DNA from: Blautia sp. An249
Lineage (GTDB): Bacteria; Bacillota; Clostridia; Lachnospirales; Lachnospiraceae
Direction: 5' to 3'
Assembly (NCBI RefSeq): GCF_002159835.1
Contig: NZ_NFJL01000015.1
Coordinates: forward strand, 1 to 64,000
DNA length: 64,000 nt
Shown: positions 1 through 64,000 of the stretch, piece by piece
How the letters are laid out: each line of letters opens with the position of its first letter
Position numbering within the stretch: position 1 is the stretch's first letter
Notes under the pieces: model-generated
Seen by the model: the letters and a program-made list of their open reading frames with translations, nothing else
Told to the model about the DNA's origin: nothing
Databases searched by the model: none
Made by a program: the position numbers and the translations under genes

Positions 1-146
1 GTCAAGAACTTTTTTAACTTTTTTCAAAGCTTTTGTTCTCTGTTTCGCTCAGCAACTTTGTTATCTTACCACAGCTTTCCAAGCTTGTCAACAACTTTTT
101 CAAACTTTTTTCTGTGGTTTTTTATGAAGGATTCTTCATAAAAAAC

Positions 147-233
147 GGAGAAGGAGGGATTTGAACCCTCGCGCCGCGTAAACGACCTATACCCTTAGCA
201 GGGGCACCTCTTCGGCCTCTTGAGTACTTCTCC
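147..233 (-). tRNA. tRNA-Ser (anticodon GCU)
   Basis: The minus strand folds as an 87-nt class II tRNA. The 5' acceptor strand GGAGAAG pairs with the 3' strand CTTCTCC, the anticodon loop reads CTGCTAA giving GCT, a long variable arm of serine type follows, and the T loop is TTCAAAT. No CCA end is encoded. A consensus promoter lies 86 bp upstream on the same strand. Confidence 0.95.
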
Positions 234-318
234 GGATTCCGAATTCTGAAATTCGTTCTTCAATTTTCATCACGGAAACCCTTGTTTTATCAAGGTTTTC
301 TCACATGACGCAAAAATT

Positions 319-347
319 ATTATACTTAAGAAAGCATAACTTGTCAA
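319..347 (-). promoter_or_regulatory. Sigma-A promoter for tRNA-Ser
   Basis: On the minus strand TTGACA (342-347), a 17-bp spacer and TATAAT (319-324) form a perfect consensus promoter pointing at the tRNA-Ser gene. It sits just beyond the plsC stop codon, so the tRNA need not depend on read-through from plsC. Confidence 0.85.
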
Positions 348-356
348 CGGTTTTTT

Positions 357-1073
357 TTAATTTTTTTCATTTTCTTCTATAACCGTTTCGATTCTTCTTT
401 TTACTTCTTTTGCTATCTCTGTGGACTTCATATCCTTATATTCTTCATAAGGAATCGGCTTCAGAAAATGCACCTGCACCGTAAGCTTCTTAATGGATCC
501 GGTATCAAAGGATTTATAGGAATCAATTAAAGCTACAGGGACGATGGGACACTTTGCTTTGGTGGCAGCTTTAAAGCTTCCTCCCTTAAAATCCAGAAGT
601 TTGTTCCCATTACGACTTCTGGTTCCCTCTGCAAAGATTAAGAAGTTACGTCCGGCCTTTACCTCTTTTGTTACCTTAATAATAACTTCCATAGATTGAC
701 GAATATCTTCTCTGTCTATAGAATATGCCTTCATACAGGCAAAAACCTGCTTCAGGAAGGGAATATCCTGAATTTCTTTCTTATTTACCACAGAGAAAGG
801 AACCGGACATGCCTGAATAATTGCCAGCACGTCATAAAGTCCCTGGTGATTGGGATAAAAGATAAAGCCGTTCTCCGGAGGAATATTTTCTACTCCGTGT
901 GCGTCAATTGTAATACTGCCGCCCTTATTGGCTCTTCTGTCTATCATTTTTAGTAATTTATATCTTTGCTCCTCAGTATATTTATCAACATGCGCTGCAT
1001 AATAATTTAATTTAATCCAGCCGTAAGGAACAAAAATTAAATTTCTTAATACCATCATCAATATTCTTTTCAT
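357..1073 (-). CDS. plsC: 1-acyl-sn-glycerol-3-phosphate acyltransferase (PlsC family)
   Basis: This membrane-associated enzyme is expected to acylate lysophosphatidic acid to phosphatidic acid in phospholipid synthesis. The 238-residue protein has the family's catalytic block NHQGLYD (about 75-81, His and Asp spaced as HX4D) and the substrate-binding block EGTRSRNG (about 149-156), followed by FKGG. The N-terminal 20 residues are hydrophobic and could insert in the membrane. I chose the ATG at 1073: it overlaps the stop codon of the upstream fumarase gene as ATGA and has a GGAG about 9 nt before it. A start 15 bp further upstream would overlap the neighbour by 19 bp. The gene is probably translationally coupled to the fumarase beta gene, although no pathway link is obvious. 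Confidence 0.9.
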   Translation of the reverse strand: MKRILMMVLRNLIFVPYGWIKLNYYAAHVDKYTEEQRYKLLKMIDRRANKGGSITIDAHGVENIPPENGFIFYPNHQGLYDVLAIIQACPVPFSVVNKKEIQDIPFLKQVFACMKAYSIDREDIRQSMEVIIKVTKEVKAGRNFLIFAEGTRSRNGNKLLDFKGGSFKAATKAKCPIVPVALIDSYKSFDTGSIKKLTVQVHFLKPIPYEEYKDMKSTEIAKEVKRRIETVIEENEKN

Positions 1074-1630
1074 GAGATCTGTCTCCATTCTTTTACAGCA
1101 TTTTCATAGAGATTGTTTCCCTGAGAGTCAATTACCACAATAACCGGAAAATTTTCAATTTCCAATTTCCGGATCGCTTCTGTTCCTAAATCTTCGTAGG
1201 CAATTACCTGAGAAGAGAGGATCCTTTTGGAAAGTAAGGCTCCTGCTCCTCCAACTGCTGCAAAATAAATCCCCTGATTTCTCACGATTGCATCTGTTAC
1301 TTCTTTTGTCCGTTTTCCCTTACCTATCATGCCGGCCATCCCCAGGTCCAAAAGCCGGGGAGCATACTTATCCATCCGGCTGGCTGTGGTGGGACCGGCG
1401 GATCCAATGGGTCTTCCTTCTCTGGCAGGAGAAGGCCCCATATAGTAAATTGTTGCTCCTTTAATCTCCAACGGCAATTCTTCCCCTTTATCCAGAGCCT
1501 CAGCCATCCTTTTATGGGCTGCATCCCTGGCCGTATAGATAGTTCCCGTCAGATATACGTAATCCCCTGCCTTTAAATTCTTAATCTCTTCTTCTTTTAA
1601 TGGTATCTCCAAATGTTTTTCCATTTTCAT
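1070..1630 (-). CDS. fumB: Class I fumarate hydratase, beta (C-terminal) subunit
   Basis: With the alpha subunit encoded just upstream this forms the split iron-sulfur fumarase (fumarate + water = malate); the tartrate dehydratase beta subunit belongs to the same family. The 186-residue length is normal for the split subunit. Recognisable conserved blocks are TARDAAHKR (33-41), SAGPTTASRMD (77-87) and AAVGGAGAL (124-132). The gap from the alpha stop is only 11 bp, so the two are one transcript. The exact start is either residue 1 or the Met at residue 3. Substrate choice between fumarate and tartrate cannot be settled from sequence alone, but fumarase is the usual role in gut clostridia. Confidence 0.88.
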   Translation of the reverse strand: MKMEKHLEIPLKEEEIKNLKAGDYVYLTGTIYTARDAAHKRMAEALDKGEELPLEIKGATIYYMGPSPAREGRPIGSAGPTTASRMDKYAPRLLDLGMAGMIGKGKRTKEVTDAIVRNQGIYFAAVGGAGALLSKRILSSQVIAYEDLGTEAIRKLEIENFPVIVVIDSQGNNLYENAVKEWRQIS

Positions 1631-1641
1631 TTCCCACCTGT

Positions 1642-2484
1642 TTAAAGTATTCTACTGATATGTCTGTTTACATGACAGCAAATATTTACAGCCACCGGCA
1701 ATCCTGCAATATGAGTAGGATAGGTATTAATGTTCACTGCAAAAGCAGTTGTAGTCCCTCCTAAACCTCCTGGGCCAATGCCAAGCTGATTGATCTTAGA
1801 GAGCATTTCTTCTTCCAGTTCCTTTACATAAGGAATGGAAGAGCGCTGATCTGCCGGCCTGGTCAGAGCCTGCTTTGCCATAATCGCGCACTTTTCAAAA
1901 GTTCCTCCGATTCCTACTCCCACTACCATTGGAGGACATGCATTAGGCCCTGCTTCCTCTACGGCAGACAAGATCGCCTTCTTTACTCCTTCTATTCCAT
2001 CAGCAGGTTTCAGCATGAATATTTTACTCATATTTTCACTTCCGAATCCTTTGGGAGCCAGGGTAATCTTCACCTTGTCCCCGTCGGTAATGGAATAATG
2101 AATAACAGCAGGGGTGTTGTCTTTGGTATTTTCTCTGTAAATCGGATCTTTTACCACGGATTTTCTCAGATACCCTTCCTGGTATCCTCTCCGTACCCCT
2201 TCATGAATGGCCTCCTCCAGACTTCCCCCTGTCAGATGAACTTCCTGGCCCACTTCTGCAAAAATGACGGCCATTCCCGTATCCTGGCAGATAGGGATTC
2301 TGTCTGTTTCAGCAATCTCTAAATTTTCCTGAAGCTGTGACAGTACCTGTTTTCCTAATTCTGACTTTTCTTCGTTTACTGCCTTTTGGAAAACCCGGCA
2401 CATATCCTGAGAAAGACTGTGATTAATCTGGATACACATATCACGAACAGCCTCTGTAATTTCTTTTACCTGTATATCTCTCAA
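1642..2484 (-). CDS. fumA: Class I fumarate hydratase, alpha (N-terminal, Fe-S) subunit
   Basis: This is the iron-sulfur subunit of the two-part class I fumarase. I place the start at a TTG (2482-2484), which has GGAGGG 7 nt upstream and gives 280 residues beginning MRDIQVKEIT, the usual family start. The upstream ATG at 2556 would add 24 unrelated residues and overlap the lipoprotein gene by 29 bp. Candidate [4Fe-4S] ligands are C66 (in PICQDTG), C183 (in GPNACPPM) and C269 or C270, with spacing like that of known class I enzymes. GIGPGGLGGTTTAF near 235-248 is the other strongly conserved block. Like other solvent-exposed 4Fe-4S dehydratases it should be oxygen sensitive. Confidence 0.9.
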   Translation of the reverse strand: MRDIQVKEITEAVRDMCIQINHSLSQDMCRVFQKAVNEEKSELGKQVLSQLQENLEIAETDRIPICQDTGMAVIFAEVGQEVHLTGGSLEEAIHEGVRRGYQEGYLRKSVVKDPIYRENTKDNTPAVIHYSITDGDKVKITLAPKGFGSENMSKIFMLKPADGIEGVKKAILSAVEEAGPNACPPMVVGVGIGGTFEKCAIMAKQALTRPADQRSSIPYVKELEEEMLSKINQLGIGPGGLGGTTTAFAVNINTYPTHIAGLPVAVNICCHVNRHISRIL

Positions 2485-2527
2485 CTGGATACCCTCCGTT
2501 TGCTGACAGGGATCGAAGCATCCCTGC

Positions 2528-3073
2528 TTATAATTTTTCTGAAATTCTTTCCTCATATCCGGGATTCTGCTTTATGAATTTCTCATAAGCCTTTGAATAG
2601 TCCTGATAAGGTTCGGTATTCATAAAAGATGCATACGCTGTGCTTGCCTGTTCGCTTATCTCCTGAGTAATTTCTTTTGAGGACATAATATAATATTTTT
2701 TATCCGATTTTTTCACCATATAGGTTCCTATGCACGGATATTCTTTCTTCTTATCCAATACTAAATTATAGGTTATATATACATAGGAATATTTCCCATA
2801 ATCCTCTATAACCCCGCATTCCAGTAAATCAACCTTATCCGTCTGATGCGCCTGTATGTATTTTATAGATGCCTCAATCTCCGCTTCCGTCTCCTTATCA
2901 GACTCTTTACTCCCGAAGCATTTCCTGGCATTTTTTGCACTGTCATCCCCATATGCCTCTATCAATGACTTAACCACACCTTCCGGGGATTTCTGGTTCA
3001 CACCGCATCCTGAAATCCCCGTCAGTAAGATGAACATTAGAAAAACTGCTGCTATTCTTCGTCCCTTTTTCAT
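2528..3073 (-). CDS. Putative lipoprotein, NTF2-like/DUF4878-like
   Basis: This 181-residue protein starts with a basic stretch and a hydrophobic core ending in the lipobox LTGISGC, so it should be cleaved and lipidated at C23 and held on the outer face of the membrane. The mature part begins with SPEGVVKSLIEAY, a pattern seen in small secreted NTF2-fold lipoproteins of clostridia. No catalytic motif is visible. It sits between gyrA and the fumarase genes on the same strand, 5 bp after the gyrA stop, so it is probably co-transcribed with gyrA by position rather than by function. The function is unknown. Confidence 0.75.
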   Translation of the reverse strand: MKKGRRIAAVFLMFILLTGISGCGVNQKSPEGVVKSLIEAYGDDSAKNARKCFGSKESDKETEAEIEASIKYIQAHQTDKVDLLECGVIEDYGKYSYVYITYNLVLDKKKEYPCIGTYMVKKSDKKYYIMSSKEITQEISEQASTAYASFMNTEPYQDYSKAYEKFIKQNPGYEERISEKL

Positions 3074-3078
3074 AATAA

Positions 3079-5580
3079 TTATTTATCCCCTTGTACTTCT
3101 TTTGTTTCTGCAGATTCATTGGGTTCATTTTTATCATCTATTTTTTCCCGTACTTTGGCAATGCTGGCAACGGTAACTCCCTCAGTAAGATTAATCAGTT
3201 TTACCCCTGATGTAATTCTTCCTAATATAGATATATCGGAGCACTGCAGACGAATAATAATCCCCTCCGTAGTAATTAACATTACCTCATTTTCTTCGTT
3301 TACTGCCTTTACTCCTACTACATTTCCTGTTTTTTCCGTTATTTTATAACATTTTACGCCTTTGCCGCCGCGGTTCTGTACGGTAAATTCTCCTACGGAA
3401 GTCCGTTTACCCATGCCGTTTTCGGATACGATTAACAAATAATGTCCCTGGGAATTTAACTGCATTCCCACAACTTCATCCCCGTCGGACAGATTCATTC
3501 CCCTAACGCCCATGGAGACTCTTCCTGTTACTCTGACGTCTGTTTCTTTAAACCGGATACACTGGCCGTCTTTCGTTACCAGAATAATATCTTTTTTATT
3601 ATCCGTACATTTTACTTCAATCAGTTCATCTTCATCCCGAAGAGAGATGGCAGCCAGTCCGGTCTTTCTTACATTGGCATAATCCAGAATCGGCGTCTTC
3701 TTAATCAGCCCTTTCTTGGTAGCCATTACCAGATAGCGGTTCTTCTCGAATTTATTAATCGGAATGACAGCCGTAATATTTTCTCCAGGCATAAGCTGAA
3801 GCAGATTGATAATGGCGGTACCTCTGGCTGTCCGGCTTGCCTCCGGGATTTCATAGGCCTTCAGCCGGTATACCCGTCCCGTATTGGTAAAGAACATTAA
3901 ATAATGATGGGTCGTTGTCATCAGAAGTTCTTCGATATAGTCGTCTTCTATGGTCTGCATACCTTTAATGCCTTTGCCGCCGCGGTTCTGGCTGCGGAAG
4001 TTATCTACCGTCATACGTTTAATGTATCCCAGTTTCGTCATCGTGATTACCGTATTTTCATCAGGAATCAGATCTTCCATGGAAATATCGTACTCATCAA
4101 AGCCTATTGAAGTTTTTCTTTCATCTCCGTATTTATCCGAGATAGCCAGAATTTCTTCTCTGATCACCCGAAGCAACAGATTTCTGTCTGCTAAGATGGC
4201 CTTAAACTTTCTGATTTTCTCCATCAGCTCTGCATATTCTGCTTCCAGTTTCTCCCGCTCCAGACCGGTTAAAGCACGAAGACGCATATCAATAATTGCC
4301 TGTGCCTGTACTTCATCCAGGCCAAACTGTTTAATCAGTTCTTCTTTCGCAATCTGAGGTGTCTGAGAACCTCTGATAATCTGGATAACTCGATCGATAT
4401 TATCCAGAGCTTTTAAGAGTCCCTCTAAAATATGAGCTCTTTCCTGCGCCTTGTTTAAGTCATACTGCGTCCTTCTGGTTACTACATCTTCCTGATGGGA
4501 CAGATAGTTCTCCAGCATTTCTTTCAGATTCATGACCTTTGGCTCATTGTTTACCAGAGCCAGCATAATCACACCAAAAGTGTCCTGAAGCTGAGTGTGT
4601 TTATAAAGCTGATTGAGTATTACATTGGCGTTGGCGTCTTTCTTTAAGTCAATGCAGATCCGCATACCCTCCCTGCTGGAGTGGTCATTGAGATCGGTAA
4701 TCCCTTCAATCTTCTTGTCTCTTACCAGTTCGGCAATTTTTTCTATCAGCCTTGCTTTATTTACCAGGTAAGGAAGCTCTGTTACGATAATCCGGCTCTT
4801 TCCGTTTGGAAGGCTTTCAATATTAGTAACTGCTCTTACCCGGATTTTGCCTCTTCCGGTCCGGTAAGCTTCTTCAATCCCTCTGGTTCCTAAAATCGTG
4901 GCTCCTGTGGGGAAATCCGGCCCTTTAATCACGCTTAGAAGTTCTTCTATGGCAGTTTCTCTGTCTTCTTCTACAATGTTATCAATGATTTTTACCACTG
5001 CCTGAATGACTTCTTTCAAATTGTGAGGAGGAATGTTGGTTGCCATTCCTACTGCAATTCCTGATGTCCCGTTTACAAGTAAGTTGGGGTATCTGGCCGG
5101 AAGAACCACAGGTTCTCTCTCTGTCTCATCAAAGTTTGGTACGAAGTCTACCGTATTTTTATTAATATCCGCCAGCATTTCCATTGAAATTTTACTTAAA
5201 CGGGCTTCTGTATACCTCATGGCCGCCGCTCCGTCCCCGTCCACAGAACCAAAGTTTCCGTGACCGTCTACCAGAGGATAACGGGTGGACCATTCCTGGG
5301 CCATATTTACAAGAGCTCCATAGATGGAACTGTCTCCATGGGGATGGTATTTACCCATGGTATCACCCACAATACGCGCACATTTACGGTGTGGTTTATC
5401 CGGGCCGTTATTTAATTCTATCATAGAGTACAGCACTCTTCGCTGTACCGGTTTTAATCCGTCTCTTACATCCGGAAGAGCTCGTGCGGCAATAACGCTC
5501 ATCGCATAATCAATATAAGATGTCTCCATGGTCTTCTTCAGATCGACGTCATGGACTTTATCAAAAACATTATTCTCCAT
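3079..5580 (-). CDS. gyrA: DNA gyrase subunit A
   Basis: GyrA is the breakage-reunion subunit of gyrase, which introduces negative supercoils with GyrB. The 833-residue protein has the N-terminal winged-helix/tower domain with the active-site tyrosine in [10 protein letters not shown] and a C-terminal beta-pinwheel with GyrA-box-like Q-NRGGKG motifs (two copies). I prefer the ATG at 5580, which gives MENNVFDKV and has GGAGG 5 nt upstream; an ATG 18 bp earlier is possible. The quinolone-resistance region reads [13 protein letters not shown]: the position equal to E. coli Ser83 is Ser, but the position equal to Asp87 is Gly. It follows gyrB by about 48 bp. Confidence 0.97.
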
Positions 5581-5628
5581 TCTTTCCTCCATCTGCATTC
5601 ATCTCCGGACAGCACATTCTGCCCAGAG

Positions 5629-7569
<1,941 letters not shown>

Positions 7570-7726
7570 CTATGTTCTATCCATGTGAAAATTAAATTTC
7601 TATTTATTCAGATTCTGTTTTTAAACAGACTAATACTTATTTAGTATACCATAAAACAGGGCTGTTTTCCATTAAAAAATAAGGATAACTTCTTATTATA
7701 TTAGCCGTTCTCTCAGGAAACAGACA

Positions 7727-7776
7727 TAAAAATACCGCTGCAGGAAGAAGATGTTTCTTCTCCTTCTGCGGCGGCA
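7727..7776 (-). terminator. Rho-independent terminator after rsmI
   Basis: On the minus strand a long GC-rich stem (CCGCCGCAGAAGGAGAAG against CTTCTTCCTGCAGCGG) is followed by TATTTTTATG. It lies 10 bp past the rsmI stop codon and separates the holB-to-rsmI operon from gyrB. The 150 bp between it and gyrB presumably holds the gyrB promoter; a TATACT element is visible at about 7640. Confidence 0.8.
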
Positions 7777-7785
7777 AATATTTCT

Positions 7786-8628
7786 TTACTGACAATTCAG
7801 ATACTGATAAATTTCTCTTTTTGACAGCCCTCTGTCTTTAGCCACGGATTTCATAGCCTCTTTCTTTTCCAACCCCTGGTCCAGATACAACTGCATATGT
7901 TCTTCAATACTCATGGTTTCCCATTTTTTTCGCTTATTTTCCTCAATCTCTTCTCTGCTTCTGCCTTCCACTATCAGAACACATTCCCCCTTCGGTTCCT
8001 GGGTTTCATAGAACTGAATACATTCCTCAATGGACGTATGAAAGGCCGTTTCATGCTTCTTGGTCAGTTCCCGGCACAGAGTCATCTTCCTGTTTCCCAG
8101 AGCCTCTTTCAGCTCTTTTAACGTGCGTAAAAGGCGATGCGGCGCTTCATAGAGAATAATTGTTCTTGTCTCCTGCTGCAGTTCCTCTAAAATCCGGCTT
8201 CTCTCCTTCTTATCCGCAGGCAGAAACGCTTCAAAGGAAAATCTTCTGGACGGAAGTCCCGATAAAGTAAGGGCGGTTATACATGCCGCCGGTCCCGGAA
8301 GAGAAGTCACCTCAATTCCGGCCTCATAAGCCATCCTGGCCAGTTCTTCTCCCGGATCGGAAATCCCGGGGGTTCCTGCATCCGTTATAAGGGCAATCTC
8401 CTGTCCCTGCTGCATCTTTTCAATCAGCAGCCGGGCTTTCTGAAATTTATTGTGCTCGTGGTAACTGGTCATAGGCGTATGAATATCAAAATGATTCAAT
8501 AGCTTTCTGCTGTTTCGGGTATCTTCCGCGGCAATTAAATCTGCCTCCTTTAATACCCGGATAACACGAAGAGTAATATCTTCCAGATTTCCGATTGGAG
8601 TGGCGCACAGATAAAGTTTTCCGGACAT
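7786..8628 (-). CDS. rsmI: 16S rRNA (cytidine1402-2'-O)-methyltransferase
   Basis: RsmI methylates the ribose of C1402 in the decoding centre of 16S rRNA using S-adenosylmethionine. The 280-residue protein is a SAM-binding tetrapyrrole-methylase fold with the family motifs TPIGNLEDIT near the N-terminus, AAEDTR, and DAGTPGISDPG. The start is the ATG at 8628, preceded by AAGGAGAG and a 5-nt gap; the frame stays open 87 bp further upstream but those residues are not part of the family and overlap the methyltransferase gene. It is the last gene of a holB-ricT-methyltransferase-rsmI run, an arrangement also found in other clostridia and bacilli. Confidence 0.95.
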   Translation of the reverse strand: MSGKLYLCATPIGNLEDITLRVIRVLKEADLIAAEDTRNSRKLLNHFDIHTPMTSYHEHNKFQKARLLIEKMQQGQEIALITDAGTPGISDPGEELARMAYEAGIEVTSLPGPAACITALTLSGLPSRRFSFEAFLPADKKERSRILEELQQETRTIILYEAPHRLLRTLKELKEALGNRKMTLCRELTKKHETAFHTSIEECIQFYETQEPKGECVLIVEGRSREEIEENKRKKWETMSIEEHMQLYLDQGLEKKEAMKSVAKDRGLSKREIYQYLNCQ

Positions 8629-8653
8629 TACAGCTCTCCTTTCTTTCCCGTCC

Positions 8654-9394
8654 TTATCCCATACGGTAGTGTTCCAGAATTTCCCTGGTATACACCCCGG
8701 GACTTTCATAGACAATCAGCGGCTTTTCTGTCTTCAGCCTGGGATTTCCGCCTTTCATAGCTTCAATCAATACCATATTCGGTTCTTTATCCACATAGGG
8801 ATAAACCAGTCTCATCCGTTTCGGTTCCAAGTGATATTTCATCAATGTGTGAAAGATTTCCGGAAGACGAAACGGCCGGTGTATCATGTAAAATTTTCCC
8901 CTGGATTTTAATATTTTAGAGGTTTCCCTTACAATATCTTCCAGGGTACATAAAATTTCATGTCTTGCTATGGCTTTGGGCATCTGTGGGTTCTGCAGCC
9001 CATGCTGTCCGATCATGTACGGAGGATTGCAGGTAACCACATCAAAAGAAGCTGCACCAAATAACCCGGCAGCTTCCTTTACATCCCCTGTCACAATCTC
9101 AATTTCTGACTGCAGACGATTATACTCCACACTTCTTCTTGCCATATCCGCACATGTTTCCTGTATTTCCAGTCCGGTAAAATGCTTTCCCGGGGTCTTC
9201 GCTTTTAAAAGGAGAGGGACAATCCCTGTTCCTGTACAAAGATCCAGGACTTCCTCACCCGGACGAATCCTGGAAAAACAGGATAATAAAACAGCATCCA
9301 AACCAAAGCAGAAGTTTTCCGGATTCTGGATGATCCAGTATCCGTTCTGTAAATCATCCAGACGTTCCTTTTCCTGCAGTATGTTATTGATCAT
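8654..9394 (-). CDS. SAM-dependent methyltransferase, TrmN6/YfiC type
   Basis: The 246-residue protein has a class I methyltransferase fold: a glycine-rich SAM loop LDLCTGTGIVPLLL near residues 46-59 and the amino-methyltransferase motif NPPY (in VVTCNPPYM) expected for N6-adenine methylation. Family relatives methylate A37 of tRNA1(Val) in E. coli; the tRNA target here is an inference. The start overlaps the end of ricT by 11 bp, and rsmI follows after 25 bp, so the three are co-transcribed. In Bacillus the equivalent yabB lies in the same ricT-yabA-yabB-rsmI neighbourhood, which supports the call. Confidence 0.85.
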   Translation of the reverse strand: MINNILQEKERLDDLQNGYWIIQNPENFCFGLDAVLLSCFSRIRPGEEVLDLCTGTGIVPLLLKAKTPGKHFTGLEIQETCADMARRSVEYNRLQSEIEIVTGDVKEAAGLFGAASFDVVTCNPPYMIGQHGLQNPQMPKAIARHEILCTLEDIVRETSKILKSRGKFYMIHRPFRLPEIFHTLMKYHLEPKRMRLVYPYVDKEPNMVLIEAMKGGNPRLKTEKPLIVYESPGVYTREILEHYRMG

Positions 9395-10292
9395 CCAGTT
9401 TCGACGTCCCTTCTTTATCTTCCAGACCCTCCAGCTCTTTCAGCTCTTCTTTTGAGATTTTCATCTTCTCTTTGCGCTTTCTGGGACGGAATTTTAATTC
9501 GTCCACGCTGTACTCCTGGATTTCTTTTTCATCATTGACCTCTACAACGACTTTCACCCTCTGGCGCAGCACGTTTACACTGTGAACAGTTCCGGTCAGT
9601 CCGTCGGGTGTGGTTACCGTATCTCCGTTTCCCGGAAGTTTCTTATTGAGTTCTTCATAGGTTTCCTGTTCATTTTTCAGACAGCACATTAAACGGCCGC
9701 ATACTCCGGAGATCTTAGTCTGATTCAGAGACAGATTCTGTTCTTTTGCCATCTTAATGGATACGGGAGCAAACTCTGACAGATACGTATGACAGCATAA
9801 CTGTCTTCCGCAGATTCCGATACCCCCAAGGATTTTCGTCTCATCCCGGACTCCAATCTGACGCAGCTCTATCCTTGTTTTAAAGACAGCAGCCAGGTCT
9901 TTTACCAATTGCCGGAAATCAATCCTACCATCAGCAGTAAAATAAAACAGTACCTTGTTATTGTCAAAAGTATATTCCGTATCGATCAGCTTCATTTCCA
10001 GTCCGTGTTCCTGGATTTTCTTCTGACAGATTTTAAATGCTTCTTTTTCTTTTATGCGGTTTTTTTCTTCCTGCAGATCGTCTTCCTTCGTTGCCACCCG
10101 CAATACTTCTTTCAGCGGATGAACCACCTTGGAATCATCCACTTCCCTGGGTTTCAGAACGACTTTTCCGTATTCAATTCCTCTGGCTGTCTCTACAATT
10201 ACGTGATCATTGGTATTTATCTGATAATCTTTTGGATCAAAATAATAAATTTTTCCCACATTTCGAAATCTCACGCCTACTACTTTTGTCAT
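9384..10292 (-). CDS. ricT: RicT (YaaT) family PSP1-domain protein
   Basis: RicT belongs to the PSP1 C-terminal family. In Bacillus subtilis it forms the Y-complex with RicA and RicF, carries iron-sulfur clusters, and directs RNase Y cleavage, affecting sporulation, competence and biofilm formation. The 302-residue protein shows paired cysteine motifs (CGRQLCC near 158-164 and CGRLMCC near 196-202), which are the likely Fe-S ligands. The C-terminal 60 residues are charged (RKRKEK, KEELKELEGLED). It starts 2 bp after holB, so it is tightly coupled. The function here is inferred from the family. Confidence 0.92.
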   Translation of the reverse strand: MTKVVGVRFRNVGKIYYFDPKDYQINTNDHVIVETARGIEYGKVVLKPREVDDSKVVHPLKEVLRVATKEDDLQEEKNRIKEKEAFKICQKKIQEHGLEMKLIDTEYTFDNNKVLFYFTADGRIDFRQLVKDLAAVFKTRIELRQIGVRDETKILGGIGICGRQLCCHTYLSEFAPVSIKMAKEQNLSLNQTKISGVCGRLMCCLKNEQETYEELNKKLPGNGDTVTTPDGLTGTVHSVNVLRQRVKVVVEVNDEKEIQEYSVDELKFRPRKRKEKMKISKEELKELEGLEDKEGTSKLDDQ

Positions 10293-10294
10293 TC

Positions 10295-11284
10295 TTATTT
10301 CTCCCTGATTGTCAGGAACAGAAGTTCCAGCGCCAACTCTAAATTCACATTTGCATGAAGACGTACCTTTGTTTTCTCAAGAGCTTCTAAAATCTTCTCA
10401 ATCGTTTCATAAGACTTTTCGCTGGCCTGTTCCTTGATATAATTAATTTCCTGTTTAAATACCAGATTGTCAATTTCCTGTGTAGCCTTAAACATCAGAA
10501 CATCCCGGAACCAGAACTGGAATATTTCCAGATAATCATCAATAGACTGCTTATCGGATACCATGTTTTTCAATGCTTCTGCCAATTCAAAAGCTCCCAG
10601 TTTGCCTGCATATTTTAAAATCTTCAAGGCATTTTCTGTTATTCTTGCAAAATCTTCACTTTCTGCTGCTTCCTGCGCCCTGCCGATACTGCCCTGAGCC
10701 AGAGAAGCGTCAACTTCCGCCTGATAATCCGGCACGTGAAGTTTGTCCATTAAATAATTTTTAACAAGGCTGTTGTCAATTATTTTCAGATTCAGTTTCA
10801 CGCATCTTGACTGAATCGTAGGAAGCAGCTCGTTAATATTCGATGTTAATAAAATAATAACTGCATAAGCCGGGGGCTCCTCAATTGTCTTCAGAAGGGC
10901 ATTCTGCGCCTGAGGAGTCATTTTCTCTGCATCCGGAATAATATATATCTTATAAGGACTGCAGTAGGGTTTAATGGAAATATCCCCTACCACCTTTTCT
11001 CTGATTTCCTCAATACTGATGGATGACTGATTTTCATGGGTCAATACGATTATATCCGGATGATTCTTACCTACGGCTTTTTTACAGGAATCACATTCCA
11101 TACAAGGTTCAATTCCTTTTTTCTCGCATTGTAAAGTCATGGCGAATGTTGTTGCCAGAAGCTTCTTTCCAGCCCCTGCTTCACCGGTGAATATATAGGA
11201 ATGAGAGACTTTTCCTGTTTTAATTGCATTTTGCAGATGTTCAATAACTTCTTCATGTCCAATAATGGATTGGAAACCACTCAT
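10295..11284 (-). CDS. holB: DNA polymerase III delta' subunit
   Basis: Delta' is the stator of the clamp loader, which places the DnaN sliding clamp on DNA. The 329-residue protein has an AAA+ fold with the P-loop-like GEAGAGKK (about 33-40), a zinc module with four cysteines (CEKKGIEPC then CDSC), the SRC motif (QSRCVKLN) and a C-terminal helical collar. The Walker lysine is followed by Lys rather than Ser or Thr, in keeping with delta' proteins that do not hydrolyse ATP. The ATG at 11284 has GGAGGT 7 nt upstream; a GTG 9 bp earlier overlaps that ribosome binding site and is unlikely. Confidence 0.93.
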   Translation of the reverse strand: MSGFQSIIGHEEVIEHLQNAIKTGKVSHSYIFTGEAGAGKKLLATTFAMTLQCEKKGIEPCMECDSCKKAVGKNHPDIIVLTHENQSSISIEEIREKVVGDISIKPYCSPYKIYIIPDAEKMTPQAQNALLKTIEEPPAYAVIILLTSNINELLPTIQSRCVKLNLKIIDNSLVKNYLMDKLHVPDYQAEVDASLAQGSIGRAQEAAESEDFARITENALKILKYAGKLGAFELAEALKNMVSDKQSIDDYLEIFQFWFRDVLMFKATQEIDNLVFKQEINYIKEQASEKSYETIEKILEALEKTKVRLHANVNLELALELLFLTIREK

Positions 11285-11355
11285 AAGAATCACCTCCTGT
11301 ATCTTATTCCTACCTAGTATATCATAAATTAAATCCCTTTAACAGAACAAATGTC

Positions 11356-11943
11356 CTATTTTTCAGAATTAATATACTCTGCAATTTCTCTTACGCACTT
11401 ATCCAAATCTATATTTTCAAACCTCTTTCTGATCCCCGCATTTTCTATTTTTTCTTCAGAAAAGTCTTCTTCATCTGCCAGAAATCTGCGGCACATTTCC
11501 TGGTATTTAGGCGTCTCCTGTTTCCCTTCTCTTTTTAAAGCCCGTTTCAGACGTTCCCCGTTCTCTACCTCAATGTAGACAGGACAGACCTTCTCTTCCC
11601 CATAATAGTCTTTCATTTTTATATAAGACTCCAGCGTTCCGATTGCAATATAATCCTGATTTTCCAAATCCATCTGCCCATCGTCAGCCGTAAAATAGGT
11701 CCACACTCCATGCACCGTATCATAAGAACGGGATTCTATGATTTTCCCTTCTCTCTGAAATTTCTGAAATCTCTCTTCATCTACAAAATAATATTGCTTT
11801 CCGTCCACTTCCCCATACCGGATAGGCCTGGTAGTATATAGAATCAGCCTGTTCAGCTCCAGTTCTTCCATGGAAGAAAGTATTCCGTAGATTTTATCTT
11901 TTCCGGACGCACTTTTTCCCATTATATAGAAAATTTTACTCAT
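11356..11943 (-). CDS. Guanylate kinase-like protein
   Basis: This 195-residue protein resembles guanylate kinase (GMP + ATP = GDP + ADP) over its length, including the GMP-binding stretch YTTRPIRYGEVDGKQYYFV. The P-loop, however, reads GKSASGKD (about 9-16): the residue after the Walker lysine is Asp instead of Ser or Thr. It may therefore be a divergent paralogue, not the main housekeeping Gmk, and I give no gene symbol. It is coupled to the upstream decarboxylase-family gene by an ATGA overlap, an arrangement that recurs in clostridia. Substrate and activity are inference. Confidence 0.75.
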   Translation of the reverse strand: MSKIFYIMGKSASGKDKIYGILSSMEELELNRLILYTTRPIRYGEVDGKQYYFVDEERFQKFQREGKIIESRSYDTVHGVWTYFTADDGQMDLENQDYIAIGTLESYIKMKDYYGEEKVCPVYIEVENGERLKRALKREGKQETPKYQEMCRRFLADEEDFSEEKIENAGIRKRFENIDLDKCVREIAEYINSEK

Positions 11944-13373
11944 GTTTCTAATCCTTCTTTTACTACACGTATTGTCTCATTTTTAAAATCTGATAATCCT
12001 TCCAATTGGAATCCCAGCTTTTTGTATCTTCTCATATCCCGGAGAAATTGTAAAGAGATCTTCTCTCCCGGAACTAAAAGAGGAATCCCCGGGGGATACA
12101 GGTAAACAAATTCTCCGGAAATTTCCCCCTGACTTTCCAAAAGGGGGATCCTTTCAGAAGGGCTTTCCATAGCTTCCCCGATTTCCATCAGAGAGTTCTC
12201 TCTTCTGAACTCATAGAAGTATTCCTTCTCTTTTCTTTCCAAACGGCTGTCGATTTCCAGAAGAGCATGAATAAGGCGATCCATTCCTTCTTTTCGATCT
12301 CCCACAGAAGACAGCGCCAGAACGTAATTTTCTGCCTCCATCTCCATTTCCAGATGATAGTTTTCTCTCAAAAGCCGGGACAGCTCTTTTCCTGTAATCG
12401 ATACTCCTTTTACAGATATAACAAATTTAGAAATATCCATATCTGCCACTGCTGCCTTATTCACCACATCTGTTTTCGTAATCAAATGCAGCCTCTTTAA
12501 CCCGGAAAGCTTTTTCCTTGTCTCCTGAATCAGGCGAACATATGCAGCGAACTTCTCTTTCCCATGTTCCATTAAATCACAGATACAGGAATCCATACTT
12601 GCCATTAAAAGGTAAGAAGGACTGCTGCTCTGATAAATCTCCATAAATTTCTGTAATTTTTCTCTGTTTACTCTTTCGGAATTTCGGTGAAGAACCGCTG
12701 TCTGAGTAAAAGAGGGAAGGGTCTTATGAAGACTTTGGATCACCAGATCAGCCCCTGAAAGAACAGCGGAGTCCGGAAACTGATCAGAAAAAGAAAAATG
12801 CGCGCCATGGGCTTCATCAACAATCAATACCTTTTTATGAGTATGGACAATTTCTGCAATCTTTTTCACATGGGATACCCTTCCGTCATAAGTAGGAGAG
12901 GTAATGACCACCGCTTCGATTTCCGGCTGCTGATCAAGGATCTTATCCACATCTTCCGGTGAAATTCCTCCATTTATCCCGAATGTTTTCTCCACTTGTG
13001 GATAAATATAGGAAACTTTCAGTCTTCGTATGGCTGCTGCATGGTAAACGGCCTTGTGGCAGTTCCGGGCAATGAGAATTCTTCCTCCCGGTTTTACTGC
13101 GGCTGAGACAGCAGCCAGAAGGGCGCCTGTACTTCCATTGATACTGTAAAAAGTTTCCCTAACATGAAAAAGACGTGCGGCTCGCTCCTGAGCCGCCCGT
13201 AAAATTCCTTCACTGTGATGCAGGTTATCAAATCCATGGATCTCTGTAATATCTATGAATTCCCCGCAGTTCTCCATATTCATTGATTCCGGATTTCTTT
13301 TATGACCCGGCATGTGGAAAGGATAGTTCTCTTTCTGACTGTACTCTTTCAATTTGTCATACAAAGATTCCAT
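11940..13373 (-). CDS. Orn/Lys/Arg decarboxylase family PLP-dependent protein
   Basis: This fold type I PLP enzyme belongs to the ornithine/lysine/arginine decarboxylase family, in the short 'YaaO-like' group of Firmicutes. Its 477 residues carry the N-terminal PFHMPGHKR block (18-26), STGALL (81-86), the PLP-phosphate and ring-contact motif DEAHGAH (186-192) and the Schiff-base lysine K217 in SLHKTLP. The large domain is followed by a C-terminal domain from about residue 300. Its substrate, probably arginine or lysine for polyamine synthesis, cannot be read from the sequence. It overlaps the guanylate-kinase-like gene by 4 bp and is part of the holB operon by position. Confidence 0.88.
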   Translation of the reverse strand: MESLYDKLKEYSQKENYPFHMPGHKRNPESMNMENCGEFIDITEIHGFDNLHHSEGILRAAQERAARLFHVRETFYSINGSTGALLAAVSAAVKPGGRILIARNCHKAVYHAAAIRRLKVSYIYPQVEKTFGINGGISPEDVDKILDQQPEIEAVVITSPTYDGRVSHVKKIAEIVHTHKKVLIVDEAHGAHFSFSDQFPDSAVLSGADLVIQSLHKTLPSFTQTAVLHRNSERVNREKLQKFMEIYQSSSPSYLLMASMDSCICDLMEHGKEKFAAYVRLIQETRKKLSGLKRLHLITKTDVVNKAAVADMDISKFVISVKGVSITGKELSRLLRENYHLEMEMEAENYVLALSSVGDRKEGMDRLIHALLEIDSRLERKEKEYFYEFRRENSLMEIGEAMESPSERIPLLESQGEISGEFVYLYPPGIPLLVPGEKISLQFLRDMRRYKKLGFQLEGLSDFKNETIRVVKEGLET

Positions 13374-13393
13374 TCTTATAAATTAAATCAAAT

Positions 13394-14083
13394 TTATACT
13401 TTAAAGCGGTATCCCACACCCCAGATAGTTTCGATATACTGTGGTTTCGCTGTATTAAATTCGATTTTCTCCCTGATTTTTTTTATATGCACAGTAACGG
13501 TTGCAATGTCTCCCACCGATTCCATATCCCAGATTTCCCGGAAAAGTTCTTCTTTGGTAAATACATGGTTGGGGTTCTCAGCCAGGAATGTAAGCAGATC
13601 AAATTCTTTAGTAGTAAAAGAAGTCTCTTCTCCATTTACCCATACCCGGCGGGCTGTCTTATCAATCTTAATTCCCCTTATTTCTATAATATCATTTTTC
13701 ACCGCGTTGGATCCGATCAGACGATTATACCTGTCCAGATGGGCTTTCACTCTGGCTACAAGTTCACTGGGGCTGAATGGTTTCGTCATATAATCATCTG
13801 CTCCCAGCCCAAGACCTCTGATTTTATCAATATCGTCTTTCTTGGCAGATACCATAATAATGGGCGTATTCTTTTCTTCTCTTACCTGTCTGCAGATTTC
13901 AAATCCATCCACTTCCGGAAGCATTAAATCCAGAATCAGAAGATTATAATCTTCTTCCATGGCTTTTTTCATACCTATATCGCCTCTGTTTGCGATTTCC
14001 ACTTCAAATCCGGAAAGCTCCAGATAATCTTTTTCCAAATCAGCAATTGCCTCTTCGTCTTCTACGATTAATATTTTATTCAT
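13394..14083 (-). CDS. Response regulator, OmpR/PhoB family
   Basis: This 229-residue protein has a receiver domain (1-120) with acidic pocket D8/E9, phospho-acceptor D52 (in LILDLMLP), and K101 in MTKPFSP, followed by an OmpR-type winged-helix domain (about 130-229) ending TIWGVGYRFKV. It overlaps the end of the... sensor kinase gene by 8 bp, with the regulator downstream, so both are made from one message. The target genes are unknown. The arrangement and sequence resemble VanR/VanS-like or cell-envelope stress pairs, but no vancomycin-resistance genes are in the window. Confidence 0.93.
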   Translation of the reverse strand: MNKILIVEDEEAIADLEKDYLELSGFEVEIANRGDIGMKKAMEEDYNLLILDLMLPEVDGFEICRQVREEKNTPIIMVSAKKDDIDKIRGLGLGADDYMTKPFSPSELVARVKAHLDRYNRLIGSNAVKNDIIEIRGIKIDKTARRVWVNGEETSFTTKEFDLLTFLAENPNHVFTKEELFREIWDMESVGDIATVTVHIKKIREKIEFNTAKPQYIETIWGVGYRFKV

Positions 14084-15224
14084 TGATTGGCACCTCCTGG
14101 TATTTTCTGATTACAAAGTACATAATTGTACCAATTCCTTCTCTGCTGGTAGCCCAGACTTTTCCTCCGTGATCTTCCAGAATCTTCTTCACTATGGAAA
14201 GACCTATTCCGCTTCCCCCTTTTGAGGAATTTCTGGAAAAATCAGTACGGTAGAATCTGTCAAAAATAAGCGGCAGATCTTTTGAGGCAATTCCTTTTCC
14301 GTTGTCTTCCACCTCGACCTGAATGAAATCTCCCACATCTTTTACCCGAAGCTGGATAATTCCTCTTTTCTTATCCATATATTTAATGGCGTTGGAAATC
14401 AGATTATGTATTACTCTTCTTATCTGCTCTCCATCAGCAATAATAAGAACATTTCCATCCACATAATTGGCGTATACAAGCTCAATATTTCTGGTCTCCA
14501 GCTCTGCCTCCAATTCCTCCGCACAGTCGCTGAAATAATCTTCTACATTCAGTTTACTGAAAGTATAGGGAATGCGGTTGGTATCAATTTTTGAATAAAA
14601 GGTCAGCTCATTAATCAAATGATCCATCTCATTGGTTTTATTATAAATAATCTTTACATATTTATCCATTTTTTCAGGAGTATCGGCAACTCCGTCCATG
14701 ATTCCTTCCACATATCCTTTAACAGCGGTTATCGGGGTTTTCAAGTCATGAGAAATATTACTGATAAGCTCCTTACTTTCTCTGTCCATCATAATTTTTT
14801 CTTCTGTGGATGCTTTCAGCCGTTTTCTCATGTCTTCAAAATCCTGACATAATTCTGCAAATTCATCGGTTCCTTCTGCTTCGATTGTAAAATCCAGATT
14901 TCCCTCTTTTATATTATGGGTAGCTCTTTTCAGTTTTACAAGGGGGGCCGCCACGCTTCTGTAAATCCACAATCCCACTGACAATCCTGTAAAAACTAAA
15001 ATAACAAAGGCGGAAAAAAACAAGTCCTTTACCATAAGCTGTATTCTGGCCTGTCCGTCCTGTGAGGATTCAATTACGATGTCATAATCTCCGTCTTCTT
15101 TGCTTTCGCTGTTAAAATGATTCACCTGTACCTGGCTGATCCCGTAAAATGTTGCAGAAAATAAAAGCAGCGGAACCAGAATTACCATCAGAAATCCCAC
15201 TACAATTCTTGTCTTTAATTTCAT
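14076..15224 (-). CDS. Membrane sensor histidine kinase
   Basis: The 382-residue protein is the partner of the OmpR-type regulator encoded next. It has a first membrane segment at about 8-28, a short extracytoplasmic loop of only about 40 residues, a second membrane segment at about 68-88, a HAMP linker (90-140), the dimerisation/phospho-acceptor helix with ISHDLKTPITAVKG (H159) and a HATPase_c domain with the N-box HNLISNAIKY, G1 box EDNGKGI, F-box-like FDRFYRTD and G2 box KGGSGIGLSIVKK. The small outer loop suggests a membrane or cell-wall signal rather than a soluble ligand. The signal is unknown. Confidence 0.93.
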   Translation of the reverse strand: MKLKTRIVVGFLMVILVPLLLFSATFYGISQVQVNHFNSESKEDGDYDIVIESSQDGQARIQLMVKDLFFSAFVILVFTGLSVGLWIYRSVAAPLVKLKRATHNIKEGNLDFTIEAEGTDEFAELCQDFEDMRKRLKASTEEKIMMDRESKELISNISHDLKTPITAVKGYVEGIMDGVADTPEKMDKYVKIIYNKTNEMDHLINELTFYSKIDTNRIPYTFSKLNVEDYFSDCAEELEAELETRNIELVYANYVDGNVLIIADGEQIRRVIHNLISNAIKYMDKKRGIIQLRVKDVGDFIQVEVEDNGKGIASKDLPLIFDRFYRTDFSRNSSKGGSGIGLSIVKKILEDHGGKVWATSREGIGTIMYFVIRKYQEVPINE

Positions 15225-15342
15225 ACCATCACACCATTCTTTGCTTCCATAACGTCCTCTTTGAATTTATTATAGCATACGACACTTCTCTTTTCTCTTA
15301 ATTTTCTATAAAATGTGATAATATTAGTTTATAAATATCAAT

Positions 15343-15386
15343 AAAAAGAAAAGCTGCCGCCAAATTCCGATCAGCAACAGCTTTCC
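15343..15386 (-). terminator. Terminator after metK
   Basis: On the minus strand the stem AAAGCTGTTGC against GGCGGCAGCTTT is followed by TCTTTTTAT. It begins 8 bp past the metK stop and separates metK from the two-component system, whose promoter should lie in the AT-rich 120 bp that follow. Confidence 0.75.
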
Positions 15387-15393
15387 ATCCTGA

Positions 15394-16581
15394 TTATAAA
15401 TACTTCTTTAAAGTTTCTGCCTTGTCAGTTTTTTCCCATGGCAGATCCAGATCGTTTCTTCCAAAATGTCCGTAAGCAGCCGTCTGCTTATAGATTGGTC
15501 TTCTTAAATCCAGCATTTTAATAATTCCTGCCGGACGTAAATCGAAGTTCTCACGGATAATTTCTACCAGTTTGGTATCAGAAAGTTTTCCTGTTCCGAA
15601 AGTATCCACTCTTACAGAAGTAGGATGCGCTACTCCGATTGCATAGGAAAGCTGGATTTCACATTTCTTTGCAAGGCCGGCAGCTACAATATTTTTCGCT
15701 ACATAACGCGCCGCATAAGCTGCAGAACGGTCAACCTTTGTACAGTCTTTTCCGGAGAAAGCTCCGCCGCCGTGACGTCCGTATCCGCCGTAGGTGTCTA
15801 CAATAATTTTTCTTCCTGTTAATCCGCTGTCACCGTGAGGTCCGCCGATTACAAATCTTCCTGTAGGATTAATAAAGAATTTGGTATCTGCGTCTACCAT
15901 ATCCTGAGGAATAACGGGATCAAATACATATTTTTTCACATCTTTATGTATCTGTTCCTGCGTCACATCCGGATCATGCTGGGTAGAGCATACAACGGCA
16001 TCCAGACGAACAGGTTTTCCCTCTTCATTATATTCTACAGTTACCTGTGTTTTTCCGTCGGGACGAAGGTAATTTAAAGTTCCGTCTTTTCTGACTTTTG
16101 TAAGCTGTCTGGCAAGCTTATGAGCCATGGAAATGGCATAAGGCATATATTCTTCCGTTTCGTCTGTTGCATATCCGAACATCATTCCCTGATCTCCGGC
16201 GCCGATTGCATCCAGATCCGAGTCATCCATCTGATTTTCCTTTGCTTCCAGGGCTTTATCCACGCCCATAGCAATATCGGAAGACTGTTCGTCAATTGCT
16301 GTCAGAACACCGCAGGTATCTGCATCAAAGCCGTATTTTCCTCTGGTATATCCGATCTCACGAACCGTGTCTCTTACAATTTTCTGAATATCTACGTATG
16401 CATTTGTTGTAATCTCTCCCATTACCAGAACAAGCCCTGTAGTCGTTGCTGTTTCACAGGCTACACGGCTCATGGGATCCTGTTCCATTAACGCATCTAA
16501 AATCGCATCGGATATTGCATCACACATTTTATCCGGATGACCTTCAGTTACAGATTCAGAAGTAAATAAAATTTTCTCCAT
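15394..16581 (-). CDS. metK: S-adenosylmethionine synthetase
   Basis: MetK makes S-adenosylmethionine from methionine and ATP. The 395-residue protein shows the family signatures [17 protein letters not shown] at the N-terminus, [12 protein letters not shown] (about 116-127) and the P-loop-like [19 protein letters not shown] (about 259-277). Length is normal. It is transcribed from an upstream leader with a SAM-I riboswitch and terminator, so the gene's own product should shut it off. A ribosome binding site AAGGAG lies before the ATG. The SAM it makes serves the several methyltransferases in this window (RsmI, RsmA, RsmG, TrmN6-like). Confidence 0.98.
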
Positions 16582-16649
16582 GTCTATTCTCCTTTATATT
16601 TTAATACTTGAACAATTTGCGCGCCGGGCGCGGTCACATTTCCTATTAC

Positions 16650-16680
16650 ATAAATAAGTCCGTCATAAGACGGACTTAAT
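16650..16680 (-). terminator. Riboswitch expression-platform terminator
   Basis: On the minus strand a 9-bp stem AAGTCCGTC / GACGGACTT with a TTAT loop is followed by ATTTATG. It lies just downstream of the SAM-I aptamer and 70 bp before metK, as expected for a SAM-dependent terminator. The T-run is short, so termination efficiency is uncertain. Confidence 0.75.
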
Positions 16681-16701
16681 ACTCATTTTCTCAGTTATTA
16701 A

Positions 16702-16805
16702 ATCCTCTTATTGTTCGAATTATCGCTCAGGTTGGCACCTTCCGCTCAGGGGGTTGCCGTGGGTTCACAGGTCCTATGTACCTCCGCCACTCTGAATAAG
16801 AGAAC
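16702..16805 (-). promoter_or_regulatory. SAM-I (S-box) riboswitch aptamer
   Basis: Read on the minus strand, the region has the S-box core in order: P1 strand CTCTTATT, the GAGTGGCGGAGG segment, CCTGTGAACCCACGGCAACC, AAGGTGCCAACCTG, then the closing P1 strand AATAAGAG. These match the conserved parts of SAM-I aptamers (GGAGG purine-rich junction, CGGCAACC, AGGTGC...). It precedes metK, the classic target. High SAM should favour the downstream terminator and reduce metK expression. Confidence 0.93.
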
Positions 16806-16820
16806 TATTTAATTTATGAC

Positions 16821-18113
16821 TTACCCAACTCTCAGACGGAATTTCTGAATTTCCTTCTCGCTGGATACTTTTTCAATTTCAGCTCCAAGGCTTCTTAATT
16901 TCTCCTCAAAACTTTCATATCCTCTCTGGATATATACAATATCATCCACAATGGTAATTCCATCGGCAGCCAGTCCTGCAATCACAAGCGCAGCTCCTGC
17001 TCTTAAATCCGGCGCGCTTACTCTTGCCCCTGTCAGCTTCTGAACGCCATCAATAATGGCTGTATTGCCTTCTACTTTAATATTTGCTCCCATTCTGGAA
17101 AGCTCATCTGCATACTTAAAACGATTTTCAAAAATGCTTTCTGTTACAATACTTGTCCCTTCTGCCAAAGCCAGGGTCACGGCAATCTGGGGCTGCATAT
17201 CTGTAGGATAACCGGGATACGGAAGTGTTTTCACATGGGTACGGCGAAGACGCTTATTGGCAACCACACGGACTGCATCATCAAATTCTTCTACCTGACA
17301 TCCGATTTCCTCCAGCTTCGCAGTGGTTGCTTCCAGATGTTTGGGTATTACATTGCGTACCGTTACATCTCCCTGAGTAGCCGCTGCCGCAAACATAAAC
17401 GTTCCCGCTTCAATCTGATCCGGAATAATGGAATATTCGGTCTTATGGAGCTTTTCTACACCTTTGATACGAATTACATCGGTACCGGCTCCTTTAATAT
17501 TGGCTCCCATACTGTTTAAAAAGTTGGCCACATCCACTACATGGGGTTCTCTCGCCGCATTTTCAATAATGGTTCGGCCCTGTGCCATGGAAGCTGCCAT
17601 CATAATGTTAATGGTTGCTCCTACTGAAACCACATCCATAAAGATATGGCTTCCTTTTAATTCTTTTGCTTCCGCTACAATTGCTCCATGCAGAATGCTT
17701 ACTTTCGCACCTAAAGCCCGAAAACCTTTCAGATGCTGATCAATCGGACGGCTTCCGATATTGCATCCTCCCGGAAGAGGAACCTCTGCATGTTTATACT
17801 TTCCAAGTAACGCACCTAATAAATAGTAAGATGCACGAATCTTCTTTATATACTCGTAGTCAACACTGAGTTCTCCAATTGTAGAACCGTTAATTTTTAC
17901 AACAGATCTGTCAATTCTTTCTACATGTGCTCCTATTTTTGCGATGGCTTCTAATAATACATTAATGTCTCTTACGTCAGGTAAATTTTCAATCAGTATC
18001 GTCTCATCTGTCATAATTGCCGCTGCTAAAATAGCTAACGCCGCATTCTTGGCTCCGGCAATATCAACTTCTCCCACAAGCGGGTTGCCGCCTTTGATAA
18101 CATATTGTTCCAT
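16821..18113 (-). CDS. murA: UDP-N-acetylglucosamine 1-carboxyvinyltransferase
   Basis: MurA transfers enolpyruvate from phosphoenolpyruvate to UDP-GlcNAc, the first committed step of peptidoglycan synthesis, in the cytoplasm. The 430-residue protein has the family start KGGNPLVGEVDIAGAKNAA (7-25), the catalytic loop PLPGGCNIGSRP with Cys at about 117 (the fosfomycin target, so a Cys form rather than the resistant Asp form), and the C-terminal DLRAGAALVIAGL block. Firmicutes often have two paralogues (MurA and MurZ); which one this is cannot be told here. It lies directly upstream of the metK leader. Confidence 0.96.
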   Translation of the reverse strand: MEQYVIKGGNPLVGEVDIAGAKNAALAILAAAIMTDETILIENLPDVRDINVLLEAIAKIGAHVERIDRSVVKINGSTIGELSVDYEYIKKIRASYYLLGALLGKYKHAEVPLPGGCNIGSRPIDQHLKGFRALGAKVSILHGAIVAEAKELKGSHIFMDVVSVGATINIMMAASMAQGRTIIENAAREPHVVDVANFLNSMGANIKGAGTDVIRIKGVEKLHKTEYSIIPDQIEAGTFMFAAAATQGDVTVRNVIPKHLEATTAKLEEIGCQVEEFDDAVRVVANKRLRRTHVKTLPYPGYPTDMQPQIAVTLALAEGTSIVTESIFENRFKYADELSRMGANIKVEGNTAIIDGVQKLTGARVSAPDLRAGAALVIAGLAADGITIVDDIVYIQRGYESFEEKLRSLGAEIEKVSSEKEIQKFRLRVG

Positions 18114-18287
18114 AACACACCTCTATGATTATTTAACTCCTACATCCTAACTGACTGGAAAAAATATTAACTTTCATGACATATTTATTTTATATTATAA
18201 CATTCTTTTTAAATTTGTAAATAATAATTAATTTTCCCCTGCCAATCCGGGTCCATCTGTTTCTACAGGCGCCATGTAGAATTCCTT

Positions 18288-18809
18288 TTATTTGTTATTT
18301 CTGTTTTCTAGTATCTCCAGAAGCGCCTGCAAACTTTCTTCCAAATCTTTCCCCTCTTCGCTTACTTTAATATCTGCATAAGATTCATACAAAGGCGTTC
18401 TCTCATCATATAAATCCTCCAGGGATTGTCCGTCTTTTAATAAAACGCCCCGGCCTTTTAAATTTCCAAGCCTTTTCTGGAGTTCTTCCAGTGAAACATG
18501 AAGATAAACAACCGTTCCAATCTTCTTTAAATGTTCCATTGCCTCTTTGCAGTAAACGACGCTGCCGCCTGTGGCAATTACTGTATGTATTACATCAATC
18601 GAAGCATTTACTCTGTCTTCGATATTCTGAAATCCTTTGTATCCTTCTTCTTCTATAATTCTGGAAAGTTTTCTTCCTTCTTGTTCCTGAATCAGCAGAT
18701 CAGAATCTAAGAACTGAAATCCCAGAACCTTAGCCAATACAACTCCAAGAGTGCTTTTCCCCACTCCCGGCATTCCAATAAGTACAATATTATTCTGTTT
18801 CTTCATCAT
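18288..18809 (-). CDS. aroK: Shikimate kinase
   Basis: The enzyme phosphorylates shikimate in the chorismate pathway for aromatic amino acids. The 173-residue protein is a compact P-loop kinase with GMPGVGKST (about 12-20), the shikimate-binding aspartate in LDSDLLIQ (about 35), ATGGSVV (79-85) and the lid segment LKGRGVLL. Residues 1 and 2 are both Met, so the start may be 3 bp later. No other aro genes are adjacent. The 170 bp between it and murA contain no gene. Confidence 0.9.
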   Translation of the reverse strand: MMKKQNNIVLIGMPGVGKSTLGVVLAKVLGFQFLDSDLLIQEQEGRKLSRIIEEEGYKGFQNIEDRVNASIDVIHTVIATGGSVVYCKEAMEHLKKIGTVVYLHVSLEELQKRLGNLKGRGVLLKDGQSLEDLYDERTPLYESYADIKVSEEGKDLEESLQALLEILENRNNK

Positions 18810-18877
18810 TCTGTTATTCTTTCTTTCCTGATTTCAGGCGTTCTCATAATAGCACGCCTTTTTTTATTTTGCAACTG

Positions 18878-19468
18878 TTACCTTTTATTTTGTTTTTTTC
18901 TTCTCTTTTTCTTTCTGACACTATAGCCAAAATCCCCTAATCGTTTGCCGATTCCATAATATTCTCCATGAGAATACACTAAAGGCCTGGACTTATTGAA
19001 TTCAAACTTATTTTTTTCATTTAAATAAGATTCTTCTGCATGTACAGCCAGAACTTTCGCTATAAACATATGATGAGAACCCAATTTCCTGATTTCTTCT
19101 ACTTTACATTCAATAGAAACCGGGGATTCTCCGATCATTGGAGCCTTTACAAAAGACCCTTTCTCCTTCGTCAGATGAAGTACTTCAAATTTATCCACGT
19201 CTCTGCCGGATTTCACACCGCAGTAATCTGTAGCATATGCCAGTTCTTCCGTAGTTAAATTTATTACAAATTCTCCCGTCTTTTTCAGAAATTCATAAGA
19301 ATATCGTTCCGGACGCACAGATATGGACACCATGGGCGGGTTTGTACATACTGTTCCCGCCCATGCAACGGTTATAATATTATCTTTTCCCTGTCCGTCT
19401 GATACGCTTACCATTACTGCGGGAAGCGGATACAGCATATTTCCTGACTTCCATTCCTGTTTTGCCAT
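18878..19468 (-). CDS. Flavin reductase family protein
   Basis: The 196-residue protein belongs to the flavin reductase-like, FMN-binding split-barrel family; it starts with LYPLPAVMVSVSDG and has TVAWAGTVCTNPPMVSISVRPERYSYEFL, the usual flavin-binding region, and GSHHMFIAKVLAV further on. Such proteins bind FMN and may reduce flavin or act as small oxidoreductases in anaerobes. The last 15 residues are strongly basic (KKKRRKKQNKR), which is unusual and may be a local extension. It follows the pyrophosphatase gene by 22 bp. The physiological substrate is unknown. Confidence 0.85.
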   Translation of the reverse strand: MAKQEWKSGNMLYPLPAVMVSVSDGQGKDNIITVAWAGTVCTNPPMVSISVRPERYSYEFLKKTGEFVINLTTEELAYATDYCGVKSGRDVDKFEVLHLTKEKGSFVKAPMIGESPVSIECKVEEIRKLGSHHMFIAKVLAVHAEESYLNEKNKFEFNKSRPLVYSHGEYYGIGKRLGDFGYSVRKKKRRKKQNKR

Positions 19469-19490
19469 CTTGCTGTCCTTTCCTTCTGCT

Positions 19491-21152
19491 TTATGAATTT
19501 AAGATTTGCGCTGCTTCCATCAGGGCAGGAATTAACTGTTTCTTCCTGGATACAACCTTTTCCAGCAGGAAAGATTCTCCTTCCGGTTCTTTGCCAAAGG
19601 CAATGGCCGCCATCTTCTGACTGTCTTCTCCGCAATACAGCAGTTCTGTGGATTCATTAATGATATTTGTCAGCATAAAATAAATTTTCGATACCCCGTT
19701 ATTTCCGCATTCACTTTTCATAAGGGGAAGGATTCTGAGTTTCACTTCTTCCAGTTCTTCTTCGTCCATAGAACTGATCTGGCCTACTCCGAATGTAATA
19801 TCACCGTCAGCAATAAATTTCTTATAATCCTGATAGAAAATTTCTTCCGGTGCTTTTCCCCTTAAGTTACTTCCGGCCGTAAACATTTCTTTTGCAAATT
19901 TCTCAATGTCAATTCCGGCTATCAGCGCCAGAGCTCCTGCAGCCATCTTATCTGCCAGAGTACAGGTTGGAGAACGAAACATCAGGGTATCTGAAATAAT
20001 AGCGGAACATAATAATCCAGCAATGTGCGCCGGTATTTCCAGTTTCTGTTCCCCATACATCTGATATAAAATCGTAGCGGTACAGCCTACCGGCTGATTG
20101 CGAAACATAAGAGGCGCCATAGTTTCCAGACGTCCCAGTTTATGGTGATCAATAATTTCCAGAATATCTGCTTTTTCAATATTATCCACAGCCTGATCTT
20201 TTTCATTATGATCCACCAGGATCAGTTTCTTTTTATTCATGCCGAGAAGATTTCTTCTGGAAATCGTTCCCACACACTTTCCTCTTTTATTCACAACAGG
20301 GAATGCACGGTGACGATATTTCGCCATCACTTCCTGTATATCATCAGTAAAATCTTCCGTATGGAAACTCACCAGATTCTCTGTTTTCATAATATATCCA
20401 ATGGGTATACTCTGATTAATCAGCCTGGCAACGGTAAATGTGTCATAGGGCGACATAATTATAACTGTTCCCGTCTCATTTGCCATCTTTTTCACTTCTT
20501 CCGATATTTCAGAACCCAGACACACAACAATACATCTGGCTTTACAGTTCATAGCCTGAATCTGTACATCATCCCTGTTTCCAACGATCAGAAGATCTCC
20601 TTCTTCAATATAGGCCTCCATAATTTCCAGACTGCCGGCTGCTACCATAACTTTTCCATGTTCAAAGTGTTTATCCTTATCTCCCACAATAATCAGTCCG
20701 TCTACCGTATCCGCAATCCAGTAATACTGAGATTTTGCATTGCCCAGAAGGTAACTGTCCGTAGTATCCATATAGGTTTTTGCAATGTCTCCGATTGTGA
20801 CAATTCCCTCCAGAGCCTCTTTTTCATCTCTTACAGGAAGTGTTACCAGTTCATTTTTCATCATAATATCCCAGGCTCTTTTCAGAGAAATATCTTTATG
20901 GGCTTCCGGACTGGTCCTTATATCCATATCTTTTACCTGGGTACCCACATTTGATATATATCCCGGAGGATCCACCTGGAAACGATTCAGTACGTATTCC
21001 GTTTCCTGGTTAATCTGCCCTGCACGCTTCGGCACATATTTTTTATCTTTTGGAGCCGTACGGTTTTTAATATCTGCATAAGCAATCGCAGAGCATATAG
21101 AATCCGTATCCGGATTTTTATGTCCTATAACAAAAATTTTCTCTGTTTTCAT
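19491..21152 (-). CDS. Manganese-dependent inorganic diphosphatase with CBS and DRTGG domains
   Basis: This family II pyrophosphatase hydrolyses PPi to phosphate. The 553-residue protein is the long nucleotide-regulated form. DHH-domain metal ligands are in GHKNPDTDS (about 10-18), then come a CBS domain, a DRTGG-type insert and a second CBS domain (about 70-300), then the DHH motif EIIDHHK and a DHHA2 domain (about 420-553). In characterised relatives AMP or ADP bound to the CBS pair inhibits and ATP or diadenosine polyphosphates activate. The ATG at 21152 is preferred over a TTG 9 bp upstream because AAGG precedes it at a normal distance. Confidence 0.93.
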   Translation of the reverse strand: MKTEKIFVIGHKNPDTDSICSAIAYADIKNRTAPKDKKYVPKRAGQINQETEYVLNRFQVDPPGYISNVGTQVKDMDIRTSPEAHKDISLKRAWDIMMKNELVTLPVRDEKEALEGIVTIGDIAKTYMDTTDSYLLGNAKSQYYWIADTVDGLIIVGDKDKHFEHGKVMVAAGSLEIMEAYIEEGDLLIVGNRDDVQIQAMNCKARCIVVCLGSEISEEVKKMANETGTVIIMSPYDTFTVARLINQSIPIGYIMKTENLVSFHTEDFTDDIQEVMAKYRHRAFPVVNKRGKCVGTISRRNLLGMNKKKLILVDHNEKDQAVDNIEKADILEIIDHHKLGRLETMAPLMFRNQPVGCTATILYQMYGEQKLEIPAHIAGLLCSAIISDTLMFRSPTCTLADKMAAGALALIAGIDIEKFAKEMFTAGSNLRGKAPEEIFYQDYKKFIADGDITFGVGQISSMDEEELEEVKLRILPLMKSECGNNGVSKIYFMLTNIINESTELLYCGEDSQKMAAIAFGKEPEGESFLLEKVVSRKKQLIPALMEAAQILNS

Positions 21153-21166
21153 ATTCCACAACCTTT

Positions 21167-22069
21167 TTAATCTAATTTAATATTTGCAAACAAAGATCCC
21201 AGAGATGTTGTCGCCTCTTCTGTTTCCGGCAGTTCGAAAACTTCTTCTTCAATTTCTTTTGCCGTAACGTCTTCCAGTGCTTTCATACTCAGGCTGATCT
21301 TTCCGTCTTTGATTGCTGTTATCTGGACTTTCACTTTATCGCCCACAGAGAGTACTTCCGAAGGTTTTTTAATTCTTTTCTGGCTAATCTGAGAAATATG
21401 CACCAATCCTGACAAACCATTTCCCAGATTCACAAATGCCCCGTATGGCTGAAGGGTTTCCACTGTTCCTTCTGTTACCAGCCCTGTCTCTAAATTGGAG
21501 ATCTTTTTTCTCTGCTCTTCTTTTTCCTTCTCCAGAAGAAGTTCTCTGGCAGAAAGTATCAGTTTTTTCTTATCTTTGTCTACTTCTAAAACCTGAACCC
21601 GGATGTTTTTGTTGAGATAATCTTCCAGCTCTTCCACATAGCTTAAACTCAGTCTGGATGCAGGTATAAATCCTCTGACTCCTTCTACATAGGCAATCAC
21701 TCCACTCTTTACAATTCCCTTAATGACCACATCCAATACGGTTTCATTTTCCTGAAGATCTTTTAATTTATCCCAGGCCAGAACATCATCTGCTTCCACT
21801 TTTGACATTAAAATATTTCCGTTTCCGTCATCTTCACGAATAACCGTTGCTGTGACCTCATCTCCTGCATGAACCTGCTCTCTCACAGAAAATCCAGGTT
21901 CACGGCTGTAATCTTCCGCTTTAATAATCCCTTCCGCATAAGATTTCAGATCCAGGATAACTTCTTCCTCTGTGGTTCCGATAACCGTACCTGTTAATAT
22001 ATCTCCCTCTGCAATTTTTTTATATGAGGCTTCCAGTTCCTTTTCGTAGTCTTTCATAGTTTCTGACAT
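21167..22069 (-). CDS. S1 RNA-binding domain protein (RpsA-like)
   Basis: The 300-residue protein has at least three S1 (OB-fold) repeats: about 15-90 (GDILTGTVIGTTEEEVILDL), 105-170 (VLDVVIKGIVKSGVIAYVEGVRGFIPAS) and 190-260 (GLVTEGTVETLQPYGAFVNLGNGLSGLVHISQIS, a typical repeat). It is shorter than the six-repeat S1 of Gram-negative bacteria and resembles the small Firmicutes S1 homologues, whose role in translation or RNA turnover is not settled. An AGGAGG ribosome binding site precedes the ATG. It is separated by 14 bp from the pyrophosphatase gene. Confidence 0.87.
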   Translation of the reverse strand: MSETMKDYEKELEASYKKIAEGDILTGTVIGTTEEEVILDLKSYAEGIIKAEDYSREPGFSVREQVHAGDEVTATVIREDDGNGNILMSKVEADDVLAWDKLKDLQENETVLDVVIKGIVKSGVIAYVEGVRGFIPASRLSLSYVEELEDYLNKNIRVQVLEVDKDKKKLILSARELLLEKEKEEQRKKISNLETGLVTEGTVETLQPYGAFVNLGNGLSGLVHISQISQKRIKKPSEVLSVGDKVKVQITAIKDGKISLSMKALEDVTAKEIEEEVFELPETEEATTSLGSLFANIKLD

Positions 22070-22302
22070 TTTATCTTCCTCCTGACCTGTTATTTGTTTT
22101 TACACTCAAGATCACATGACTTTCATTTTCCTAAATAAAGTATACAAAAGCTTCTGCCAATGAACAAGAGAAAAAATACAAACTTCTGTATTTTCTAATA
22201 CAAAAAATGTGATATAATGTTCAAAATGTGAAATCGTATGAATAGATACGGATTTTAAATCTACATTTATAGAAAGACTGAAACAATTAAGGATGTGATT
22301 TT

Positions 22303-22950
22303 ATGAAAAAGGAAGCTGTCTCGCTCCAACATATAAAAAAGGCCAACGATTGGGATACTGTGATTTTTTTATACAAATCCGCTTTAAAAGAAATGCGTAC
22401 GAAAATTGATATTTTAAATGATGAATTCCAGCATTTTCACAGGTATAATCCCATCGAACATATAAAATCCCGTATTAAAACACCTGAAAGCATTGTAAAA
22501 AAACTGAAACGCTGCGGACATGAATCCAGCGTTGAAAATATGGTCCGCTACATCAATGATATAGCCGGTATCCGCATCACCTGTTCCTTTACCTCGGATA
22601 TTTACCGGCTGTCTGAGATGCTTACCAGCCGGGACGATATTACTATTCTTTCTGTAAAAGATTATATTCGCCATCCCAAGGAAAGCGGGTATCAAAGTTA
22701 TCATTTACTGGTTTCAGTACCTATATTTTCTTCTGATGAGATTGTCAATACAAAGGTGGAAATTCAAATACGGACAGTCGCCCAGGATTTCTGGGCAACG
22801 CTGGAACATAAGATGTATTATAAATTCGAGGGAAACGCTCCCTCCCATATCAGTAAGGAATTAAGGGAATGTGCGGAAATCGTTTCCCAGTTGGATCAGA
22901 AAATGCTTCAGCTCAATACGGAAATCCAGTCTTATGGAACAACGTCTTAA
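22303..22950 (+). CDS. relQ: Small alarmone synthetase (RelQ/YjbM-like GTP pyrophosphokinase)
   Basis: This 215-residue protein has only the RelA/SpoT synthetase domain and no hydrolase, TGS or ACT domains, as in small alarmone synthetases that make (p)ppGpp from ATP and GTP or GDP. Visible motifs are IKSRIKTPESIVKKL (about 50-64), MVRYINDIAGIRITCSF (80-96), RHPKESGYQSYHLLV (about 124-138) and VEIQIRTVAQDFWA. Q or P type cannot be separated surely. It is the only plus-strand gene in the left arm, so it runs against replication. It has its own promoter region (TATAAT-like GATATAATG at about 22209) and a terminator. Confidence 0.9.
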   Translation: MKKEAVSLQHIKKANDWDTVIFLYKSALKEMRTKIDILNDEFQHFHRYNPIEHIKSRIKTPESIVKKLKRCGHESSVENMVRYINDIAGIRITCSFTSDIYRLSEMLTSRDDITILSVKDYIRHPKESGYQSYHLLVSVPIFSSDEIVNTKVEIQIRTVAQDFWATLEHKMYYKFEGNAPSHISKELRECAEIVSQLDQKMLQLNTEIQSYGTTS

Positions 22951-22958
22951 AATGAGGA

Positions 22959-22990
22959 GTGCCCCGGTAGTATTACCGGGGCAAATTATT
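22959..22990 (+). terminator. Terminator after relQ
   Basis: GCCCCGGTAG and its partner ..ACCGGGGC form a strong stem (22961-22982) followed by AAATTATTATG. The U-tract is poor, but the stem position 10 bp after the stop and the convergent DUF1002 gene support a terminator. Confidence 0.6.
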
Positions 22991-23170
22991 ATGAAAAATT
23001 TATGTGTAATGAAACCATTACTTTCTTAATTTTAGCTGTTCTTCCGAACATTGTTATCATAACAGAATATTATGAACATTTCATGAACATTTTATTAATT
23101 TTCATATATATGCACAATTTTTTCCTATTTTTCTCCTCTTATTCGTGTATTTGCACAAAATCTTTTTAAT

Positions 23171-24052
23171 TTAATTTGTCAGTTTGTCAATAAAACTCTT
23201 GATCAAATCAATTAATTTATCTAAAAATCCCTGAACCTGTTCACTGTTAATATCCAGTCCCATGCTGTCCAGTCTGTCATATAAATTGCTAATCTGCTCC
23301 TGAAGCTGGTTCACATCCAAATCCAGATCTTTAATTTTCTCCATTAAGTCAATGATTCTCTGTCTGTCTTCCTCTGAGAGATTGATTTCAAACTCAGCAG
23401 ACGCCTCGTCCACCAGTTCGCCGATTTCTTCTTCTGTCAGGTTCTGGGCCACCACTTCATTTTTTACGAAAGCTACCAGCTCCGCAGCTTTTTCCGGATC
23501 TTCCAGATCTTTTCCAATATCGCTGGTAATTACCAGTTCATTCGTCGCTGTATCTGCGCTCTTTTCACTTACTTTCTTACCTGTCATTTCTTCATAAGAT
23601 TTGATTGCGCCTACCAGACCCGCAGTTCCTGATATACCGAACGGCCCTACCACATTTACTTCCGCATTTTCAATTCCCGCAGTTACAAGGGCATTCTGAT
23701 ACATTTCCGTTGTACAGTATGTAATATTCTTGGTAGAGACTTTCACTCCATATCCGTCTTCTTTTCCTACTATTTTTACAGAAGAAAGGGCCCGGCTTCC
23801 GATAATGCTGCTGCTGAGATACCCATCCAGATATTCATGCTCTTCTTTATTGGTAACTTTTGTTACTTTGTAATTACTTAACTCCTGTTCTGTAACCCCT
23901 AAAAGATTCAGTACAGTAGCTCTCTCCTGCTGATTTAAATCTGCTCCCAGTGAAATATACGTCTGATTTGCTGAACTGCTGTCAGCCAGTACAGTCAGTG
24001 GAGCTGACAGCAATAGAATTCCCGATAAAAATAAAATTGCAAGTTTTTTCAT
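23171..24052 (-). CDS. DUF1002 exported protein
   Basis: This 293-residue protein begins with a signal peptide (MKKLAILFLSGILLLSAPLTVLA, cleaved near residue 23) and matches the DUF1002 family pattern: ISLGADLNQQERATVLNLLGV close to the N-terminus and ITYCTTEMYQNALVTAGIENAEV in the middle. The C-terminal 100 residues are rich in acidic and helical segments and look like a coiled coil. No catalytic residues are evident. The family is common in Firmicutes and is secreted; function is unknown. It is a single-gene unit between relQ and rsmA. Confidence 0.85.
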   Translation of the reverse strand: MKKLAILFLSGILLLSAPLTVLADSSSANQTYISLGADLNQQERATVLNLLGVTEQELSNYKVTKVTNKEEHEYLDGYLSSSIIGSRALSSVKIVGKEDGYGVKVSTKNITYCTTEMYQNALVTAGIENAEVNVVGPFGISGTAGLVGAIKSYEEMTGKKVSEKSADTATNELVITSDIGKDLEDPEKAAELVAFVKNEVVAQNLTEEEIGELVDEASAEFEINLSEEDRQRIIDLMEKIKDLDLDVNQLQEQISNLYDRLDSMGLDINSEQVQGFLDKLIDLIKSFIDKLTN

Positions 24053-24340
24053 AATTTCCCTTCTTTCTATTTCTTTCTATACATCATATCACAATTTTCA
24101 AAGACATTTTCTTAATAAAAAGTGAAATATTATTTTATTCTTTGTTTAAGATCTACAGTTTTTACTTTAGAATTTATTCATATTCACAAATCTTTTCCTA
24201 TTCGTTCATGATTTCTTTACAAGTTAAACACGCTTTTCTCATAATTTGTGGGTATACTAGCATTGTAATAAAAAATAATTTCTTTTTCATATTTCGATTG
24301 TAAGAACAATCGATTCTCCTTCCTTTATAAAAAATAAAAT
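24053..24340 (-). other. AT-rich intergenic region upstream of DUF1002 gene
   Basis: About 290 bp without a convincing gene. It should hold the DUF1002 promoter. An 8-bp inverted repeat TCGATTGT / ACAATCGA with an AAGA loop lies at about 24295-24314. The 86-codon frame that crosses the region runs into rsmA in another frame and has no credible composition. Confidence 0.5.
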
Positions 24341-24375
24341 AAAAAAATAGAACGTGTCGACGTTCTATTTTTTTT
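24341..24375. terminator. Bidirectional terminator at the end of rsmA
   Basis: A-tract, stem AGAACGT / ACGTTCT with GTCG loop, then T-tract (ATTTTTTTT). It is symmetrical and can work on both strands. The rsmA stop codon TAG lies inside the stem, so the end of the gene and the terminator overlap. Confidence 0.85.
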
Positions 24376-25243
24376 GGCTTTCTTTTATATAATTGCTTAA
24401 TCTTGCAAACTCTTCCAGCCCCAGCGCTTCTCCCCTTATGGTAAGAGGAATCCCGCATTTATTTAATGCTTCTTCGATCTCTTCCCTGGATAAGGATAGA
24501 TTCTGCGAGTTTTTCAGACTGTTTACCAGGGTTTTCCTTCTCTGGGAAAAGGACGCCCGAATCAGGCGAAACATCAGGGCTTCATCGGATACCTCTACCG
24601 GCGGCCTGGGATGTCTCTCCAAACGAATCACGGCGCTTCCTACCTTTGGTCTTGGTATAAAACAATTGGGCGGGACATTTGCCACAATCTCCGGTTTTGC
24701 ATAGTACTGAACTGCCAGAGACAAAGCGCCGTAATCTTTGCTTCCGGGCCCTGTCTGCATTCTCTGTGCCACTTCTTTCTGCACCATGATGGTAATGGAC
24801 TGCAGCGGAATCTTTTTTTCAAACAGGCCCATTATAATAGGAGTTGTAATATAATAAGGCAGGTTGGCAACTACTTTAATAGGTTTTCCTTCATTTTCCT
24901 CTTCTACCATCTGATTGACATCTACTTTTAAGATGTCTCCCTGAAGAATGGAAACATTGGAATAATCTTTTAAAGTTTCTTCTAATATGGGAATCAGAGC
25001 AGTATCAATTTCAACCGCCCTGACTTTTCCCGCCGCTTCTGCCAGATACTGTGTCATTGTTCCGATTCCCGGGCCTATTTCCAACACGTAATCTTCCTTT
25101 GTGATCCGGGCTGACTGAATGATTTTTTCCAGCACATGAGGATCAATCAGAAAATTCTGACCAAATCTTTTCTGAAAAACAAAATCATACTTTTTTATAA
25201 TATCAATGGTATGTTTTGGATTTACAAGATAAGATTTGGTCAT
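24365..25243 (-). CDS. rsmA: 16S rRNA (adenine1518-N6/adenine1519-N6)-dimethyltransferase
   Basis: RsmA (KsgA) dimethylates two adjacent adenines in the 3' hairpin of 16S rRNA late in 30S assembly; loss gives kasugamycin resistance. The 292-residue protein has the KRFGQNFLID start motif (26-35), SAM loop VLEIGPGIGTMTQYLA (about 53-68), the catalytic NLPYYITTPI (about 125-134) and the C-terminal SQRRKTLVNSL segment. Length is standard. It begins 18 bp after the AAA-protein gene stop, so these two are probably co-transcribed. Confidence 0.97.
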   Translation of the reverse strand: MTKSYLVNPKHTIDIIKKYDFVFQKRFGQNFLIDPHVLEKIIQSARITKEDYVLEIGPGIGTMTQYLAEAAGKVRAVEIDTALIPILEETLKDYSNVSILQGDILKVDVNQMVEEENEGKPIKVVANLPYYITTPIIMGLFEKKIPLQSITIMVQKEVAQRMQTGPGSKDYGALSLAVQYYAKPEIVANVPPNCFIPRPKVGSAVIRLERHPRPPVEVSDEALMFRLIRASFSQRRKTLVNSLKNSQNLSLSREEIEEALNKCGIPLTIRGEALGLEEFARLSNYIKESQKK

Positions 25244-25261
25244 AATCGTTTTTCCTTTTCT

Positions 25262-27652
25262 TTAATTAAAATCTTTTTCGTATAAGATGATATTGCCTTC
25301 CGCGTCAGTACGTTTCTTGGCAATATTTCTTTTCAGCTTTCTGGCTCCGCTGTCTGCCTTCTCTACGGCGGCGTCAATCAGTTCTTTTACCCTTTCTACT
25401 GTCATTGGCTCATCTTCTTTCTGATTATCGCCAATCAGATTATAAAGGGCAAGCATTCCCATCTGATCAATGGTATATCCATTCTCTGCCGTATATACTT
25501 TGGCAAAATTCACAAGCTCGTCGTTGGTAAATACCGGAATATTAATCATAGAAGTGAACTTTTCTGCAAACTTGGGATATTTTGCAATTAATTTTCTCAT
25601 TCCTATTTTTTCATCTTCTATAATGACAGTCAGTCCGTCTGTCCGAAACTCCATAGCTTTGTTTAATTGTTCCACTGTTTCCGGTTCCATTTTATTGGCT
25701 TCTTCAATTACCAGGAAACCGCCGGATAACTTGTCTACAATTCTGGCTACGTCTTTTCCATTGATCTGCTCTGCGGTAACATAGGCTACTTTTGCAGCTT
25801 CCATATGTAATTCTTTGCACACAGCAGGAACAAAAGATTCAATCAGTCTGGTCTTTCCGGATCCTTTGTTTCCCATAACAATTACATTTCCTACTTTGGA
25901 AGTTTTATCCGAAGCAGAAATCTGCACATCATACAGTGCTTCTGCAATCTGCTCCTTCATTCCCGGAATCTTAACAAAATAGGTGAAAATCTTCTCTTCT
26001 TCTTCCGTCAGTTTCTTTTCCCTTGGAATAATAGTTTCCACATCTTTTGGTTTTTCTTCCGCTCTGAAATAGTTATCAAGGAATTCTTCTTCTGTCTCTG
26101 TTATTCTTTTCAGCTCTTCCGGTTTCTCTTCAACAGGCGCTTCTTCCTGGAAAATTTCTTCTTTTTCCTCTGTTTCCAGATTTTTTTCAATTTCCTGTTT
26201 TTCTTCTGTCTGAGGTTTCTCTGCATCTTCTTCAGAAAATGTCCTGCTTATAATTTTCTTCAGATCAATGGTGGAATCCTCTTTCAAACTCTTTTCTTCC
26301 AGGGATTCCAGAGTTTCTTCCTGTATTTTCTCTTTCGCTTCTTCAGGATCTTCTGTTTCTGGTTCTTCTGGTTCTTCTGGTTCTTTCTGAATCTCTTCTT
26401 CCGGTTCTGATTTAGGAGATTCCTCTTCCATGGGAACTTCAATCCCCTGGGCTGTTGTGGCAGCTAAAATCAAATCTTCCATATTGAAAACTTCGTCGTT
26501 TTTCTCATCAGAACTTTCTGTCTCGTCTTCTTCTTCTTCCGGTTCTTCTGATTCCTGTTCTTTTGGTTCTTCCTCAAGATCAGATAATTCTGTTTCTTCC
26601 TGTACCGGTTCCTCCTGTACGGATTCTACAGTAACCTCTTCCGGTTCTGACAGCGGTTCCTCATTTTCAATTACTGCCTCTTCTATTGTTTCCGGTTCCA
26701 GTTCCGGTACGTCTTCTATTATTTCCCGGCTGTTTTCTGTATTATTAATGGTTCTCTGTTCGTCAGCCTCTTCTTCCACGTTTTTCTCATGGATTGTCTC
26801 TGTAGCAGGTTTATTGCCAAAAATTTCTTTAATACTATTGGCTATCTTTTCCTGGAAAGCTTCTGTTGTCTCCATAATAGGAGTCACAATATCTTCAGCC
26901 TGGCGATCTTCCCTGTTTATAGGCTGTTCTTTTTCTTCTGTCTCTTCTGAATCAGAGGAAGTTTCTTCCTTTTCTGTTTCCTCTTTTTCTTCAGACTCTT
27001 CTTTTTTGTGTTCGATTGGTTCCGGTTTTTTCAGTTCAGGCATAAGCTGCTTTTTATATTTTTCATGCTCTGCAGGAGTTAATTTTCCAAACTTCATCTT
27101 TAACTCCATGGCTTTCATTACATATTTGCCTTCACTGAACCATAAAATCAGATCGTTGCAGATTTCGATACATTTATCTTTTTCTCCGGCCTGCTCATAT
27201 AATCTGGCCAGCTCATAAGACCATCTTTCAGTAAACTCTGTTTCTTTATAGTCTTCCAGTATTTTAATCTGCTCTTCTATGGGTGATTTTCTTGCTTTAC
27301 TGATTTTATATTCTAAAATGTATCTGGTATTATCGTTGGGCGCGCTTTCTTTGAATTCCTCCAGAAACTCTTCCGCTTCATGAACGTTTCCCATTCTCAG
27401 ACACACTTCAATTAAGCGATAGAGAATGGATTTTCCAATAGACGCCTTATGGTAAGCCAACAGTAAAATATCTTTACTGTCTTCATACCTTTTATTGGCA
27501 GCGTATATTTCACCGACTTTGCAAAGTGTACGAATGCTCTTAACCCGTCTCCATTCAATGCTGTCTACTATATCAAGAGCTCCTTTGTAATCTTTTTTTT
27601 CTACCAGGTTATTAATTTCTTCTAATTTTGTCCGAAATTCTTCTTTATCCAA
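25262..27652 (-). CDS. Acidic-linker AAA ATPase-like protein of unknown function
   Basis: I do not recognise a characterised homologue. The protein has about 796 residues. The N-terminal part (1-190) is helical and TPR-like (repeats such as VGEIYAANKRYEDSKDILL). Residues about 215-555 are very low in complexity: long Glu-rich stretches with Ser, Pro and Thr. The C-terminal 240 residues resemble AAA ATPases of the CbxX/SpoVK kind, with P-loop GNKGSGKT (about 594-601), a Walker-B-like FLVIEEAN and a helical lid. The start is uncertain: I favour a TTG at 27652 (GGTGAT just upstream); the frame is open to 27718. It sits between recF and rsmA, close to the origin. Confidence 0.7.
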   Translation of the reverse strand: MDKEEFRTKLEEINNLVEKKDYKGALDIVDSIEWRRVKSIRTLCKVGEIYAANKRYEDSKDILLLAYHKASIGKSILYRLIEVCLRMGNVHEAEEFLEEFKESAPNDNTRYILEYKISKARKSPIEEQIKILEDYKETEFTERWSYELARLYEQAGEKDKCIEICNDLILWFSEGKYVMKAMELKMKFGKLTPAEHEKYKKQLMPELKKPEPIEHKKEESEEKEETEKEETSSDSEETEEKEQPINREDRQAEDIVTPIMETTEAFQEKIANSIKEIFGNKPATETIHEKNVEEEADEQRTINNTENSREIIEDVPELEPETIEEAVIENEEPLSEPEEVTVESVQEEPVQEETELSDLEEEPKEQESEEPEEEEDETESSDEKNDEVFNMEDLILAATTAQGIEVPMEEESPKSEPEEEIQKEPEEPEEPETEDPEEAKEKIQEETLESLEEKSLKEDSTIDLKKIISRTFSEEDAEKPQTEEKQEIEKNLETEEKEEIFQEEAPVEEKPEELKRITETEEEFLDNYFRAEEKPKDVETIIPREKKLTEEEEKIFTYFVKIPGMKEQIAEALYDVQISASDKTSKVGNVIVMGNKGSGKTRLIESFVPAVCKELHMEAAKVAYVTAEQINGKDVARIVDKLSGGFLVIEEANKMEPETVEQLNKAMEFRTDGLTVIIEDEKIGMRKLIAKYPKFAEKFTSMINIPVFTNDELVNFAKVYTAENGYTIDQMGMLALYNLIGDNQKEDEPMTVERVKELIDAAVEKADSGARKLKRNIAKKRTDAEGNIILYEKDFN

Positions 27653-27727
27653 TGTATCACCATCTTTCCATAGATATTCCAAGTGTATCATAGGTGCTCT
27701 TACTTGACAAGAGTACAATCTTATCTC

Positions 27728-27923
27728 TTATTGTAAAACGTAACTATTCAGCCATGCATCTCGGATTCTCGCAGCTGCCGCTGCTCTACCGCCGCTTACG
27801 CGGCTGAATCCTCGATTACGGCTAAACGCCATATGTCTGCTGATGGCAAAATTCCTCTGCAAGCAAGCTTGCGTTGTATTTTTTGCCATCAGCAGCCGCA
27901 TGGCTGAATAGTTATTGTAAAAC
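27728..27923. repeat. MITE-like hairpin repeat abutting recF
   Basis: A 17-bp perfect inverted repeat (27741-27757 and 27898-27914, core AACTATTCAGCCATGC) encloses about 140 bp with further nested inverted repeats, for example CTGCTGATGGCAAAA (about 27834) against its complement (about 27880). The whole is flanked by a 12-bp direct repeat TTATTGTAAAAC (27728-27739 and 27912-27923). The right copy is the last codons and stop of recF, so the left copy looks like a target duplication. The segment is richer in GC than its surroundings. No credible gene lies inside. Confidence 0.75.
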
Positions 27924-29009
27924 TTTTCCATTGGATTCAATTGTTCCCTTTACCACATGAAAGACTTTATTCATTTCAAATTGATGGCTGATAAAGTCAT
28001 CCAATCCTGTACAAGTAACTAATGTCTGTATATTATGAATGCTGTCTAATAAGTAATTCTGCCTGTTTCGATCCAACTCTGATAAAACATCATCCAGCAG
28101 TAAAACAGGAGAATCTTTGATCTTTTTTTCTACCAGAAAGATTTCTGACAGTTTCAAAGACAGAGCCGCCGTTCTCTGCTGTCCCTGGGAGCCGTATTTC
28201 CTAATATCAATGCCATTGACAGAAACACACAGGTCATCTCTGTGAGGACCCGTGGAAGTAGTTCTTACCTTTAAATCTTTCTCTCTGTTTCTGATAAATT
28301 CTGCTTCCAGGTTTTCTTCTTCTGTACAGGGCTCATAAAATAACTGCATCTCCTCCTGGCCCCCCGTAAGGCTGCTGTGTATTTCCTTAATGATCTCATT
28401 TAAGTCTGCAATAAACTCTTTTCTTTTTTTAATGATTTTTTTCCCATAATCAACGGCCTGAAGATCCCAGATTTCTAACGTATCCATTAATTCCGGCCGA
28501 AATGCCAGATCTTTTAAAAGTTTATTTCTCTGATGAATCACATGGTTATAAGTAGAGAGATTCGTCAGATAAATTTTATCCAGTTGACATAATTCAAAAT
28601 CAAGAAATCTTCGTCTTTCTGCCGGCCCATTTTTTATAATATTTAAATCTTCCGGAGAAAAAAACACAAAATTTACAATTCCAAATAATTCGCTTGCCTT
28701 ATGGATGGGAATTCCATTGATAGCCACGCCTTTTGCCTTATTTCTTTTCAGATGCATATCAATTTTATAGGAAAGACCGTCCCGGTTTACTTTCATCCGA
28801 ATATGAGATTCTTCTTCTTCAAAAGCAATGATCTCCCGATCTTTGCTGCCTCTGTGGGATTTGGTTGTTCCGCATAAATAGACGGCCTCCAGCACATTTG
28901 TCTTTCCCTGGGCATTATTCCCATATAAGATATTAGTCCCTTGATCAAATTCTATTTCAAGGGACTTATAATTTCTGTAATTTTTAAGTTGTAAGGATTC
29001 AATAAACAT
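27912..29009 (-). CDS. recF: DNA replication and repair protein RecF
   Basis: RecF is an SMC-like ATPase that helps load RecA at gaps. The 365-residue protein has Walker A GNNAQGKTN (about 30-38), the ABC-type signature YGSQGQQRTAALSLKL (about 272-287) and Walker B LLLDDVLSELD (about 300-310). It lies 4 bp downstream of rlbA in the dnaA-dnaN-rlbA-recF order typical of Firmicutes. Its final codons form one side of the direct repeat that borders a hairpin element, so the C-terminus may have been affected by an insertion although the length is normal. Confidence 0.96.
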   Translation of the reverse strand: MFIESLQLKNYRNYKSLEIEFDQGTNILYGNNAQGKTNVLEAVYLCGTTKSHRGSKDREIIAFEEEESHIRMKVNRDGLSYKIDMHLKRNKAKGVAINGIPIHKASELFGIVNFVFFSPEDLNIIKNGPAERRRFLDFELCQLDKIYLTNLSTYNHVIHQRNKLLKDLAFRPELMDTLEIWDLQAVDYGKKIIKKRKEFIADLNEIIKEIHSSLTGGQEEMQLFYEPCTEEENLEAEFIRNREKDLKVRTTSTGPHRDDLCVSVNGIDIRKYGSQGQQRTAALSLKLSEIFLVEKKIKDSPVLLLDDVLSELDRNRQNYLLDSIHNIQTLVTCTGLDDFISHQFEMNKVFHVVKGTIESNGKVLQ

Positions 29010-29013
29010 AGAT

Positions 29014-29220
29014 TCACCTGATTACTTTAATTTCTTCTCCGCGGAAAGAAACTACGTCATTCTCGTAAATTTTTTTGCCTCTTCGTTCTTCTCTTTCACC
29101 ATTTACAAGAACCAGGCCGTCCTGAATCACATATTTTGCCTCTACACCGTCTTCCACTACGCCTGCCAGTTTTAAAAGCTGGCCCAGTTTAATAAATTCG
29201 TCTTTAATTTTAACTTCCAT
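29014..29220 (-). CDS. rlbA: S4-domain RNA-binding protein RlbA/YaaA
   Basis: A 68-residue protein made of one S4 RNA-binding domain (IKLGQLLKLAGVVEDGVEAKYVI, then VLVNGEREERRGKKIYENDVV). It occupies the conserved slot between dnaN and recF where Bacillus has yaaA/rlbA. The family is proposed to act in ribosome biogenesis. It is 12 bp after dnaN and 4 bp before recF, so it is in the same operon. Confidence 0.93.
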   Translation of the reverse strand: MEVKIKDEFIKLGQLLKLAGVVEDGVEAKYVIQDGLVLVNGEREERRGKKIYENDVVSFRGEEIKVIR

Positions 29221-29232
29221 ATTTCCTCTCTC

Positions 29233-30345
29233 TTATGCTCTTGACTGATTGAAGTTTACCGGGAGAATCAGATAGGTATAAAGACCTTCGTCATCTCTGA
29301 TGAAACAAGGCGCTTTCGGATTTACCAGATAAATGGTAATGATTTCATCATCAATTACTTTTAAAGCGTCAATTAAAAATTTGGGATTAAATCCGATTAA
29401 TATATCTTTTCCTTCTTTGGTTATATCAATTTCTTCATTCATAGAACCCATAACAGAATCTATTTTTAATTCCATTTTGGTATCCGTAATATTGATAATA
29501 ATAGGGCGTTTGTCGCCTTCACGAATTAATAAGGTAGCACGGTCAATACAATTTAAAAATTCTTTTTTATTAATCTGCAGCTTCGTTTCATAATCACTGG
29601 AAAGCATCTGATCAATTTTAAAATATTCTCCTTCAATCAGCCTGGAAACCACCATAGTCTGATCAAATTCAAATAAAATATGATTCTCCGTAAAGAAAAT
29701 GCTTACCTGGCTGTCTACTTCTCCGGATAAAATCTTACTGATCTCATTTAATGTTTTTCCCGGTACAATGACCTTTCTGTCAGAATATTCTCTCTTTAAT
29801 TCCATTTTACGGATAGCAATCCGATGGCCGTCCAGAGAAACCACTTTCAGGAAGTTATCTTTAATTTCAAAAAGCTCTCCTGTCATTAATTTATTATTCT
29901 CATTTACAGCAATAGAGAAAATCGTCTGACGGATCATCTCTTTTAATGTAAATTGTGAGATTGTAATAGATTCCTCTCTTTCGATTACCGGAAGGTAAGC
30001 AAAGTCTTCTCCTGATTTACCGGGAATATTAAATTTTGCTTTCTCACAGATAATTGTTGTATTGAAATTCTCATCTGTAGAAATCGTAACATCATTATCC
30101 GGCAGTCTCCTGATAATTTCATAAAAGATTTTTGCATCCAGGGCAATCATTCCTTTTTCAGAAATCGTTCCGTCTACAATGGTTTCGATTCCCAATTCCA
30201 TATCATTGGTAGTAAATTTGATCTGACTGGAAGTCGCATCGATTAAAATACATTCCAGGATCGGCATAGTTGTTTTGGATGGTACTGCTTTTAATGAAAT
30301 GTTTACGCTTTTTAGTAAACTGGATTTGGAACAAATGATTTTCAT
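29233..30345 (-). CDS. dnaN: DNA polymerase III beta subunit (sliding clamp)
   Basis: DnaN is the ring that holds the replicative polymerase on DNA and is loaded by the clamp loader to which HolB belongs. The 370-residue protein has the three repeated clamp domains and the typical ending YLILPVNFNQSRA (family form: YLVMPMRL-like). The N-terminus MKIICSKSSLLKSVNISLKAVPSKTTMPILE is the normal clamp start. It follows dnaA by 276 bp, a gap that is part of the origin. Confidence 0.97.
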   Translation of the reverse strand: MKIICSKSSLLKSVNISLKAVPSKTTMPILECILIDATSSQIKFTTNDMELGIETIVDGTISEKGMIALDAKIFYEIIRRLPDNDVTISTDENFNTTIICEKAKFNIPGKSGEDFAYLPVIEREESITISQFTLKEMIRQTIFSIAVNENNKLMTGELFEIKDNFLKVVSLDGHRIAIRKMELKREYSDRKVIVPGKTLNEISKILSGEVDSQVSIFFTENHILFEFDQTMVVSRLIEGEYFKIDQMLSSDYETKLQINKKEFLNCIDRATLLIREGDKRPIIINITDTKMELKIDSVMGSMNEEIDITKEGKDILIGFNPKFLIDALKVIDDEIITIYLVNPKAPCFIRDDEGLYTYLILPVNFNQSRA

Positions 30346-30621
30346 AATGTGAATAACTCCCTTCTTGAGAAAAAGTGGTTTTCTTTAAAAATAAATATAT
30401 AAGGAATCCGTAGTACCCGTCTTAGGGGGTGTTAATATGTGAAAAACCTGTTTAAAGCCTGATATTACGTAAAAAACAAAGAGGGATAACTTTGTGAATC
30501 GGAATCATTAAAATTGTGAATGAAGTGTGTATAAAGATCAACGTGAAGATAATAAGGTAAGTTGTACACAATTATTCACACAGAATAAACATCTTATACA
30601 CCAGTAATGTGGACAAGTTGA
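30346..30621. other. oriC part 1: dnaA-dnaN intergenic region with DnaA-box-like sites
   Basis: No gene. DnaA-box-like nonamers are visible: TGTGTATAA (30526-30534), TTATTCACA (30572-30580) and TTATACACC (30594-30602), with TGTGGATTG at 30629 just inside dnaA. In bipartite Firmicutes origins this interval carries the unwinding element; which AT-rich stretch melts cannot be told by eye. It must also contain the dnaN promoter if dnaN has one. Confidence 0.7.
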
Positions 30622-31971
30622 TCAATTATGTGGATTGATCTTTTTCTTGAGTATATCAATGGTGTTTTTCATGGAATCCGACTTCTCCAGTTCCTGTTCA
30701 ATTTTATTAATACCGTGCATTACTGTGGTATGATCCCGGTTTCCTAAAAATTTTCCGATATTTTTCAGGGGAAGATCAATAACGGAACGGCATAAATACA
30801 TACAAATCTGCCTTGGCATAACGATTTTGGAACTTCTTTTATTTCCTATAATATCTGCAGTACTTACATCATAATGTTCTGCCACAACCGAAAGGATATA
30901 TTCCGGTGTAATTACTTTCTGCTGATCAGGGGAAATAATGTCTTTTAACACCTGCTCGGCCAGTTCCAGTGTAACTTCCCGTTTTTCCAGGTTTGCAAAT
31001 GCCATTACTTTATTTAAAGAGCCTTCCAGCTCCCGGATATTGGATTTAATATTGGTAGCTATGTAGCGGATAACATCTTCACTGATGTTATAGCCGTCCA
31101 TTTCTTCTTTTTTCCGCAAAATTGCCATTCGGGTTTCATAATCAGGAGATGAAATATCTGCAATAAGGCCCCATTCAAAACGGGAACGAATCCGATCCTC
31201 TAAAATTTCCATATCTTTCGGCGGTTTATCAGATGATATGATTATCTGCTTTTTCGCACTGTGCAGAGAGTTAAATGTATGGAAAAATTCTTCCTGTGTT
31301 GATTCTTTTCCTATAATAAACTGAACGTCGTCAACTAATAAGACATCAATATTCCGATATTTTTCTCTGAATTTTGTCATGGCTGTATTGTTGCCGTTAC
31401 GGATTGCTTCAATCAGCTCGTTGGTAAATTCTTCACTGGTAACATAAAGAACTTTGCTGTCTTTATTGTGTTCCAGAATAAAATGAGCCACAGAATGCAT
31501 TAAATGTGTTTTTCCCAGTCCCACGCCTCCGTAAATAAACAGAGGATTATAGATTTCTCCCGGAGATTCCGCCACTGCCAGGGAAGCTGCATGGGCAAAT
31601 TTGTTGTTGCTGCCCACAACAAAGGTATCAAAGGTATATTTGGGATTTAAATGGGCTTCTTCTGAGCGGGAATCCTGGTTGTATGGCATGGAGGGGGATT
31701 CTTTGATTTCTTCGGGCAGAATAAATTTCACTTCACAGTCATCCATGTCCATAACTTCACTGATAGTAACCTGTAAAGGAAGTTTATAACGCTTGGTAAT
31801 GTAGTTTAATCCCACTTGCTGCTCGGAAGGAACTATTACAGTTACAGTATTTCCCTCTACTTTATGCAGTTTCAGAGGTTTCAGCCAGGTATTAAAAGAA
31901 ACATCGGACAGATCGTGTTCAATTTTGACTATCTTTAGGATTTCATCCCATTTTTCGGTTAACTCGTTCAT
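30622..31971 (-). CDS. dnaA: Chromosomal replication initiator protein DnaA
   Basis: DnaA binds boxes at oriC and opens the duplex. The 449-residue protein begins MNELTEKWDEILK at an ATG (31969-31971) with AGGAG 10 nt upstream; the reading frame stays open 45 bp further but those residues are not conserved. Domains: I (1-85), linker, AAA+ domain III with Walker A GGVGLGKTHLMHS and Walker B LLVDDVQF, and DNA-binding domain IV with GNRDHTTVMHGINKI. It reads leftwards from the origin. The leader has a small GGGG/CCCC hairpin at about 32022-32040 and a TATAAT-like box near 32060. Confidence 0.98.
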   Translation of the reverse strand: MNELTEKWDEILKIVKIEHDLSDVSFNTWLKPLKLHKVEGNTVTVIVPSEQQVGLNYITKRYKLPLQVTISEVMDMDDCEVKFILPEEIKESPSMPYNQDSRSEEAHLNPKYTFDTFVVGSNNKFAHAASLAVAESPGEIYNPLFIYGGVGLGKTHLMHSVAHFILEHNKDSKVLYVTSEEFTNELIEAIRNGNNTAMTKFREKYRNIDVLLVDDVQFIIGKESTQEEFFHTFNSLHSAKKQIIISSDKPPKDMEILEDRIRSRFEWGLIADISSPDYETRMAILRKKEEMDGYNISEDVIRYIATNIKSNIRELEGSLNKVMAFANLEKREVTLELAEQVLKDIISPDQQKVITPEYILSVVAEHYDVSTADIIGNKRSSKIVMPRQICMYLCRSVIDLPLKNIGKFLGNRDHTTVMHGINKIEQELEKSDSMKNTIDILKKKINPHN

Positions 31972-32224
31972 TCTAATTATTCTCCTGATCCAATTATAAG
32001 GTAAAATAAGCGTCACTTAATAAAGGGGCAACATCCCCCTAAAGATACTTATCCTTATATATATTATAATAAAACGGGTGTTTACGCAATGCCTAATCAT
32101 GTGGAAAGTTACCATAATCTAAAATAAAAAGAAAAAAATGTGTATAAGTCAAAAAAACCAGGAAAAAGCATAAAATAAGGAAATTTTAATAGGATTGTGT
32201 AGAAAAAGTGGATGTTTTGACAGG

Positions 32225-32267
32225 TATTCCACAAGTTATCCACAAGTTATCCACATTTTGTGGATAA
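32225..32267. other. oriC part 2: cluster of DnaA boxes upstream of dnaA
   Basis: Four boxes are packed in 43 bp: a variant TATTCCACA (32225-32233), perfect TTATCCACA at 32236-32244 and 32247-32255, and perfect TGTGGATAA in the opposite direction at 32259-32267. The two perfect direct boxes are 11 bp apart, about one helical turn. The preceding 120 bp (32100-32215) are extremely A-rich on the plus strand and include TGTGTATAA near 32139. Together with the dnaA-dnaN gap this marks the chromosomal origin, and gene direction flips here. Confidence 0.92.
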
Positions 32268-32324
32268 TCTTACGTAAACTTTGTGGGAAATCTGTGAGAT
32301 ACAGCAAAAGCTGCTAATTTATAC

Positions 32325-32353
32325 TTGACGAAAATGGTATTTATGCATATAAT
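32325..32353 (+). promoter_or_regulatory. Promoter of the rpmH operon
   Basis: TTGACG (32325-32330), 17-bp spacer, TATAAT (32348-32353), 62 bp before the rpmH start. A near-perfect housekeeping promoter facing away from the origin. Confidence 0.85.
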
Positions 32354-32415
32354 TGAAATGATGTTCTAATAAAAAAATAATGGTAAGATAGATAGATAAA
32401 GGAGGTGCCCTACCT

Positions 32416-32550
32416 ATGAAAATGACATTTCAGCCAAAGAAGAGACAGAGATCAAAAGTTCATGGTTTTCGTGCAAGAATGAAGACAAAAGGCGGACGTA
32501 AAGTATTAGCTGCCAGAAGATTAAAAGGAAGAAAGCAATTATCAGCATAA
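32416..32550 (+). CDS. rpmH: 50S ribosomal protein L34
   Basis: A 44-residue, very basic protein starting [22 protein letters not shown] and ending in GRKQLSA, the standard L34 sequence. It is the first gene to the right of the origin in almost all bacteria. AGGAGGTG lies 10 nt before the ATG. It is followed by a hairpin that may lower read-through into rnpA, which would match the higher need for L34. Confidence 0.97.
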
Positions 32551-32577
32551 GACCGCAATTTATGTGGTCTTTTCTTC
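32548..32577 (+). terminator. Hairpin/attenuator after rpmH
   Basis: AAGACC and GGTCTT flank a short loop (32549-32573) followed by TTCTTCTCTT. The stem overlaps the rpmH stop codon. The U-tract is imperfect, so it may be a partial terminator between rpmH and rnpA. Confidence 0.5.
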
Positions 32578-32619
32578 TCTTATTATTTTTTCTGGAATAA
32601 ACTGGCGAAGGAGGATGCT

Positions 32620-32973
32620 ATGAAATATGCAGAGTCCTTAAAAAAGAATAAAGATTTTCAAAATGTATATAAAAATGGAACATCCTATGCGAACCGTTAT
32701 TTGGTCATGTATATGTTAAGAAATCAAGTAAGCAGAAATCGATTGGGCATATCAGTCAGCAAAAAAGTAGGCAACAGTGTTGTACGTCACAGACTGACCA
32801 GATTGATAAGAGAAAGTTATCGTTTAAATGAAGAGCAGTTTCTGAGAGATGGATTTGATATTGTAGTAATTGTAAGAAATTCCGCAAGAGGAAAAAATTA
32901 TCGGGAAATGGAAAAAGCCCTTATGAATCTTGGAAAACGTCATCAGATAATCGGAAAGACGGATGAAAAATGA
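32620..32973 (+). CDS. rnpA: Ribonuclease P protein component
   Basis: The protein partner of RNase P RNA, needed for tRNA 5' maturation. The 117-residue basic protein carries the family block [30 protein letters not shown] (RNR motif region, about 45-74). AGGAGG precedes the ATG. The stop overlaps the next start: yidD begins 4 bp before rnpA ends. Confidence 0.95.
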
Positions 32974-33182
32974 TAAAAAAAGGTTTGATCAGACTAATTC
33001 GATTTTATCAGAAATATATCTCCCCTATGAAAACGACAAAATGTCCTTATATCCCTACCTGTTCGCAGTACGGATTAGAGGCGGTTGAAAAATACGGGGC
33101 GTTAAAAGGGGGATTGCTGGCCGTCTGGAGAATTTTAAGATGTAATCCTTTTTCGAAAGGCGGGTATGATCCGGTACCATAA
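32970..33182 (+). CDS. yidD: Membrane protein insertion efficiency factor YidD
   Basis: A 70-residue protein of the YidD (haemolysin-like DUF37) family with the conserved [19 protein letters not shown] (about 25-43) and [14 protein letters not shown] at the C-terminus. In E. coli YidD assists YidC in inserting inner-membrane proteins. It overlaps rnpA by 4 bp (ATGA) and precedes yidC, the conserved order. Confidence 0.93.
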
Positions 33183-33236
33183 TTAAAAAATGAAAAGTTT
33201 TCGTAAGAGCGCTTGAAACTTTAGGAGGATACGACG

Positions 33237-34508
33237 TTGTTTGAAATGATAGTGGCAACCAAAAGCTCAGTTCCTATTTTAGGACAGATTGCATCCATTC
33301 TGGGATGGATCATGGATGGAATATTCAGAGTGCTGGATGGTGTCTTCGGAATTCAGAATATCGGTTTATGTATTATCATATTTACGATTATTATTTATGT
33401 ACTTATGACACCGTTACAGATTAAACAGCAGAAATTTTCGAAAATGAGTTCCGTTATGCAGCCGGAGCTGCAGAAAATACAGAAAAAATACCAGGGAAAG
33501 ACAGATCAGGATTCCCGTTTAAGAATGAACGAGGAAATGCAGCTTGTTTATCAGAAATATGGAGTTTCTCCTACAGGAAGCTGTGTGCAGCTTTTAATTC
33601 AGTTCCCGATTCTGATGTCCTTATGGCAGGTTATTTATAAGATTCCTGCATATGTAGGAAGCGTAAAAGAAGTCTTTACTACGGTAGTAGGACAGATTAC
33701 AAGTGTAAACGGTTATACAGATATTATACAGGATTTTATAAGCGATAATAAAATCACAAGAGTTCAGCTTGTATTAGACAATGGAAAAGCGTCCAGTGAT
33801 TCTGTAATTGATTTCTTATATGCATTATCCCCGTCCCAGTGGGATAAACTGGCAGATATTAAGGAATTTTCCGGATTTTCCAATGCTATTGACAGTACTG
33901 CATCAGAGATTTCCAAGATGCAGACTTTTGGCGTGTTAAATATTGCGGATCAGCCGTGGGAAGTAATTAAAACTGCCATTGCTGCAGGAACTATTTTAAT
34001 TGCAGTCTGTGCAATTTTAGTTCCGTTATTATCCTGGGCAACCCAGATGATTAATATTAAACTGATGCCGACTGCGCAGCAGTCTAATGATAAAGAAAAT
34101 ACCATGGCAAATTCTATGAGAACGATGAATACAGTTATGCCGCTTATGTCCGCATTTTTCTGTTTCACCTTCCCGGTAGGTCTTGGTATTTACTGGATTT
34201 CAGGTTCGGTTGTACGTTCCATACAGCAGTTAATTATTAACCGCCATATGAATAAGATCGATCTTCAGGATTTAATCGATGAGAATATGAAAAAACTGGA
34301 GAAGAAGAGAGAGAAAGCAGGCTTACCTCCTCAGAAAATAACAAATCAGGCTCATCAGAATGTAAGAAATATAAATCCAAATCAGGGTAAGAATGATCAA
34401 AAACTGGAAGAAGCATATAAAAATGCTTCAAAGGCAAAACCCGGAAGTATTACGGCTAAGGCGAACATGGTTCGGGATTTTGATGAGAGAAACAAGAAGA
34501 AAAAGTAA
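33237..34508 (+). CDS. yidC: Membrane protein insertase YidC/OxaA
   Basis: YidC inserts and folds membrane proteins with or without SecYEG. The 423-residue protein is a Gram-positive form without the large periplasmic domain, but with an unusually long loop (about 140-230) between membrane segments. The first segment is at about 15-55; the conserved core includes MTPLQIKQQKFSKMSSVMQPELQKIQKKY (about 56-85) and YQKYGVSPTGSCVQLLIQFPI. The hydrophilic tail from about 345 is basic. The start is a TTG at 33237 with AGGAGG 8 nt upstream; the first ATG is three codons later and poorly spaced. There is no lipobox. Confidence 0.93.
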   Translation: MFEMIVATKSSVPILGQIASILGWIMDGIFRVLDGVFGIQNIGLCIIIFTIIIYVLMTPLQIKQQKFSKMSSVMQPELQKIQKKYQGKTDQDSRLRMNEEMQLVYQKYGVSPTGSCVQLLIQFPILMSLWQVIYKIPAYVGSVKEVFTTVVGQITSVNGYTDIIQDFISDNKITRVQLVLDNGKASSDSVIDFLYALSPSQWDKLADIKEFSGFSNAIDSTASEISKMQTFGVLNIADQPWEVIKTAIAAGTILIAVCAILVPLLSWATQMINIKLMPTAQQSNDKENTMANSMRTMNTVMPLMSAFFCFTFPVGLGIYWISGSVVRSIQQLIINRHMNKIDLQDLIDENMKKLEKKREKAGLPPQKITNQAHQNVRNINPNQGKNDQKLEEAYKNASKAKPGSITAKANMVRDFDERNKKKK

Positions 34509-34532
34509 TTTCGAGGAATTGGAGGGGATAAG

Positions 34533-35435
34533 ATGGATTTTATCCAGGTATCAGCAAAAACAAAGAGTGAAGCGATTACAAAAGCTGCAATAGAACTGGA
34601 GACATCCAGTGATCAGCTTGAAATTGTGGTAATCAGCGAAGGAAGTTCAGGATTTCTGGGATTCGGAAGCAAACCGGCGATTATTAAAGCAAGAAGAAAA
34701 GAAGAACCGGCGCTGGAAGAAGAGTATAAAGAAATCGAAAAAGATATAGCAAAAGAAAAAGAACTGGTAAAAACAGTCAGAGAAGAAGTTAAAGTAAAAG
34801 AAGAGAAAAAACCGGAAAACAAAAAGCCCAGAAAAGAAAGACCAAACAGACCGGCAAAAGCACCAAGAAAAGAAGCAGCTTCAAAAGAAGAAAATAAAAA
34901 AGAAAAAGCTGCAAAAGAGAAACCGGCAAAAGTATCCAAACCAATTGAAGTAATACAGGATCCGGCTGAAATCGAACAGATTCAGGAAACAGCAAAGGAA
35001 TTCCTTTGTGGCGTATTTAAAGCCATGAATCTGGGAAATGTGGAAATTAAAACTTCCTATAATACAAACGACGGAAGTCTGGAAATCAACTTTGACGGCG
35101 ACGATATGGGAATCTTAATCGGAAAACGGGGACAGACCCTGGATTCCCTTCAGTATCTTACAAGCCTTGTAGTAAACAAAGGAAAAAACAGCTACATTCG
35201 TGTAAAACTGGATACAGAAGATTACAGAAGAAGAAGAAAAGAAACGCTGGAAAATCTGGCAAAAGGCATCGCCTATAAAGTAAGAAAAACCAGAAAACCA
35301 GTGGTATTAGAGCCAATGAATCCCTACGAAAGAAGAATCATACACTCAACCTTACAGAGCAATAAATTCGTAGAAACCATCAGCGAAGGAGAAGAACCCT
35401 ATCGCCATGTAGTAATAAAATTAAAGAGACAGTAA
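34533..35435 (+). CDS. khpB: RNA-binding protein KhpB (Jag/SpoIIIJ-associated)
   Basis: A 300-residue protein with three parts: the Jag N-terminal domain (1-50, with GSSGFLGFGSKPA), a Lys/Glu/Pro-rich linker (55-140), and KH plus R3H RNA-binding domains (150-300; GRRGQT-like IGKRGQTLDSLQYLTSLV, then MNPYERRIIHSTLQ). It is the usual neighbour of yidC. With KhpA it binds many RNAs in Firmicutes and affects division. It is followed by a long structured terminator. Confidence 0.95.
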   Translation: MDFIQVSAKTKSEAITKAAIELETSSDQLEIVVISEGSSGFLGFGSKPAIIKARRKEEPALEEEYKEIEKDIAKEKELVKTVREEVKVKEEKKPENKKPRKERPNRPAKAPRKEAASKEENKKEKAAKEKPAKVSKPIEVIQDPAEIEQIQETAKEFLCGVFKAMNLGNVEIKTSYNTNDGSLEINFDGDDMGILIGKRGQTLDSLQYLTSLVVNKGKNSYIRVKLDTEDYRRRRKETLENLAKGIAYKVRKTRKPVVLEPMNPYERRIIHSTLQSNKFVETISEGEEPYRHVVIKLKRQ

Positions 35436-35443
35436 ATATAAAG

Positions 35444-35515
35444 AAATGTTATTCTAGGTGAAAGCGTGAATAACACATGAACCCATGTGCACGCCCCCAG
35501 AGTAACATTTTTTTA
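35444..35515 (+). terminator. Multi-stem terminator after khpB
   Basis: Outer stem AAATGTTATTCT (35444-35455) against AGAGTAACATTT (35499-35510), followed by a T-run. Inside lie GCGTG / CACGC and CACATG / CATGTG stems. This ends the rpmH-to-khpB operon, so mnmE needs its own promoter. Confidence 0.75.
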
Positions 35516-35520
35516 TAGCT

Positions 35521-35745
35521 ACAAGCCATGCAGATAAGTGAAGTGATAGACGGTCGGAAATTTATTTCCGTACCCGGCTATCAACTCGCTTATCTATTTG
35601 GCGCCAGCCAAAAAGCGAGAAAACTTTGTTTTCGAGCTTGCATGGCTTGAGCGAGGAGGAGAAATTCGTTTATGCATATAGAGCCAGCCAAAAAGCGAGA
35701 AAACTCTGTTTTCGAGCTTGCATGGCTTGGAGAGAGGAGGAAATT
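35521..35745 (+). repeat. Palindromic repeat element with tandem 62-bp duplication upstream of mnmE
   Basis: CAAGCCATGCA (35522-35532) is inverted as TGCATGGCTTG (35639-35649), with nested inverted pairs inside (AGATAAG...GATAG against CTATC...CTTATCT; CGGAAAT / ATTTCCG). A 62-bp segment beginning GCCAGCCAAAAAGCGAG occurs at 35603-35665 and again at 35683-35745, 80 bp apart, almost identical. Each copy ends in GAGGAGG, so the mnmE ribosome binding site belongs to the second copy. The AGCCATGC core also forms the tips of the recF-side hairpin element. Confidence 0.8.
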
Positions 35746-37119
35746 ATGGATACCACAATCGCTGCCATTGCAACTGCCATGAGTGAATCCGGAATAGGAA
35801 TCATAAGAATCAGCGGAAAAGAAGCCATGGATGTGATTTCCAGAATCTATCGTTCCAAAGGCGGAAAAAAGAAAATCAAAGAAGTTCCTTCCCATACGAT
35901 TCACTATGGATACATTTATGATAAAGAAGAAGTCATAGATGAAGTACTGGTTATGATCATGAAAGCCCCCAGAACTTTTACCGGGGAAGATACCGTAGAA
36001 ATCGACTGCCATGGCGGCGTATACGCCATGAACCGGGTACTGGAAACCGTATTAAAAAACGGGGCGCAGATTGCAGAGCCCGGAGAATTTACAAAGAGGG
36101 CATTCTTAAACGGAAGAATTGATTTATCCCAGGCAGAAGCCGTTATCGACGTAATCCAGGCAAAGAATGAATATGCCTTAAAAAGTTCCATGAACCAGCT
36201 CAGAGGTTCTGTACTGAAAGCAATCAAAGGAATCCGGGAAGAAATTATCTATCATATTGCCTATATAGAGTCCGCCTTAGACGATCCGGAGCATATCAGC
36301 GTAGACGGATATGGAGAAACCTTAGGAAAAGCAGTACAAAAACAAAAAGAACAAATCAAACGTTTACTGGCAAAATCTTCGGAAGGCAAAATGATAAGAG
36401 AAGGAATTAAAACTGTAATTTTAGGAAAACCCAACGCAGGAAAATCCTCTCTTTTAAATATGCTGATAGGGGAGAATAAGGCCATTGTCACCAATATTGC
36501 AGGAACTACCCGGGATATACTGGAAGAATATATCACCCTGGAGGGAATCTCTTTAAAGCTGATTGATACGGCAGGAATCCGTTCAACAGAAGATATTGTG
36601 GAACAGATAGGAGTGGGAAAAGCCAGGGAAACAGCAAAAGACGCGGATTTGATTTTATATGTGGTAGACTCCTCCATGCCCCTGGATGAAAATGATGAAG
36701 ATATTATGAAAATGCTGGAAGACAAAAAGTGCATTGTCCTTTATAATAAAACTGATTTAAAGGCAGCAATTTCTCAGGAACAGATCAGAGAATCCATAAA
36801 GCATCCGGTAATCCCCATATCCGCAAAAGAAGAAACAGGAATGGAAGAACTGGGAAAACAGATTAAAAACATGTTTTTTTCAGGAGAGATATCCTTTAAC
36901 GACGAAGTTTATATCACAAATGCCCGTCATAAAGCTGCTCTGGAAGAAGCCCTCAGCAGTCTGGAACTGGTGGAAAACAGTATTGAAATGGGAATGCCCG
37001 AAGACTTTTACTCCATAGATTTAATGAATGCCTATGAATCCCTGGGCAAAATTTTAGGAGAATCTCTGGGTGAAGATCTGGTAAATGAAATTTTCAGCAA
37101 GTTTTGTACAGGTAAATAG
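35746..37119 (+). CDS. mnmE: tRNA modification GTPase MnmE
   Basis: MnmE works with MnmG to add the 5-(carboxymethyl)aminomethyl group to U34 of certain tRNAs. The 457-residue protein has the folate-binding N-terminal domain ([24 protein letters not shown]), an inserted G domain with [12 protein letters not shown] (G1), GTTRDI (G2), DTAGIR (G3) and NKTD (G4), and the C-terminal Cys motif, here FCTGK instead of the common C(I/L/V)GK. The ATG at 35746 has AGGAGG upstream. The frame stays open through the upstream repeat, but that extension (40 residues) is repeat-derived and not conserved. Confidence 0.97.
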
Positions 37120-37133
37120 AAAGGAAGGAAAGC

Positions 37134-39023
37134 ATGAATCAGCTTATCAAAAACTGTGATATTGTGGTCATTGGAGCCGGCCATGCAGGATGCGAGGCAG
37201 CTCTTGCAGGAGCAAGACTCGGGCTGGATACCATCATGTTTACCGTCAGTGTGGACAGTATTGCATTAATGCCCTGTAATCCCAATATCGGCGGAAGTTC
37301 AAAAGGACATTTAGTAAAAGAAGTAGATGCCCTTGGAGGAGAAATGGGCAAAAATATTGATAAAACATTTATCCAGTCTAAAATGTTAAATCAGTCAAAA
37401 GGCCCGGCGGTTCATTCTTTAAGAGCACAGGCAGATAAACAGGCATACAGCACAGAAATGAGAAAGACTCTGGAAAACACTCCGAATCTTACTATCAAAC
37501 AGGGAGAAATCACAGAACTATTGGTGGAAGACGGAAAAATCACAGGAGTAAAGACTTTTTCCAATGCAGTTTATTACTGTAAGGCCGTGATTCTCTGCAC
37601 CGGGACTTATTTAAAGGCACGCTGCATTTACGGAGATGTAAGCAATTATACAGGCCCCAATGGCCTGCAGGCAGCCAATTATCTGACGGATTCCTTAAAA
37701 AGCCTTGGAATCGAAATGTTCCGTTTTAAAACAGGAACTCCTGCCAGAATCGACGGAAAAACCATAGATTACAGTAAGATGGAGGAACAATTTGGAGATA
37801 AGCGAATTGTGCCCTTTTCCTTTTCTACAGATCCGGAAACCATTCAGATTGATCAGGTTTCCTGCTGGCTGACCTATACGAACGAGAAAACCCATGAAAT
37901 TATCAGAAACAATCTGGATCGTTCTCCTTTATATTCCGGAATGATTGAAGGGACAGGCCCCAGATATTGTCCCTCCATTGAAGATAAGGTGGTGCGGTTT
38001 GCCGATAAGAACCGCCATCAGGTATTTATCGAGCCGGAAGGACTATATACCAATGAAATGTATGTGGGCGGAATGTCCAGCTCCCTTCCGGAAGACGTTC
38101 AGGATCAGATGTATCATTCTGTCCCCGGACTGGAAAACGCAACCATAGTAAGAAACGCCTATGCCATTGAATATGACTGCATCAATCCCCGGCAGTTAAA
38201 TCCCACGCTGGAGTTTAAGAATATCAATGGGCTGTTCAGCGCCGGTCAGTTTAACGGAAGTTCCGGATATGAAGAGGCAGCCGCCCAGGGACTGGTAGCG
38301 GGAATCAATGCAGCATTAAAAATACAGGGAAAAGAGATGATGACCCTGGATCGTTCAGAGGCTTATATCGGCGTTTTAATTGACGATTTAGTAACCAAAG
38401 AAAATCATGAGCCTTACCGGATGATGACAAGCCGGGCGGAATACAGACTGCTGTTAAGACAGGACAACGCAGATATAAGACTTCGGAAAAAGGGATATGA
38501 AGCCGGTCTGATAGACCAGGAAACCTATGAAAAAGTATTAAGAAAAACAGAAGCCATAGAAAAAGAAATAAAAAGAGTGGAACATGTGCATATCGGAGCA
38601 AATGAAAAGGTTCAGAAACTTCTGGAATCCTATGGAAGTACCCCATTAAAAAACGGCACCACTCTGGCTGAATTAATCCGCCGTCCGGAATTAAATTATA
38701 AAGCCCTGGAACCCATTGATGAAGAAAGGCCAAAACTGGCCTGGGATGTGGAAGAACAGGTAAACATCAATATAAAATATGACGGTTACATCAAACGGCA
38801 GTTAAAGCAGGTAGAACAGTTTAAGAAGCTGGAAAGCAGGAAAATACCGGAAGATCTGGATTATAAGCAGATAAAGGGACTTCGTATTGAAGCAATGCAG
38901 AAGCTGGAATTATACCAGCCGGTATCCATCGGTCAGGCATCCCGAATCTCGGGCGTATCTCCTGCAGATATTTCTGTATTACTAATTTATATGGAACAAT
39001 ACACAAAGGAGGAGAAACATTGA
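37134..39023 (+). CDS. mnmG: tRNA uridine-5-carboxymethylaminomethyl modification enzyme MnmG
   Basis: The FAD-dependent partner of MnmE (formerly GidA). The 629-residue protein starts with the dinucleotide-binding fold [19 protein letters not shown] (about 12-30), has the family signatures [24 protein letters not shown] (about 49-72) and [24 protein letters not shown] (about 372-395), and a C-terminal helical domain. It lies 14 bp after mnmE. Confidence 0.97.
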
Positions 39024-39742
39024 GAAAAGAGCTTGAAGCACTGAAAAAAGGAGCTGCCTTTTTTGATATTGAATTAAGTGAAAAACAGACGGAACAGTTT
39101 TACCGCTTTTATGAACAAATGGTGGAAACCAATAAATATATGAATCTGACAGGGATTACCCAGTTGGATGAAGTAATTGTAAAACATTTCCTGGACAGTC
39201 TGGCTGTGAGTAAAGCTGTATCCATGGAAAAGGTAAAAAAGATAATAGATGTGGGAACGGGAGCCGGATTTCCCGGAATTCCTTTAAAGATTGCTTATCC
39301 GGATCTGGAAGTCTGCCTTTTAGACTCTCTGAAAAAGAGAATCGGTTTTCTGGAGGAAGTCTGCCGGGAGAATCAGCTTCAGAAAGTGGAAACCCTTCAT
39401 GGAAGGGCAGAAGATTATGCAAAAAATCCTGCTTACCGGGAAAAATTTGATCTCTGCGTGTCCCGCGCCGTAGCCAATCTGGCAACTTTAGCAGAATATT
39501 GCCTTCCCTATGTGGAAGTTGGTGGATACTTCGTGTCTTATAAGTCGGGGAATGTGGATAACGAAAGAAAAGAAGCGGAGAAAGCCATTGAGATTCTGGG
39601 CGGAAAGATAAAAGATGTTATCTATTTCACCCTCCCGGAGACGGAAATCGAACGTTCTCTGGTAGTGATTGAAAAGGGAAAAGAAACCCCTGGAAAATAT
39701 CCCAGAAAGGCCGGAATGCCCGCAAAAGAACCGCTGAAATAA
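39020..39742 (+). CDS. rsmG: 16S rRNA (guanine527-N7)-methyltransferase
   Basis: RsmG (GidB) methylates G527 of 16S rRNA; loss gives low-level streptomycin resistance. The 240-residue protein has the SAM loop [16 protein letters not shown] (about 74-89). The start is a TTG (39020-39022) that overlaps the mnmG stop as TTGA and has AAGGAGGAG 5 nt before it. The C-terminal 20 residues are basic ([20 protein letters not shown]), the usual family ending. Confidence 0.96.
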
Positions 39743-39772
39743 ACAGAAAATCAAAAGGAGGTAAATAAAAAT

Positions 39773-40411
39773 ATGAAAATCGTTCAGATGGAAAACTGGG
39801 AAAGAAGAGATCACTTCGAATTCTATTCCAAATGTTCAACACCTCACTATTGTATAGCTTTTAACATCGAGGTGTCAAAGCTTCTTGCCTTTACACGGGC
39901 CAATCATATCTCCTTTTATTATTCACTGATTTATCTTTGCACAAAAGCCATGAATTCTGTGGACGAATTTCTCCTGGAAATACAGGAAGGCGTACTGATG
40001 AAAGCAGACAGGAGAATTGCCTGCTTTACTGACCTGAGAAAAGGAGAAACGGTATTTCATATGGTGACCCTTCCCTGTGAGGGAGATATAGTGGAATTTG
40101 CTCAAAAGGCCAGAACAGAAAGTGAAAACAATCCACAGCCTGTATACGCCCTTGAAGGATCCGGAGAACCTCAGATTATCTTCTCCTGCGTTCCCTGGGT
40201 GGATATGACCGTGTGTACAAATGAAAGAGACTATAACGATCCGAATCTGAAAGATGATACCACGCCTATTCTGGTATGGGGGAAATACACAGAACAGGAT
40301 GGAAAATATAAAATTAATATGACTCTGGATGTAAACCACAGGCTCATAGACGGCTATTATGTGGGAGAGTTTGTGAAAAAGCTGGAAGAGCTGATTGATG
40401 AATTGAATTAA
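39773..40411 (+). CDS. Chloramphenicol acetyltransferase-like acyltransferase
   Basis: The 212-residue protein has the CatA fold: an N-terminal HFEFYSKCSTPHYCIAFNIEV and the C-terminal catalytic motif NHRLIDG (188-194), in which His189 and Asp193 match the HHxxxDG motif of chloramphenicol acetyltransferases (first His replaced by Asn). Chromosomal relatives in gut clostridia are often annotated so without known resistance, so the substrate is open. It starts 30 bp after rsmG with its own AGGAGG, and a terminator follows. There are no mobile-element marks next to it. Confidence 0.75.
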   Translation: MKIVQMENWERRDHFEFYSKCSTPHYCIAFNIEVSKLLAFTRANHISFYYSLIYLCTKAMNSVDEFLLEIQEGVLMKADRRIACFTDLRKGETVFHMVTLPCEGDIVEFAQKARTESENNPQPVYALEGSGEPQIIFSCVPWVDMTVCTNERDYNDPNLKDDTTPILVWGKYTEQDGKYKINMTLDVNHRLIDGYYVGEFVKKLEELIDELN

Positions 40412-40434
40412 GAGAAATAAGAGTTGTTGGAAAT

Positions 40435-40467
40435 AAAAAGACTGTTTGAAAAGCAGTCTTTTTTTGT
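40435..40467 (+). terminator. Terminator after the acetyltransferase-like gene
   Basis: AAAAGACTG / CAGTCTTTTTTT with a GTTTGAAAAG-type loop, 24 bp past the stop. A clear Rho-independent terminator closing the mnmE operon. Another small hairpin (GCTGCC / GGCAGC, about 40573-40590) lies in the leader of the next operon. Confidence 0.85.
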
Positions 40468-40613
40468 GCCTTTTTGTCGGACAGTTTCACAAAATAAACA
40501 CAATAAAATCCCATTTCCATCACATTTATTTAATAAAATAATAAGCATGGTCTTTTCTGTAAAGGAAATACAGCTGCCGATACAGGCAGCGCCAATCATG
40601 AAAAAGGAGGAGA

Positions 40614-41648
40614 ATGAGATTGCTTGAAGTAAGAAACCTGGTAAAAAAGTACGGGAACCATCTGGCCGTGGATAATCTTTCCTTTCAAATTGAAAAAGGA
40701 AAGATATACGGCTTCCTCGGGCCAAATGGGGCGGGAAAGTCTACGACAATGAACATAATAACCGGCTATATTGCTTCTACCGAAGGAGAAGTGATTATAG
40801 ATGGACACAACATCCTGGAAGAACCGGAAAAAGCCAAGAAATGTATAGGATACCTTCCGGAACAGCCGCCTTTATATTTTGATATGACTGTGCTGGAGTA
40901 TTTAAAATTTGCGGCGGAATTAAAGAAAATACCAAAAGAAAAAAGAGATTCTATGATGGAAGAAGTCATGGAACTGGTAAAAATACAGGACGTGAAGGGG
41001 CGGCTTATAAAGAACCTGTCCAAAGGATACCGCCAGAGGGTAGGACTTGCACAGGCCATCTTAGGGTATCCGGAACTGATTATTCTGGATGAGCCGACAG
41101 TAGGTCTGGATCCCAAACAGATTATTGAAATAAGGGATTTAATTAAGGGATTAAAAGAAAAACATACGGTTATATTAAGTTCCCATATTTTGTCTGAGGT
41201 CAGCGCCGTCTGCGATTATGTGCTGATTCTCTCTCATGGAAAACTGGTAGCAGGCGATACGCCGGAGAATTTAAGTAAACTGGCATACGGAGAGAAAACC
41301 TTAAGTCTGGAGATTAAAGGAGAAAGAGAAAAAATCCTTTCCGCTGTTGGTTCTCTGGAAACTGTAGAGAAAACAGAAGAAGTTCCGTCAGAAACAGAGT
41401 CTGTGGTATCTCTGAAACTTACATCATCAGAAGATCAGGATATTCGGGAAGAAGTTTTTTATAAAATGGCGGAAATAAAATGTCCTATTTTAAGAATGGA
41501 TATGACCCGTTTATCCTTAGAAGATATATTCCTGGAATTAACAGAGGATAAGGAACCGGAGGTTCAGGAGAAGAAAAGAAAATTCTTTATGAACCGGAAG
41601 GAAAAAAAGGAGAATAAGGAGGAAGAGAACAATGCCGGCGATCTATAA
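40614..41648 (+). CDS. ABC transporter ATP-binding protein (GldA-like)
   Basis: The 344-residue ATPase has Walker A GPNGAGKSTT (about 38-47), the signature LSKGYRQRV (about 134-142), Walker B LIILDEPTVGLD (about 153-164) and a switch His in SSHIL. About 120 residues follow the ATPase domain, ending in a Lys/Glu-rich tail. It is the first gene of a four-gene operon with a permease, a GldG-like protein and a DUF4340 protein. Such gliding-type ABC systems occur in many non-gliding bacteria; the substrate is not known. AGGAGG precedes the ATG. Confidence 0.9.
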   Translation: MRLLEVRNLVKKYGNHLAVDNLSFQIEKGKIYGFLGPNGAGKSTTMNIITGYIASTEGEVIIDGHNILEEPEKAKKCIGYLPEQPPLYFDMTVLEYLKFAAELKKIPKEKRDSMMEEVMELVKIQDVKGRLIKNLSKGYRQRVGLAQAILGYPELIILDEPTVGLDPKQIIEIRDLIKGLKEKHTVILSSHILSEVSAVCDYVLILSHGKLVAGDTPENLSKLAYGEKTLSLEIKGEREKILSAVGSLETVEKTEEVPSETESVVSLKLTSSEDQDIREEVFYKMAEIKCPILRMDMTRLSLEDIFLELTEDKEPEVQEKKRKFFMNRKEKKENKEEENNAGDL

Positions 41649-42495
41649 AAAAGAGTTAAAAGGGTATCTGACTTCTATGCTTGGGTATTTATTCATATTT
41701 TTTATTCTGCTTTTGGCAGGAATATATTTTACCGCCTATAATCTGGTATCGGCATATCCGAAATTTGAGGCGGTATTAAGTGCGGTAACCTTTGTATTTC
41801 TTGTAGCCGTTCCCATTCTTACAATGAAAATTATGGCAGAAGAGAGAAAGCAGAAGACGGATCAGATGTTACTGACAGCCCCGGTATCTGTGGGAAGCAT
41901 TGTCTGGGGAAAATATCTGGCGCTGATTACCGTGTACCTGATATCTGTTTTGATTTTAAGTTTCTATCCGCTGATCATGTCAAAGTACGGAGATATATCT
42001 TATGCTACTGCGTATACAGGAATTCTGGGATTTTATTTACTGGGATGTGCGTACCTTGCCATTGGAGTTTTCCTTTCCAGCGTTACGGAAAGTCAGGTAA
42101 TAGCGGCGGTATTAACCTTTGTTGTGCTGTTTCTTTTTTATGTTATGGACGGGATTTCCTCCTTTTTCTCACAGAAAGCATTTGTAAGTTTTCTTGCTTT
42201 TTCTGTTTTATTAATAGCAGCGGCATTTATTATTTATGGAATGATTAAGAACGGATTTCTTGCAGTCACTATTGGCCTGATTGGAGAAGTGGTATTATTA
42301 TGCATTTATTTTGTAAAATCCAGCATCTTTGAAGGAGCAATCCAAAGTTTTCTTTCTATATTTGATATAAATAGTCATTACAGCAATTTTTCCAATGGCA
42401 TTTTGGATATAACAGGAATCATTTATTTTGTTTCTATTATTCTGATTTGTATTTTCCTGACAATACAGTCTGTAGTAAAAAGACGCTGGAATTAG
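41632..42495 (+). CDS. ABC transporter permease (GldF-like, ABC-2 family)
   Basis: The 287-residue membrane protein has six or seven hydrophobic segments (first about 14-36, second about 47-66, then four or five more from about 95 to 280) and the ABC-2 motif MAEERKQKTDQMLLTAPVSVGSIVWGKYLA between the second and third. It overlaps the ATPase gene by 17 bp and has AAGGAGG in the end of that gene. It should pair with the ATPase as an exporter or mechanotransmission complex. Confidence 0.88.
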   Translation: MPAIYKKELKGYLTSMLGYLFIFFILLLAGIYFTAYNLVSAYPKFEAVLSAVTFVFLVAVPILTMKIMAEERKQKTDQMLLTAPVSVGSIVWGKYLALITVYLISVLILSFYPLIMSKYGDISYATAYTGILGFYLLGCAYLAIGVFLSSVTESQVIAAVLTFVVLFLFYVMDGISSFFSQKAFVSFLAFSVLLIAAAFIIYGMIKNGFLAVTIGLIGEVVLLCIYFVKSSIFEGAIQSFLSIFDINSHYSNFSNGILDITGIIYFVSIILICIFLTIQSVVKRRWN

Positions 42496-42505
42496 GAGGG
42501 CTGAG

Positions 42506-43966
42506 ATGAAACTGAATTTTAAAGGGAAACGAATTAAAAAGAATTTAATCGGTGTGATTAATAAAAAGAAATTGAAATACGGTTCTTACAGCATGTTTTT
42601 AACCGTTCTTGTTTTTGCAATTGCTGTGGTTGTAAATCTGCTGGCAGGGGAACTTCCTTCAAAATATACGCAAATTGATGTAAGTGAAGAAAAATTATAT
42701 ACGATTGGAGATCAGACAGAAGAGGTATTAAAGAATCTGGAAGAGGATGTAACCATATATCGGATTGTACAAAGCGGAAATGAAGATGAAACCATCACAA
42801 AGCTTCTGGAGAGATATGAAGACGCGTCTTCTCACATTAAAGTGGAGGAAAAAGATCCGGTAGTAAATCCCAGCTTTACAAGCAAATATACGCAGGATAC
42901 TTTAACAGATAACAGTCTGATTGTAACCTGCCAGGATAAAAATAAGATTGTTGATTACAATTCTCTGTACGAACAAAGCATGGATTATACCAGTTATTCT
43001 TACAGTGTGACCGGATTCGACGGAGAAGGACAGATTACCAGTGCGATCGCTTATGTAACCAGTGAAGATCTGCCCAAACTTTATGTACTGGAAGGCCATG
43101 GAGAAAGTACTTTAAGTTCAACAATAGAAGAGTCCATTAAAAAGGATAATATAGACATAGAAACATTAAATCTGGTAAATGTAGGTGAAGTGCCGGAAGA
43201 CACCGATTGTATTTTAATAAATTCTCCTCAGACGGATCTGTCAGAAAGCGAGAAGGAAGCGGTTTTAGACTACCTGGAAAGCGGCGGAAAAGCCCTTATT
43301 TTCTCAGACTATACCACATCTGAACTTACAAATTTTGATTCTCTCCTTGCAAATTACGGAGTGGAAAGGGTAGATGGGGTTATTTTCGAGGGGGATAACC
43401 AGCACTATGTTGCCCAAATGCCTTATTATCTGCTTCCAGAGATGAATGAATCTGAGATTACAACCAATTTAGTGTCCGATAATCGGTATATTCTTATGCC
43501 GGTAGCGCAGGGAATTAAGCAGTCAGAGGATGCGAGAGATACCTTAAATATTGTCAGTCTTCTTTCTACTACAGAGGATGCATATTCCAAGGTAAATACG
43601 GATTCCACAACGGTGGAGAAAGAAGAGGGAGATATTGACGGTCCCTTTGATATTGGAGTTTCCATCAGCGAAGAAGTGGATGATGGAAATTCGACACAAA
43701 TTGTCTACTTTTCTTCTTCTGCTCTGATGCAGGAACAGATAGATCAGATGGTTTCAGGAAGTAATACTCAGTTAATTACAGATTCCTTAAGCTGGATGTG
43801 TAAACAGGAAGAGTCTGTATCCATACCGGTAAAAAGTGTAGAAACCTCCTATCTGACAATTACCGGATACGATGTGAGTTTCTGGTCAATAACTGCCATG
43901 ATACTGATTCCCGGAGTGTTCCTGGTTACGGGATTTGTAATATGGCTGAAAAGGAGAAAAGCGTAG
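42506..43966 (+). CDS. GldG-family ABC auxiliary membrane protein
   Basis: The 486-residue protein has one membrane segment near residues 30-50, a large extracytoplasmic domain beginning LPSKYTQIDVSEEKLYTIGDQTEEVLKNLEEDVTIY (the N-terminal part of GldG/ABC-type uncharacterised transport domains), and a second membrane segment at about 455-482 followed by KRRKA. The IFT-like central domain includes VLEGHGESTL (about 190-199). It lies 10 bp after the permease gene. It likely forms the extracytoplasmic part of the complex. Confidence 0.87.
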   Translation: MKLNFKGKRIKKNLIGVINKKKLKYGSYSMFLTVLVFAIAVVVNLLAGELPSKYTQIDVSEEKLYTIGDQTEEVLKNLEEDVTIYRIVQSGNEDETITKLLERYEDASSHIKVEEKDPVVNPSFTSKYTQDTLTDNSLIVTCQDKNKIVDYNSLYEQSMDYTSYSYSVTGFDGEGQITSAIAYVTSEDLPKLYVLEGHGESTLSSTIEESIKKDNIDIETLNLVNVGEVPEDTDCILINSPQTDLSESEKEAVLDYLESGGKALIFSDYTTSELTNFDSLLANYGVERVDGVIFEGDNQHYVAQMPYYLLPEMNESEITTNLVSDNRYILMPVAQGIKQSEDARDTLNIVSLLSTTEDAYSKVNTDSTTVEKEEGDIDGPFDIGVSISEEVDDGNSTQIVYFSSSALMQEQIDQMVSGSNTQLITDSLSWMCKQEESVSIPVKSVETSYLTITGYDVSFWSITAMILIPGVFLVTGFVIWLKRRKA

Positions 43967-45378
43967 TGAAGAAAAAAGGGATAACTATAGGGATCGGAGT
44001 GGCGGTTTTACTTTTATTATTGATTTCTTATTTTATAGTTAAAAACAATGTAAAAGAGGAATCAGAGCAAGAGGAAGAACAGGCAGAGGAAATCGTTTCC
44101 ATCGATCAGGAAGAGATTACTTCCATAAGTTTTACAATTGATGAATCGGAATATACGTTTGATAAAGGGGAAGGAGGATGGACAAATAAAGAAGATCCGG
44201 ATTTTCCGGTTAATACAGATAAAATGGGTGAAATAACAGATGTTTTAAGCGCTGTTTCCACAACCAGAACACTGAAAGATGTGGATAACCTGGAAGAATA
44301 TGGATTAACAGATCCTCTGAACAGGATAATTGTGGAAACTTCCGATGGAAATAAAAAGACATTAGAATTTGGTTCTCTCAATGAGGTTACCAGTGAATAT
44401 TATATGACTGTGGACAAGGATGAGAGTACGGTCTATTTAGTAGAAGAAAGTGTTTATACGCCGTTTACCGGTGACTTATATGATTATGCGTCAGGAAATA
44501 CTTATCCAAGTATTTCTTCTGACAGTATTACAGAAGTTCAGGTGGAGAAAACTGAGTCTCCCTATATGCTGAAGGAAGAGGAAGAAGTAACCAGCGGCTG
44601 GGTAACAGGAGCCATAGGAAATGAGGAACTGCAGACAGCCGATTCCGGTACAGTGTCTACTCTGTTGGCATCTGTCAGCGGACTTGCTTATCAGGATTTT
44701 GTTAATTATAACTGTGAAGATATGAGTGCCTATGGACTGGATCATCCAAATGCAGTTATAACAATAACATATGAAGAAGAGACATCCGGAGAAGATGAAG
44801 ATTCACGTGAAACAAAGCAGGTAGTTTTAAAAGTTGGCTCACAGGATGAGAACAAAAATTACTATGTAAGCTTAAATGATTCTCAGGAAATTTACACAAT
44901 GACAGGAACTTCTTTATCAGAAATAATTAATAAAAAACCCGTAGAACTGTACGATTTAACAGTGGCATATGCAGCAGAGAGCCAGCTCTCGAAAATAGAT
45001 GTAACAGAAGAAGGGGATATGGTCTTTGAATTAAAACTGAAAAAAGAAGAAAACGAAGAATCGGAAGAAGAAACAGTAGAGGAGTATGAGTATTATTATA
45101 ATGACAGGCAATTGGATAAGGATTTGAGCGATACCTTTTATAATGCTTTGACAAGTCTGACAGGAGAAAAGATTCTGGAAGAAGGCTATACACCTTCTGA
45201 GGCGGCAGAGTTTACCGTTTCCTATACGTTTACAGACAATTCCACATTAACGGTCAGCTTTTATCCGTACGATGAAAATTATTATGCAGGCATCAGCAGC
45301 AGCGGAAAAGTTTATTTGGTAAATAAGATGTCTTATAAAGATGTAAAAGAAGCCTTCGATAATCTGATAGAATCATAA
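43966..45378 (+). CDS. DUF4340 domain membrane-anchored protein
   Basis: A protein of about 470 residues with an N-terminal membrane anchor (ITIGIGVAVLLLLLISYFIV) and a large acidic outer domain that contains DUF4340-type repeats (EYGLTDPLNRIIVETSDGNKKTLEFG and the similar AYGLDHPNAVITITYEEE). I favour a GTG start at 43966, which overlaps the GldG stop as TAGTG and has AAGGAG 9 nt upstream. An ATG at 43942 is in frame but has a weak ribosome binding site and would lengthen the overlap to 25 bp. It is the last gene of the ABC operon; a terminator follows. Confidence 0.85.
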   Translation: MKKKGITIGIGVAVLLLLLISYFIVKNNVKEESEQEEEQAEEIVSIDQEEITSISFTIDESEYTFDKGEGGWTNKEDPDFPVNTDKMGEITDVLSAVSTTRTLKDVDNLEEYGLTDPLNRIIVETSDGNKKTLEFGSLNEVTSEYYMTVDKDESTVYLVEESVYTPFTGDLYDYASGNTYPSISSDSITEVQVEKTESPYMLKEEEEVTSGWVTGAIGNEELQTADSGTVSTLLASVSGLAYQDFVNYNCEDMSAYGLDHPNAVITITYEEETSGEDEDSRETKQVVLKVGSQDENKNYYVSLNDSQEIYTMTGTSLSEIINKKPVELYDLTVAYAAESQLSKIDVTEEGDMVFELKLKKEENEESEEETVEEYEYYYNDRQLDKDLSDTFYNALTSLTGEKILEEGYTPSEAAEFTVSYTFTDNSTLTVSFYPYDENYYAGISSSGKVYLVNKMSYKDVKEAFDNLIES

Positions 45379-45387
45379 GAAAGATAA

Positions 45388-45425
45388 AATAAGGGCTGCC
45401 GTATTTTACGGCAGCTCTTATTTTA
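45388..45425. terminator. Bidirectional terminator between DUF4340 and hydrolase genes
   Basis: AATAAGGGCTGCCGTA / TACGGCAGCTCTTATTTT forms a strong stem with A and T tracts on the two sides. It serves the convergent genes at 45378 and 45423; the end overlaps the hydrolase stop codon. Confidence 0.88.
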
Positions 45426-46376
45426 AAAGAATATTCCCACTTGTTCCAGAAATCCTTCCGGATTCTCAATATGAGGAAGATGTTTTGAACGCTTAATAAT
45501 GGCAGATTCAATGGCAGGATTGGCAGATGCATAAGAATCTATAATTGATTTGCCGGTTGGTTCTTCCTCGCCTTCAACAATAAAAATACTGTTATCAATA
45601 GATTTTAAACCATGAATAATATTAATATTCACATATTTGGATATGAGGCTTGCATAGAGGAACTTCGCACTGTTTCCGTTTCTATGGGCCGCTTCATAAT
45701 AAGCATCCAGAACATCGGAATCCATGTGAAATGGATTATAATAATATTTTTCAATAAATAAATTATTAATCGAACTTTCACATGTCATCATGTTATAAAT
45801 TAAAGTTCCGAATACCGGGAATTCAATCATAAATTTTAATAATTTACGACGTTTCGTAGGTGTCTGATTTAAAGAATGGAAAGAAGGTGGATTTACAAGC
45901 ATTAACTTGTTGAAAATTTCCTTTTCATTGTGACAAGCCATAATTGCAAAGGAAGAAGATAAACCGCAGGCAATTACATCTGTCTTTTCCCCAATCACAT
46001 TTTTTACGAAATCAGTAATCATCTGTACATAAATAAAATTCGTATATGTAATAGATGGCTTATCAGAACGTCCACATCCTAATAAATCAACACTGTATAC
46101 TGTATGTTTCATAGATAAATTTTTTTCAATACGCTCCCATTCGTAAGAAGAGCCACCCGGAACTAAATCATGAATCAGTAAAATAGGAGTTCCTGATCCT
46201 GATTTGGTATAATAAATATCCCCAAATCTCCAGTTGAAATAGTTCTTTTCAGATACGCGCAGCATATCTTTAAAAATTGCAGAAGCAGCAATGATCTTAT
46301 TAATTATATGAATAATAACAGTGGCAATTCCGAAAAGTATTGCTAAAGTAATTACACGATACTTATTCTTTTTCAT
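45423..46376 (-). CDS. Alpha/beta hydrolase, membrane-anchored
   Basis: A 317-residue protein with an N-terminal membrane segment (about 8-32) and an alpha/beta hydrolase domain. The oxyanion region is ILLIHDLVPGGSS (about 65-77), the nucleophile elbow is ACGLSSSF with Ser140, the nearby DLLGCGRSDKP matches the family's strand-4 loop, and the catalytic His is probably in SKHLPHIENPEGF near the C-terminus. The substrate is unknown. It is on the minus strand, against the direction of its neighbours and of replication, and is expressed from the parS region. Lipase or esterase activity is only an inference. Confidence 0.85.
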   Translation of the reverse strand: MKKNKYRVITLAILFGIATVIIHIINKIIAASAIFKDMLRVSEKNYFNWRFGDIYYTKSGSGTPILLIHDLVPGGSSYEWERIEKNLSMKHTVYSVDLLGCGRSDKPSITYTNFIYVQMITDFVKNVIGEKTDVIACGLSSSFAIMACHNEKEIFNKLMLVNPPSFHSLNQTPTKRRKLLKFMIEFPVFGTLIYNMMTCESSINNLFIEKYYYNPFHMDSDVLDAYYEAAHRNGNSAKFLYASLISKYVNINIIHGLKSIDNSIFIVEGEEEPTGKSIIDSYASANPAIESAIIKRSKHLPHIENPEGFLEQVGIFF

Positions 46377-46486
46377 CTTTTTAATACCTCCTTCAAAGAT
46401 AGGCTACTCTTATTATACGCCAGAAATGAGAGGGATACAATGATTTTTTGCTTTTTTAAAAAATTGGAAAATAGTATTTTATAAAA

Positions 46487-46502
46487 TGTTTCACGTGAAA
46501 CA
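46487..46502. promoter_or_regulatory. parS site 1
   Basis: TGTTTCACGTGAAACA, the perfect 16-bp palindrome bound by ParB (Spo0J) near bacterial origins. It lies 120 bp upstream of parA. Confidence 0.96.
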
Positions 46503-46540
46503 TTGCCAAATAATTTTTGAAAAATGTCTTTTTTTTCTAA

Positions 46541-46556
46541 TGTTTCACGTGAAACA
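46541..46556. promoter_or_regulatory. parS site 2
   Basis: A second perfect TGTTTCACGTGAAACA, 54 bp from the first centre to centre. The pair lies directly in front of parA-parB, so ParB spreading could also influence parA and hydrolase transcription. A TATAAT (about 46584) for parA lies just downstream. Confidence 0.96.
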
Positions 46557-46621
46557 ATTATGGCGATAATGTATGAAAGGTGCTATAATAAAAACATCCT
46601 TATAAAAGGGAGGAATTTTAA

Positions 46622-47386
46622 TTGGGAAGAGTTATTGCAATTGCTAATCAAAAGGGTGGAGTAGGAAAATCAACAACAGCAATTAACCTTTCTGCATGTT
46701 TGGCCGAAAAAGGTAAAAAAGTTCTGACTATTGACATTGATCCCCAGGGGAATACGACCAGTGGATTAGGAGTTGATAAAAACAATGTTGAAAATACATT
46801 GTATGAATTGTTGTTGGAAGAAAAGAAAGTTAAGGAATGCATTATCGGTCAGGTGATTGAAAATGTGGATTTGATTCCATCAAATGTGAATTTGTCAGGT
46901 GCGGAAATCGAGTTGATTGGCGTTGAAGACAAAGAGTACATATTAAAAAGGGCTGTTGACAAAGTTAAGAAAAAATATGATTATGTAGTAATGGATTGTC
47001 CTCCATCTCTTAGCATGTTGACCATTAACGCTTTATGTGCAGCCAATTCGGTATTGGTTCCGATTCAGTGTGAGTATTATGCACTGGAGGGATTATCACA
47101 GTTAATACATACAATTGAACTGGTGAAAGAAAGATTAAACCACAAATTGTTTATTGAAGGGGTAGTCTTTACCATGTATGATGCCAGAACCAATTTATCT
47201 CTTGAAGTAGTTGAAAATGTGAAGGAAAATTTGCAGCAAAATATTTATAAAACGATAATACCAAGAAATGTAAGGCTGGCAGAAGCCCCCAGTTACGGAA
47301 AACCTATAAATTTGTATGATACAAAATCGTCAGGAGCAGAAAGTTATCGGCTTCTGGCAGAAGAAGTAATGAACAGGGAGGGATGA
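46622..47386 (+). CDS. parA: Chromosome partitioning ATPase ParA (Soj)
   Basis: A Walker-type ATPase that works with ParB and parS in origin segregation and can regulate DnaA. The 254-residue protein has the deviant Walker A KGGVGKSTT (about 11-19), the motif DIDPQGNTTSGLG, and Walker B VVMDCPPSL. The start is a TTG at 46622 with GGAGG 8 nt upstream. parB follows after 6 bp. Confidence 0.97.
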   Translation: MGRVIAIANQKGGVGKSTTAINLSACLAEKGKKVLTIDIDPQGNTTSGLGVDKNNVENTLYELLLEEKKVKECIIGQVIENVDLIPSNVNLSGAEIELIGVEDKEYILKRAVDKVKKKYDYVVMDCPPSLSMLTINALCAANSVLVPIQCEYYALEGLSQLIHTIELVKERLNHKLFIEGVVFTMYDARTNLSLEVVENVKENLQQNIYKTIIPRNVRLAEAPSYGKPINLYDTKSSGAESYRLLAEEVMNREG

Positions 47387-47392
47387 TAAAGA

Positions 47393-48304
47393 ATGGCGCT
47401 TGGTAGAGGATTAAACGCACTAATCCCTGAAACTGGTTCCAAATCGGTGAAAGAAAAAGAAAAGAAGAGCAGCAATAGTCAAAAAGTTGTTGCAAAAGAA
47501 GAGAGCGAAGCAGCGTCAGGCGTGAAACAGATCAAACTGTCAAAAATTGAACCGAATCGAAATCAGCCCAGAAAGCAATTTGATGAAGACGCTTTGTTAG
47601 AGTTGGCAGAGTCCATTAAACAGTACGGAGTTTTACAGCCCCTCTTAGTATCAGACAAGAAAGAATATTATGAAATCATCGCAGGAGAGAGACGTTGGAG
47701 AGCCGCTAAAATGGCTGGTTTAAAAGAAGTTCCTGCTTTGATTAAAGAATTTTCCGCCCAGGAAGAAGTGGAGATTTCTTTAATTGAAAATATTCAGAGA
47801 GAAGACCTGAATCCGATTGAAGAAGCCCAGGCATACAAAAGACTTTTAGAAGAGTTTCATCTGCGTCAGGACGAGGTGGCAGAAAGAGTCTCTAAGAGCA
47901 GAACAGCAGTGACAAACTCTATGCGTTTGCTGAAGCTGGATGAAAAGGTGCAGCAAATGTTGATTGATGAGATGATTTCTTCCGGACATGCCAGGGCGCT
48001 TCTGGCAATTACTGACGGAAAGATGCAGGTAACCCTTGCAAACCGTATTTTCGATGAAAAACTGAGTGTGCGCGAAACAGAAAGACTGGTAAAAACTGTT
48101 TTAGATCCTAAAGAAAAGAAAAAAGCGCCGGTTAATTCCTCGGAAGACGCTATTTATGAAAGTCTGGAAGAAAAGATGAAGGGGATTATTGGCACAAAGG
48201 TATCAATTAACCGGAAAAAGAATCATAAGGGAAAAATAGAAATCGAATACTATTCACAGGAGGAATTAGAGCGTATAATAGATTTGTTTGAATCAATAAG
48301 ATAA
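47393..48304 (+). CDS. parB: Chromosome partitioning protein ParB (Spo0J)
   Basis: ParB is a CTP-dependent clamp that loads at parS and recruits SMC. The 303-residue protein has the CTP-binding motifs GERRWRAAK (about 99-107) and ENIQREDLNPIEEA (about 127-140), the helix-turn-helix LRQDEVAERVSKSRTAVTNSMRLL (about 154-177), and a C-terminal dimerisation domain. It begins MALGRGLNALI, the usual Spo0J start that binds ParA. Two parS sites lie upstream. Confidence 0.97.
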   Translation: MALGRGLNALIPETGSKSVKEKEKKSSNSQKVVAKEESEAASGVKQIKLSKIEPNRNQPRKQFDEDALLELAESIKQYGVLQPLLVSDKKEYYEIIAGERRWRAAKMAGLKEVPALIKEFSAQEEVEISLIENIQREDLNPIEEAQAYKRLLEEFHLRQDEVAERVSKSRTAVTNSMRLLKLDEKVQQMLIDEMISSGHARALLAITDGKMQVTLANRIFDEKLSVRETERLVKTVLDPKEKKKAPVNSSEDAIYESLEEKMKGIIGTKVSINRKKNHKGKIEIEYYSQEELERIIDLFESIR

Positions 48305-48320
48305 AGGGGCCGTTAATAGT

Positions 48321-48920
48321 ATGATAGATAGTATAGGAATTGATACGGGAATTATCGCTTTTATATTACTGGTATTCGTGGTTATACTTTTAATATGTGT
48401 GGTAAGTTGTCATATGAGGCTGGGACGTCTGGAAAAAAGATATAAGATGTTTATGAAAGGAAAGGATGCACAGTCTTTGGAAAAGACTTTTGTGCGTAAA
48501 TTTGCACAGGTAGACAAACTTTCTGAAATTAGTTCTGTGCAGTCTGAAAACATAATTTCCATACGAAAAGAAATGGATCGCATGTTTACAAAATACGGGG
48601 TAATCAAATACGATGCCTTTGATGATATGGGAGGCAAATTAAGTTTTGTTCTGGCATTGCTGGACAGCAGCAACTCAGGACTCATATTAAATGCCATACA
48701 TAGCAGGGATAACTGTTTCCTTTATTTAAAGGAAATCGTAAAAGGAGAATCCTATGTCATGCTGAGTCAGGAAGAAGTAGAAGCTCTGCGTAAAGCGGTT
48801 CAGTTCGGAGTAGAAGAATTGGAAAATTCAGAGGAAAGCGTACAAAGAAGAGCACAGAAAAAAAGAAAAACAAGTAAAAGCGAAAAAACCGTTAAAAACA
48901 AAAAAGATGGAAATGATTAA
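48321..48920 (+). CDS. DUF4446 family protein
   Basis: A 199-residue protein with one N-terminal membrane segment (about 10-28), a central coiled region, and the DUF4446 core (YGVIKYDAFDDMGGKLSFVLALLDSSNSGLILNAIHSRDNCFLYLKEI). The C-terminus is basic (KKRKTSKSEKTVKNKK). In clostridia this gene is nearly always placed between parB and serS, as here; its function is unknown, but the place suggests a link to the origin or cell pole. Confidence 0.88.
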   Translation: MIDSIGIDTGIIAFILLVFVVILLICVVSCHMRLGRLEKRYKMFMKGKDAQSLEKTFVRKFAQVDKLSEISSVQSENIISIRKEMDRMFTKYGVIKYDAFDDMGGKLSFVLALLDSSNSGLILNAIHSRDNCFLYLKEIVKGESYVMLSQEEVEALRKAVQFGVEELENSEESVQRRAQKKRKTSKSEKTVKNKKDGND

Positions 48921-48937
48921 ATAATAGGAGGAACAAG

Positions 48938-50221
48938 ATGTTAGATATAAAATTTGTAAGAGAAAATCCAGAGGTAGTAAAACAGAATATAAGAAACAAA
49001 TTCCAGGACAGCAAATTGGAACTGGTAGATAAAGTTCTGGAACTGGATAAGGAAAATCGCGAGATTAAGCAGGAAGTAGAGGCTCTTCGTGCACAGAGAA
49101 ATAAAATCTCCAAACAAATCGGAGCTCTGATGGGCCAGGGAAAAAGAGAAGAAGCAGAAGAAGTTAAGAAACAGGTAGCCGCATCTGCACAGCGTATCGA
49201 AGAACTGTCACAGAGAGAAAAAGAAGTAGAAGAAGAACTGTTAAAAGACATGATGATCATTCCCAATATTATCGATCCTTCTGTTCCTATCGGAAAAGAT
49301 GACAGTGAGAATGTTGAGGTGCAGAAATACGGGGAACCAGTTGTTCCTGATTTCGAAATTCCTTATCATACAGAAATTATGGAAAAGTTCAATGGAATTG
49401 ATTTGGACAGTGCAAGAAGAGTGGCAGGAAACGGATTCTATTATTTAATGGGAGACGTTGCGAGACTTCATTCTGCAATTATTTCTTATGCCCGTGATTT
49501 TATGATTAACAGAGGATTTACGTATTGTGTACCTCCTTTTATGATTCGCAGCAATGTAGTAACAGGAGTTATGAGCTTTGCAGAAATGGATGCGATGATG
49601 TATAAGATCGAAGGAGAAGACTTATATCTGATTGGAACCAGCGAACATTCTATGATAGGTAAATTCATCGATCAGATTATTCCGGAAGAACAGCTTCCTC
49701 AGACTCTGACCAGCTATTCTCCGTGTTTCCGGAAGGAAAAAGGAGCTCATGGAATTGAGGAAAGAGGCGTATACCGGATTCACCAGTTTGAGAAACAGGA
49801 AATGATTGTAGTCTGCAAACCGGAAGAAAGCCCCATGTGGTTTGATAAATTATGGCAGAACACCGTTGATTTATTCCGTTCTCTGGATATTCCGGTAAGA
49901 ACTCTGGAATGCTGTTCCGGCGATTTAGCCGATTTAAAGGTGAAATCAGTGGATGTGGAAGCATGGTCTCCGAGACAGAAGAAATACTTTGAAGTGGGAA
50001 GCTGCTCTAATCTGGGTGACGCACAGGCCCGCCGGCTGAAAATCCGCGTAAACGGTGAAAAGGGCAAGTATCTTGCGCATACATTAAATAATACGGTAGT
50101 TGCACCGCCGAGAATGCTGATTGCATTTTTAGAGAATAATTTAAATGAGGATGGTACTGTTAATATTCCGGAAGTTCTGCAGCCATATATGGGCGGCATG
50201 ACAAAAATAGAAACAAAATAA
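48938..50221 (+). CDS. serS: Serine--tRNA ligase
   Basis: SerRS charges tRNA-Ser. The 427-residue class II synthetase has the N-terminal coiled-coil arm (1-105), motif 2 region (SPCFRKEKGAHGIEERGVYRIHQFEKQE) and motif 3 (NNTVVAPPRMLIAFLENN). The sequence DVEAWSPRQKKYFEVGSCSNLGDAQARRL is typical of the adenylate-binding part. It is 17 bp after DUF4446. Its tRNA-Ser(GCU) substrate is encoded at the left end of the window. Confidence 0.97.
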   Translation: MLDIKFVRENPEVVKQNIRNKFQDSKLELVDKVLELDKENREIKQEVEALRAQRNKISKQIGALMGQGKREEAEEVKKQVAASAQRIEELSQREKEVEEELLKDMMIIPNIIDPSVPIGKDDSENVEVQKYGEPVVPDFEIPYHTEIMEKFNGIDLDSARRVAGNGFYYLMGDVARLHSAIISYARDFMINRGFTYCVPPFMIRSNVVTGVMSFAEMDAMMYKIEGEDLYLIGTSEHSMIGKFIDQIIPEEQLPQTLTSYSPCFRKEKGAHGIEERGVYRIHQFEKQEMIVVCKPEESPMWFDKLWQNTVDLFRSLDIPVRTLECCSGDLADLKVKSVDVEAWSPRQKKYFEVGSCSNLGDAQARRLKIRVNGEKGKYLAHTLNNTVVAPPRMLIAFLENNLNEDGTVNIPEVLQPYMGGMTKIETK

Positions 50222-50266
50222 TTCTATTTAAGAAGCTGACAATGAGACTGGAAGAAGGTGGCTCTT

Positions 50267-51139
50267 ATGCATAGTTATTTAAAATCTGTGGGATTTTCCA
50301 ATTTAAGTAAAAATGAACTAAAGGAAATTCTGGAAGATGTGGTAAACACATACGATGAAAAGTTAATAGTAGATACAAATCCGGAAACCCTATTTGCAGA
50401 GTTTTCTAAAAATTACGGATGTGACTGTGGAATTACGGTATGTGGAGAATACGATGAAAAGAATCAGTTCCATATGGAATATTATTTCCCATTTTTCAGA
50501 GGTACCGGAGTTACCACACAGGAACATATTGTGGTGGAGAAACATGCGGAAAAGGATTCGTATGCAGGAGCATGTGATGATTTAAGAATAGGAGTTACTC
50601 TGATATTCTATCTCCAGAATGCGGCTGAATATATGATAGAATATTATAAACAGAACGGAAAAGTTAATTCTTATCCCCTGACTTTATCAGGACTTGCAAA
50701 AGAGGGAAAAATACTTCTTCCTCTGCAGAAAGATAAAGAGCAGGTGAAAATTGAACAGGAAGCGTCCCAGAATCGGAATCATCTGATAGCTGCCGCAAGA
50801 AGCGGAGATGAAGAGGCTATGGAGAGTCTGACCATGGAAGATATGGATATGTATTCGATGATTTCCAGAAGGATTGCAACGGATGATGTTTTTACAATTG
50901 TGGACTCTTATTTTATGCCCTATGGGATTGAATGCGATCAGTATAACGTAATGGGCGAGATACTGGATATGATGAGCTTCAAAAATATTCTGACAGGAGA
51001 AGATATTTATCAGCTTACCATTGAAAGCAACGATATGCAGTTTGACATTTGTATTAATAAGAAAGATCTGCTGGGAGAACCGAAAGTGGGAAGAAGATTT
51101 AAGGGGATCTTATGGCTTCAGGGACAGCTTCAGATGTAA
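50267..51139 (+). CDS. DUF3881 family protein
   Basis: A 290-residue acidic protein of the DUF3881 family, found mostly in Lachnospiraceae. It starts MHSYLKSVGFSNLSKNELKEIL. I use the ATG at 50267, with AAGGTGG 5 nt upstream, instead of the GTG at 50258, which overlaps that ribosome binding site. The protein has no signal peptide or membrane segment and no known motif. It is the last core gene before the tRNA-Arg attachment region; a terminator follows it. Confidence 0.85.
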   Translation: MHSYLKSVGFSNLSKNELKEILEDVVNTYDEKLIVDTNPETLFAEFSKNYGCDCGITVCGEYDEKNQFHMEYYFPFFRGTGVTTQEHIVVEKHAEKDSYAGACDDLRIGVTLIFYLQNAAEYMIEYYKQNGKVNSYPLTLSGLAKEGKILLPLQKDKEQVKIEQEASQNRNHLIAAARSGDEEAMESLTMEDMDMYSMISRRIATDDVFTIVDSYFMPYGIECDQYNVMGEILDMMSFKNILTGEDIYQLTIESNDMQFDICINKKDLLGEPKVGRRFKGILWLQGQLQM

Positions 51140-51157
51140 TAGCTGCAAAAATTTGAA

Positions 51158-51195
51158 AACTGCTGGTGATAAGTCTTTTCACCAGCAGTTTTTTA
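51158..51195 (+). terminator. Terminator after DUF3881 gene
   Basis: AACTGCTGGTGA / TCACCAGCAGTT stem followed by TTTTTT. It marks the right-hand end of the core operon, about 45 bp before the half-tRNA. Confidence 0.92.
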
Positions 51196-51241
51196 TGCTA
51201 TAATAAAGACTCGTGAAGAAAGATTCTTCACCTGATAGGAA

Positions 51242-51280
51242 GTTCCCTTAGTTAAATGGATATAACAAGCGCCTCCTAAG
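51242..51280 (+). pseudogene. 5' half of a tRNA-Arg(CCU), interrupted in the anticodon arm
   Basis: The 39 nt have the acceptor 5' strand GTTCCCT, TA at positions 8-9, a D arm GTTAAATGGATATAAC, and the anticodon arm up to CGCCTCCTAAG (anticodon CCT). The expected 3' half does not follow; instead repeat unit 1 begins. It differs clearly from the intact tRNA-Arg(CCU) downstream (acceptor GTCTTCG), so it is the remains of a different tRNA gene, probably the host's original one. Confidence 0.8.
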
Positions 51281-51552
51281 TGTTTGGTAAGCGAACACCT
51301 CATGGAAGCAGGGACAGGCAGATTTGAGTACAAATCGGATCTGGTACGGAAACGAATTGAACAGGAGATGAACATGAAAAAGGTGTTCGCTTCACTGTCA
51401 AAGAAACAGAAAAAATTGTTGGTTACCAGTCATAAAAAATGGCTGTTACCATAGAATCGGTTATCTGACCGAGAGGCTGAAAACCCAGTGTTTAAGCCAA
51501 AAATCAGAGAATGTCTTCGTAGCTCAGCTGGATAGAGCACTCGCCTCCTAAG
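51281..51552 (+). repeat. Repeat unit 1 of the tRNA-Arg array (272 bp)
   Basis: Starts TGTTTGGTAAGCG immediately after the half-tRNA and ends with 40 nt (51513-51552) that equal the 5' half of the intact tRNA-Arg(CCU), stopping after CGCCTCCTAAG. The first 232 bp contain an 11-bp inverted pair AAGCGAACACC (51289-51299) / GGTGTTCGCTT (51382-51392), a TCGGT / ACCGA hairpin and a 26-codon reading frame. Unit 2 follows with no gap and reads the same. Confidence 0.95.
51374..51454 (+). CDS. Putative 26-residue basic peptide, copy 1
   Basis: AGGAG lies 6 nt before an ATG that opens a 26-codon frame beginning MKKVFASLSKKQKK and ending KKWLLP. It is strongly basic. The frame is repeated unchanged in unit 2, but since the DNA copies are identical this does not itself show selection. 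It may be a real small gene, a leader peptide, or chance. Confidence 0.4.
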   Translation: MKKVFASLSKKQKKLLVTSHKKWLLP

Positions 51553-51824
51553 TGTTTGGTAAGCGAACACCTCATGGAAGCAGGGACAGGCAGATTTGAG
51601 TACAAATCGGATCTGGTACGGAAACGAATTGAACAGGAGATGAACATGAAAAAGGTGTTCGCTTCACTGTCAAAGAAACAGAAAAAATTGTTGGTTACCA
51701 GTCATAAAAAATGGCTGTTACCATAGAATCGGTTATCTGACCGAGAGGCTGAAAACCCAGTGTTTAAGCCAAAAATCAGAGAATGTCTTCGTAGCTCAGC
51801 TGGATAGAGCACTCGCCTCCTAAG
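51553..51824 (+). repeat. Repeat unit 2 of the tRNA-Arg array (272 bp)
   Basis: As far as I can read it, identical to unit 1 and joined to it directly. Its last 40 nt (51785-51824) are the actual 5' half of the intact tRNA-Arg(CCU). The junctions at 51280/51281, 51552/51553 and 51824/51825 all fall after the same 11 bp, CGCCTCCTAAG, which is the likely crossover core. Confidence 0.95.
51646..51726 (+). CDS. Putative 26-residue basic peptide, copy 2
   Basis: Same frame and ribosome binding site as copy 1, 272 bp downstream, within repeat unit 2. The same caution applies. Confidence 0.4.
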   Translation: MKKVFASLSKKQKKLLVTSHKKWLLP

Positions 51825-51858
51825 CGAGGGGTCAGAGGTTCAAATCCTCCCGGAGACG
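51785..51858 (+). tRNA. tRNA-Arg (anticodon CCU)
   Basis: A 74-nt cloverleaf: acceptor GTCTTCG / CGGAGAC with G73, D arm AGCTCAGCTGGATAGAGC, anticodon stem CTCGC / GCGAG with loop CTCCTAA (anticodon CCT), T loop TTCAAAT. The T stem AGAGG / CCTCC has an A-C mismatch at its base. CCA is not encoded. Its first 40 nt are the end of repeat unit 2. This is the only complete tRNA at the locus, and the accessory element begins just after it. Confidence 0.93.
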
Positions 51859-51863
51859 GCAAA

Positions 51864-51920
51864 TATAAGCGGGAATTATTAGCTGGAACGGCTGAATAAT
51901 TACCCGCTTATTTCATTTTC
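51864..51920 (+). terminator. Strong hairpin/terminator after tRNA-Arg
   Basis: ATAAGCGGG-AATTATT-AGC pairs with GCT-AATAATT-CCCGCTTAT (51864-51912) and is followed by TTCATTTTC. It ends tRNA transcription and marks the junction to the accessory element. Confidence 0.75.
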
Positions 51921-51956
51921 TGGAGAGAAAAAAGGGTCTGACAGGAATGAAATCTC

Positions 51957-52041
51957 AGCTAATACACCGACAAAAATCGGCGGCTCCAGCTAATAAATAT
52001 GCTCTGTGGCTAATACTTTTTTTCAGAGCGTTTAGCTAATA
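51957..52041 (+). repeat. Iterated (A/G)GCTAATA sites
   Basis: Four copies of the octamer in 85 bp: AGCTAATA at 51957, 51988 and 52034, GGCTAATA at 52008. The spacing is 31, 20 and 26 bp. They lie 210 bp upstream of the first parB-like gene in an otherwise gene-free stretch (51920-52253), which fits a centromere or operator for the partition proteins. A related ATTAGCTGG occurs in the preceding hairpin. Confidence 0.6.
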
Positions 52042-52168
52042 TGAGTGCTCGGTTAGATGTCAGCCTGTGTTTTAGATAGTAAAAAAGAGAAAATGCTGGA
52101 TAAACAGGCGGTACGTCATTACGGATTATCCGCAGAAAGCTGATACAATATTAATTACATGGATATGT

Positions 52169-52212
52169 CAAACGAGAAGCTCGTTTGGATCGGATTTATA
52201 AAAATCTGATCT
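52169..52212 (+). promoter_or_regulatory. Tandem hairpins in the parB-like leader
   Basis: CAAACGAG / CTCGTTTG (52169-52187) is followed by GATCGGATTT / AAATCTGATC (52189-52212) and later CTTTTT. Either an attenuator or protein-binding palindromes ahead of the partition operon. Confidence 0.5.
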
Positions 52213-52253
52213 GAACGGGCTTTTTGCGTATCAGAAGAAAGAAGGAGGAAGAA

Positions 52254-53099
52254 TTGGAAGAAAAAGAGAAAGTCATTGAAATTGAGATCGAGAGGCTTCG
52301 CGATTTTAAGAAGCATCCATTTCAGGTCAGGGACGATAAAGAGATGTCGCTTCTAAAAGAAAGTATTCAAAATTACGGGATACTCAGTCCACTGATCGTT
52401 AGACCTGTCCTGGATGGTGTGTATGAGATTGTGGCAGGGCATAGAAGAAAATATGCGGCACAGCAATTGGGATATCGTAAGCTGCCCGTAATCATCCGGG
52501 TGATGTCCGATGACGAGGCGATTATTTCCATGGTGGATTCTAATTTGCAGCGGGAGCGGATCAGCTACAGCGAAAAAGCATTTGCCTATATGATGAAAAA
52601 TGAGGCAATGAAAAGAAAAGGCGGTCGAAAGCGTAGCCAAATTGACCACAAATTCAAAGGGAAAAAGACAGTCGAGATTATTGGAGTGGAAGGCGGTGAC
52701 AGCCCTAAGCAGGTTCAACGCTATATCAAGATTACAGAATTGATCCCGGAACTGCTCCAACAGTTGGATGATGAAATGATTGGATTTAATCCTGCAGTAG
52801 AGATCGCCTCTCTGAAGAAGGAAGAGCAAAAACAGCTTCTCGACGCTATGGATTATGCACAGTCTACGCCTTCACTGTCACAGGCGCAGCGGATGAAAAG
52901 GTTAAGCAAAGAAGGAAAGCTCACAAAAGAAAAGATGGAAGATATTATGAGTGAGATTAAGAAGGGAGAAATCTCCAGAGTGATTTTTACAAATGAACAG
53001 CTTCACCGATATTTCCCATCCAGTTATACACCGGAGAAAATGAAACGGGAAATCCTGGCAATATTAAAACTCTGGGCAGAACAATACTGGGAACAGTAA
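52254..53099 (+). CDS. ParB/RepB/Spo0J family partition protein (element copy 1)
   Basis: A 281-residue ParB-like protein. The ParB N-terminal domain spans about 10-100 with GHRRKYAAQQLG in the CTP-binding place of GERR, and ISMVDSNLQRERISYSEKAFAY as the second motif; a helix-turn-helix region follows (about 140-170). The start is a TTG at 52254 with AGGAGG 5 nt upstream; a TTG 30 bp earlier lacks a site. It heads a parB-parA-parB-repA run, so it belongs to element segregation rather than the chromosome. Confidence 0.87.
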   Translation: MEEKEKVIEIEIERLRDFKKHPFQVRDDKEMSLLKESIQNYGILSPLIVRPVLDGVYEIVAGHRRKYAAQQLGYRKLPVIIRVMSDDEAIISMVDSNLQRERISYSEKAFAYMMKNEAMKRKGGRKRSQIDHKFKGKKTVEIIGVEGGDSPKQVQRYIKITELIPELLQQLDDEMIGFNPAVEIASLKKEEQKQLLDAMDYAQSTPSLSQAQRMKRLSKEGKLTKEKMEDIMSEIKKGEISRVIFTNEQLHRYFPSSYTPEKMKREILAILKLWAEQYWEQ

Positions 53100-53115
53100 T
53101 TGAGGAGGACAAAAA

Positions 53116-53901
53116 ATGTGTAAGGTTATTTCAATAGCAAATCAGAAAGGCGGAGTCGCAAAGACTACTACTGCTGTAAATCTTGGCATTGGATTAGCAA
53201 GGAAAGGGAATAAAGTATTGCTTGTCGATACAGATCCGCAGGGAAGTCTGACTGCAAGCCTTGGATATGTCGAACCGGATGAAATTCCGGTTACTCTGGC
53301 AAACATCCTGACGGCTGTTATTAATGAGGAAGAAATCGATATGACAGATGGGATTCTTCATCATGAGGAAAATATAGATATCATGCCCGGCAATATTGAA
53401 CTTTCTGCGTTGGAAGTGACAATGGGAAATGTTATGAGCAGGGAATTAATACTGAAGGATTATATCGATATGATGAGAGAACGATACGATTATATTTTGA
53501 TCGATTGTATGCCAAGTCTTGGAATGATGACAATTAATGCTCTGGTGGCATCAGATTCAGTGCTTATCCCGGTTCAGGCTGCTTACCTTCCTGTAAAAGG
53601 ACTTCAGCAGTTAATTAAAACAATCATGATGGTAAAGAAGAGGTTGAACCGTAAATTGAAAATCCAGGGAATTCTTCTTACTATGGTCGATTACAGAACA
53701 AATTATGCGAAAGATATTTCTTCTAAAGTACATGAAACATACGGATCAAGGATTGTTGTCTTTCAGAATACGATTCCTATGTCTGTAAAGGCTGCCGAAA
53801 CAAGCGCAGAAGGAATAAGTATTTATGCACACTGTCCCAGGAGTAAAGTTGCAGAGGCATACAGAAATCTGACAGAGGAGGTTTTGGAAAATGAAAAATA
53901 G
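53116..53901 (+). CDS. ParA family ATPase (element)
   Basis: A 261-residue ParA/Soj-type ATPase with Walker A KGGVAKTTT (11-19; Ala replaces Gly, as is common in this family), VDTDPQGSLTASLG and Walker B ILIDCMPSLGMMT. It lacks an N-terminal DNA-binding extension, so it is a type Ib or Soj-like form. It is 16 bp after the first parB-like gene and overlaps the second by 11 bp. It differs clearly from the chromosomal ParA. Confidence 0.93.
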   Translation: MCKVISIANQKGGVAKTTTAVNLGIGLARKGNKVLLVDTDPQGSLTASLGYVEPDEIPVTLANILTAVINEEEIDMTDGILHHEENIDIMPGNIELSALEVTMGNVMSRELILKDYIDMMRERYDYILIDCMPSLGMMTINALVASDSVLIPVQAAYLPVKGLQQLIKTIMMVKKRLNRKLKIQGILLTMVDYRTNYAKDISSKVHETYGSRIVVFQNTIPMSVKAAETSAEGISIYAHCPRSKVAEAYRNLTEEVLENEK

Positions 53902-54793
53902 AAGCGGGGAAAAAGTTAAACTGACAAGTATTGACGAAATGCTTGGAGTTCTGAATGAAGAGTCGGCTATGGAGATAGAAATCAGCAGGATCCATAGTTT
54001 CAAGGATCATCCTTTTAAAGTTCTTGATGATGGAAAAATGCAGGATCTGGTAGACAGTGTAAAGGAAAATGGAGTACTTACTCCTGTATTGATCCGTCCA
54101 ACGGCGAATGATCAATATGAAATGATATCCGGTCATCGTAGAATGCATGCAGCTGCTATCGCAGGTCTTACTACAATTCCGGCAATCATCAGAGAACTGT
54201 CAGATGATGAAGCGGTAATTGCAATGGTAGATGCCAATATTCAGAGGGAAGAACTACTTCCGAGTGAAAAGGCATTTGCTTTTAAAATGAAATTAAATGC
54301 AATGAAGAGACAAGCCGGGAGACCAACAAAAAATGCGTCCCAAAATGGGACAAATAAAAGATCGGATGAACTCCTCGCGAGTGAAGTAGGAATCAGTAGA
54401 AATCAGATACAGCGTTATATTCGTCTCACGGAACTTATACCGGAAATGCTCGAACTTGTTGATAAAAAGAAACTGCAATTCACGGTAGCTGTTGATATTT
54501 CATATCTCGACAGGGAAATCCAGAAATGGATTTATGAATATATCCGGGACAATGGTTTCATCAAGCCTGGACAGATTTCAGCATTGCGGAAACATCTTGA
54601 AACGGAAACAATCAGTCAGAATTTTATGATCTCGATATTTAATAATTGTATTGCTCCTAAAACCAAAAATAGAAAGGTGACAATTTCAGAGAAAAAACTC
54701 ACGAAATATTTTCCGCTTGAATATTCGGAAGAGCAAATGGAACGGATAATCGTCAGTTTATTGGAAAAATGGAAGACGGAACAGGAGGGATGA
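53891..54793 (+). CDS. ParB/RepB/Spo0J family partition protein (element copy 2)
   Basis: A 300-residue ParB homologue with IHSFKDHPFKVLDDGKMQDLVDSV at about 33-56, GHRRMHAAAIAGL, and the helix-turn-helix LLASEVGISRNQIQRYIRLTELIPEML (about 157-183). It is related to element copy 1 over most of its length (both contain KAFA(Y/F)KM-NAMKR). The start lies inside the parA end. Two ParB homologues around one ParA suggest either two DNA-binding specificities or a centromere protein plus a regulator. Confidence 0.9.
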   Translation: MKNRSGEKVKLTSIDEMLGVLNEESAMEIEISRIHSFKDHPFKVLDDGKMQDLVDSVKENGVLTPVLIRPTANDQYEMISGHRRMHAAAIAGLTTIPAIIRELSDDEAVIAMVDANIQREELLPSEKAFAFKMKLNAMKRQAGRPTKNASQNGTNKRSDELLASEVGISRNQIQRYIRLTELIPEMLELVDKKKLQFTVAVDISYLDREIQKWIYEYIRDNGFIKPGQISALRKHLETETISQNFMISIFNNCIAPKTKNRKVTISEKKLTKYFPLEYSEEQMERIIVSLLEKWKTEQEG

Positions 54794-54797
54794 AAAA

Positions 54798-55148
54798 ATG
54801 GCGTTTCGGTATTTTTATGGAAAAGAGGCGGATCAATACTCTTTTATCCGCATTCCTAAACTGTTATTAACAGGCAAGGATTTCTCATCTCTGTCAATTA
54901 TGGCTAAGATGTTATATGGTCTTCTGTTGGATCGAATGGGAATGGCATCAAAGAATAAATGGCTCGACAGAGAGAACAGAGTATATGTGATCTATCCTAT
55001 TGCAGAAATCCAGCAGGATATGTGTATTTCAAGAAAAAAGGCGATGGAGATCCTTTCTGAATTGGAGGAAAAGGGACTTGTTGAGAAACAGATCCGAGGA
55101 TCTGGACTGCCAAACCTTTTATATATTAAACAGTTTACAGCGGCTTGA
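54798..55148 (+). CDS. RepA_N-type replication initiator N-terminal domain protein
   Basis: A 116-residue protein that equals the N-terminal winged-helix domain of RepA_N initiators: FRYFYGKEADQYSFIRIPKLLL, SIMAKMLYGLLLDRMGMASKNKWLDRENRVY and the recognition part CISRKKAMEILSELEEKGLVEK. It is closely similar to the first 120 residues of the next gene but has no C-terminal domain. It may act as a regulator or an auxiliary initiator, or be a duplicate remnant. It starts 5 bp after parB copy 2. Confidence 0.85.
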   Translation: MAFRYFYGKEADQYSFIRIPKLLLTGKDFSSLSIMAKMLYGLLLDRMGMASKNKWLDRENRVYVIYPIAEIQQDMCISRKKAMEILSELEEKGLVEKQIRGSGLPNLLYIKQFTAA

Positions 55149-55149
55149 T

Positions 55150-55175
55150 CAGAGGTGCCGGAAATAGCACCTCTG
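55150..55175 (+). promoter_or_regulatory. Hairpin between the two rep genes
   Basis: Perfect 9-bp inverted repeat CAGAGGTGC / GCACCTCTG with an 8-nt loop, 2 bp after the short rep gene and 24 bp before the repA ribosome binding site. It has no T-run, so it is more likely a regulatory RNA structure or protein-binding site than a terminator. Confidence 0.55.
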
Positions 55176-55199
55176 AAATCCAGAAGAAAGGAGGAACAT

Positions 55200-56204
55200 A
55201 TGGAACAAAAAGTATCATTTAATTATTTTTACGGATCCCAGGCGGATCAGTATAGTTTTTACCGGATTCCAAAAGCGTTATTTAAGAATGATTACTTCCG
55301 CGGACTGTCCAGTGATGCGAAGATATTGTATGGGCTGATGTTGGACAGGATGTCTTTATCTATCAAGAACCAGTGGTTTGATCATGAAAACAGGGCTTAT
55401 ATATACTTTTCTATTGAAGATATTATGGAATTGCTGAATTGTGGCAGAAATAAAGCTGTAAAATCGCTGCAGGAGCTGGACAGTGAAAACGGGATTGGTC
55501 TAATCGAGAAGAAACGTCAGGGATTTGGCAAGACCAATATTATCTATGTAAAATCATTTATGATGGCAGACGAGGAAAAAACTGCGGAAGATATTCCATC
55601 AGATCAGGAGACAGAGCCACAGAAGTTTACAATTCAAACTTATGAGGGGGAAGAGTCAGATCAAGAAGTTTACAAAACAAACTTCAAGAAGTCCCAAAAA
55701 CAAACTTCAAGAAGTCCTGAAAATAAACTTCAAGAAGTTTGCAAAACAAACTCTATTTATAATAATTTAAGTTATAATAAAGAGAATGATACTGAATCAG
55801 ATCTAATCGGATCGTCTCAGATGCGATCCGCAGAAGGGATGACAACTATGCAGGCGTACGGAAGCCTGATCAAAGAGAATATTGACTATGATAATCTTCT
55901 GATCACCCATCCTTTTGAGCAGGAGCTGATCAATGGGATCTATGAGCTGATACTGGAGACAGTATTGTGTCAGAATGAAGAAATACTGATTGCCAGTAAC
56001 CGGTATCCGGTGCAGTTTGTGAAAAGTAAATTTCTGAAACTTAAATATTCACACATCGAATATGTGATCGAATGTCTGAAAAAGAATACTTCAAAAGTCA
56101 AGAATATTAAGAAGTATATGCTGGCTGCATTATTTAATGCGCCTGCTACGATTGATGGTTATTATCAGGCTGAGGTAAATCACGATATGCCCCAGTTTGC
56201 CTGA
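55200..56204 (+). CDS. repA: Replication initiator protein RepA (RepA_N family)
   Basis: A 334-residue initiator. The N-terminal domain (1-125) is RepA_N type (FNYFYGSQADQYSFYRIPKALF; CGRNKAVKSLQELD). A low-complexity linker (about 140-190) encodes no conserved protein but carries tandem 23-bp DNA repeats. The C-terminal domain (about 215-334) has the replication-relaxation-like LITHPFEQELINGIYELILETVLCQ and KKYMLAALFNAPATIDGYYQAEV. The ATG at 55200 has AAAGGAGG 5 nt upstream. In RepA_N plasmids the origin lies inside rep, as here. Confidence 0.9.
   Translation: MEQKVSFNYFYGSQADQYSFYRIPKALFKNDYFRGLSSDAKILYGLMLDRMSLSIKNQWFDHENRAYIYFSIEDIMELLNCGRNKAVKSLQELDSENGIGLIEKKRQGFGKTNIIYVKSFMMADEEKTAEDIPSDQETEPQKFTIQTYEGEESDQEVYKTNFKKSQKQTSRSPENKLQEVCKTNSIYNNLSYNKENDTESDLIGSSQMRSAEGMTTMQAYGSLIKENIDYDNLLITHPFEQELINGIYELILETVLCQNEEILIASNRYPVQFVKSKFLKLKYSHIEYVIECLKKNTSKVKNIKKYMLAALFNAPATIDGYYQAEVNHDMPQFA
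55662..55753 (+). repeat. Four tandem 23-bp iterons inside repA (probable origin)
   Basis: Four head-to-tail copies of CAAGAAGT..(7-8 variable)..AAACTT at 55662, 55685, 55708 and 55731, with a degenerate fifth at about 55621-55641. The period of 23 is not a multiple of three, so the repeats shift reading frame and cannot be a protein repeat; the DNA is what is conserved. AT-rich sequence (55753-55790) follows directly, a likely unwinding region. Confidence 0.9.
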
Positions 56205-56222
56205 GGGAGGAAAGGAGAAATC

Positions 56223-56519
56223 ATGATAATTTTAAAATTAATTGAAAAACTGATATTGCTTCCGGTATGGATCATCTTGGCTCTGATCAGCCTTTGCATT
56301 AAGCTGACAGTCAATTTATATGGCTTTATAAAAGGGGTTTTTACTTTCCTGCTTATTCTTTTGATGATCGGAACGATTGTCTGTTATCAGGACTGGGTTC
56401 AGGTGGCGGCACTCTTGTGTATTGAAGCGGCAGCATTCTTGATTTTATTCTGTGCATGCTTTATCGAAGTAACGGTAGATATGCTGAGAGGATATGTGAG
56501 CGACAGGCTTTTGTCTTAG
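56223..56519 (+). CDS. Small membrane protein of unknown function
   Basis: A 98-residue protein with two or three hydrophobic segments (about 8-30, 36-54 and 58-80). The central ILALISLCIKLTVNLYGFIKGVFTFLLILLMIGTIV shows no known motif. It has GGAGGAAAGGAG before the ATG and lies 19 bp after repA, so it is in the same operon. Genes like this are common in integrative elements of gut Firmicutes. No function can be given. Confidence 0.7.
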   Translation: MIILKLIEKLILLPVWIILALISLCIKLTVNLYGFIKGVFTFLLILLMIGTIVCYQDWVQVAALLCIEAAAFLILFCACFIEVTVDMLRGYVSDRLLS

Positions 56520-56533
56520 AAAGAAGGATGAAT

Positions 56534-57121
56534 ATGGCGTACATACATGAAATTTTAGGGAAAGCAAATATACGGAGTGTTGCGGATTTTCTGCTGTTTG
56601 GTCTGGGACCGGATGAAGATACAAGGAATTATGAGGAGAGAATAGACGAACTGTACGACAAGTTTGAAGATGCAGTAAAAAAGTATGATCCAAATCCCAC
56701 GTCAGAACTTCTGGACCTTTCCAATGAGATCAGCAGTGAGACGGCTAGCGTATATACAGAAATAGGACTTCAGATGGGAATTCTACTTGTTGTCGATATG
56801 GCTGCTAATCTCAGGCGTGAAAAAGGTCAGTACAGGCATAATACGGAAATCGATTATGAGGCAGACGAACTTATAAATAAGCTTTATCAGATACAGGAAG
56901 GATCTGTATTTCAGGAAGCTTTGTATGATGATAAAGAATTTCAACAAGCAGATAAAGAGCTAAAAATAGTAGTTGAAAAGATGCAGGAGAACTTATCGGA
57001 TTGTCGCAGAATGGACGTCATACAGGAACTGTATGATAAATTGGAGTGCATGATCCGGATATGCGGGAAGACGGCATATTGTCAGGGATTTCATGATGCA
57101 AACCGGTTATTTAATCTGTAA
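56534..57121 (+). CDS. Hypothetical protein, element backbone
   Basis: A 195-residue acidic, helical protein with no recognised motif. The start is the ATG at 56534 with AAGGA 5 nt upstream (an ATG at 56528 is possible; the open frame reaches back to 56456 inside the previous gene). It has a single cluster YNRR-free, Glu-rich middle and ends GKTAYCQGFHDANRLFNL, a pattern I associate with small hypothetical proteins of Lachnospiraceae elements but cannot tie to a function. A hairpin follows. Confidence 0.7.
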   Translation: MAYIHEILGKANIRSVADFLLFGLGPDEDTRNYEERIDELYDKFEDAVKKYDPNPTSELLDLSNEISSETASVYTEIGLQMGILLVVDMAANLRREKGQYRHNTEIDYEADELINKLYQIQEGSVFQEALYDDKEFQQADKELKIVVEKMQENLSDCRRMDVIQELYDKLECMIRICGKTAYCQGFHDANRLFNL

Positions 57122-57128
57122 AAATAAA

Positions 57129-57162
57129 CAGGCTCCACATTCATTGTGAATGGGGAGTCTGT
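57129..57162 (+). terminator. Hairpin terminator of the rep operon
   Basis: CAGGCTCCACATTCA pairs imperfectly with TGAATGGGGAGTCTG, 8 bp after the stop. The U-tract is weak (TTCATC). It lies between convergent genes and probably ends both. Confidence 0.6.
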
Positions 57163-57178
57163 TCATCAGATGATGTGT

Positions 57179-57391
57179 TCAGAATACATTGTCATCAGGA
57201 TAATGAGTCATAATATCTTCAACATTGCAATTCAAAATATTACAGAGTTTATCAATCGTATTGACTTCTACATTCTGATTATGCCGTAATCGGTTTAGCT
57301 GAGAGCGGTTCATATGATACCGGGTATACAGATCATATTGTGTAATGTTCCGGGCTTTCATAGTTTCCCATAACTTGTCATATTTAATCAT
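57179..57391 (-). CDS. Helix-turn-helix (Cro/C1, YozG-like) regulator
   Basis: A 70-residue protein consisting of one XRE-type helix-turn-helix: MIKYDKLWETMKARNITQYDLYTRYHMNRSQLNRLRHNQNV with IDKLCNILNCNVEDIM as the closing helices. Such short proteins usually repress their own or neighbouring genes. It is divergent from the membrane-protein gene at 57498 and shares the 106-bp gap that carries a palindrome. Confidence 0.85.
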   Translation of the reverse strand: MIKYDKLWETMKARNITQYDLYTRYHMNRSQLNRLRHNQNVEVNTIDKLCNILNCNVEDIMTHYPDDNVF

Positions 57392-57461
57392 TTCAGTAAA
57401 CTGCTTTCTATAGATTCATATTGCTATACAGATATTATTAGCGTAAAATAAGGGAAACAAT

Positions 57462-57481
57462 AGTGTTCGTATACGGACACT
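57462..57481. promoter_or_regulatory. Palindromic operator candidate
   Basis: AGTGTTCGTATACGGACACT is a 20-bp palindrome with one mismatched pair. It lies in the divergent promoter gap, 16 bp before the start at 57498 and next to its ribosome binding site. The HTH protein at 57179 is the obvious candidate to bind it. Confidence 0.6.
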
Positions 57482-57497
57482 ACAGGAGAGTGCGTAT

Positions 57498-57854
57498 ATG
57501 AGAAAAGTAAAGATAATCCTGCCGATTCTGTTTCTTTTCACCGGCATTCTTTTATATCTGCAGTTTGGCCGGGATGTAGAAGTAATATCCACAACGAGTA
57601 CAACCAGCGATCAGTTTTATGAACAGGGAATGACAGTAGTTGCCAATAAGCTTATCATTCCTGATAAAGTTGCTTTTGCAGAAAATCTTCTGGATCGGAC
57701 CAGGCGAAATGATTTCAAAGAAGTTCTTTTTTCTTATGATGTATTAGGATATCCGGACAGGATAAAGATTAAGGTCTATCCTAATAGGATCTGCATGAAA
57801 TTATGCAGAGGAAGTTGGAATATTGAATATGAAAATGGAGAAATGTGGCTATAA
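57498..57854 (+). CDS. Hypothetical membrane-anchored or secreted protein
   Basis: A 118-residue protein with a basic start and one hydrophobic segment (ILPILFLFTGILLYLQF, about 6-22), followed by a Thr/Ser-rich stretch (STTSTTSD) and a small outer domain. There is no lipobox. AGGAG lies before the ATG. No homologue is recognised. It is divergently arranged with an HTH gene. Confidence 0.65.
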   Translation: MRKVKIILPILFLFTGILLYLQFGRDVEVISTTSTTSDQFYEQGMTVVANKLIIPDKVAFAENLLDRTRRNDFKEVLFSYDVLGYPDRIKIKVYPNRICMKLCRGSWNIEYENGEMWL

Positions 57855-58187
57855 GAATTGTTGGTGGATTGGAGATATACATTGATTGATTTTTAGAAAA
57901 TAGATATAATCAAACTAACAAATACGAATTTGAATATCAGTAAATTATGACCTCTCAACAGAGGTTACAGTGTTTTAATAAAATCCTCCAAAAGCCTTGA
58001 AAACAAAGGATTTATCGCAATGTGTTCGCCTTATCTCTTTATACGGTTACACACAAGTTTACTCTTTCCCTCCTTGCTCATAAGGGCAAATGCAAGGGCA
58101 AGAAAATCTCATAACAAAATATAACAGAGTGTGGCAATCGGAGAGCTGTGATGTATGTGCGAATATATTATAACGGAGGATTTTTCA
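57855..58187. other. Gene-free stretch at the left edge of the nested tnpV block
   Basis: About 330 bp with no credible gene. Base composition shifts from AT-rich (57860-57960) to more balanced sequence. The last 150 bp look like the leader usually found before tnpV. The left border of the nested block is probably in this stretch, but I see no clear terminal repeat or target duplication. Confidence 0.4.
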
Positions 58188-58565
58188 ATGGACAAGTACA
58201 TTTACGATGATAAAAATGGTCTGTGGTATGAACTGCAAGGAGATTATTATATCCCATGTCTTATCTTACCAGCCGAAAAAGAACAGCCTATTGGTTTGTG
58301 GGGACAGCGGCACTTGCGGTATCTGAAAGAATACCGCCGAGCCACCTACATAACCTTGTTCACAAGCGGCAGGCTGAACAATTACCTTGCTGACATCGAC
58401 AGGCAGGCGCAGGAGCGCATGGAAAGGCTCACAGAGCAGATGAAACGGGTGCAGGGTATTACGGAGCAGTTAAAGGCGGAAAACGCTTTGGAATGGACAC
58501 AGAGAATGAATAACATACGGGCGTGTGCAAAGGAGATTGTGGAAAAAGAAATCATCTTTGCATAA
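58188..58565 (+). CDS. tnpV: Transposon-encoded protein TnpV
   Basis: A 125-residue protein beginning MDKYIYDDKNGLWYELQGDY, the typical TnpV start, with a central RHLRYLKEYRRATYITLFTSG and a coiled C-terminal half that ends KEIVEKEIIFA. TnpV is known from Tn4451-type and related mobilisable elements of clostridia; its role is not clear. The ATG at 58188 has GGAGG 8 nt upstream. Its presence with arsenic genes and a mobilisation remnant marks this block as an inserted module. Confidence 0.82.
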   Translation: MDKYIYDDKNGLWYELQGDYYIPCLILPAEKEQPIGLWGQRHLRYLKEYRRATYITLFTSGRLNNYLADIDRQAQERMERLTEQMKRVQGITEQLKAENALEWTQRMNNIRACAKEIVEKEIIFA

Positions 58566-58570
58566 GAAGA

Positions 58571-58604
58571 CAGCGGTAGGATTTAGTTTTCCTACCGCTG
58601 TTTC
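58571..58604 (+). terminator. Terminator after tnpV
   Basis: CAGCGGTAGGA / TCCTACCGCTG stem followed by TTTCAC, 6 bp past the stop. It separates tnpV from the arsenic operon. Confidence 0.85.
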
Positions 58605-58624
58605 ACTTAAATCAAAAAAATATA

Positions 58625-58662
58625 TTGACATTTTTCTATGTGTTGCATATAATAACACATAG
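58625..58662 (+). promoter_or_regulatory. arsR promoter with overlapping operator
   Basis: TTGACA (58625-58630), 17-bp spacer, TATAAT (58648-58653): a perfect promoter. The 9-bp inverted repeat CTATGTGTT (58636-58644) / AACACATAG (58654-58662) straddles the -10 box, which fits an ArsR/SmtB dimer site that blocks polymerase until the metalloid binds. Confidence 0.9.
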
Positions 58663-58692
58663 ACATTTATCTATAGGAGGTGATTGAGAGAG

Positions 58693-59001
58693 ATGGATGA
58701 AAAAAGAATTGCGGCAATTTTCAAAGCGTTTTGTGATGAAAACCGCATTAGGATTATAAAACTGCTGCGTTCAGGTGAAAAATGTGCTTGCAAGTTGCTA
58801 GAAGAAATCAATGTCACGCAGCCTACGCTTTCCCACCATATGAAAATTCTTTGTGACGCTGAAATAGTTGTCGGGCGCAAAGAGGGAAAATGGACACACT
58901 ATTCTATTTCAGAAAAAGGTGTGGAGCAGGCAAAAGAATGTTTGCGGCAGTTGACAACACTTGATGTTGAAAGCGAAAACAAGTCGTGCTGTGAAAAGTG
59001 A
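58693..59001 (+). CDS. arsR: ArsR/SmtB family metalloid-responsive repressor
   Basis: A 102-residue winged-helix repressor: FKAFCDENRIRIIKLL, the recognition helix TQPTLSHHMKIL, and WTHYSIS in the wing. The metal-site cysteines are C31 and C33 (KCACKLL, like ELCVC in arsenic sensors), with C14 near by and a C-terminal CC pair. It should repress its own operon and be released by arsenite. I prefer the ATG at 58693; the TTG at 58684 is only 3 nt from AGGAGG. The operator overlaps the promoter upstream. Confidence 0.92.
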   Translation: MDEKRIAAIFKAFCDENRIRIIKLLRSGEKCACKLLEEINVTQPTLSHHMKILCDAEIVVGRKEGKWTHYSISEKGVEQAKECLRQLTTLDVESENKSCCEK

Positions 59002-59089
59002 GGAAGTTTATTGATTGCTTTTCCGCACGGCTTATATTCGGGACGATAAATCGACATATTTCAATATAACTATATGAAAGGGGCTTTTT

Positions 59090-60103
59090 ATGGAGACACT
59101 AAAAACAATTTGGGACTTTTTTCAAAATGAAGTCCTTGGTATGAACTGGCTGAATCGCCTCATTGAAACATTTTTGAACGCTTGCGGTTTAGATACCACG
59201 GGCAAAATAGGAGGAAGTGTTCAGTTTTTCATCTATGATACTGTAAAAATTATGGTACTGCTCGGCGTTTTGATTTTGATTATCTCGTATATTCAAAGTT
59301 ATTTCCCGCCCGAAAGAACTAAAAAGATACTCGGCAGATTTCACGGAATATGGGCGAATATCATCGCCGCTCTGCTCGGTACGGTAACACCGTTTTGCTC
59401 GTGTTCTTCCATTCCGTTGTTTATCGGGTTTACAAGCGCAGGTTTGCCGCTTGGCGTTACATTCTCCTTTTTGATTTCTTCGCCGATGGTTGACCTCGGA
59501 AGCCTTGTCTTACTGATGAGTATTTTCGGCTGGAAAGTTGCTGTTTTATATGTAATATTCGGTTTGGTAATCGCTGTGGCTGGCGGAACGCTAATTGAAA
59601 AGTTGCACCTCGATAATCAAGTGGAAGAATATATCCGAAACGGTCACTCGATTGATGTTCCGCAGGAGGAACTGCATTTCAAAGACCGTATGAAATTTGC
59701 GTGGGAACAGGTTGTTGAAACCGCTAAAAAGGTTGCGCCTTATGTTCTGATCGGCGTGGGCATTGGTGCTTTCATTCACAACTGGATTCCTGAAGAATTT
59801 ATTGTCAAAGCACTTGGCGAAAATAATCCGTTTGGTGTAATTCTTGCTACGATAGTCGGTATTCCGATGTATGCGGATATTTTCGGTACAATCCCGATTG
59901 CAGAAGCCCTGCTTGCAAAAGGAGCTTTGCTCGGCGTTGTTCTTTCCTTTATGATGGGCGTTACAACGCTCTCGCTCCCTTCAATGATTATGCTTCGCAA
60001 GGCAGTTAAGCCGAAACTGCTTGGTATTTTCATTGGAATATGTGCTGCTGGTATTATTATTGTAGGCTATCTTTTCAACGCAATACAATATTTAATTGTT
60101 TAA
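59090..60103 (+). CDS. ArsP/YraQ-family permease (DUF318)
   Basis: A 337-residue permease with about eight membrane segments. The family motif TPFCSCSSIPLFIGF (Cys 103 and 105) and the similar second-half block IVGIPMYADIFGTIPIAEAL are clear. The family (PF03773) includes ArsP, which exports organic arsenicals, and other heavy-metal permeases. Between arsR and arsC, arsenite export is a fair inference: there is no ArsB or Acr3 in the cluster, so this permease probably takes that place. Confidence 0.87.
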   Translation: METLKTIWDFFQNEVLGMNWLNRLIETFLNACGLDTTGKIGGSVQFFIYDTVKIMVLLGVLILIISYIQSYFPPERTKKILGRFHGIWANIIAALLGTVTPFCSCSSIPLFIGFTSAGLPLGVTFSFLISSPMVDLGSLVLLMSIFGWKVAVLYVIFGLVIAVAGGTLIEKLHLDNQVEEYIRNGHSIDVPQEELHFKDRMKFAWEQVVETAKKVAPYVLIGVGIGAFIHNWIPEEFIVKALGENNPFGVILATIVGIPMYADIFGTIPIAEALLAKGALLGVVLSFMMGVTTLSLPSMIMLRKAVKPKLLGIFIGICAAGIIIVGYLFNAIQYLIV

Positions 60104-60121
60104 TTTTAGGAGGTTATTATT

Positions 60122-60502
60122 ATGGCATTATTTAACTTTGGAAAGAAAAAGGAAGAAGAAAAGAAAACACCTGCTTGCGCTTGTAGCTGCGGTTGTGCTG
60201 CCAGCGAAGCAGAAAGCATTACAAACGATTGCTGTCCTGATTTGAAAGAGGGAGAAATCTGCTGTATCAAAGTGTTAGGAGCAGGTTGTAAATCCTGTCA
60301 CGAACAATTTGAATACACAAAGCAGGCGGTAAAGGATATGGGACTTTCCGTAGAGGTCGAATACATTACCGATATGCAGAAAGTAATGGAATACGGTGTT
60401 ATGAGTATGCCTGCCCTTGTTGTCAACGAAAAGGTTGTTGCTATGGGTAAGGTTTTGAAAGCTGCTGATGTGGTTGCTCTGCTGCACAAGCTGGGGTTTT
60501 AA
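60122..60502 (+). CDS. Cys-rich thioredoxin-fold protein (redox-active disulfide protein 2 type)
   Basis: A 126-residue protein. The C-terminal 80 residues form the small thioredoxin/glutaredoxin-like fold of the TM0996/MTH895 kind, with the redox motif CKSC (C56, C59 in GAGCKSCHEQ) and MPALVVNEKVV. The N-terminal 48 residues hold eight more cysteines (C19, 21, 23, 25, 37, 38, 47, 48). Such an extension is likely to bind arsenic or another soft metal. It lies between the permease and arsC with 18 bp and 2 bp gaps, so it is part of the operon and could deliver or reduce the metalloid. Confidence 0.85.
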   Translation: MALFNFGKKKEEEKKTPACACSCGCAASEAESITNDCCPDLKEGEICCIKVLGAGCKSCHEQFEYTKQAVKDMGLSVEVEYITDMQKVMEYGVMSMPALVVNEKVVAMGKVLKAADVVALLHKLGF

Positions 60503-60504
60503 CG

Positions 60505-60897
60505 ATGGATAAGAAAAAGGTAGCCTTTATTTGTGTGCATAACTCCTGCCGCAGTCAGATTGCAGAAGCACTTGGAAAACATTTGGCGGGAGATAAGTTT
60601 GATTTCTATTCTGCCGGAACAGAAACAAAATCACAAATCAATCAGGACGCTGTGCGGCTTATGAAACAGCTTTATGGGATAGATATGGAGCAAAGCCAAT
60701 ATAGCAAGACGATTGATAAAATCCCTACGCCCGATATTGCGATTTCAATGGGGTGTGATGTCGGTTGTCCCTATATCGGTAGAGCGTTTGATGATAATTG
60801 GGGACTTCCCGATCCGACGGGCAAAAGTGATGAATGTTTTATACAGGTCATTGAGAGAATATCTCAAAAAATAAAAGACTTGAAATTAAAAAAGTAA
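60505..60897 (+). CDS. arsC: Arsenate reductase (thioredoxin-coupled, LMW-PTP fold)
   Basis: Reduces arsenate to arsenite for export. The 130-residue protein has the CX5R phosphate loop C10-VHNSC-R16 and the resolving cysteines C84 and C88 (ISMGCDVGCPY), and the DPTGKSDE motif. The second pair of cysteines is 4 apart, closer than in S. aureus ArsC. The thioredoxin-fold protein encoded just before may serve as its electron donor, an inference from position. Confidence 0.93.
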   Translation: MDKKKVAFICVHNSCRSQIAEALGKHLAGDKFDFYSAGTETKSQINQDAVRLMKQLYGIDMEQSQYSKTIDKIPTPDIAISMGCDVGCPYIGRAFDDNWGLPDPTGKSDECFIQVIERISQKIKDLKLKK

Positions 60898-60898
60898 C

Positions 60899-61066
60899 AT
60901 GAAAGCCACAGAATGGATATATTGCCCTATCTGCGGCAATAAAACTCGCACAATGATACGGGAAGATACAGAATTAAGAAACTTCCCTCTCTACTGTCCG
61001 AAGTGCAAAAAGGAAACAATCATCAATGCTCAGGATATGAAAGTCACGCTTGCAGAACACAAATAA
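60899..61066 (+). CDS. Cysteine-rich KTR domain protein
   Basis: A 55-residue protein with two zinc-ribbon-like knuckles, CPICGNKTR and CPKCKK, matching the cysteine-rich KTR family that is widely found next to tnpV and antibiotic- or metal-resistance genes in clostridial elements. It starts 1 bp after the arsC stop. The family's function is unknown. It is too short to be noticed by length-based ORF calling. Confidence 0.82.
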   Translation: MKATEWIYCPICGNKTRTMIREDTELRNFPLYCPKCKKETIINAQDMKVTLAEHK

Positions 61067-61078
61067 GATTTTTATGTA

Positions 61079-61115
61079 TGCCGCCGCATGGGTAATACCA
61101 TAGCGGCGGTTTTTC
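61079..61115 (+). terminator. Terminator of the ars operon
   Basis: GCCGCCGCATGG / CCATAGCGGCGG stem followed by TTTTT, 12 bp past the KTR stop. Strong Rho-independent terminator. Confidence 0.92.
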
Positions 61116-61119
61116 GTGC

Positions 61120-61968
61120 CTATCGGCTGTCTCTGTCAAAGGATTTCTTTCTCTGTCTCGGTTGGTTTCTTTGCTTGCCCTCTGCCTGAAGCTGACGCAG
61201 GCGTTTCAGCACGCTCTCCCGTTCAGGCGGCTTTGCCTGCTCTTTTTGGGCAGGTTTCTGTTTTTCCCTGACCTGCCGCTCCCATGCGGCAAGGTCACGG
61301 TTGTACTGCTCCACAACAGCCTCTGCCTTGCGGTAGGTTGCCATGAACGCCTGCACATCGGGATAACCGTCCTCTTTCAGAACATCGGGCAGTTTGTCCA
61401 GCTTTTCAGCGATTTCCTTTTCTGTCCGCTGTATCTGCTCTGTGAGCGCCTTGCGCTCCTTACCCTTGAAAATCCCTTTTGTATCGGCAAGTTGCTGTTT
61501 CAGCTTCGGAAGTACCATATCCTGCAAATGCCGAATTTCTTTCGCCTTATCCTGCGCCTTTATCATCAGCTTTTGCATGGTACGGAATTCTGCCATATCT
61601 ATTTCAAGGACAGGCTTCGGCGGCATATCGTGTTCACGGATTAAGTTTTGCAGAAAGTCCTTTGCCTTGCTGACGATACTGCGGAACAGACCCGGCAGCC
61701 AGCCCTTGGTTTTGATAGACTGGCTTGTTTTTTCGTGTATCTCTGTCCGCTTGACTTCTAAAATCTTTGCTTCGGAGATACCTGATAATAACGCCATATC
61801 CGCTGTCCTGTTCCATTCCTGCCTTGCGGCATTGTCGGCTTTGATTTCGTCCTCTTTGGGATTGTTCTTGCCGATTTTCTTGGTCGGCAGATAGACGCTG
61901 TTTTTATCAAATACCTTTAAGTGCTGCTCAGGATCAGAGATATGGCGGTTAATAAGTTCCGTATACAC
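61120..61968 (-). pseudogene. Truncated MobA/MobL-type relaxase (C-terminal part only)
   Basis: The frame encodes 282 residues that look like the C-terminal region of a MobA/MobL-family mobilisation protein: an acidic helix (IDADN-like EIKADNAARQEWNRTADMALL), KTKGWLPGLFRSIVSKAKDFLQ and a long Lys/Glu/Gln coiled tail ending RQRKKSFDRDSR. The catalytic N-terminal relaxase domain (Tyr and HxH motif) is absent, and the frame has only a GTG for a start. It therefore appears to be cut at about 61970-61990, where another broken frame begins on the other strand. The base composition is higher in GC than the neighbours. Confidence 0.65.
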
Positions 61969-61990
61969 TTCCTTTGCTCTATATACATTT

Positions 61991-62098
61991 GTCTTTGTTT
62001 TTGATAATGGTATCGGGTGGAAAATTGCGTTAATTATTATTGGCTTGGGTTGGCTTATATCCGCTGTCTCCGGGTTTATAGAAAATTTGAAGAAATAG
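61991..62098 (+). pseudogene. Orphan C-terminal fragment of a membrane protein
   Basis: A plus-strand frame without a start codon: FDNGIGWKIALIIIGLG then SAVSGFIENLKK and a stop at 62096. The hydrophobic helix with a charged Lys-Lys end looks like a real protein C-terminus. It directly abuts the truncated mobilisation gene, so this is probably the junction between two elements. The parent family is not recognised. Confidence 0.4.
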
Positions 62099-62123
62099 AC
62101 AAAGCCTAAGTTGTTAGACTGAC

Positions 62124-62168
62124 CAAAAAATCAGGGAGCATATCAAATTGATACGCTCCCGTTATTTT
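62124..62168. terminator. Bidirectional terminator downstream of immA
   Basis: GGGAGC-ATATCAA-TTGATA-GCTCCC (62134-62160) with an A-tract before and T-rich sequence after. It serves immA on the minus strand (U-tract GATTTTTTGG) and possibly the plus strand. Confidence 0.8.
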
Positions 62169-62686
62169 GCCAGAAATCTGCTGTTAAGACCTACCGGCAT
62201 ATTATAGTGCTGCCCCCGTTTCATGAGACTGTATAGTTTAAAGCTCATCAGTTCAGGAGTAGCATATAGTGAACTGCAGAAGCTGAAATAGTCCAGTTCC
62301 TCATTTTTTGATAGATCAGCCACGTCTTTATCGCTGATCAGAAGGTCGGCTGCGAATAGATTGGCCTGATATTCTGTCTCGTCTGTCATATTATAAAGAC
62401 GGTTGTCTGACATGGGGGCCATTTTAAGCTGCTTCCGGTGCAGGACGATGTGTCCCAGCTCATGAGCCGCAACAATCCGTTTTTCTTCTTCTGAAAGGAA
62501 ACTGCTGAACATGGCGTAGATAGTCTGACAGCTCATAAAGCAGTATCCTTTTAATCTAGCGTATGCCGATGTTTCCCCTACCACTGCCCCCAGCGCTTCC
62601 AGAAGTTCAATGGGATCCCTCGTCTTATATTTCCGGATCAGGTCATTCACTTTTTTATTAATATAATCGCTTGTCAAATCAATCAC
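62162..62686 (-). CDS. ImmA/IrrE family metallo-endopeptidase
   Basis: A 174-residue protein with the zinc-protease motif HELGH (75-79, in VAAHELGHIVLH) and a downstream EYQANLFAADLL that supplies the third ligand and the typical family ending. In ICEBs1 ImmA cleaves the repressor ImmR after DNA damage or quorum signals and so turns the element on. Here the repressor-like gene lies just upstream on the same strand (81 bp), so an equivalent switch is likely. Confidence 0.92.
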   Translation of the reverse strand: MIDLTSDYINKKVNDLIRKYKTRDPIELLEALGAVVGETSAYARLKGYCFMSCQTIYAMFSSFLSEEEKRIVAAHELGHIVLHRKQLKMAPMSDNRLYNMTDETEYQANLFAADLLISDKDVADLSKNEELDYFSFCSSLYATPELMSFKLYSLMKRGQHYNMPVGLNSRFLAK

Positions 62687-62766
62687 CCCGATCTGTTATC
62701 CCGTGAATGCGTATGGATATTACTGCGGATATAACAATACCATAAATGGTGTGTTATAAAATGGAC

Positions 62767-63198
62767 TCAGTTTTCCGCGCCGGATGCATCATCCTGGCGG
62801 AGATATTTCTTGGGCGTGAATTTCTTTGCACGTTTCTTTGAATCCAGATAGAGCATCTGGATCTCATCCATGAAAGCCGTTTTATCGTCATCAGTCAGCT
62901 CCCCGCCGGCAAACATAGCGGCAGCCTGTTCCAGGATCTGCTGTGCCTGTTTTGCTCCTCTGGATCCATACTGTTCTGCGGCTTCTGTAATGAATGCTTC
63001 TCCTTCCGTCATCAGGTAGGAAATATCACATTCCAGTGTATCTGCCAGTTTCTGATACAGTTCGTGCTGTTTGGGATAACGTCCTTCTGCTTCCCAGCCG
63101 CGGATAGTCCGTGGAGAAACGCCAAGGGCATTTGCCAGTTGGGTTTGGTTCATGCCTTTTGATTTTCTCAGAGATTTGATTTTTTCACCGAACGCCAT
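62767..63198 (-). CDS. XRE-family repressor (ImmR-like)
   Basis: A 143-residue protein with an N-terminal helix-turn-helix (MNQTQLANALGVSPRTIRGWEAEGRYPKQHELYQKLADTLECDISYLM, given by positions about 15-62 with key residues Q17, S28, R29-32, W34). The C-terminal 75 residues are helical and could oligomerise or be cut by ImmA. It probably represses its own promoter and that of the divergent polymerase gene. Confidence 0.9.
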   Translation of the reverse strand: MAFGEKIKSLRKSKGMNQTQLANALGVSPRTIRGWEAEGRYPKQHELYQKLADTLECDISYLMTEGEAFITEAAEQYGSRGAKQAQQILEQAAAMFAGGELTDDDKTAFMDEIQMLYLDSKKRAKKFTPKKYLRQDDASGAEN

Positions 63199-63256
63199 AA
63201 CAATACCTCTTTTCTAAGCAATCTTCATGTATTGCACTTTGATTTCCCGACAAAAG

Positions 63257-63350
63257 AGGAAATCACTTTCCTAAAAAATCATCTTGCCTCTTGACAACCG
63301 GATAGTGGTTGCCTATAATGTGAATCACAAGGAAACGGCAAGTACTTGCC
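63257..63350 (+). promoter_or_regulatory. Promoter and operators between the repressor and polymerase genes
   Basis: TTGACA (63291-63296), 17-bp spacer, TATAAT (63314-63319) is a perfect promoter reading toward the polymerase gene. Palindromes flank it: AGGAAA-TCAC-TTTCCT (63257-63272) upstream and GGCAAGTACTTGCC (63337-63350) just after the expected start. Both are good candidates for repressor sites. A related GGGAAATTGCC lies further down at about 63394. Confidence 0.8.
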
Positions 63351-63490
63351 CATAATATAATCGAAATTTCCTGTTTTGTCAATTCTAATTATGGGAAATT
63401 GCCGGTTTTAAGACAATTTCTGGAAGAGGAAAGACGGAAATATCATATGAGAAAGAACACAGGCAAGTGGAACCGGAAAGGAAGGCGCTT

Positions 63491-64000
63491 ATGGAACGGC
63501 AGAATTACTTTATATGCATTGACCTGAAGTCCTTCTACGCATCAGTAGAATGTGTAGAACGGAAGCTGGATCCATTTAAGACGAACCTTGTAGTGGCAGA
63601 TCCGACAAGATCAAAATCGACTATATGTCTGGCGATCACTCCGGCAATGAAAAAACTGGGGGTGAAAAACAGATGCAGGATTCATGAAATCCCCGACAAC
63701 ATCCAATATATTACGGCAATGCCGAGGATGCAGCTGTATCTGGATTATTCTGCCAGGATCTACAGCATTTATCTTCGCTATGTTTCAAAGGAAGATATCC
63801 ATGTGTACAGTGTGGATGAATGCTTTCTGGATGTAACAGAGTATCTTCGTCTGTACCAGATGGATCCAAAGGAAATGGCTGTGGAACTGATGCGCGCGGT
63901 TATGCAGGAGACAGGGATCACAGCGACTGCCGGGGTGGGAACAAACCTTTACCTGGCGAAAATTGCAATGGATATCCTGGCGAAGCATGCGGAAGATCAT
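63491..64000 (+). CDS. Y-family DNA polymerase (UmuC/DinB-like), runs off the window
   Basis: The first 170 codons are visible. They include the catalytic Asp in CIDLKSFYASVECVER (D11, with Y16 as steric gate), the second catalytic motif YSVDECFLDVT (SVDE at 107-110) and ATAGVGTNLYLAKIAMD. These are the marks of error-prone translesion polymerases. GGAAGG lies 5 nt before the ATG. Linked to an ImmR/ImmA-type switch it would give an SOS-like, element-borne mutagenic polymerase. The rest of the gene is beyond the window. Confidence 0.92.
   Translation, partial: MERQNYFICIDLKSFYASVECVERKLDPFKTNLVVADPTRSKSTICLAITPAMKKLGVKNRCRIHEIPDNIQYITAMPRMQLYLDYSARIYSIYLRYVSKEDIHVYSVDECFLDVTEYLRLYQMDPKEMAVELMRAVMQETGITATAGVGTNLYLAKIAMDILAKHAEDH

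Follow-up and report, generated by a model that had tools for sequence, protein, structure and literature searches.

What has made a stretch of Blautia DNA carry the 5' half of a tRNA gene in tandem, each copy broken off at the same place in the anticodon arm? The locus lies in a window of 64,000 nucleotides, the whole stretch of DNA analysed here, which is part of contig C7 of the Blautia sp. An249 assembly (G000); a second contig of the same assembly, C55, also enters the argument. Our results favor the view, which we hold with good confidence, that the repeated units would be left-end modules of integrative elements, and that such elements replace, rather than repair, the tRNA gene they enter. 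The element found here is conjugative and, likened through its gene families, of a type that we take to be Tn1549-like.

An earlier note on this DNA had placed an 11-bp core, CGCCTCCTAAG, at three positions. All three exact matches are there (51270-51280, 51542-51552 and 51814-51824), and the whole assembly (3,936,770 bp, 68 contigs) holds no other. The two 272-bp units that the note called identical, 51281-51552 and 51553-51824, are so at 100%, and the sequence switches directly after each core, to unit 1, to unit 2 and to the 3' half of the tRNA, as had been described. A tandem repeat exact over 272 bp excludes chance. The core itself has to be shortened: its three 11-bp copies stand, but the part common to all junctions, right ends included, is only 8 bp long, CTCCTAAG (51273-51280, 51545-51552, 51817-51824), that is, the 7-nt anticodon loop CTCCTAA and one further base. 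Since the right-end and array searches all demanded CTCCTAAG, so that a shorter common part would be invisible to them, the true common part might be shorter still.

From left to right, the chromosomal flank upstream of the tRNA-Arg(CCU) site (46622..51139, +; ORFs, with DUF3881 by Pfam) is followed by a TATAAT box (51199-51204), which lies upstream of the displaced 5' half of the original chromosomal tRNA-Arg(CCU) gene (51242..51280, +; sequence, acceptor pairing and fold). This half ends in core 1 (51273..51280, +), the attL of the element. Counted with its core, unit 1 occupies 51273-51544 and is identical to unit 2 over 272 bp; after the core (51281..51544, +) it consists of a left arm (51281-51511) and, from 51512, the 5' half of an element tRNA. 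Core 2 (51545..51552, +) leads into the remainder of unit 2 (51553..51816, +), with a left arm at 51553-51783 and, from 51784, the 5' half of the intact tRNA. The latter, an element-borne tRNA-Arg(CCU) gene (51784..51860, +; ARAGORN; Rfam tRNA, 59.7 bits), bears core 3 in its anticodon arm (51817..51824, +), the expected next target to judge from insertions at such cores in genomes G029 and G011. Behind it the sequence reads as a terminator-like hairpin with a T-rich stretch (51863..51915, +), which is part of the element and lies inside the stretch common to loci L147, L156, L197 and L206. ARAGORN finds no tRNA at the joint of core 1; a complete, different tRNA sits inside the element. The units are overlapped by ORFs of at most 60 aa (the longest listed), and by eye a 26-codon ORF can be seen inside the unit. 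Going by their ORF sequences, we take the other genes of the left flank to be parA, parB, a DUF4446-like gene and serS. The run parA-parB-DUF4446-like-serS-DUF3881 recurs upstream of the tRNA site at 19 of the 20 other loci compared, four of which (G011, G053, G037 and G058) have extra ORFs between the run and the site; the 20th (G036) begins at a contig end.

The earlier note gave each unit a fresh 5' half of the intact tRNA. This holds for the units, which share the acceptor GTCTTCG with the intact tRNA; the leftmost half (51242-51280), whose acceptor is GTTCCCT, is no such copy and belongs to another tRNA-Arg(CCU). Its counterpart lies on C55, where at position 19399 CTCCTAAG is followed by a tRNA 3' half ending in AGGGAAC. 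The two acceptor strands form 7/7 pairs, and the joined halves fold as one tRNA-Arg(CCT) with paired stems. Five places in the genome matched a pattern search, and two of them are, by reading, the intact tRNA on C7 and the displaced 3' half at C55:19399. Judged by their sequences, the left half and the C55 half are the original chromosomal gene, split by the conjugative element. The genome has 57 tRNA matches, and among the loci scanned with ARAGORN the anticodon CCT belongs only to the element-borne tRNA. Because the end of C7 and the start of C55 overlap by 14 bp and the gene order across them is plausible, we infer that the two contigs join as one element, which would measure ~55 kb if they abut. 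The genes at this joint are presumably topoisomerase III and DUF5688 on C7 and a RadC/ArdC-like gene on C55. Chromosomal DNA to the right of the C55 core, used to seek an empty site in relatives among the other loci fetched, gave one weak match only.

The element start (52224..64000, +) runs on toward the end of C7 at 87045. It opens with genes for ParB (52224-53099; Pfam), ParA (53116-53901; by eye), a second ParB (53891-54793; Pfam) and RepA_N (54798-55148; Pfam); VirD4 (CD1115 family) and VirB4 (CD1110 family) follow farther right on C7 (NCBIfam), and a MobA/VirD2-like relaxase, HTH_17 proteins and a Phage_integrase protein lie on C55 just inside the right end (Pfam). Integrase, relaxase, VirD4 and VirB4, the genes expected of an integrative and conjugative element (ICE), thus all lie between the cores C7:51273 and C55:19399, across the presumed contig join. 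The tyrosine integrase gene stands ~0.8 kb from the partner core. The earlier note had anticipated that a site-specific recombinase works in the anticodon arm, which these findings support, and had pointed to a partner core beside an integrase gene at the far end, which has now been located.

Relatives of the C55 integrase (50-66% identity) are present at seven other right-end loci, so that 8 of 16 have one when this genome is included, and right-end integrases sit 0.4-3.3 kb from the core. Five further elements have a relative (38-47% identity) at the left end, 241-278 bp past the last core. At the remaining 8 of 16 right-end loci no related integrase ORF was found among ORFs of at least 250 aa in the fetched stretches; five of these loci belong to genomes whose element bears its integrase on the left, another sits on a contig that stops 46 bp short of the core, and G001 and G005:C4 fit neither case. 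The C55 integrase presumably produces these joints, and the arm presumably supplies the tRNA with a promoter; the order of events given below is likewise presumed.

The unit of the window recurs in five further genomes (L147, L156, L189, L197 and L206; L205 is the same genome as L197, with an element identity of 98.4% over a shorter stretch). In four of them (L147, L156, L197 and L206) identity to the window's sequence amounts to 99.3-99.6% for the unit and 96.5-97.9% for the tRNA with adjoining element DNA (0.9-3 kb compared), whereas the chromosomal flank on the serS side reaches 76.5-79.4% over the main pieces and 66-73% over the shorter pieces. Given a near-identical unit, a close element and a diverged chromosome, the unit evidently moves with the element as its left end. 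It had been proposed to be a free-standing att-bounded mini-cassette; these comparisons speak against that, and loss of a unit is suggested by G001 alone (see below). Copy number, which had been expected to vary between genomes, does: the same four genomes have one unit, and the window and L189 have two. In L189 the two match each other exactly and those of the window at 98.9%, and a further unit stands behind them. The exact start of the window's unit occurs in 3 of 397 genomes of the family, the window's genome included.

Arrays of this kind are widespread. The exact 11-mer, single copies counted, is present in 28 of 38 genus genomes of at least 90% completeness, and variant cores also occur in arrays among the fetched loci. 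When genome_contigs was scanned for pairs of cores spaced 247-277 bp apart, 60 stretches came back, 56 of which hold arrays of tRNA halves, mostly, by record title, from Lachnospiraceae and other Clostridia; a half-tRNA filter left four as non-arrays, three on one Epulonipiscium contig and one from Balneolales. When one such stretch was read (L145:6200-6900, Epulonipiscium viviparus), the match proved to be a short repeat unrelated to tRNA. Before clustering we dropped L165, L180, L181, L188 and L190 as repeats of other loci and L184 for having no array. The 69 arrays that remained after removal of repeats hold 101 units, with at least two units in 26 arrays, and the units cluster into 20 families of at least two members and 29 single units. 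Unit lengths fall at 80-134 bp (n=21), 179-196 bp (n=3) and 224-292 bp (n=77), the long class being favored by the genome_contigs scan itself.

Most arrays with several units (17/26) have no neighboring units of one family, as in U11, U8, U6 (L178) or U7, U4, U5 (G011); one-family neighbors occur in the other nine, and in seven of these nine the two differ (71-99% identity). The first half of the array differs between hosts, and the same units are seen in differing company. The last unit tends to be followed by a particular tail: T1 stands behind U1 in 10 of the 11 arrays concerned (in the 11th a different unit comes next), T3 behind U2 in all four arrays that have U2 last, and T5 behind U5 in three of four. 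The link is a loose one, for a U6 unit (L158) and a single-member unit (L199) have T3-like tails as well, and the T4 tail stands twice behind U6 and once behind U5. The array of G037 is present, and its right end was not found within about 70 kb.

In three genomes elements are nested at cores. The G011 array still contains the U4 left end, and on another contig a displaced 3' half, with 1500 bp behind it, is 95.5% identical to the U4 element of L155; there relaxase, integrase and core are followed by the ParB-ParB-RepA of the next element. Because the U4-like displaced half and body lie elsewhere while the U4 left end is in the array, a newer element sits inside the tRNA of the U4 element, whose left end was left behind. 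G029 has a ~24-kb element, its integrase on the left, exactly at the core between two U12 units (253/263 identical to each other; the right one 99.3% identical to the U12 unit of G016). In G005, integrase, core and ParB stand back to back. Serial integration, as the earlier note had it, gains support from G029 and G011, where elements are seated exactly at array cores. Taken together, the unit-element linkage, the mixed-family arrays and this nesting argue that the arrays are, as far as their sequences tell, stacked left ends of successive elements. Of 14 displaced 3' halves in 12 genomes, only 9 find a 5' half with 7/7 acceptor pairs in the array of the same genome (with genome labels shuffled, mean 5.0; p = 0.013). 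The support from this is modest, since acceptor types recur.

We propose that a tyrosine integrase would recombine the incoming element into a resident tRNA-Arg(CCU) gene, inside its anticodon loop CTCCTAA(G). For as long as the element is present the resident gene would be split, its 5' half staying on the left and its 3' half being moved to the far right end. Next to the 5' half would come a left arm (about 50-250 bp; roughly 230 bp here), presumably with accessory binding sites, and then the element's own complete tRNA-Arg(CCU). The next element would enter the anticodon loop of the newest tRNA, or sometimes an older core; its predecessor's left arm and 5' half would stay where they were, and the 3' half and body of that predecessor would be shifted rightward. 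Repeated arrivals would produce a stack of left ends with the oldest leftmost; as newcomers target the newest tRNA, left ends would pile up as a record of past invasions. Repair of the target by a fragment would demand an element whose sequence fits the acceptor stem of the host, and carriers of a whole tRNA would be free of this demand; the att partners share only about 8 bp here. For one-family neighbors that differ, as in seven arrays, separate arrivals appear to be favored because of that very difference. The identical pair in the window may stem from a second arrival of the same element and a collapse of the two long copies, or from an exchange of core 1 with core 2, which seem the likeliest routes; the element may also have been excised at core 2 before another arrived. 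Two scans of viral_contigs for unit starts, in search of the joined attP, gave 0 matches.

A simpler origin has to be weighed against this. Unequal crossing-over or slippage between the short cores could duplicate a unit in tandem with neither an integrase nor repeated arrivals, and the identity of the two units in the window, repeated in the pair of L189, is what one would expect from it; a single sister-chromosome exchange, core 1 with core 2, would yield the structure seen here. As a general account we nevertheless consider it rather unlikely, since most multi-unit arrays have no same-family neighbors to derive from one another, such neighbors mostly differ where they do occur, and both the split original tRNA and the nesting are left unexplained. 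This rival, already named in the earlier note, consequently fails for the mixed-family arrays; for the last step in the window, from one unit to two, unequal crossing-over may be the cause.

That each unit might be an independent micro-cassette, mobilized core to core by integrases acting in trans so that the locus resembles a small integron, is improbable in our view. Cores do bound the units, the same units occur in differing company, and in G001 the displaced U12 tail is present while the U12 unit is absent, as if it had been excised; a U12 tail without its unit suggests that a unit was lost there. However, the last unit is mostly tied to its element and tail, a unit standing alone with no element could not be established, and a scan of viral_contigs and 397 family genomes for unit starts gave neither a mini-circle nor a unit junction outside arrays. 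As to membership among integrons, the sites seen are tRNA anticodon cores, and the C55 integrase, which matches Phage_integrase, reaches 35.7 bits on the NCBIfam XerA/integron-integrase model (cutoff 220).

An assembly artefact doubling a repeat comes to mind with an exact repeat in a 68-contig assembly, and is very unlikely when the same unit forms an identical pair in L189 and non-identical one-family pairs occur in seven arrays. Least probable of all, to the point of being negligible, is an intron or a structured tRNA-like RNA between tRNA halves, which the position in the anticodon loop of tRNA-Arg(CCU), the recurrence of a T-loop-like GTTCRA in units and a score of 27.1 bits as tRNA for the left half with the unit start (under Rfam's 29) might suggest, since each unit is followed by another 5' half and never by a 3' half. 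The anticodon loop of tRNA-Arg(CCU) is a site of group I introns. A group I intron or other known RNA was rejected, as Rfam gave no intron match up to E = 5 and the 3' exon is missing after the unit. A phage or plasmid carrier was likewise set aside: no record in the phage or plasmid collections covers 80% of the query, and among the 20 matches listed for each, coverage is at most 20% and at most 13%, respectively, mostly over the tRNA.

Of the 30 long unit families, 18 show the GTTCRA motif 38-75 nt past the core (shuffled mean 0.75, max 5), 16 of those 18 at 45-48 nt, in units that are otherwise barely alignable; the exact motif is absent from the window's own unit (51281-51511). It is possible that GTTCRA serves as an accessory site rather than as a tRNA arm. 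By eye, the stems flanking it are unlike a T-arm. A conserved hairpin before the tRNA was also considered, and was discarded as too weak (mean best stem 5.1 vs 4.5 shuffled, 30 unit families).

How does replacement of a tRNA gene by element-borne copies compare with systems already described? There is precedent for accretion at one att site, for the remnants called cis-mobilizable elements (CIMEs) and for islands in tandem at RNA genes (PMC5704250, PMC3146451). Like the tRNA islands compiled in Islander, the present elements have a tyrosine integrase, a crossover in the anticodon loop and a displaced target fragment that marks the far end; the C55 3' half completes the split tRNA. The Islander account describes a target restored by sequence inside the island (PMC4383910). 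Here the target is not restored at the island end; a complete, different tRNA is brought in behind the arm, and displaced 5' and 3' halves are left. The same source counts 2083 anticodon-centred sites among 3919 islands, contrary to the earlier note's impression that integration in the anticodon is the rarer mode, and lists islands with a 5' tDNA fragment as rare (159). Accretion and CIMEs of ICEs are covered in PMC5704250, which cites Pavlovic 2004 and Bellanger 2011. The units resemble CIMEs in being att-bounded remnants left behind, bounded by cores and without integration or transfer genes; unlike CIMEs they are short left ends (80-292 bp) that keep a tRNA 5' half, and no decayed gene-bearing islands. 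In contrast to ICE accretion as treated there, the target shifts to each newcomer's own tRNA.

The ssrA islands of Dehalococcoides (PMC3146451) share with these loci many tandem islands, direct repeats, a single RNA gene and some members without an integration module; they differ in their serine recombinase, in a crossover in the T-loop region of the tmRNA and in repeats downstream of ssrA, and the accessible part of that paper makes no mention of gene replacement. In pTN3-like archaeal elements a promoter of the element drives the recombinant tRNA gene (PMC8371274), which is the likeness; there the joint restores the original tRNA, whereas here a whole second gene is carried, with a presumed promoter. 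The same text notes that the anticodon loop with its flanking stem resembles a canonical tyrosine-integrase core site. With Tn1549-like elements the present one shares CD1115 VirD4, CD1110 VirB4, a MobA/VirD2-like relaxase, RepA_N and ParB, and it differs in the integrase gene beside the tRNA-Arg(CCU) joint and in the element-borne tRNA. In the PMC literature searched we recognised no description of whole-tRNA replacement with stacked left ends, and this combination of whole-gene replacement and piled-up short left ends that each keep a tRNA 5' half looks like a new one.

We extend the replacement reading only tentatively, at a little short of an even chance, to the proposition that mobile elements have taken over the tRNA-Arg(CCU) gene in many Lachnospiraceae and other Clostridia, that a family of integrases reads little beyond the anticodon loop common to tRNA-Arg(CCU) genes, and that the locus is an ordered archive, perhaps an integron-like platform adding and deleting modules of arm plus tRNA half from core to core. 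Because the element would carry a whole tRNA with its own start, no match to the acceptor stem would be needed and genera could be crossed. If this is true, one element family could invade many genera with a target identity of ~8 bp, a complete replacement tRNA freeing it from the rest of the target gene, and a tRNA gene would have become a serially replaced, horizontally acquired gene. Stacked left ends would then be an ordered list of past arrivals at one locus, even after loss of the elements, and could serve to follow the movement of elements between gut bacteria. Such elements may escape programs that detect islands by pieces of the intact tRNA gene, since the displaced halves would stem from a different tRNA sequence.

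Several further observations concern the contents of the elements. By eye, 58684-60897 looks like an arsenic block carried as cargo, with an ArsR-like regulator, a permease, a thioredoxin-like and an arsenate-reductase-like protein. Farther along C7 (C7:67148-73096; L004:3148-9096) the element encodes a repetitive surface protein of 1982 aa whose repeats resemble, by eye, those of collagen-binding proteins or pilins, and its right part contains a 413-aa mutator-type transposase (IS256-like, by eye; C55:5535-6776; L251:5535-6776). A 333-aa protein with repeated HTH_17 domains, which we take to be of excisionase type, adjoins the integrase (C55:16234-17235; L127:6234-7235). Finally, in G004 and G051 (L078, L079) a T1-like tail with the acceptor TATGGAC stands directly after the chromosomal half without any unit, and the displaced half of G051, also with the acceptor TATGGAC, lies on the opposite strand ~270 kb away.
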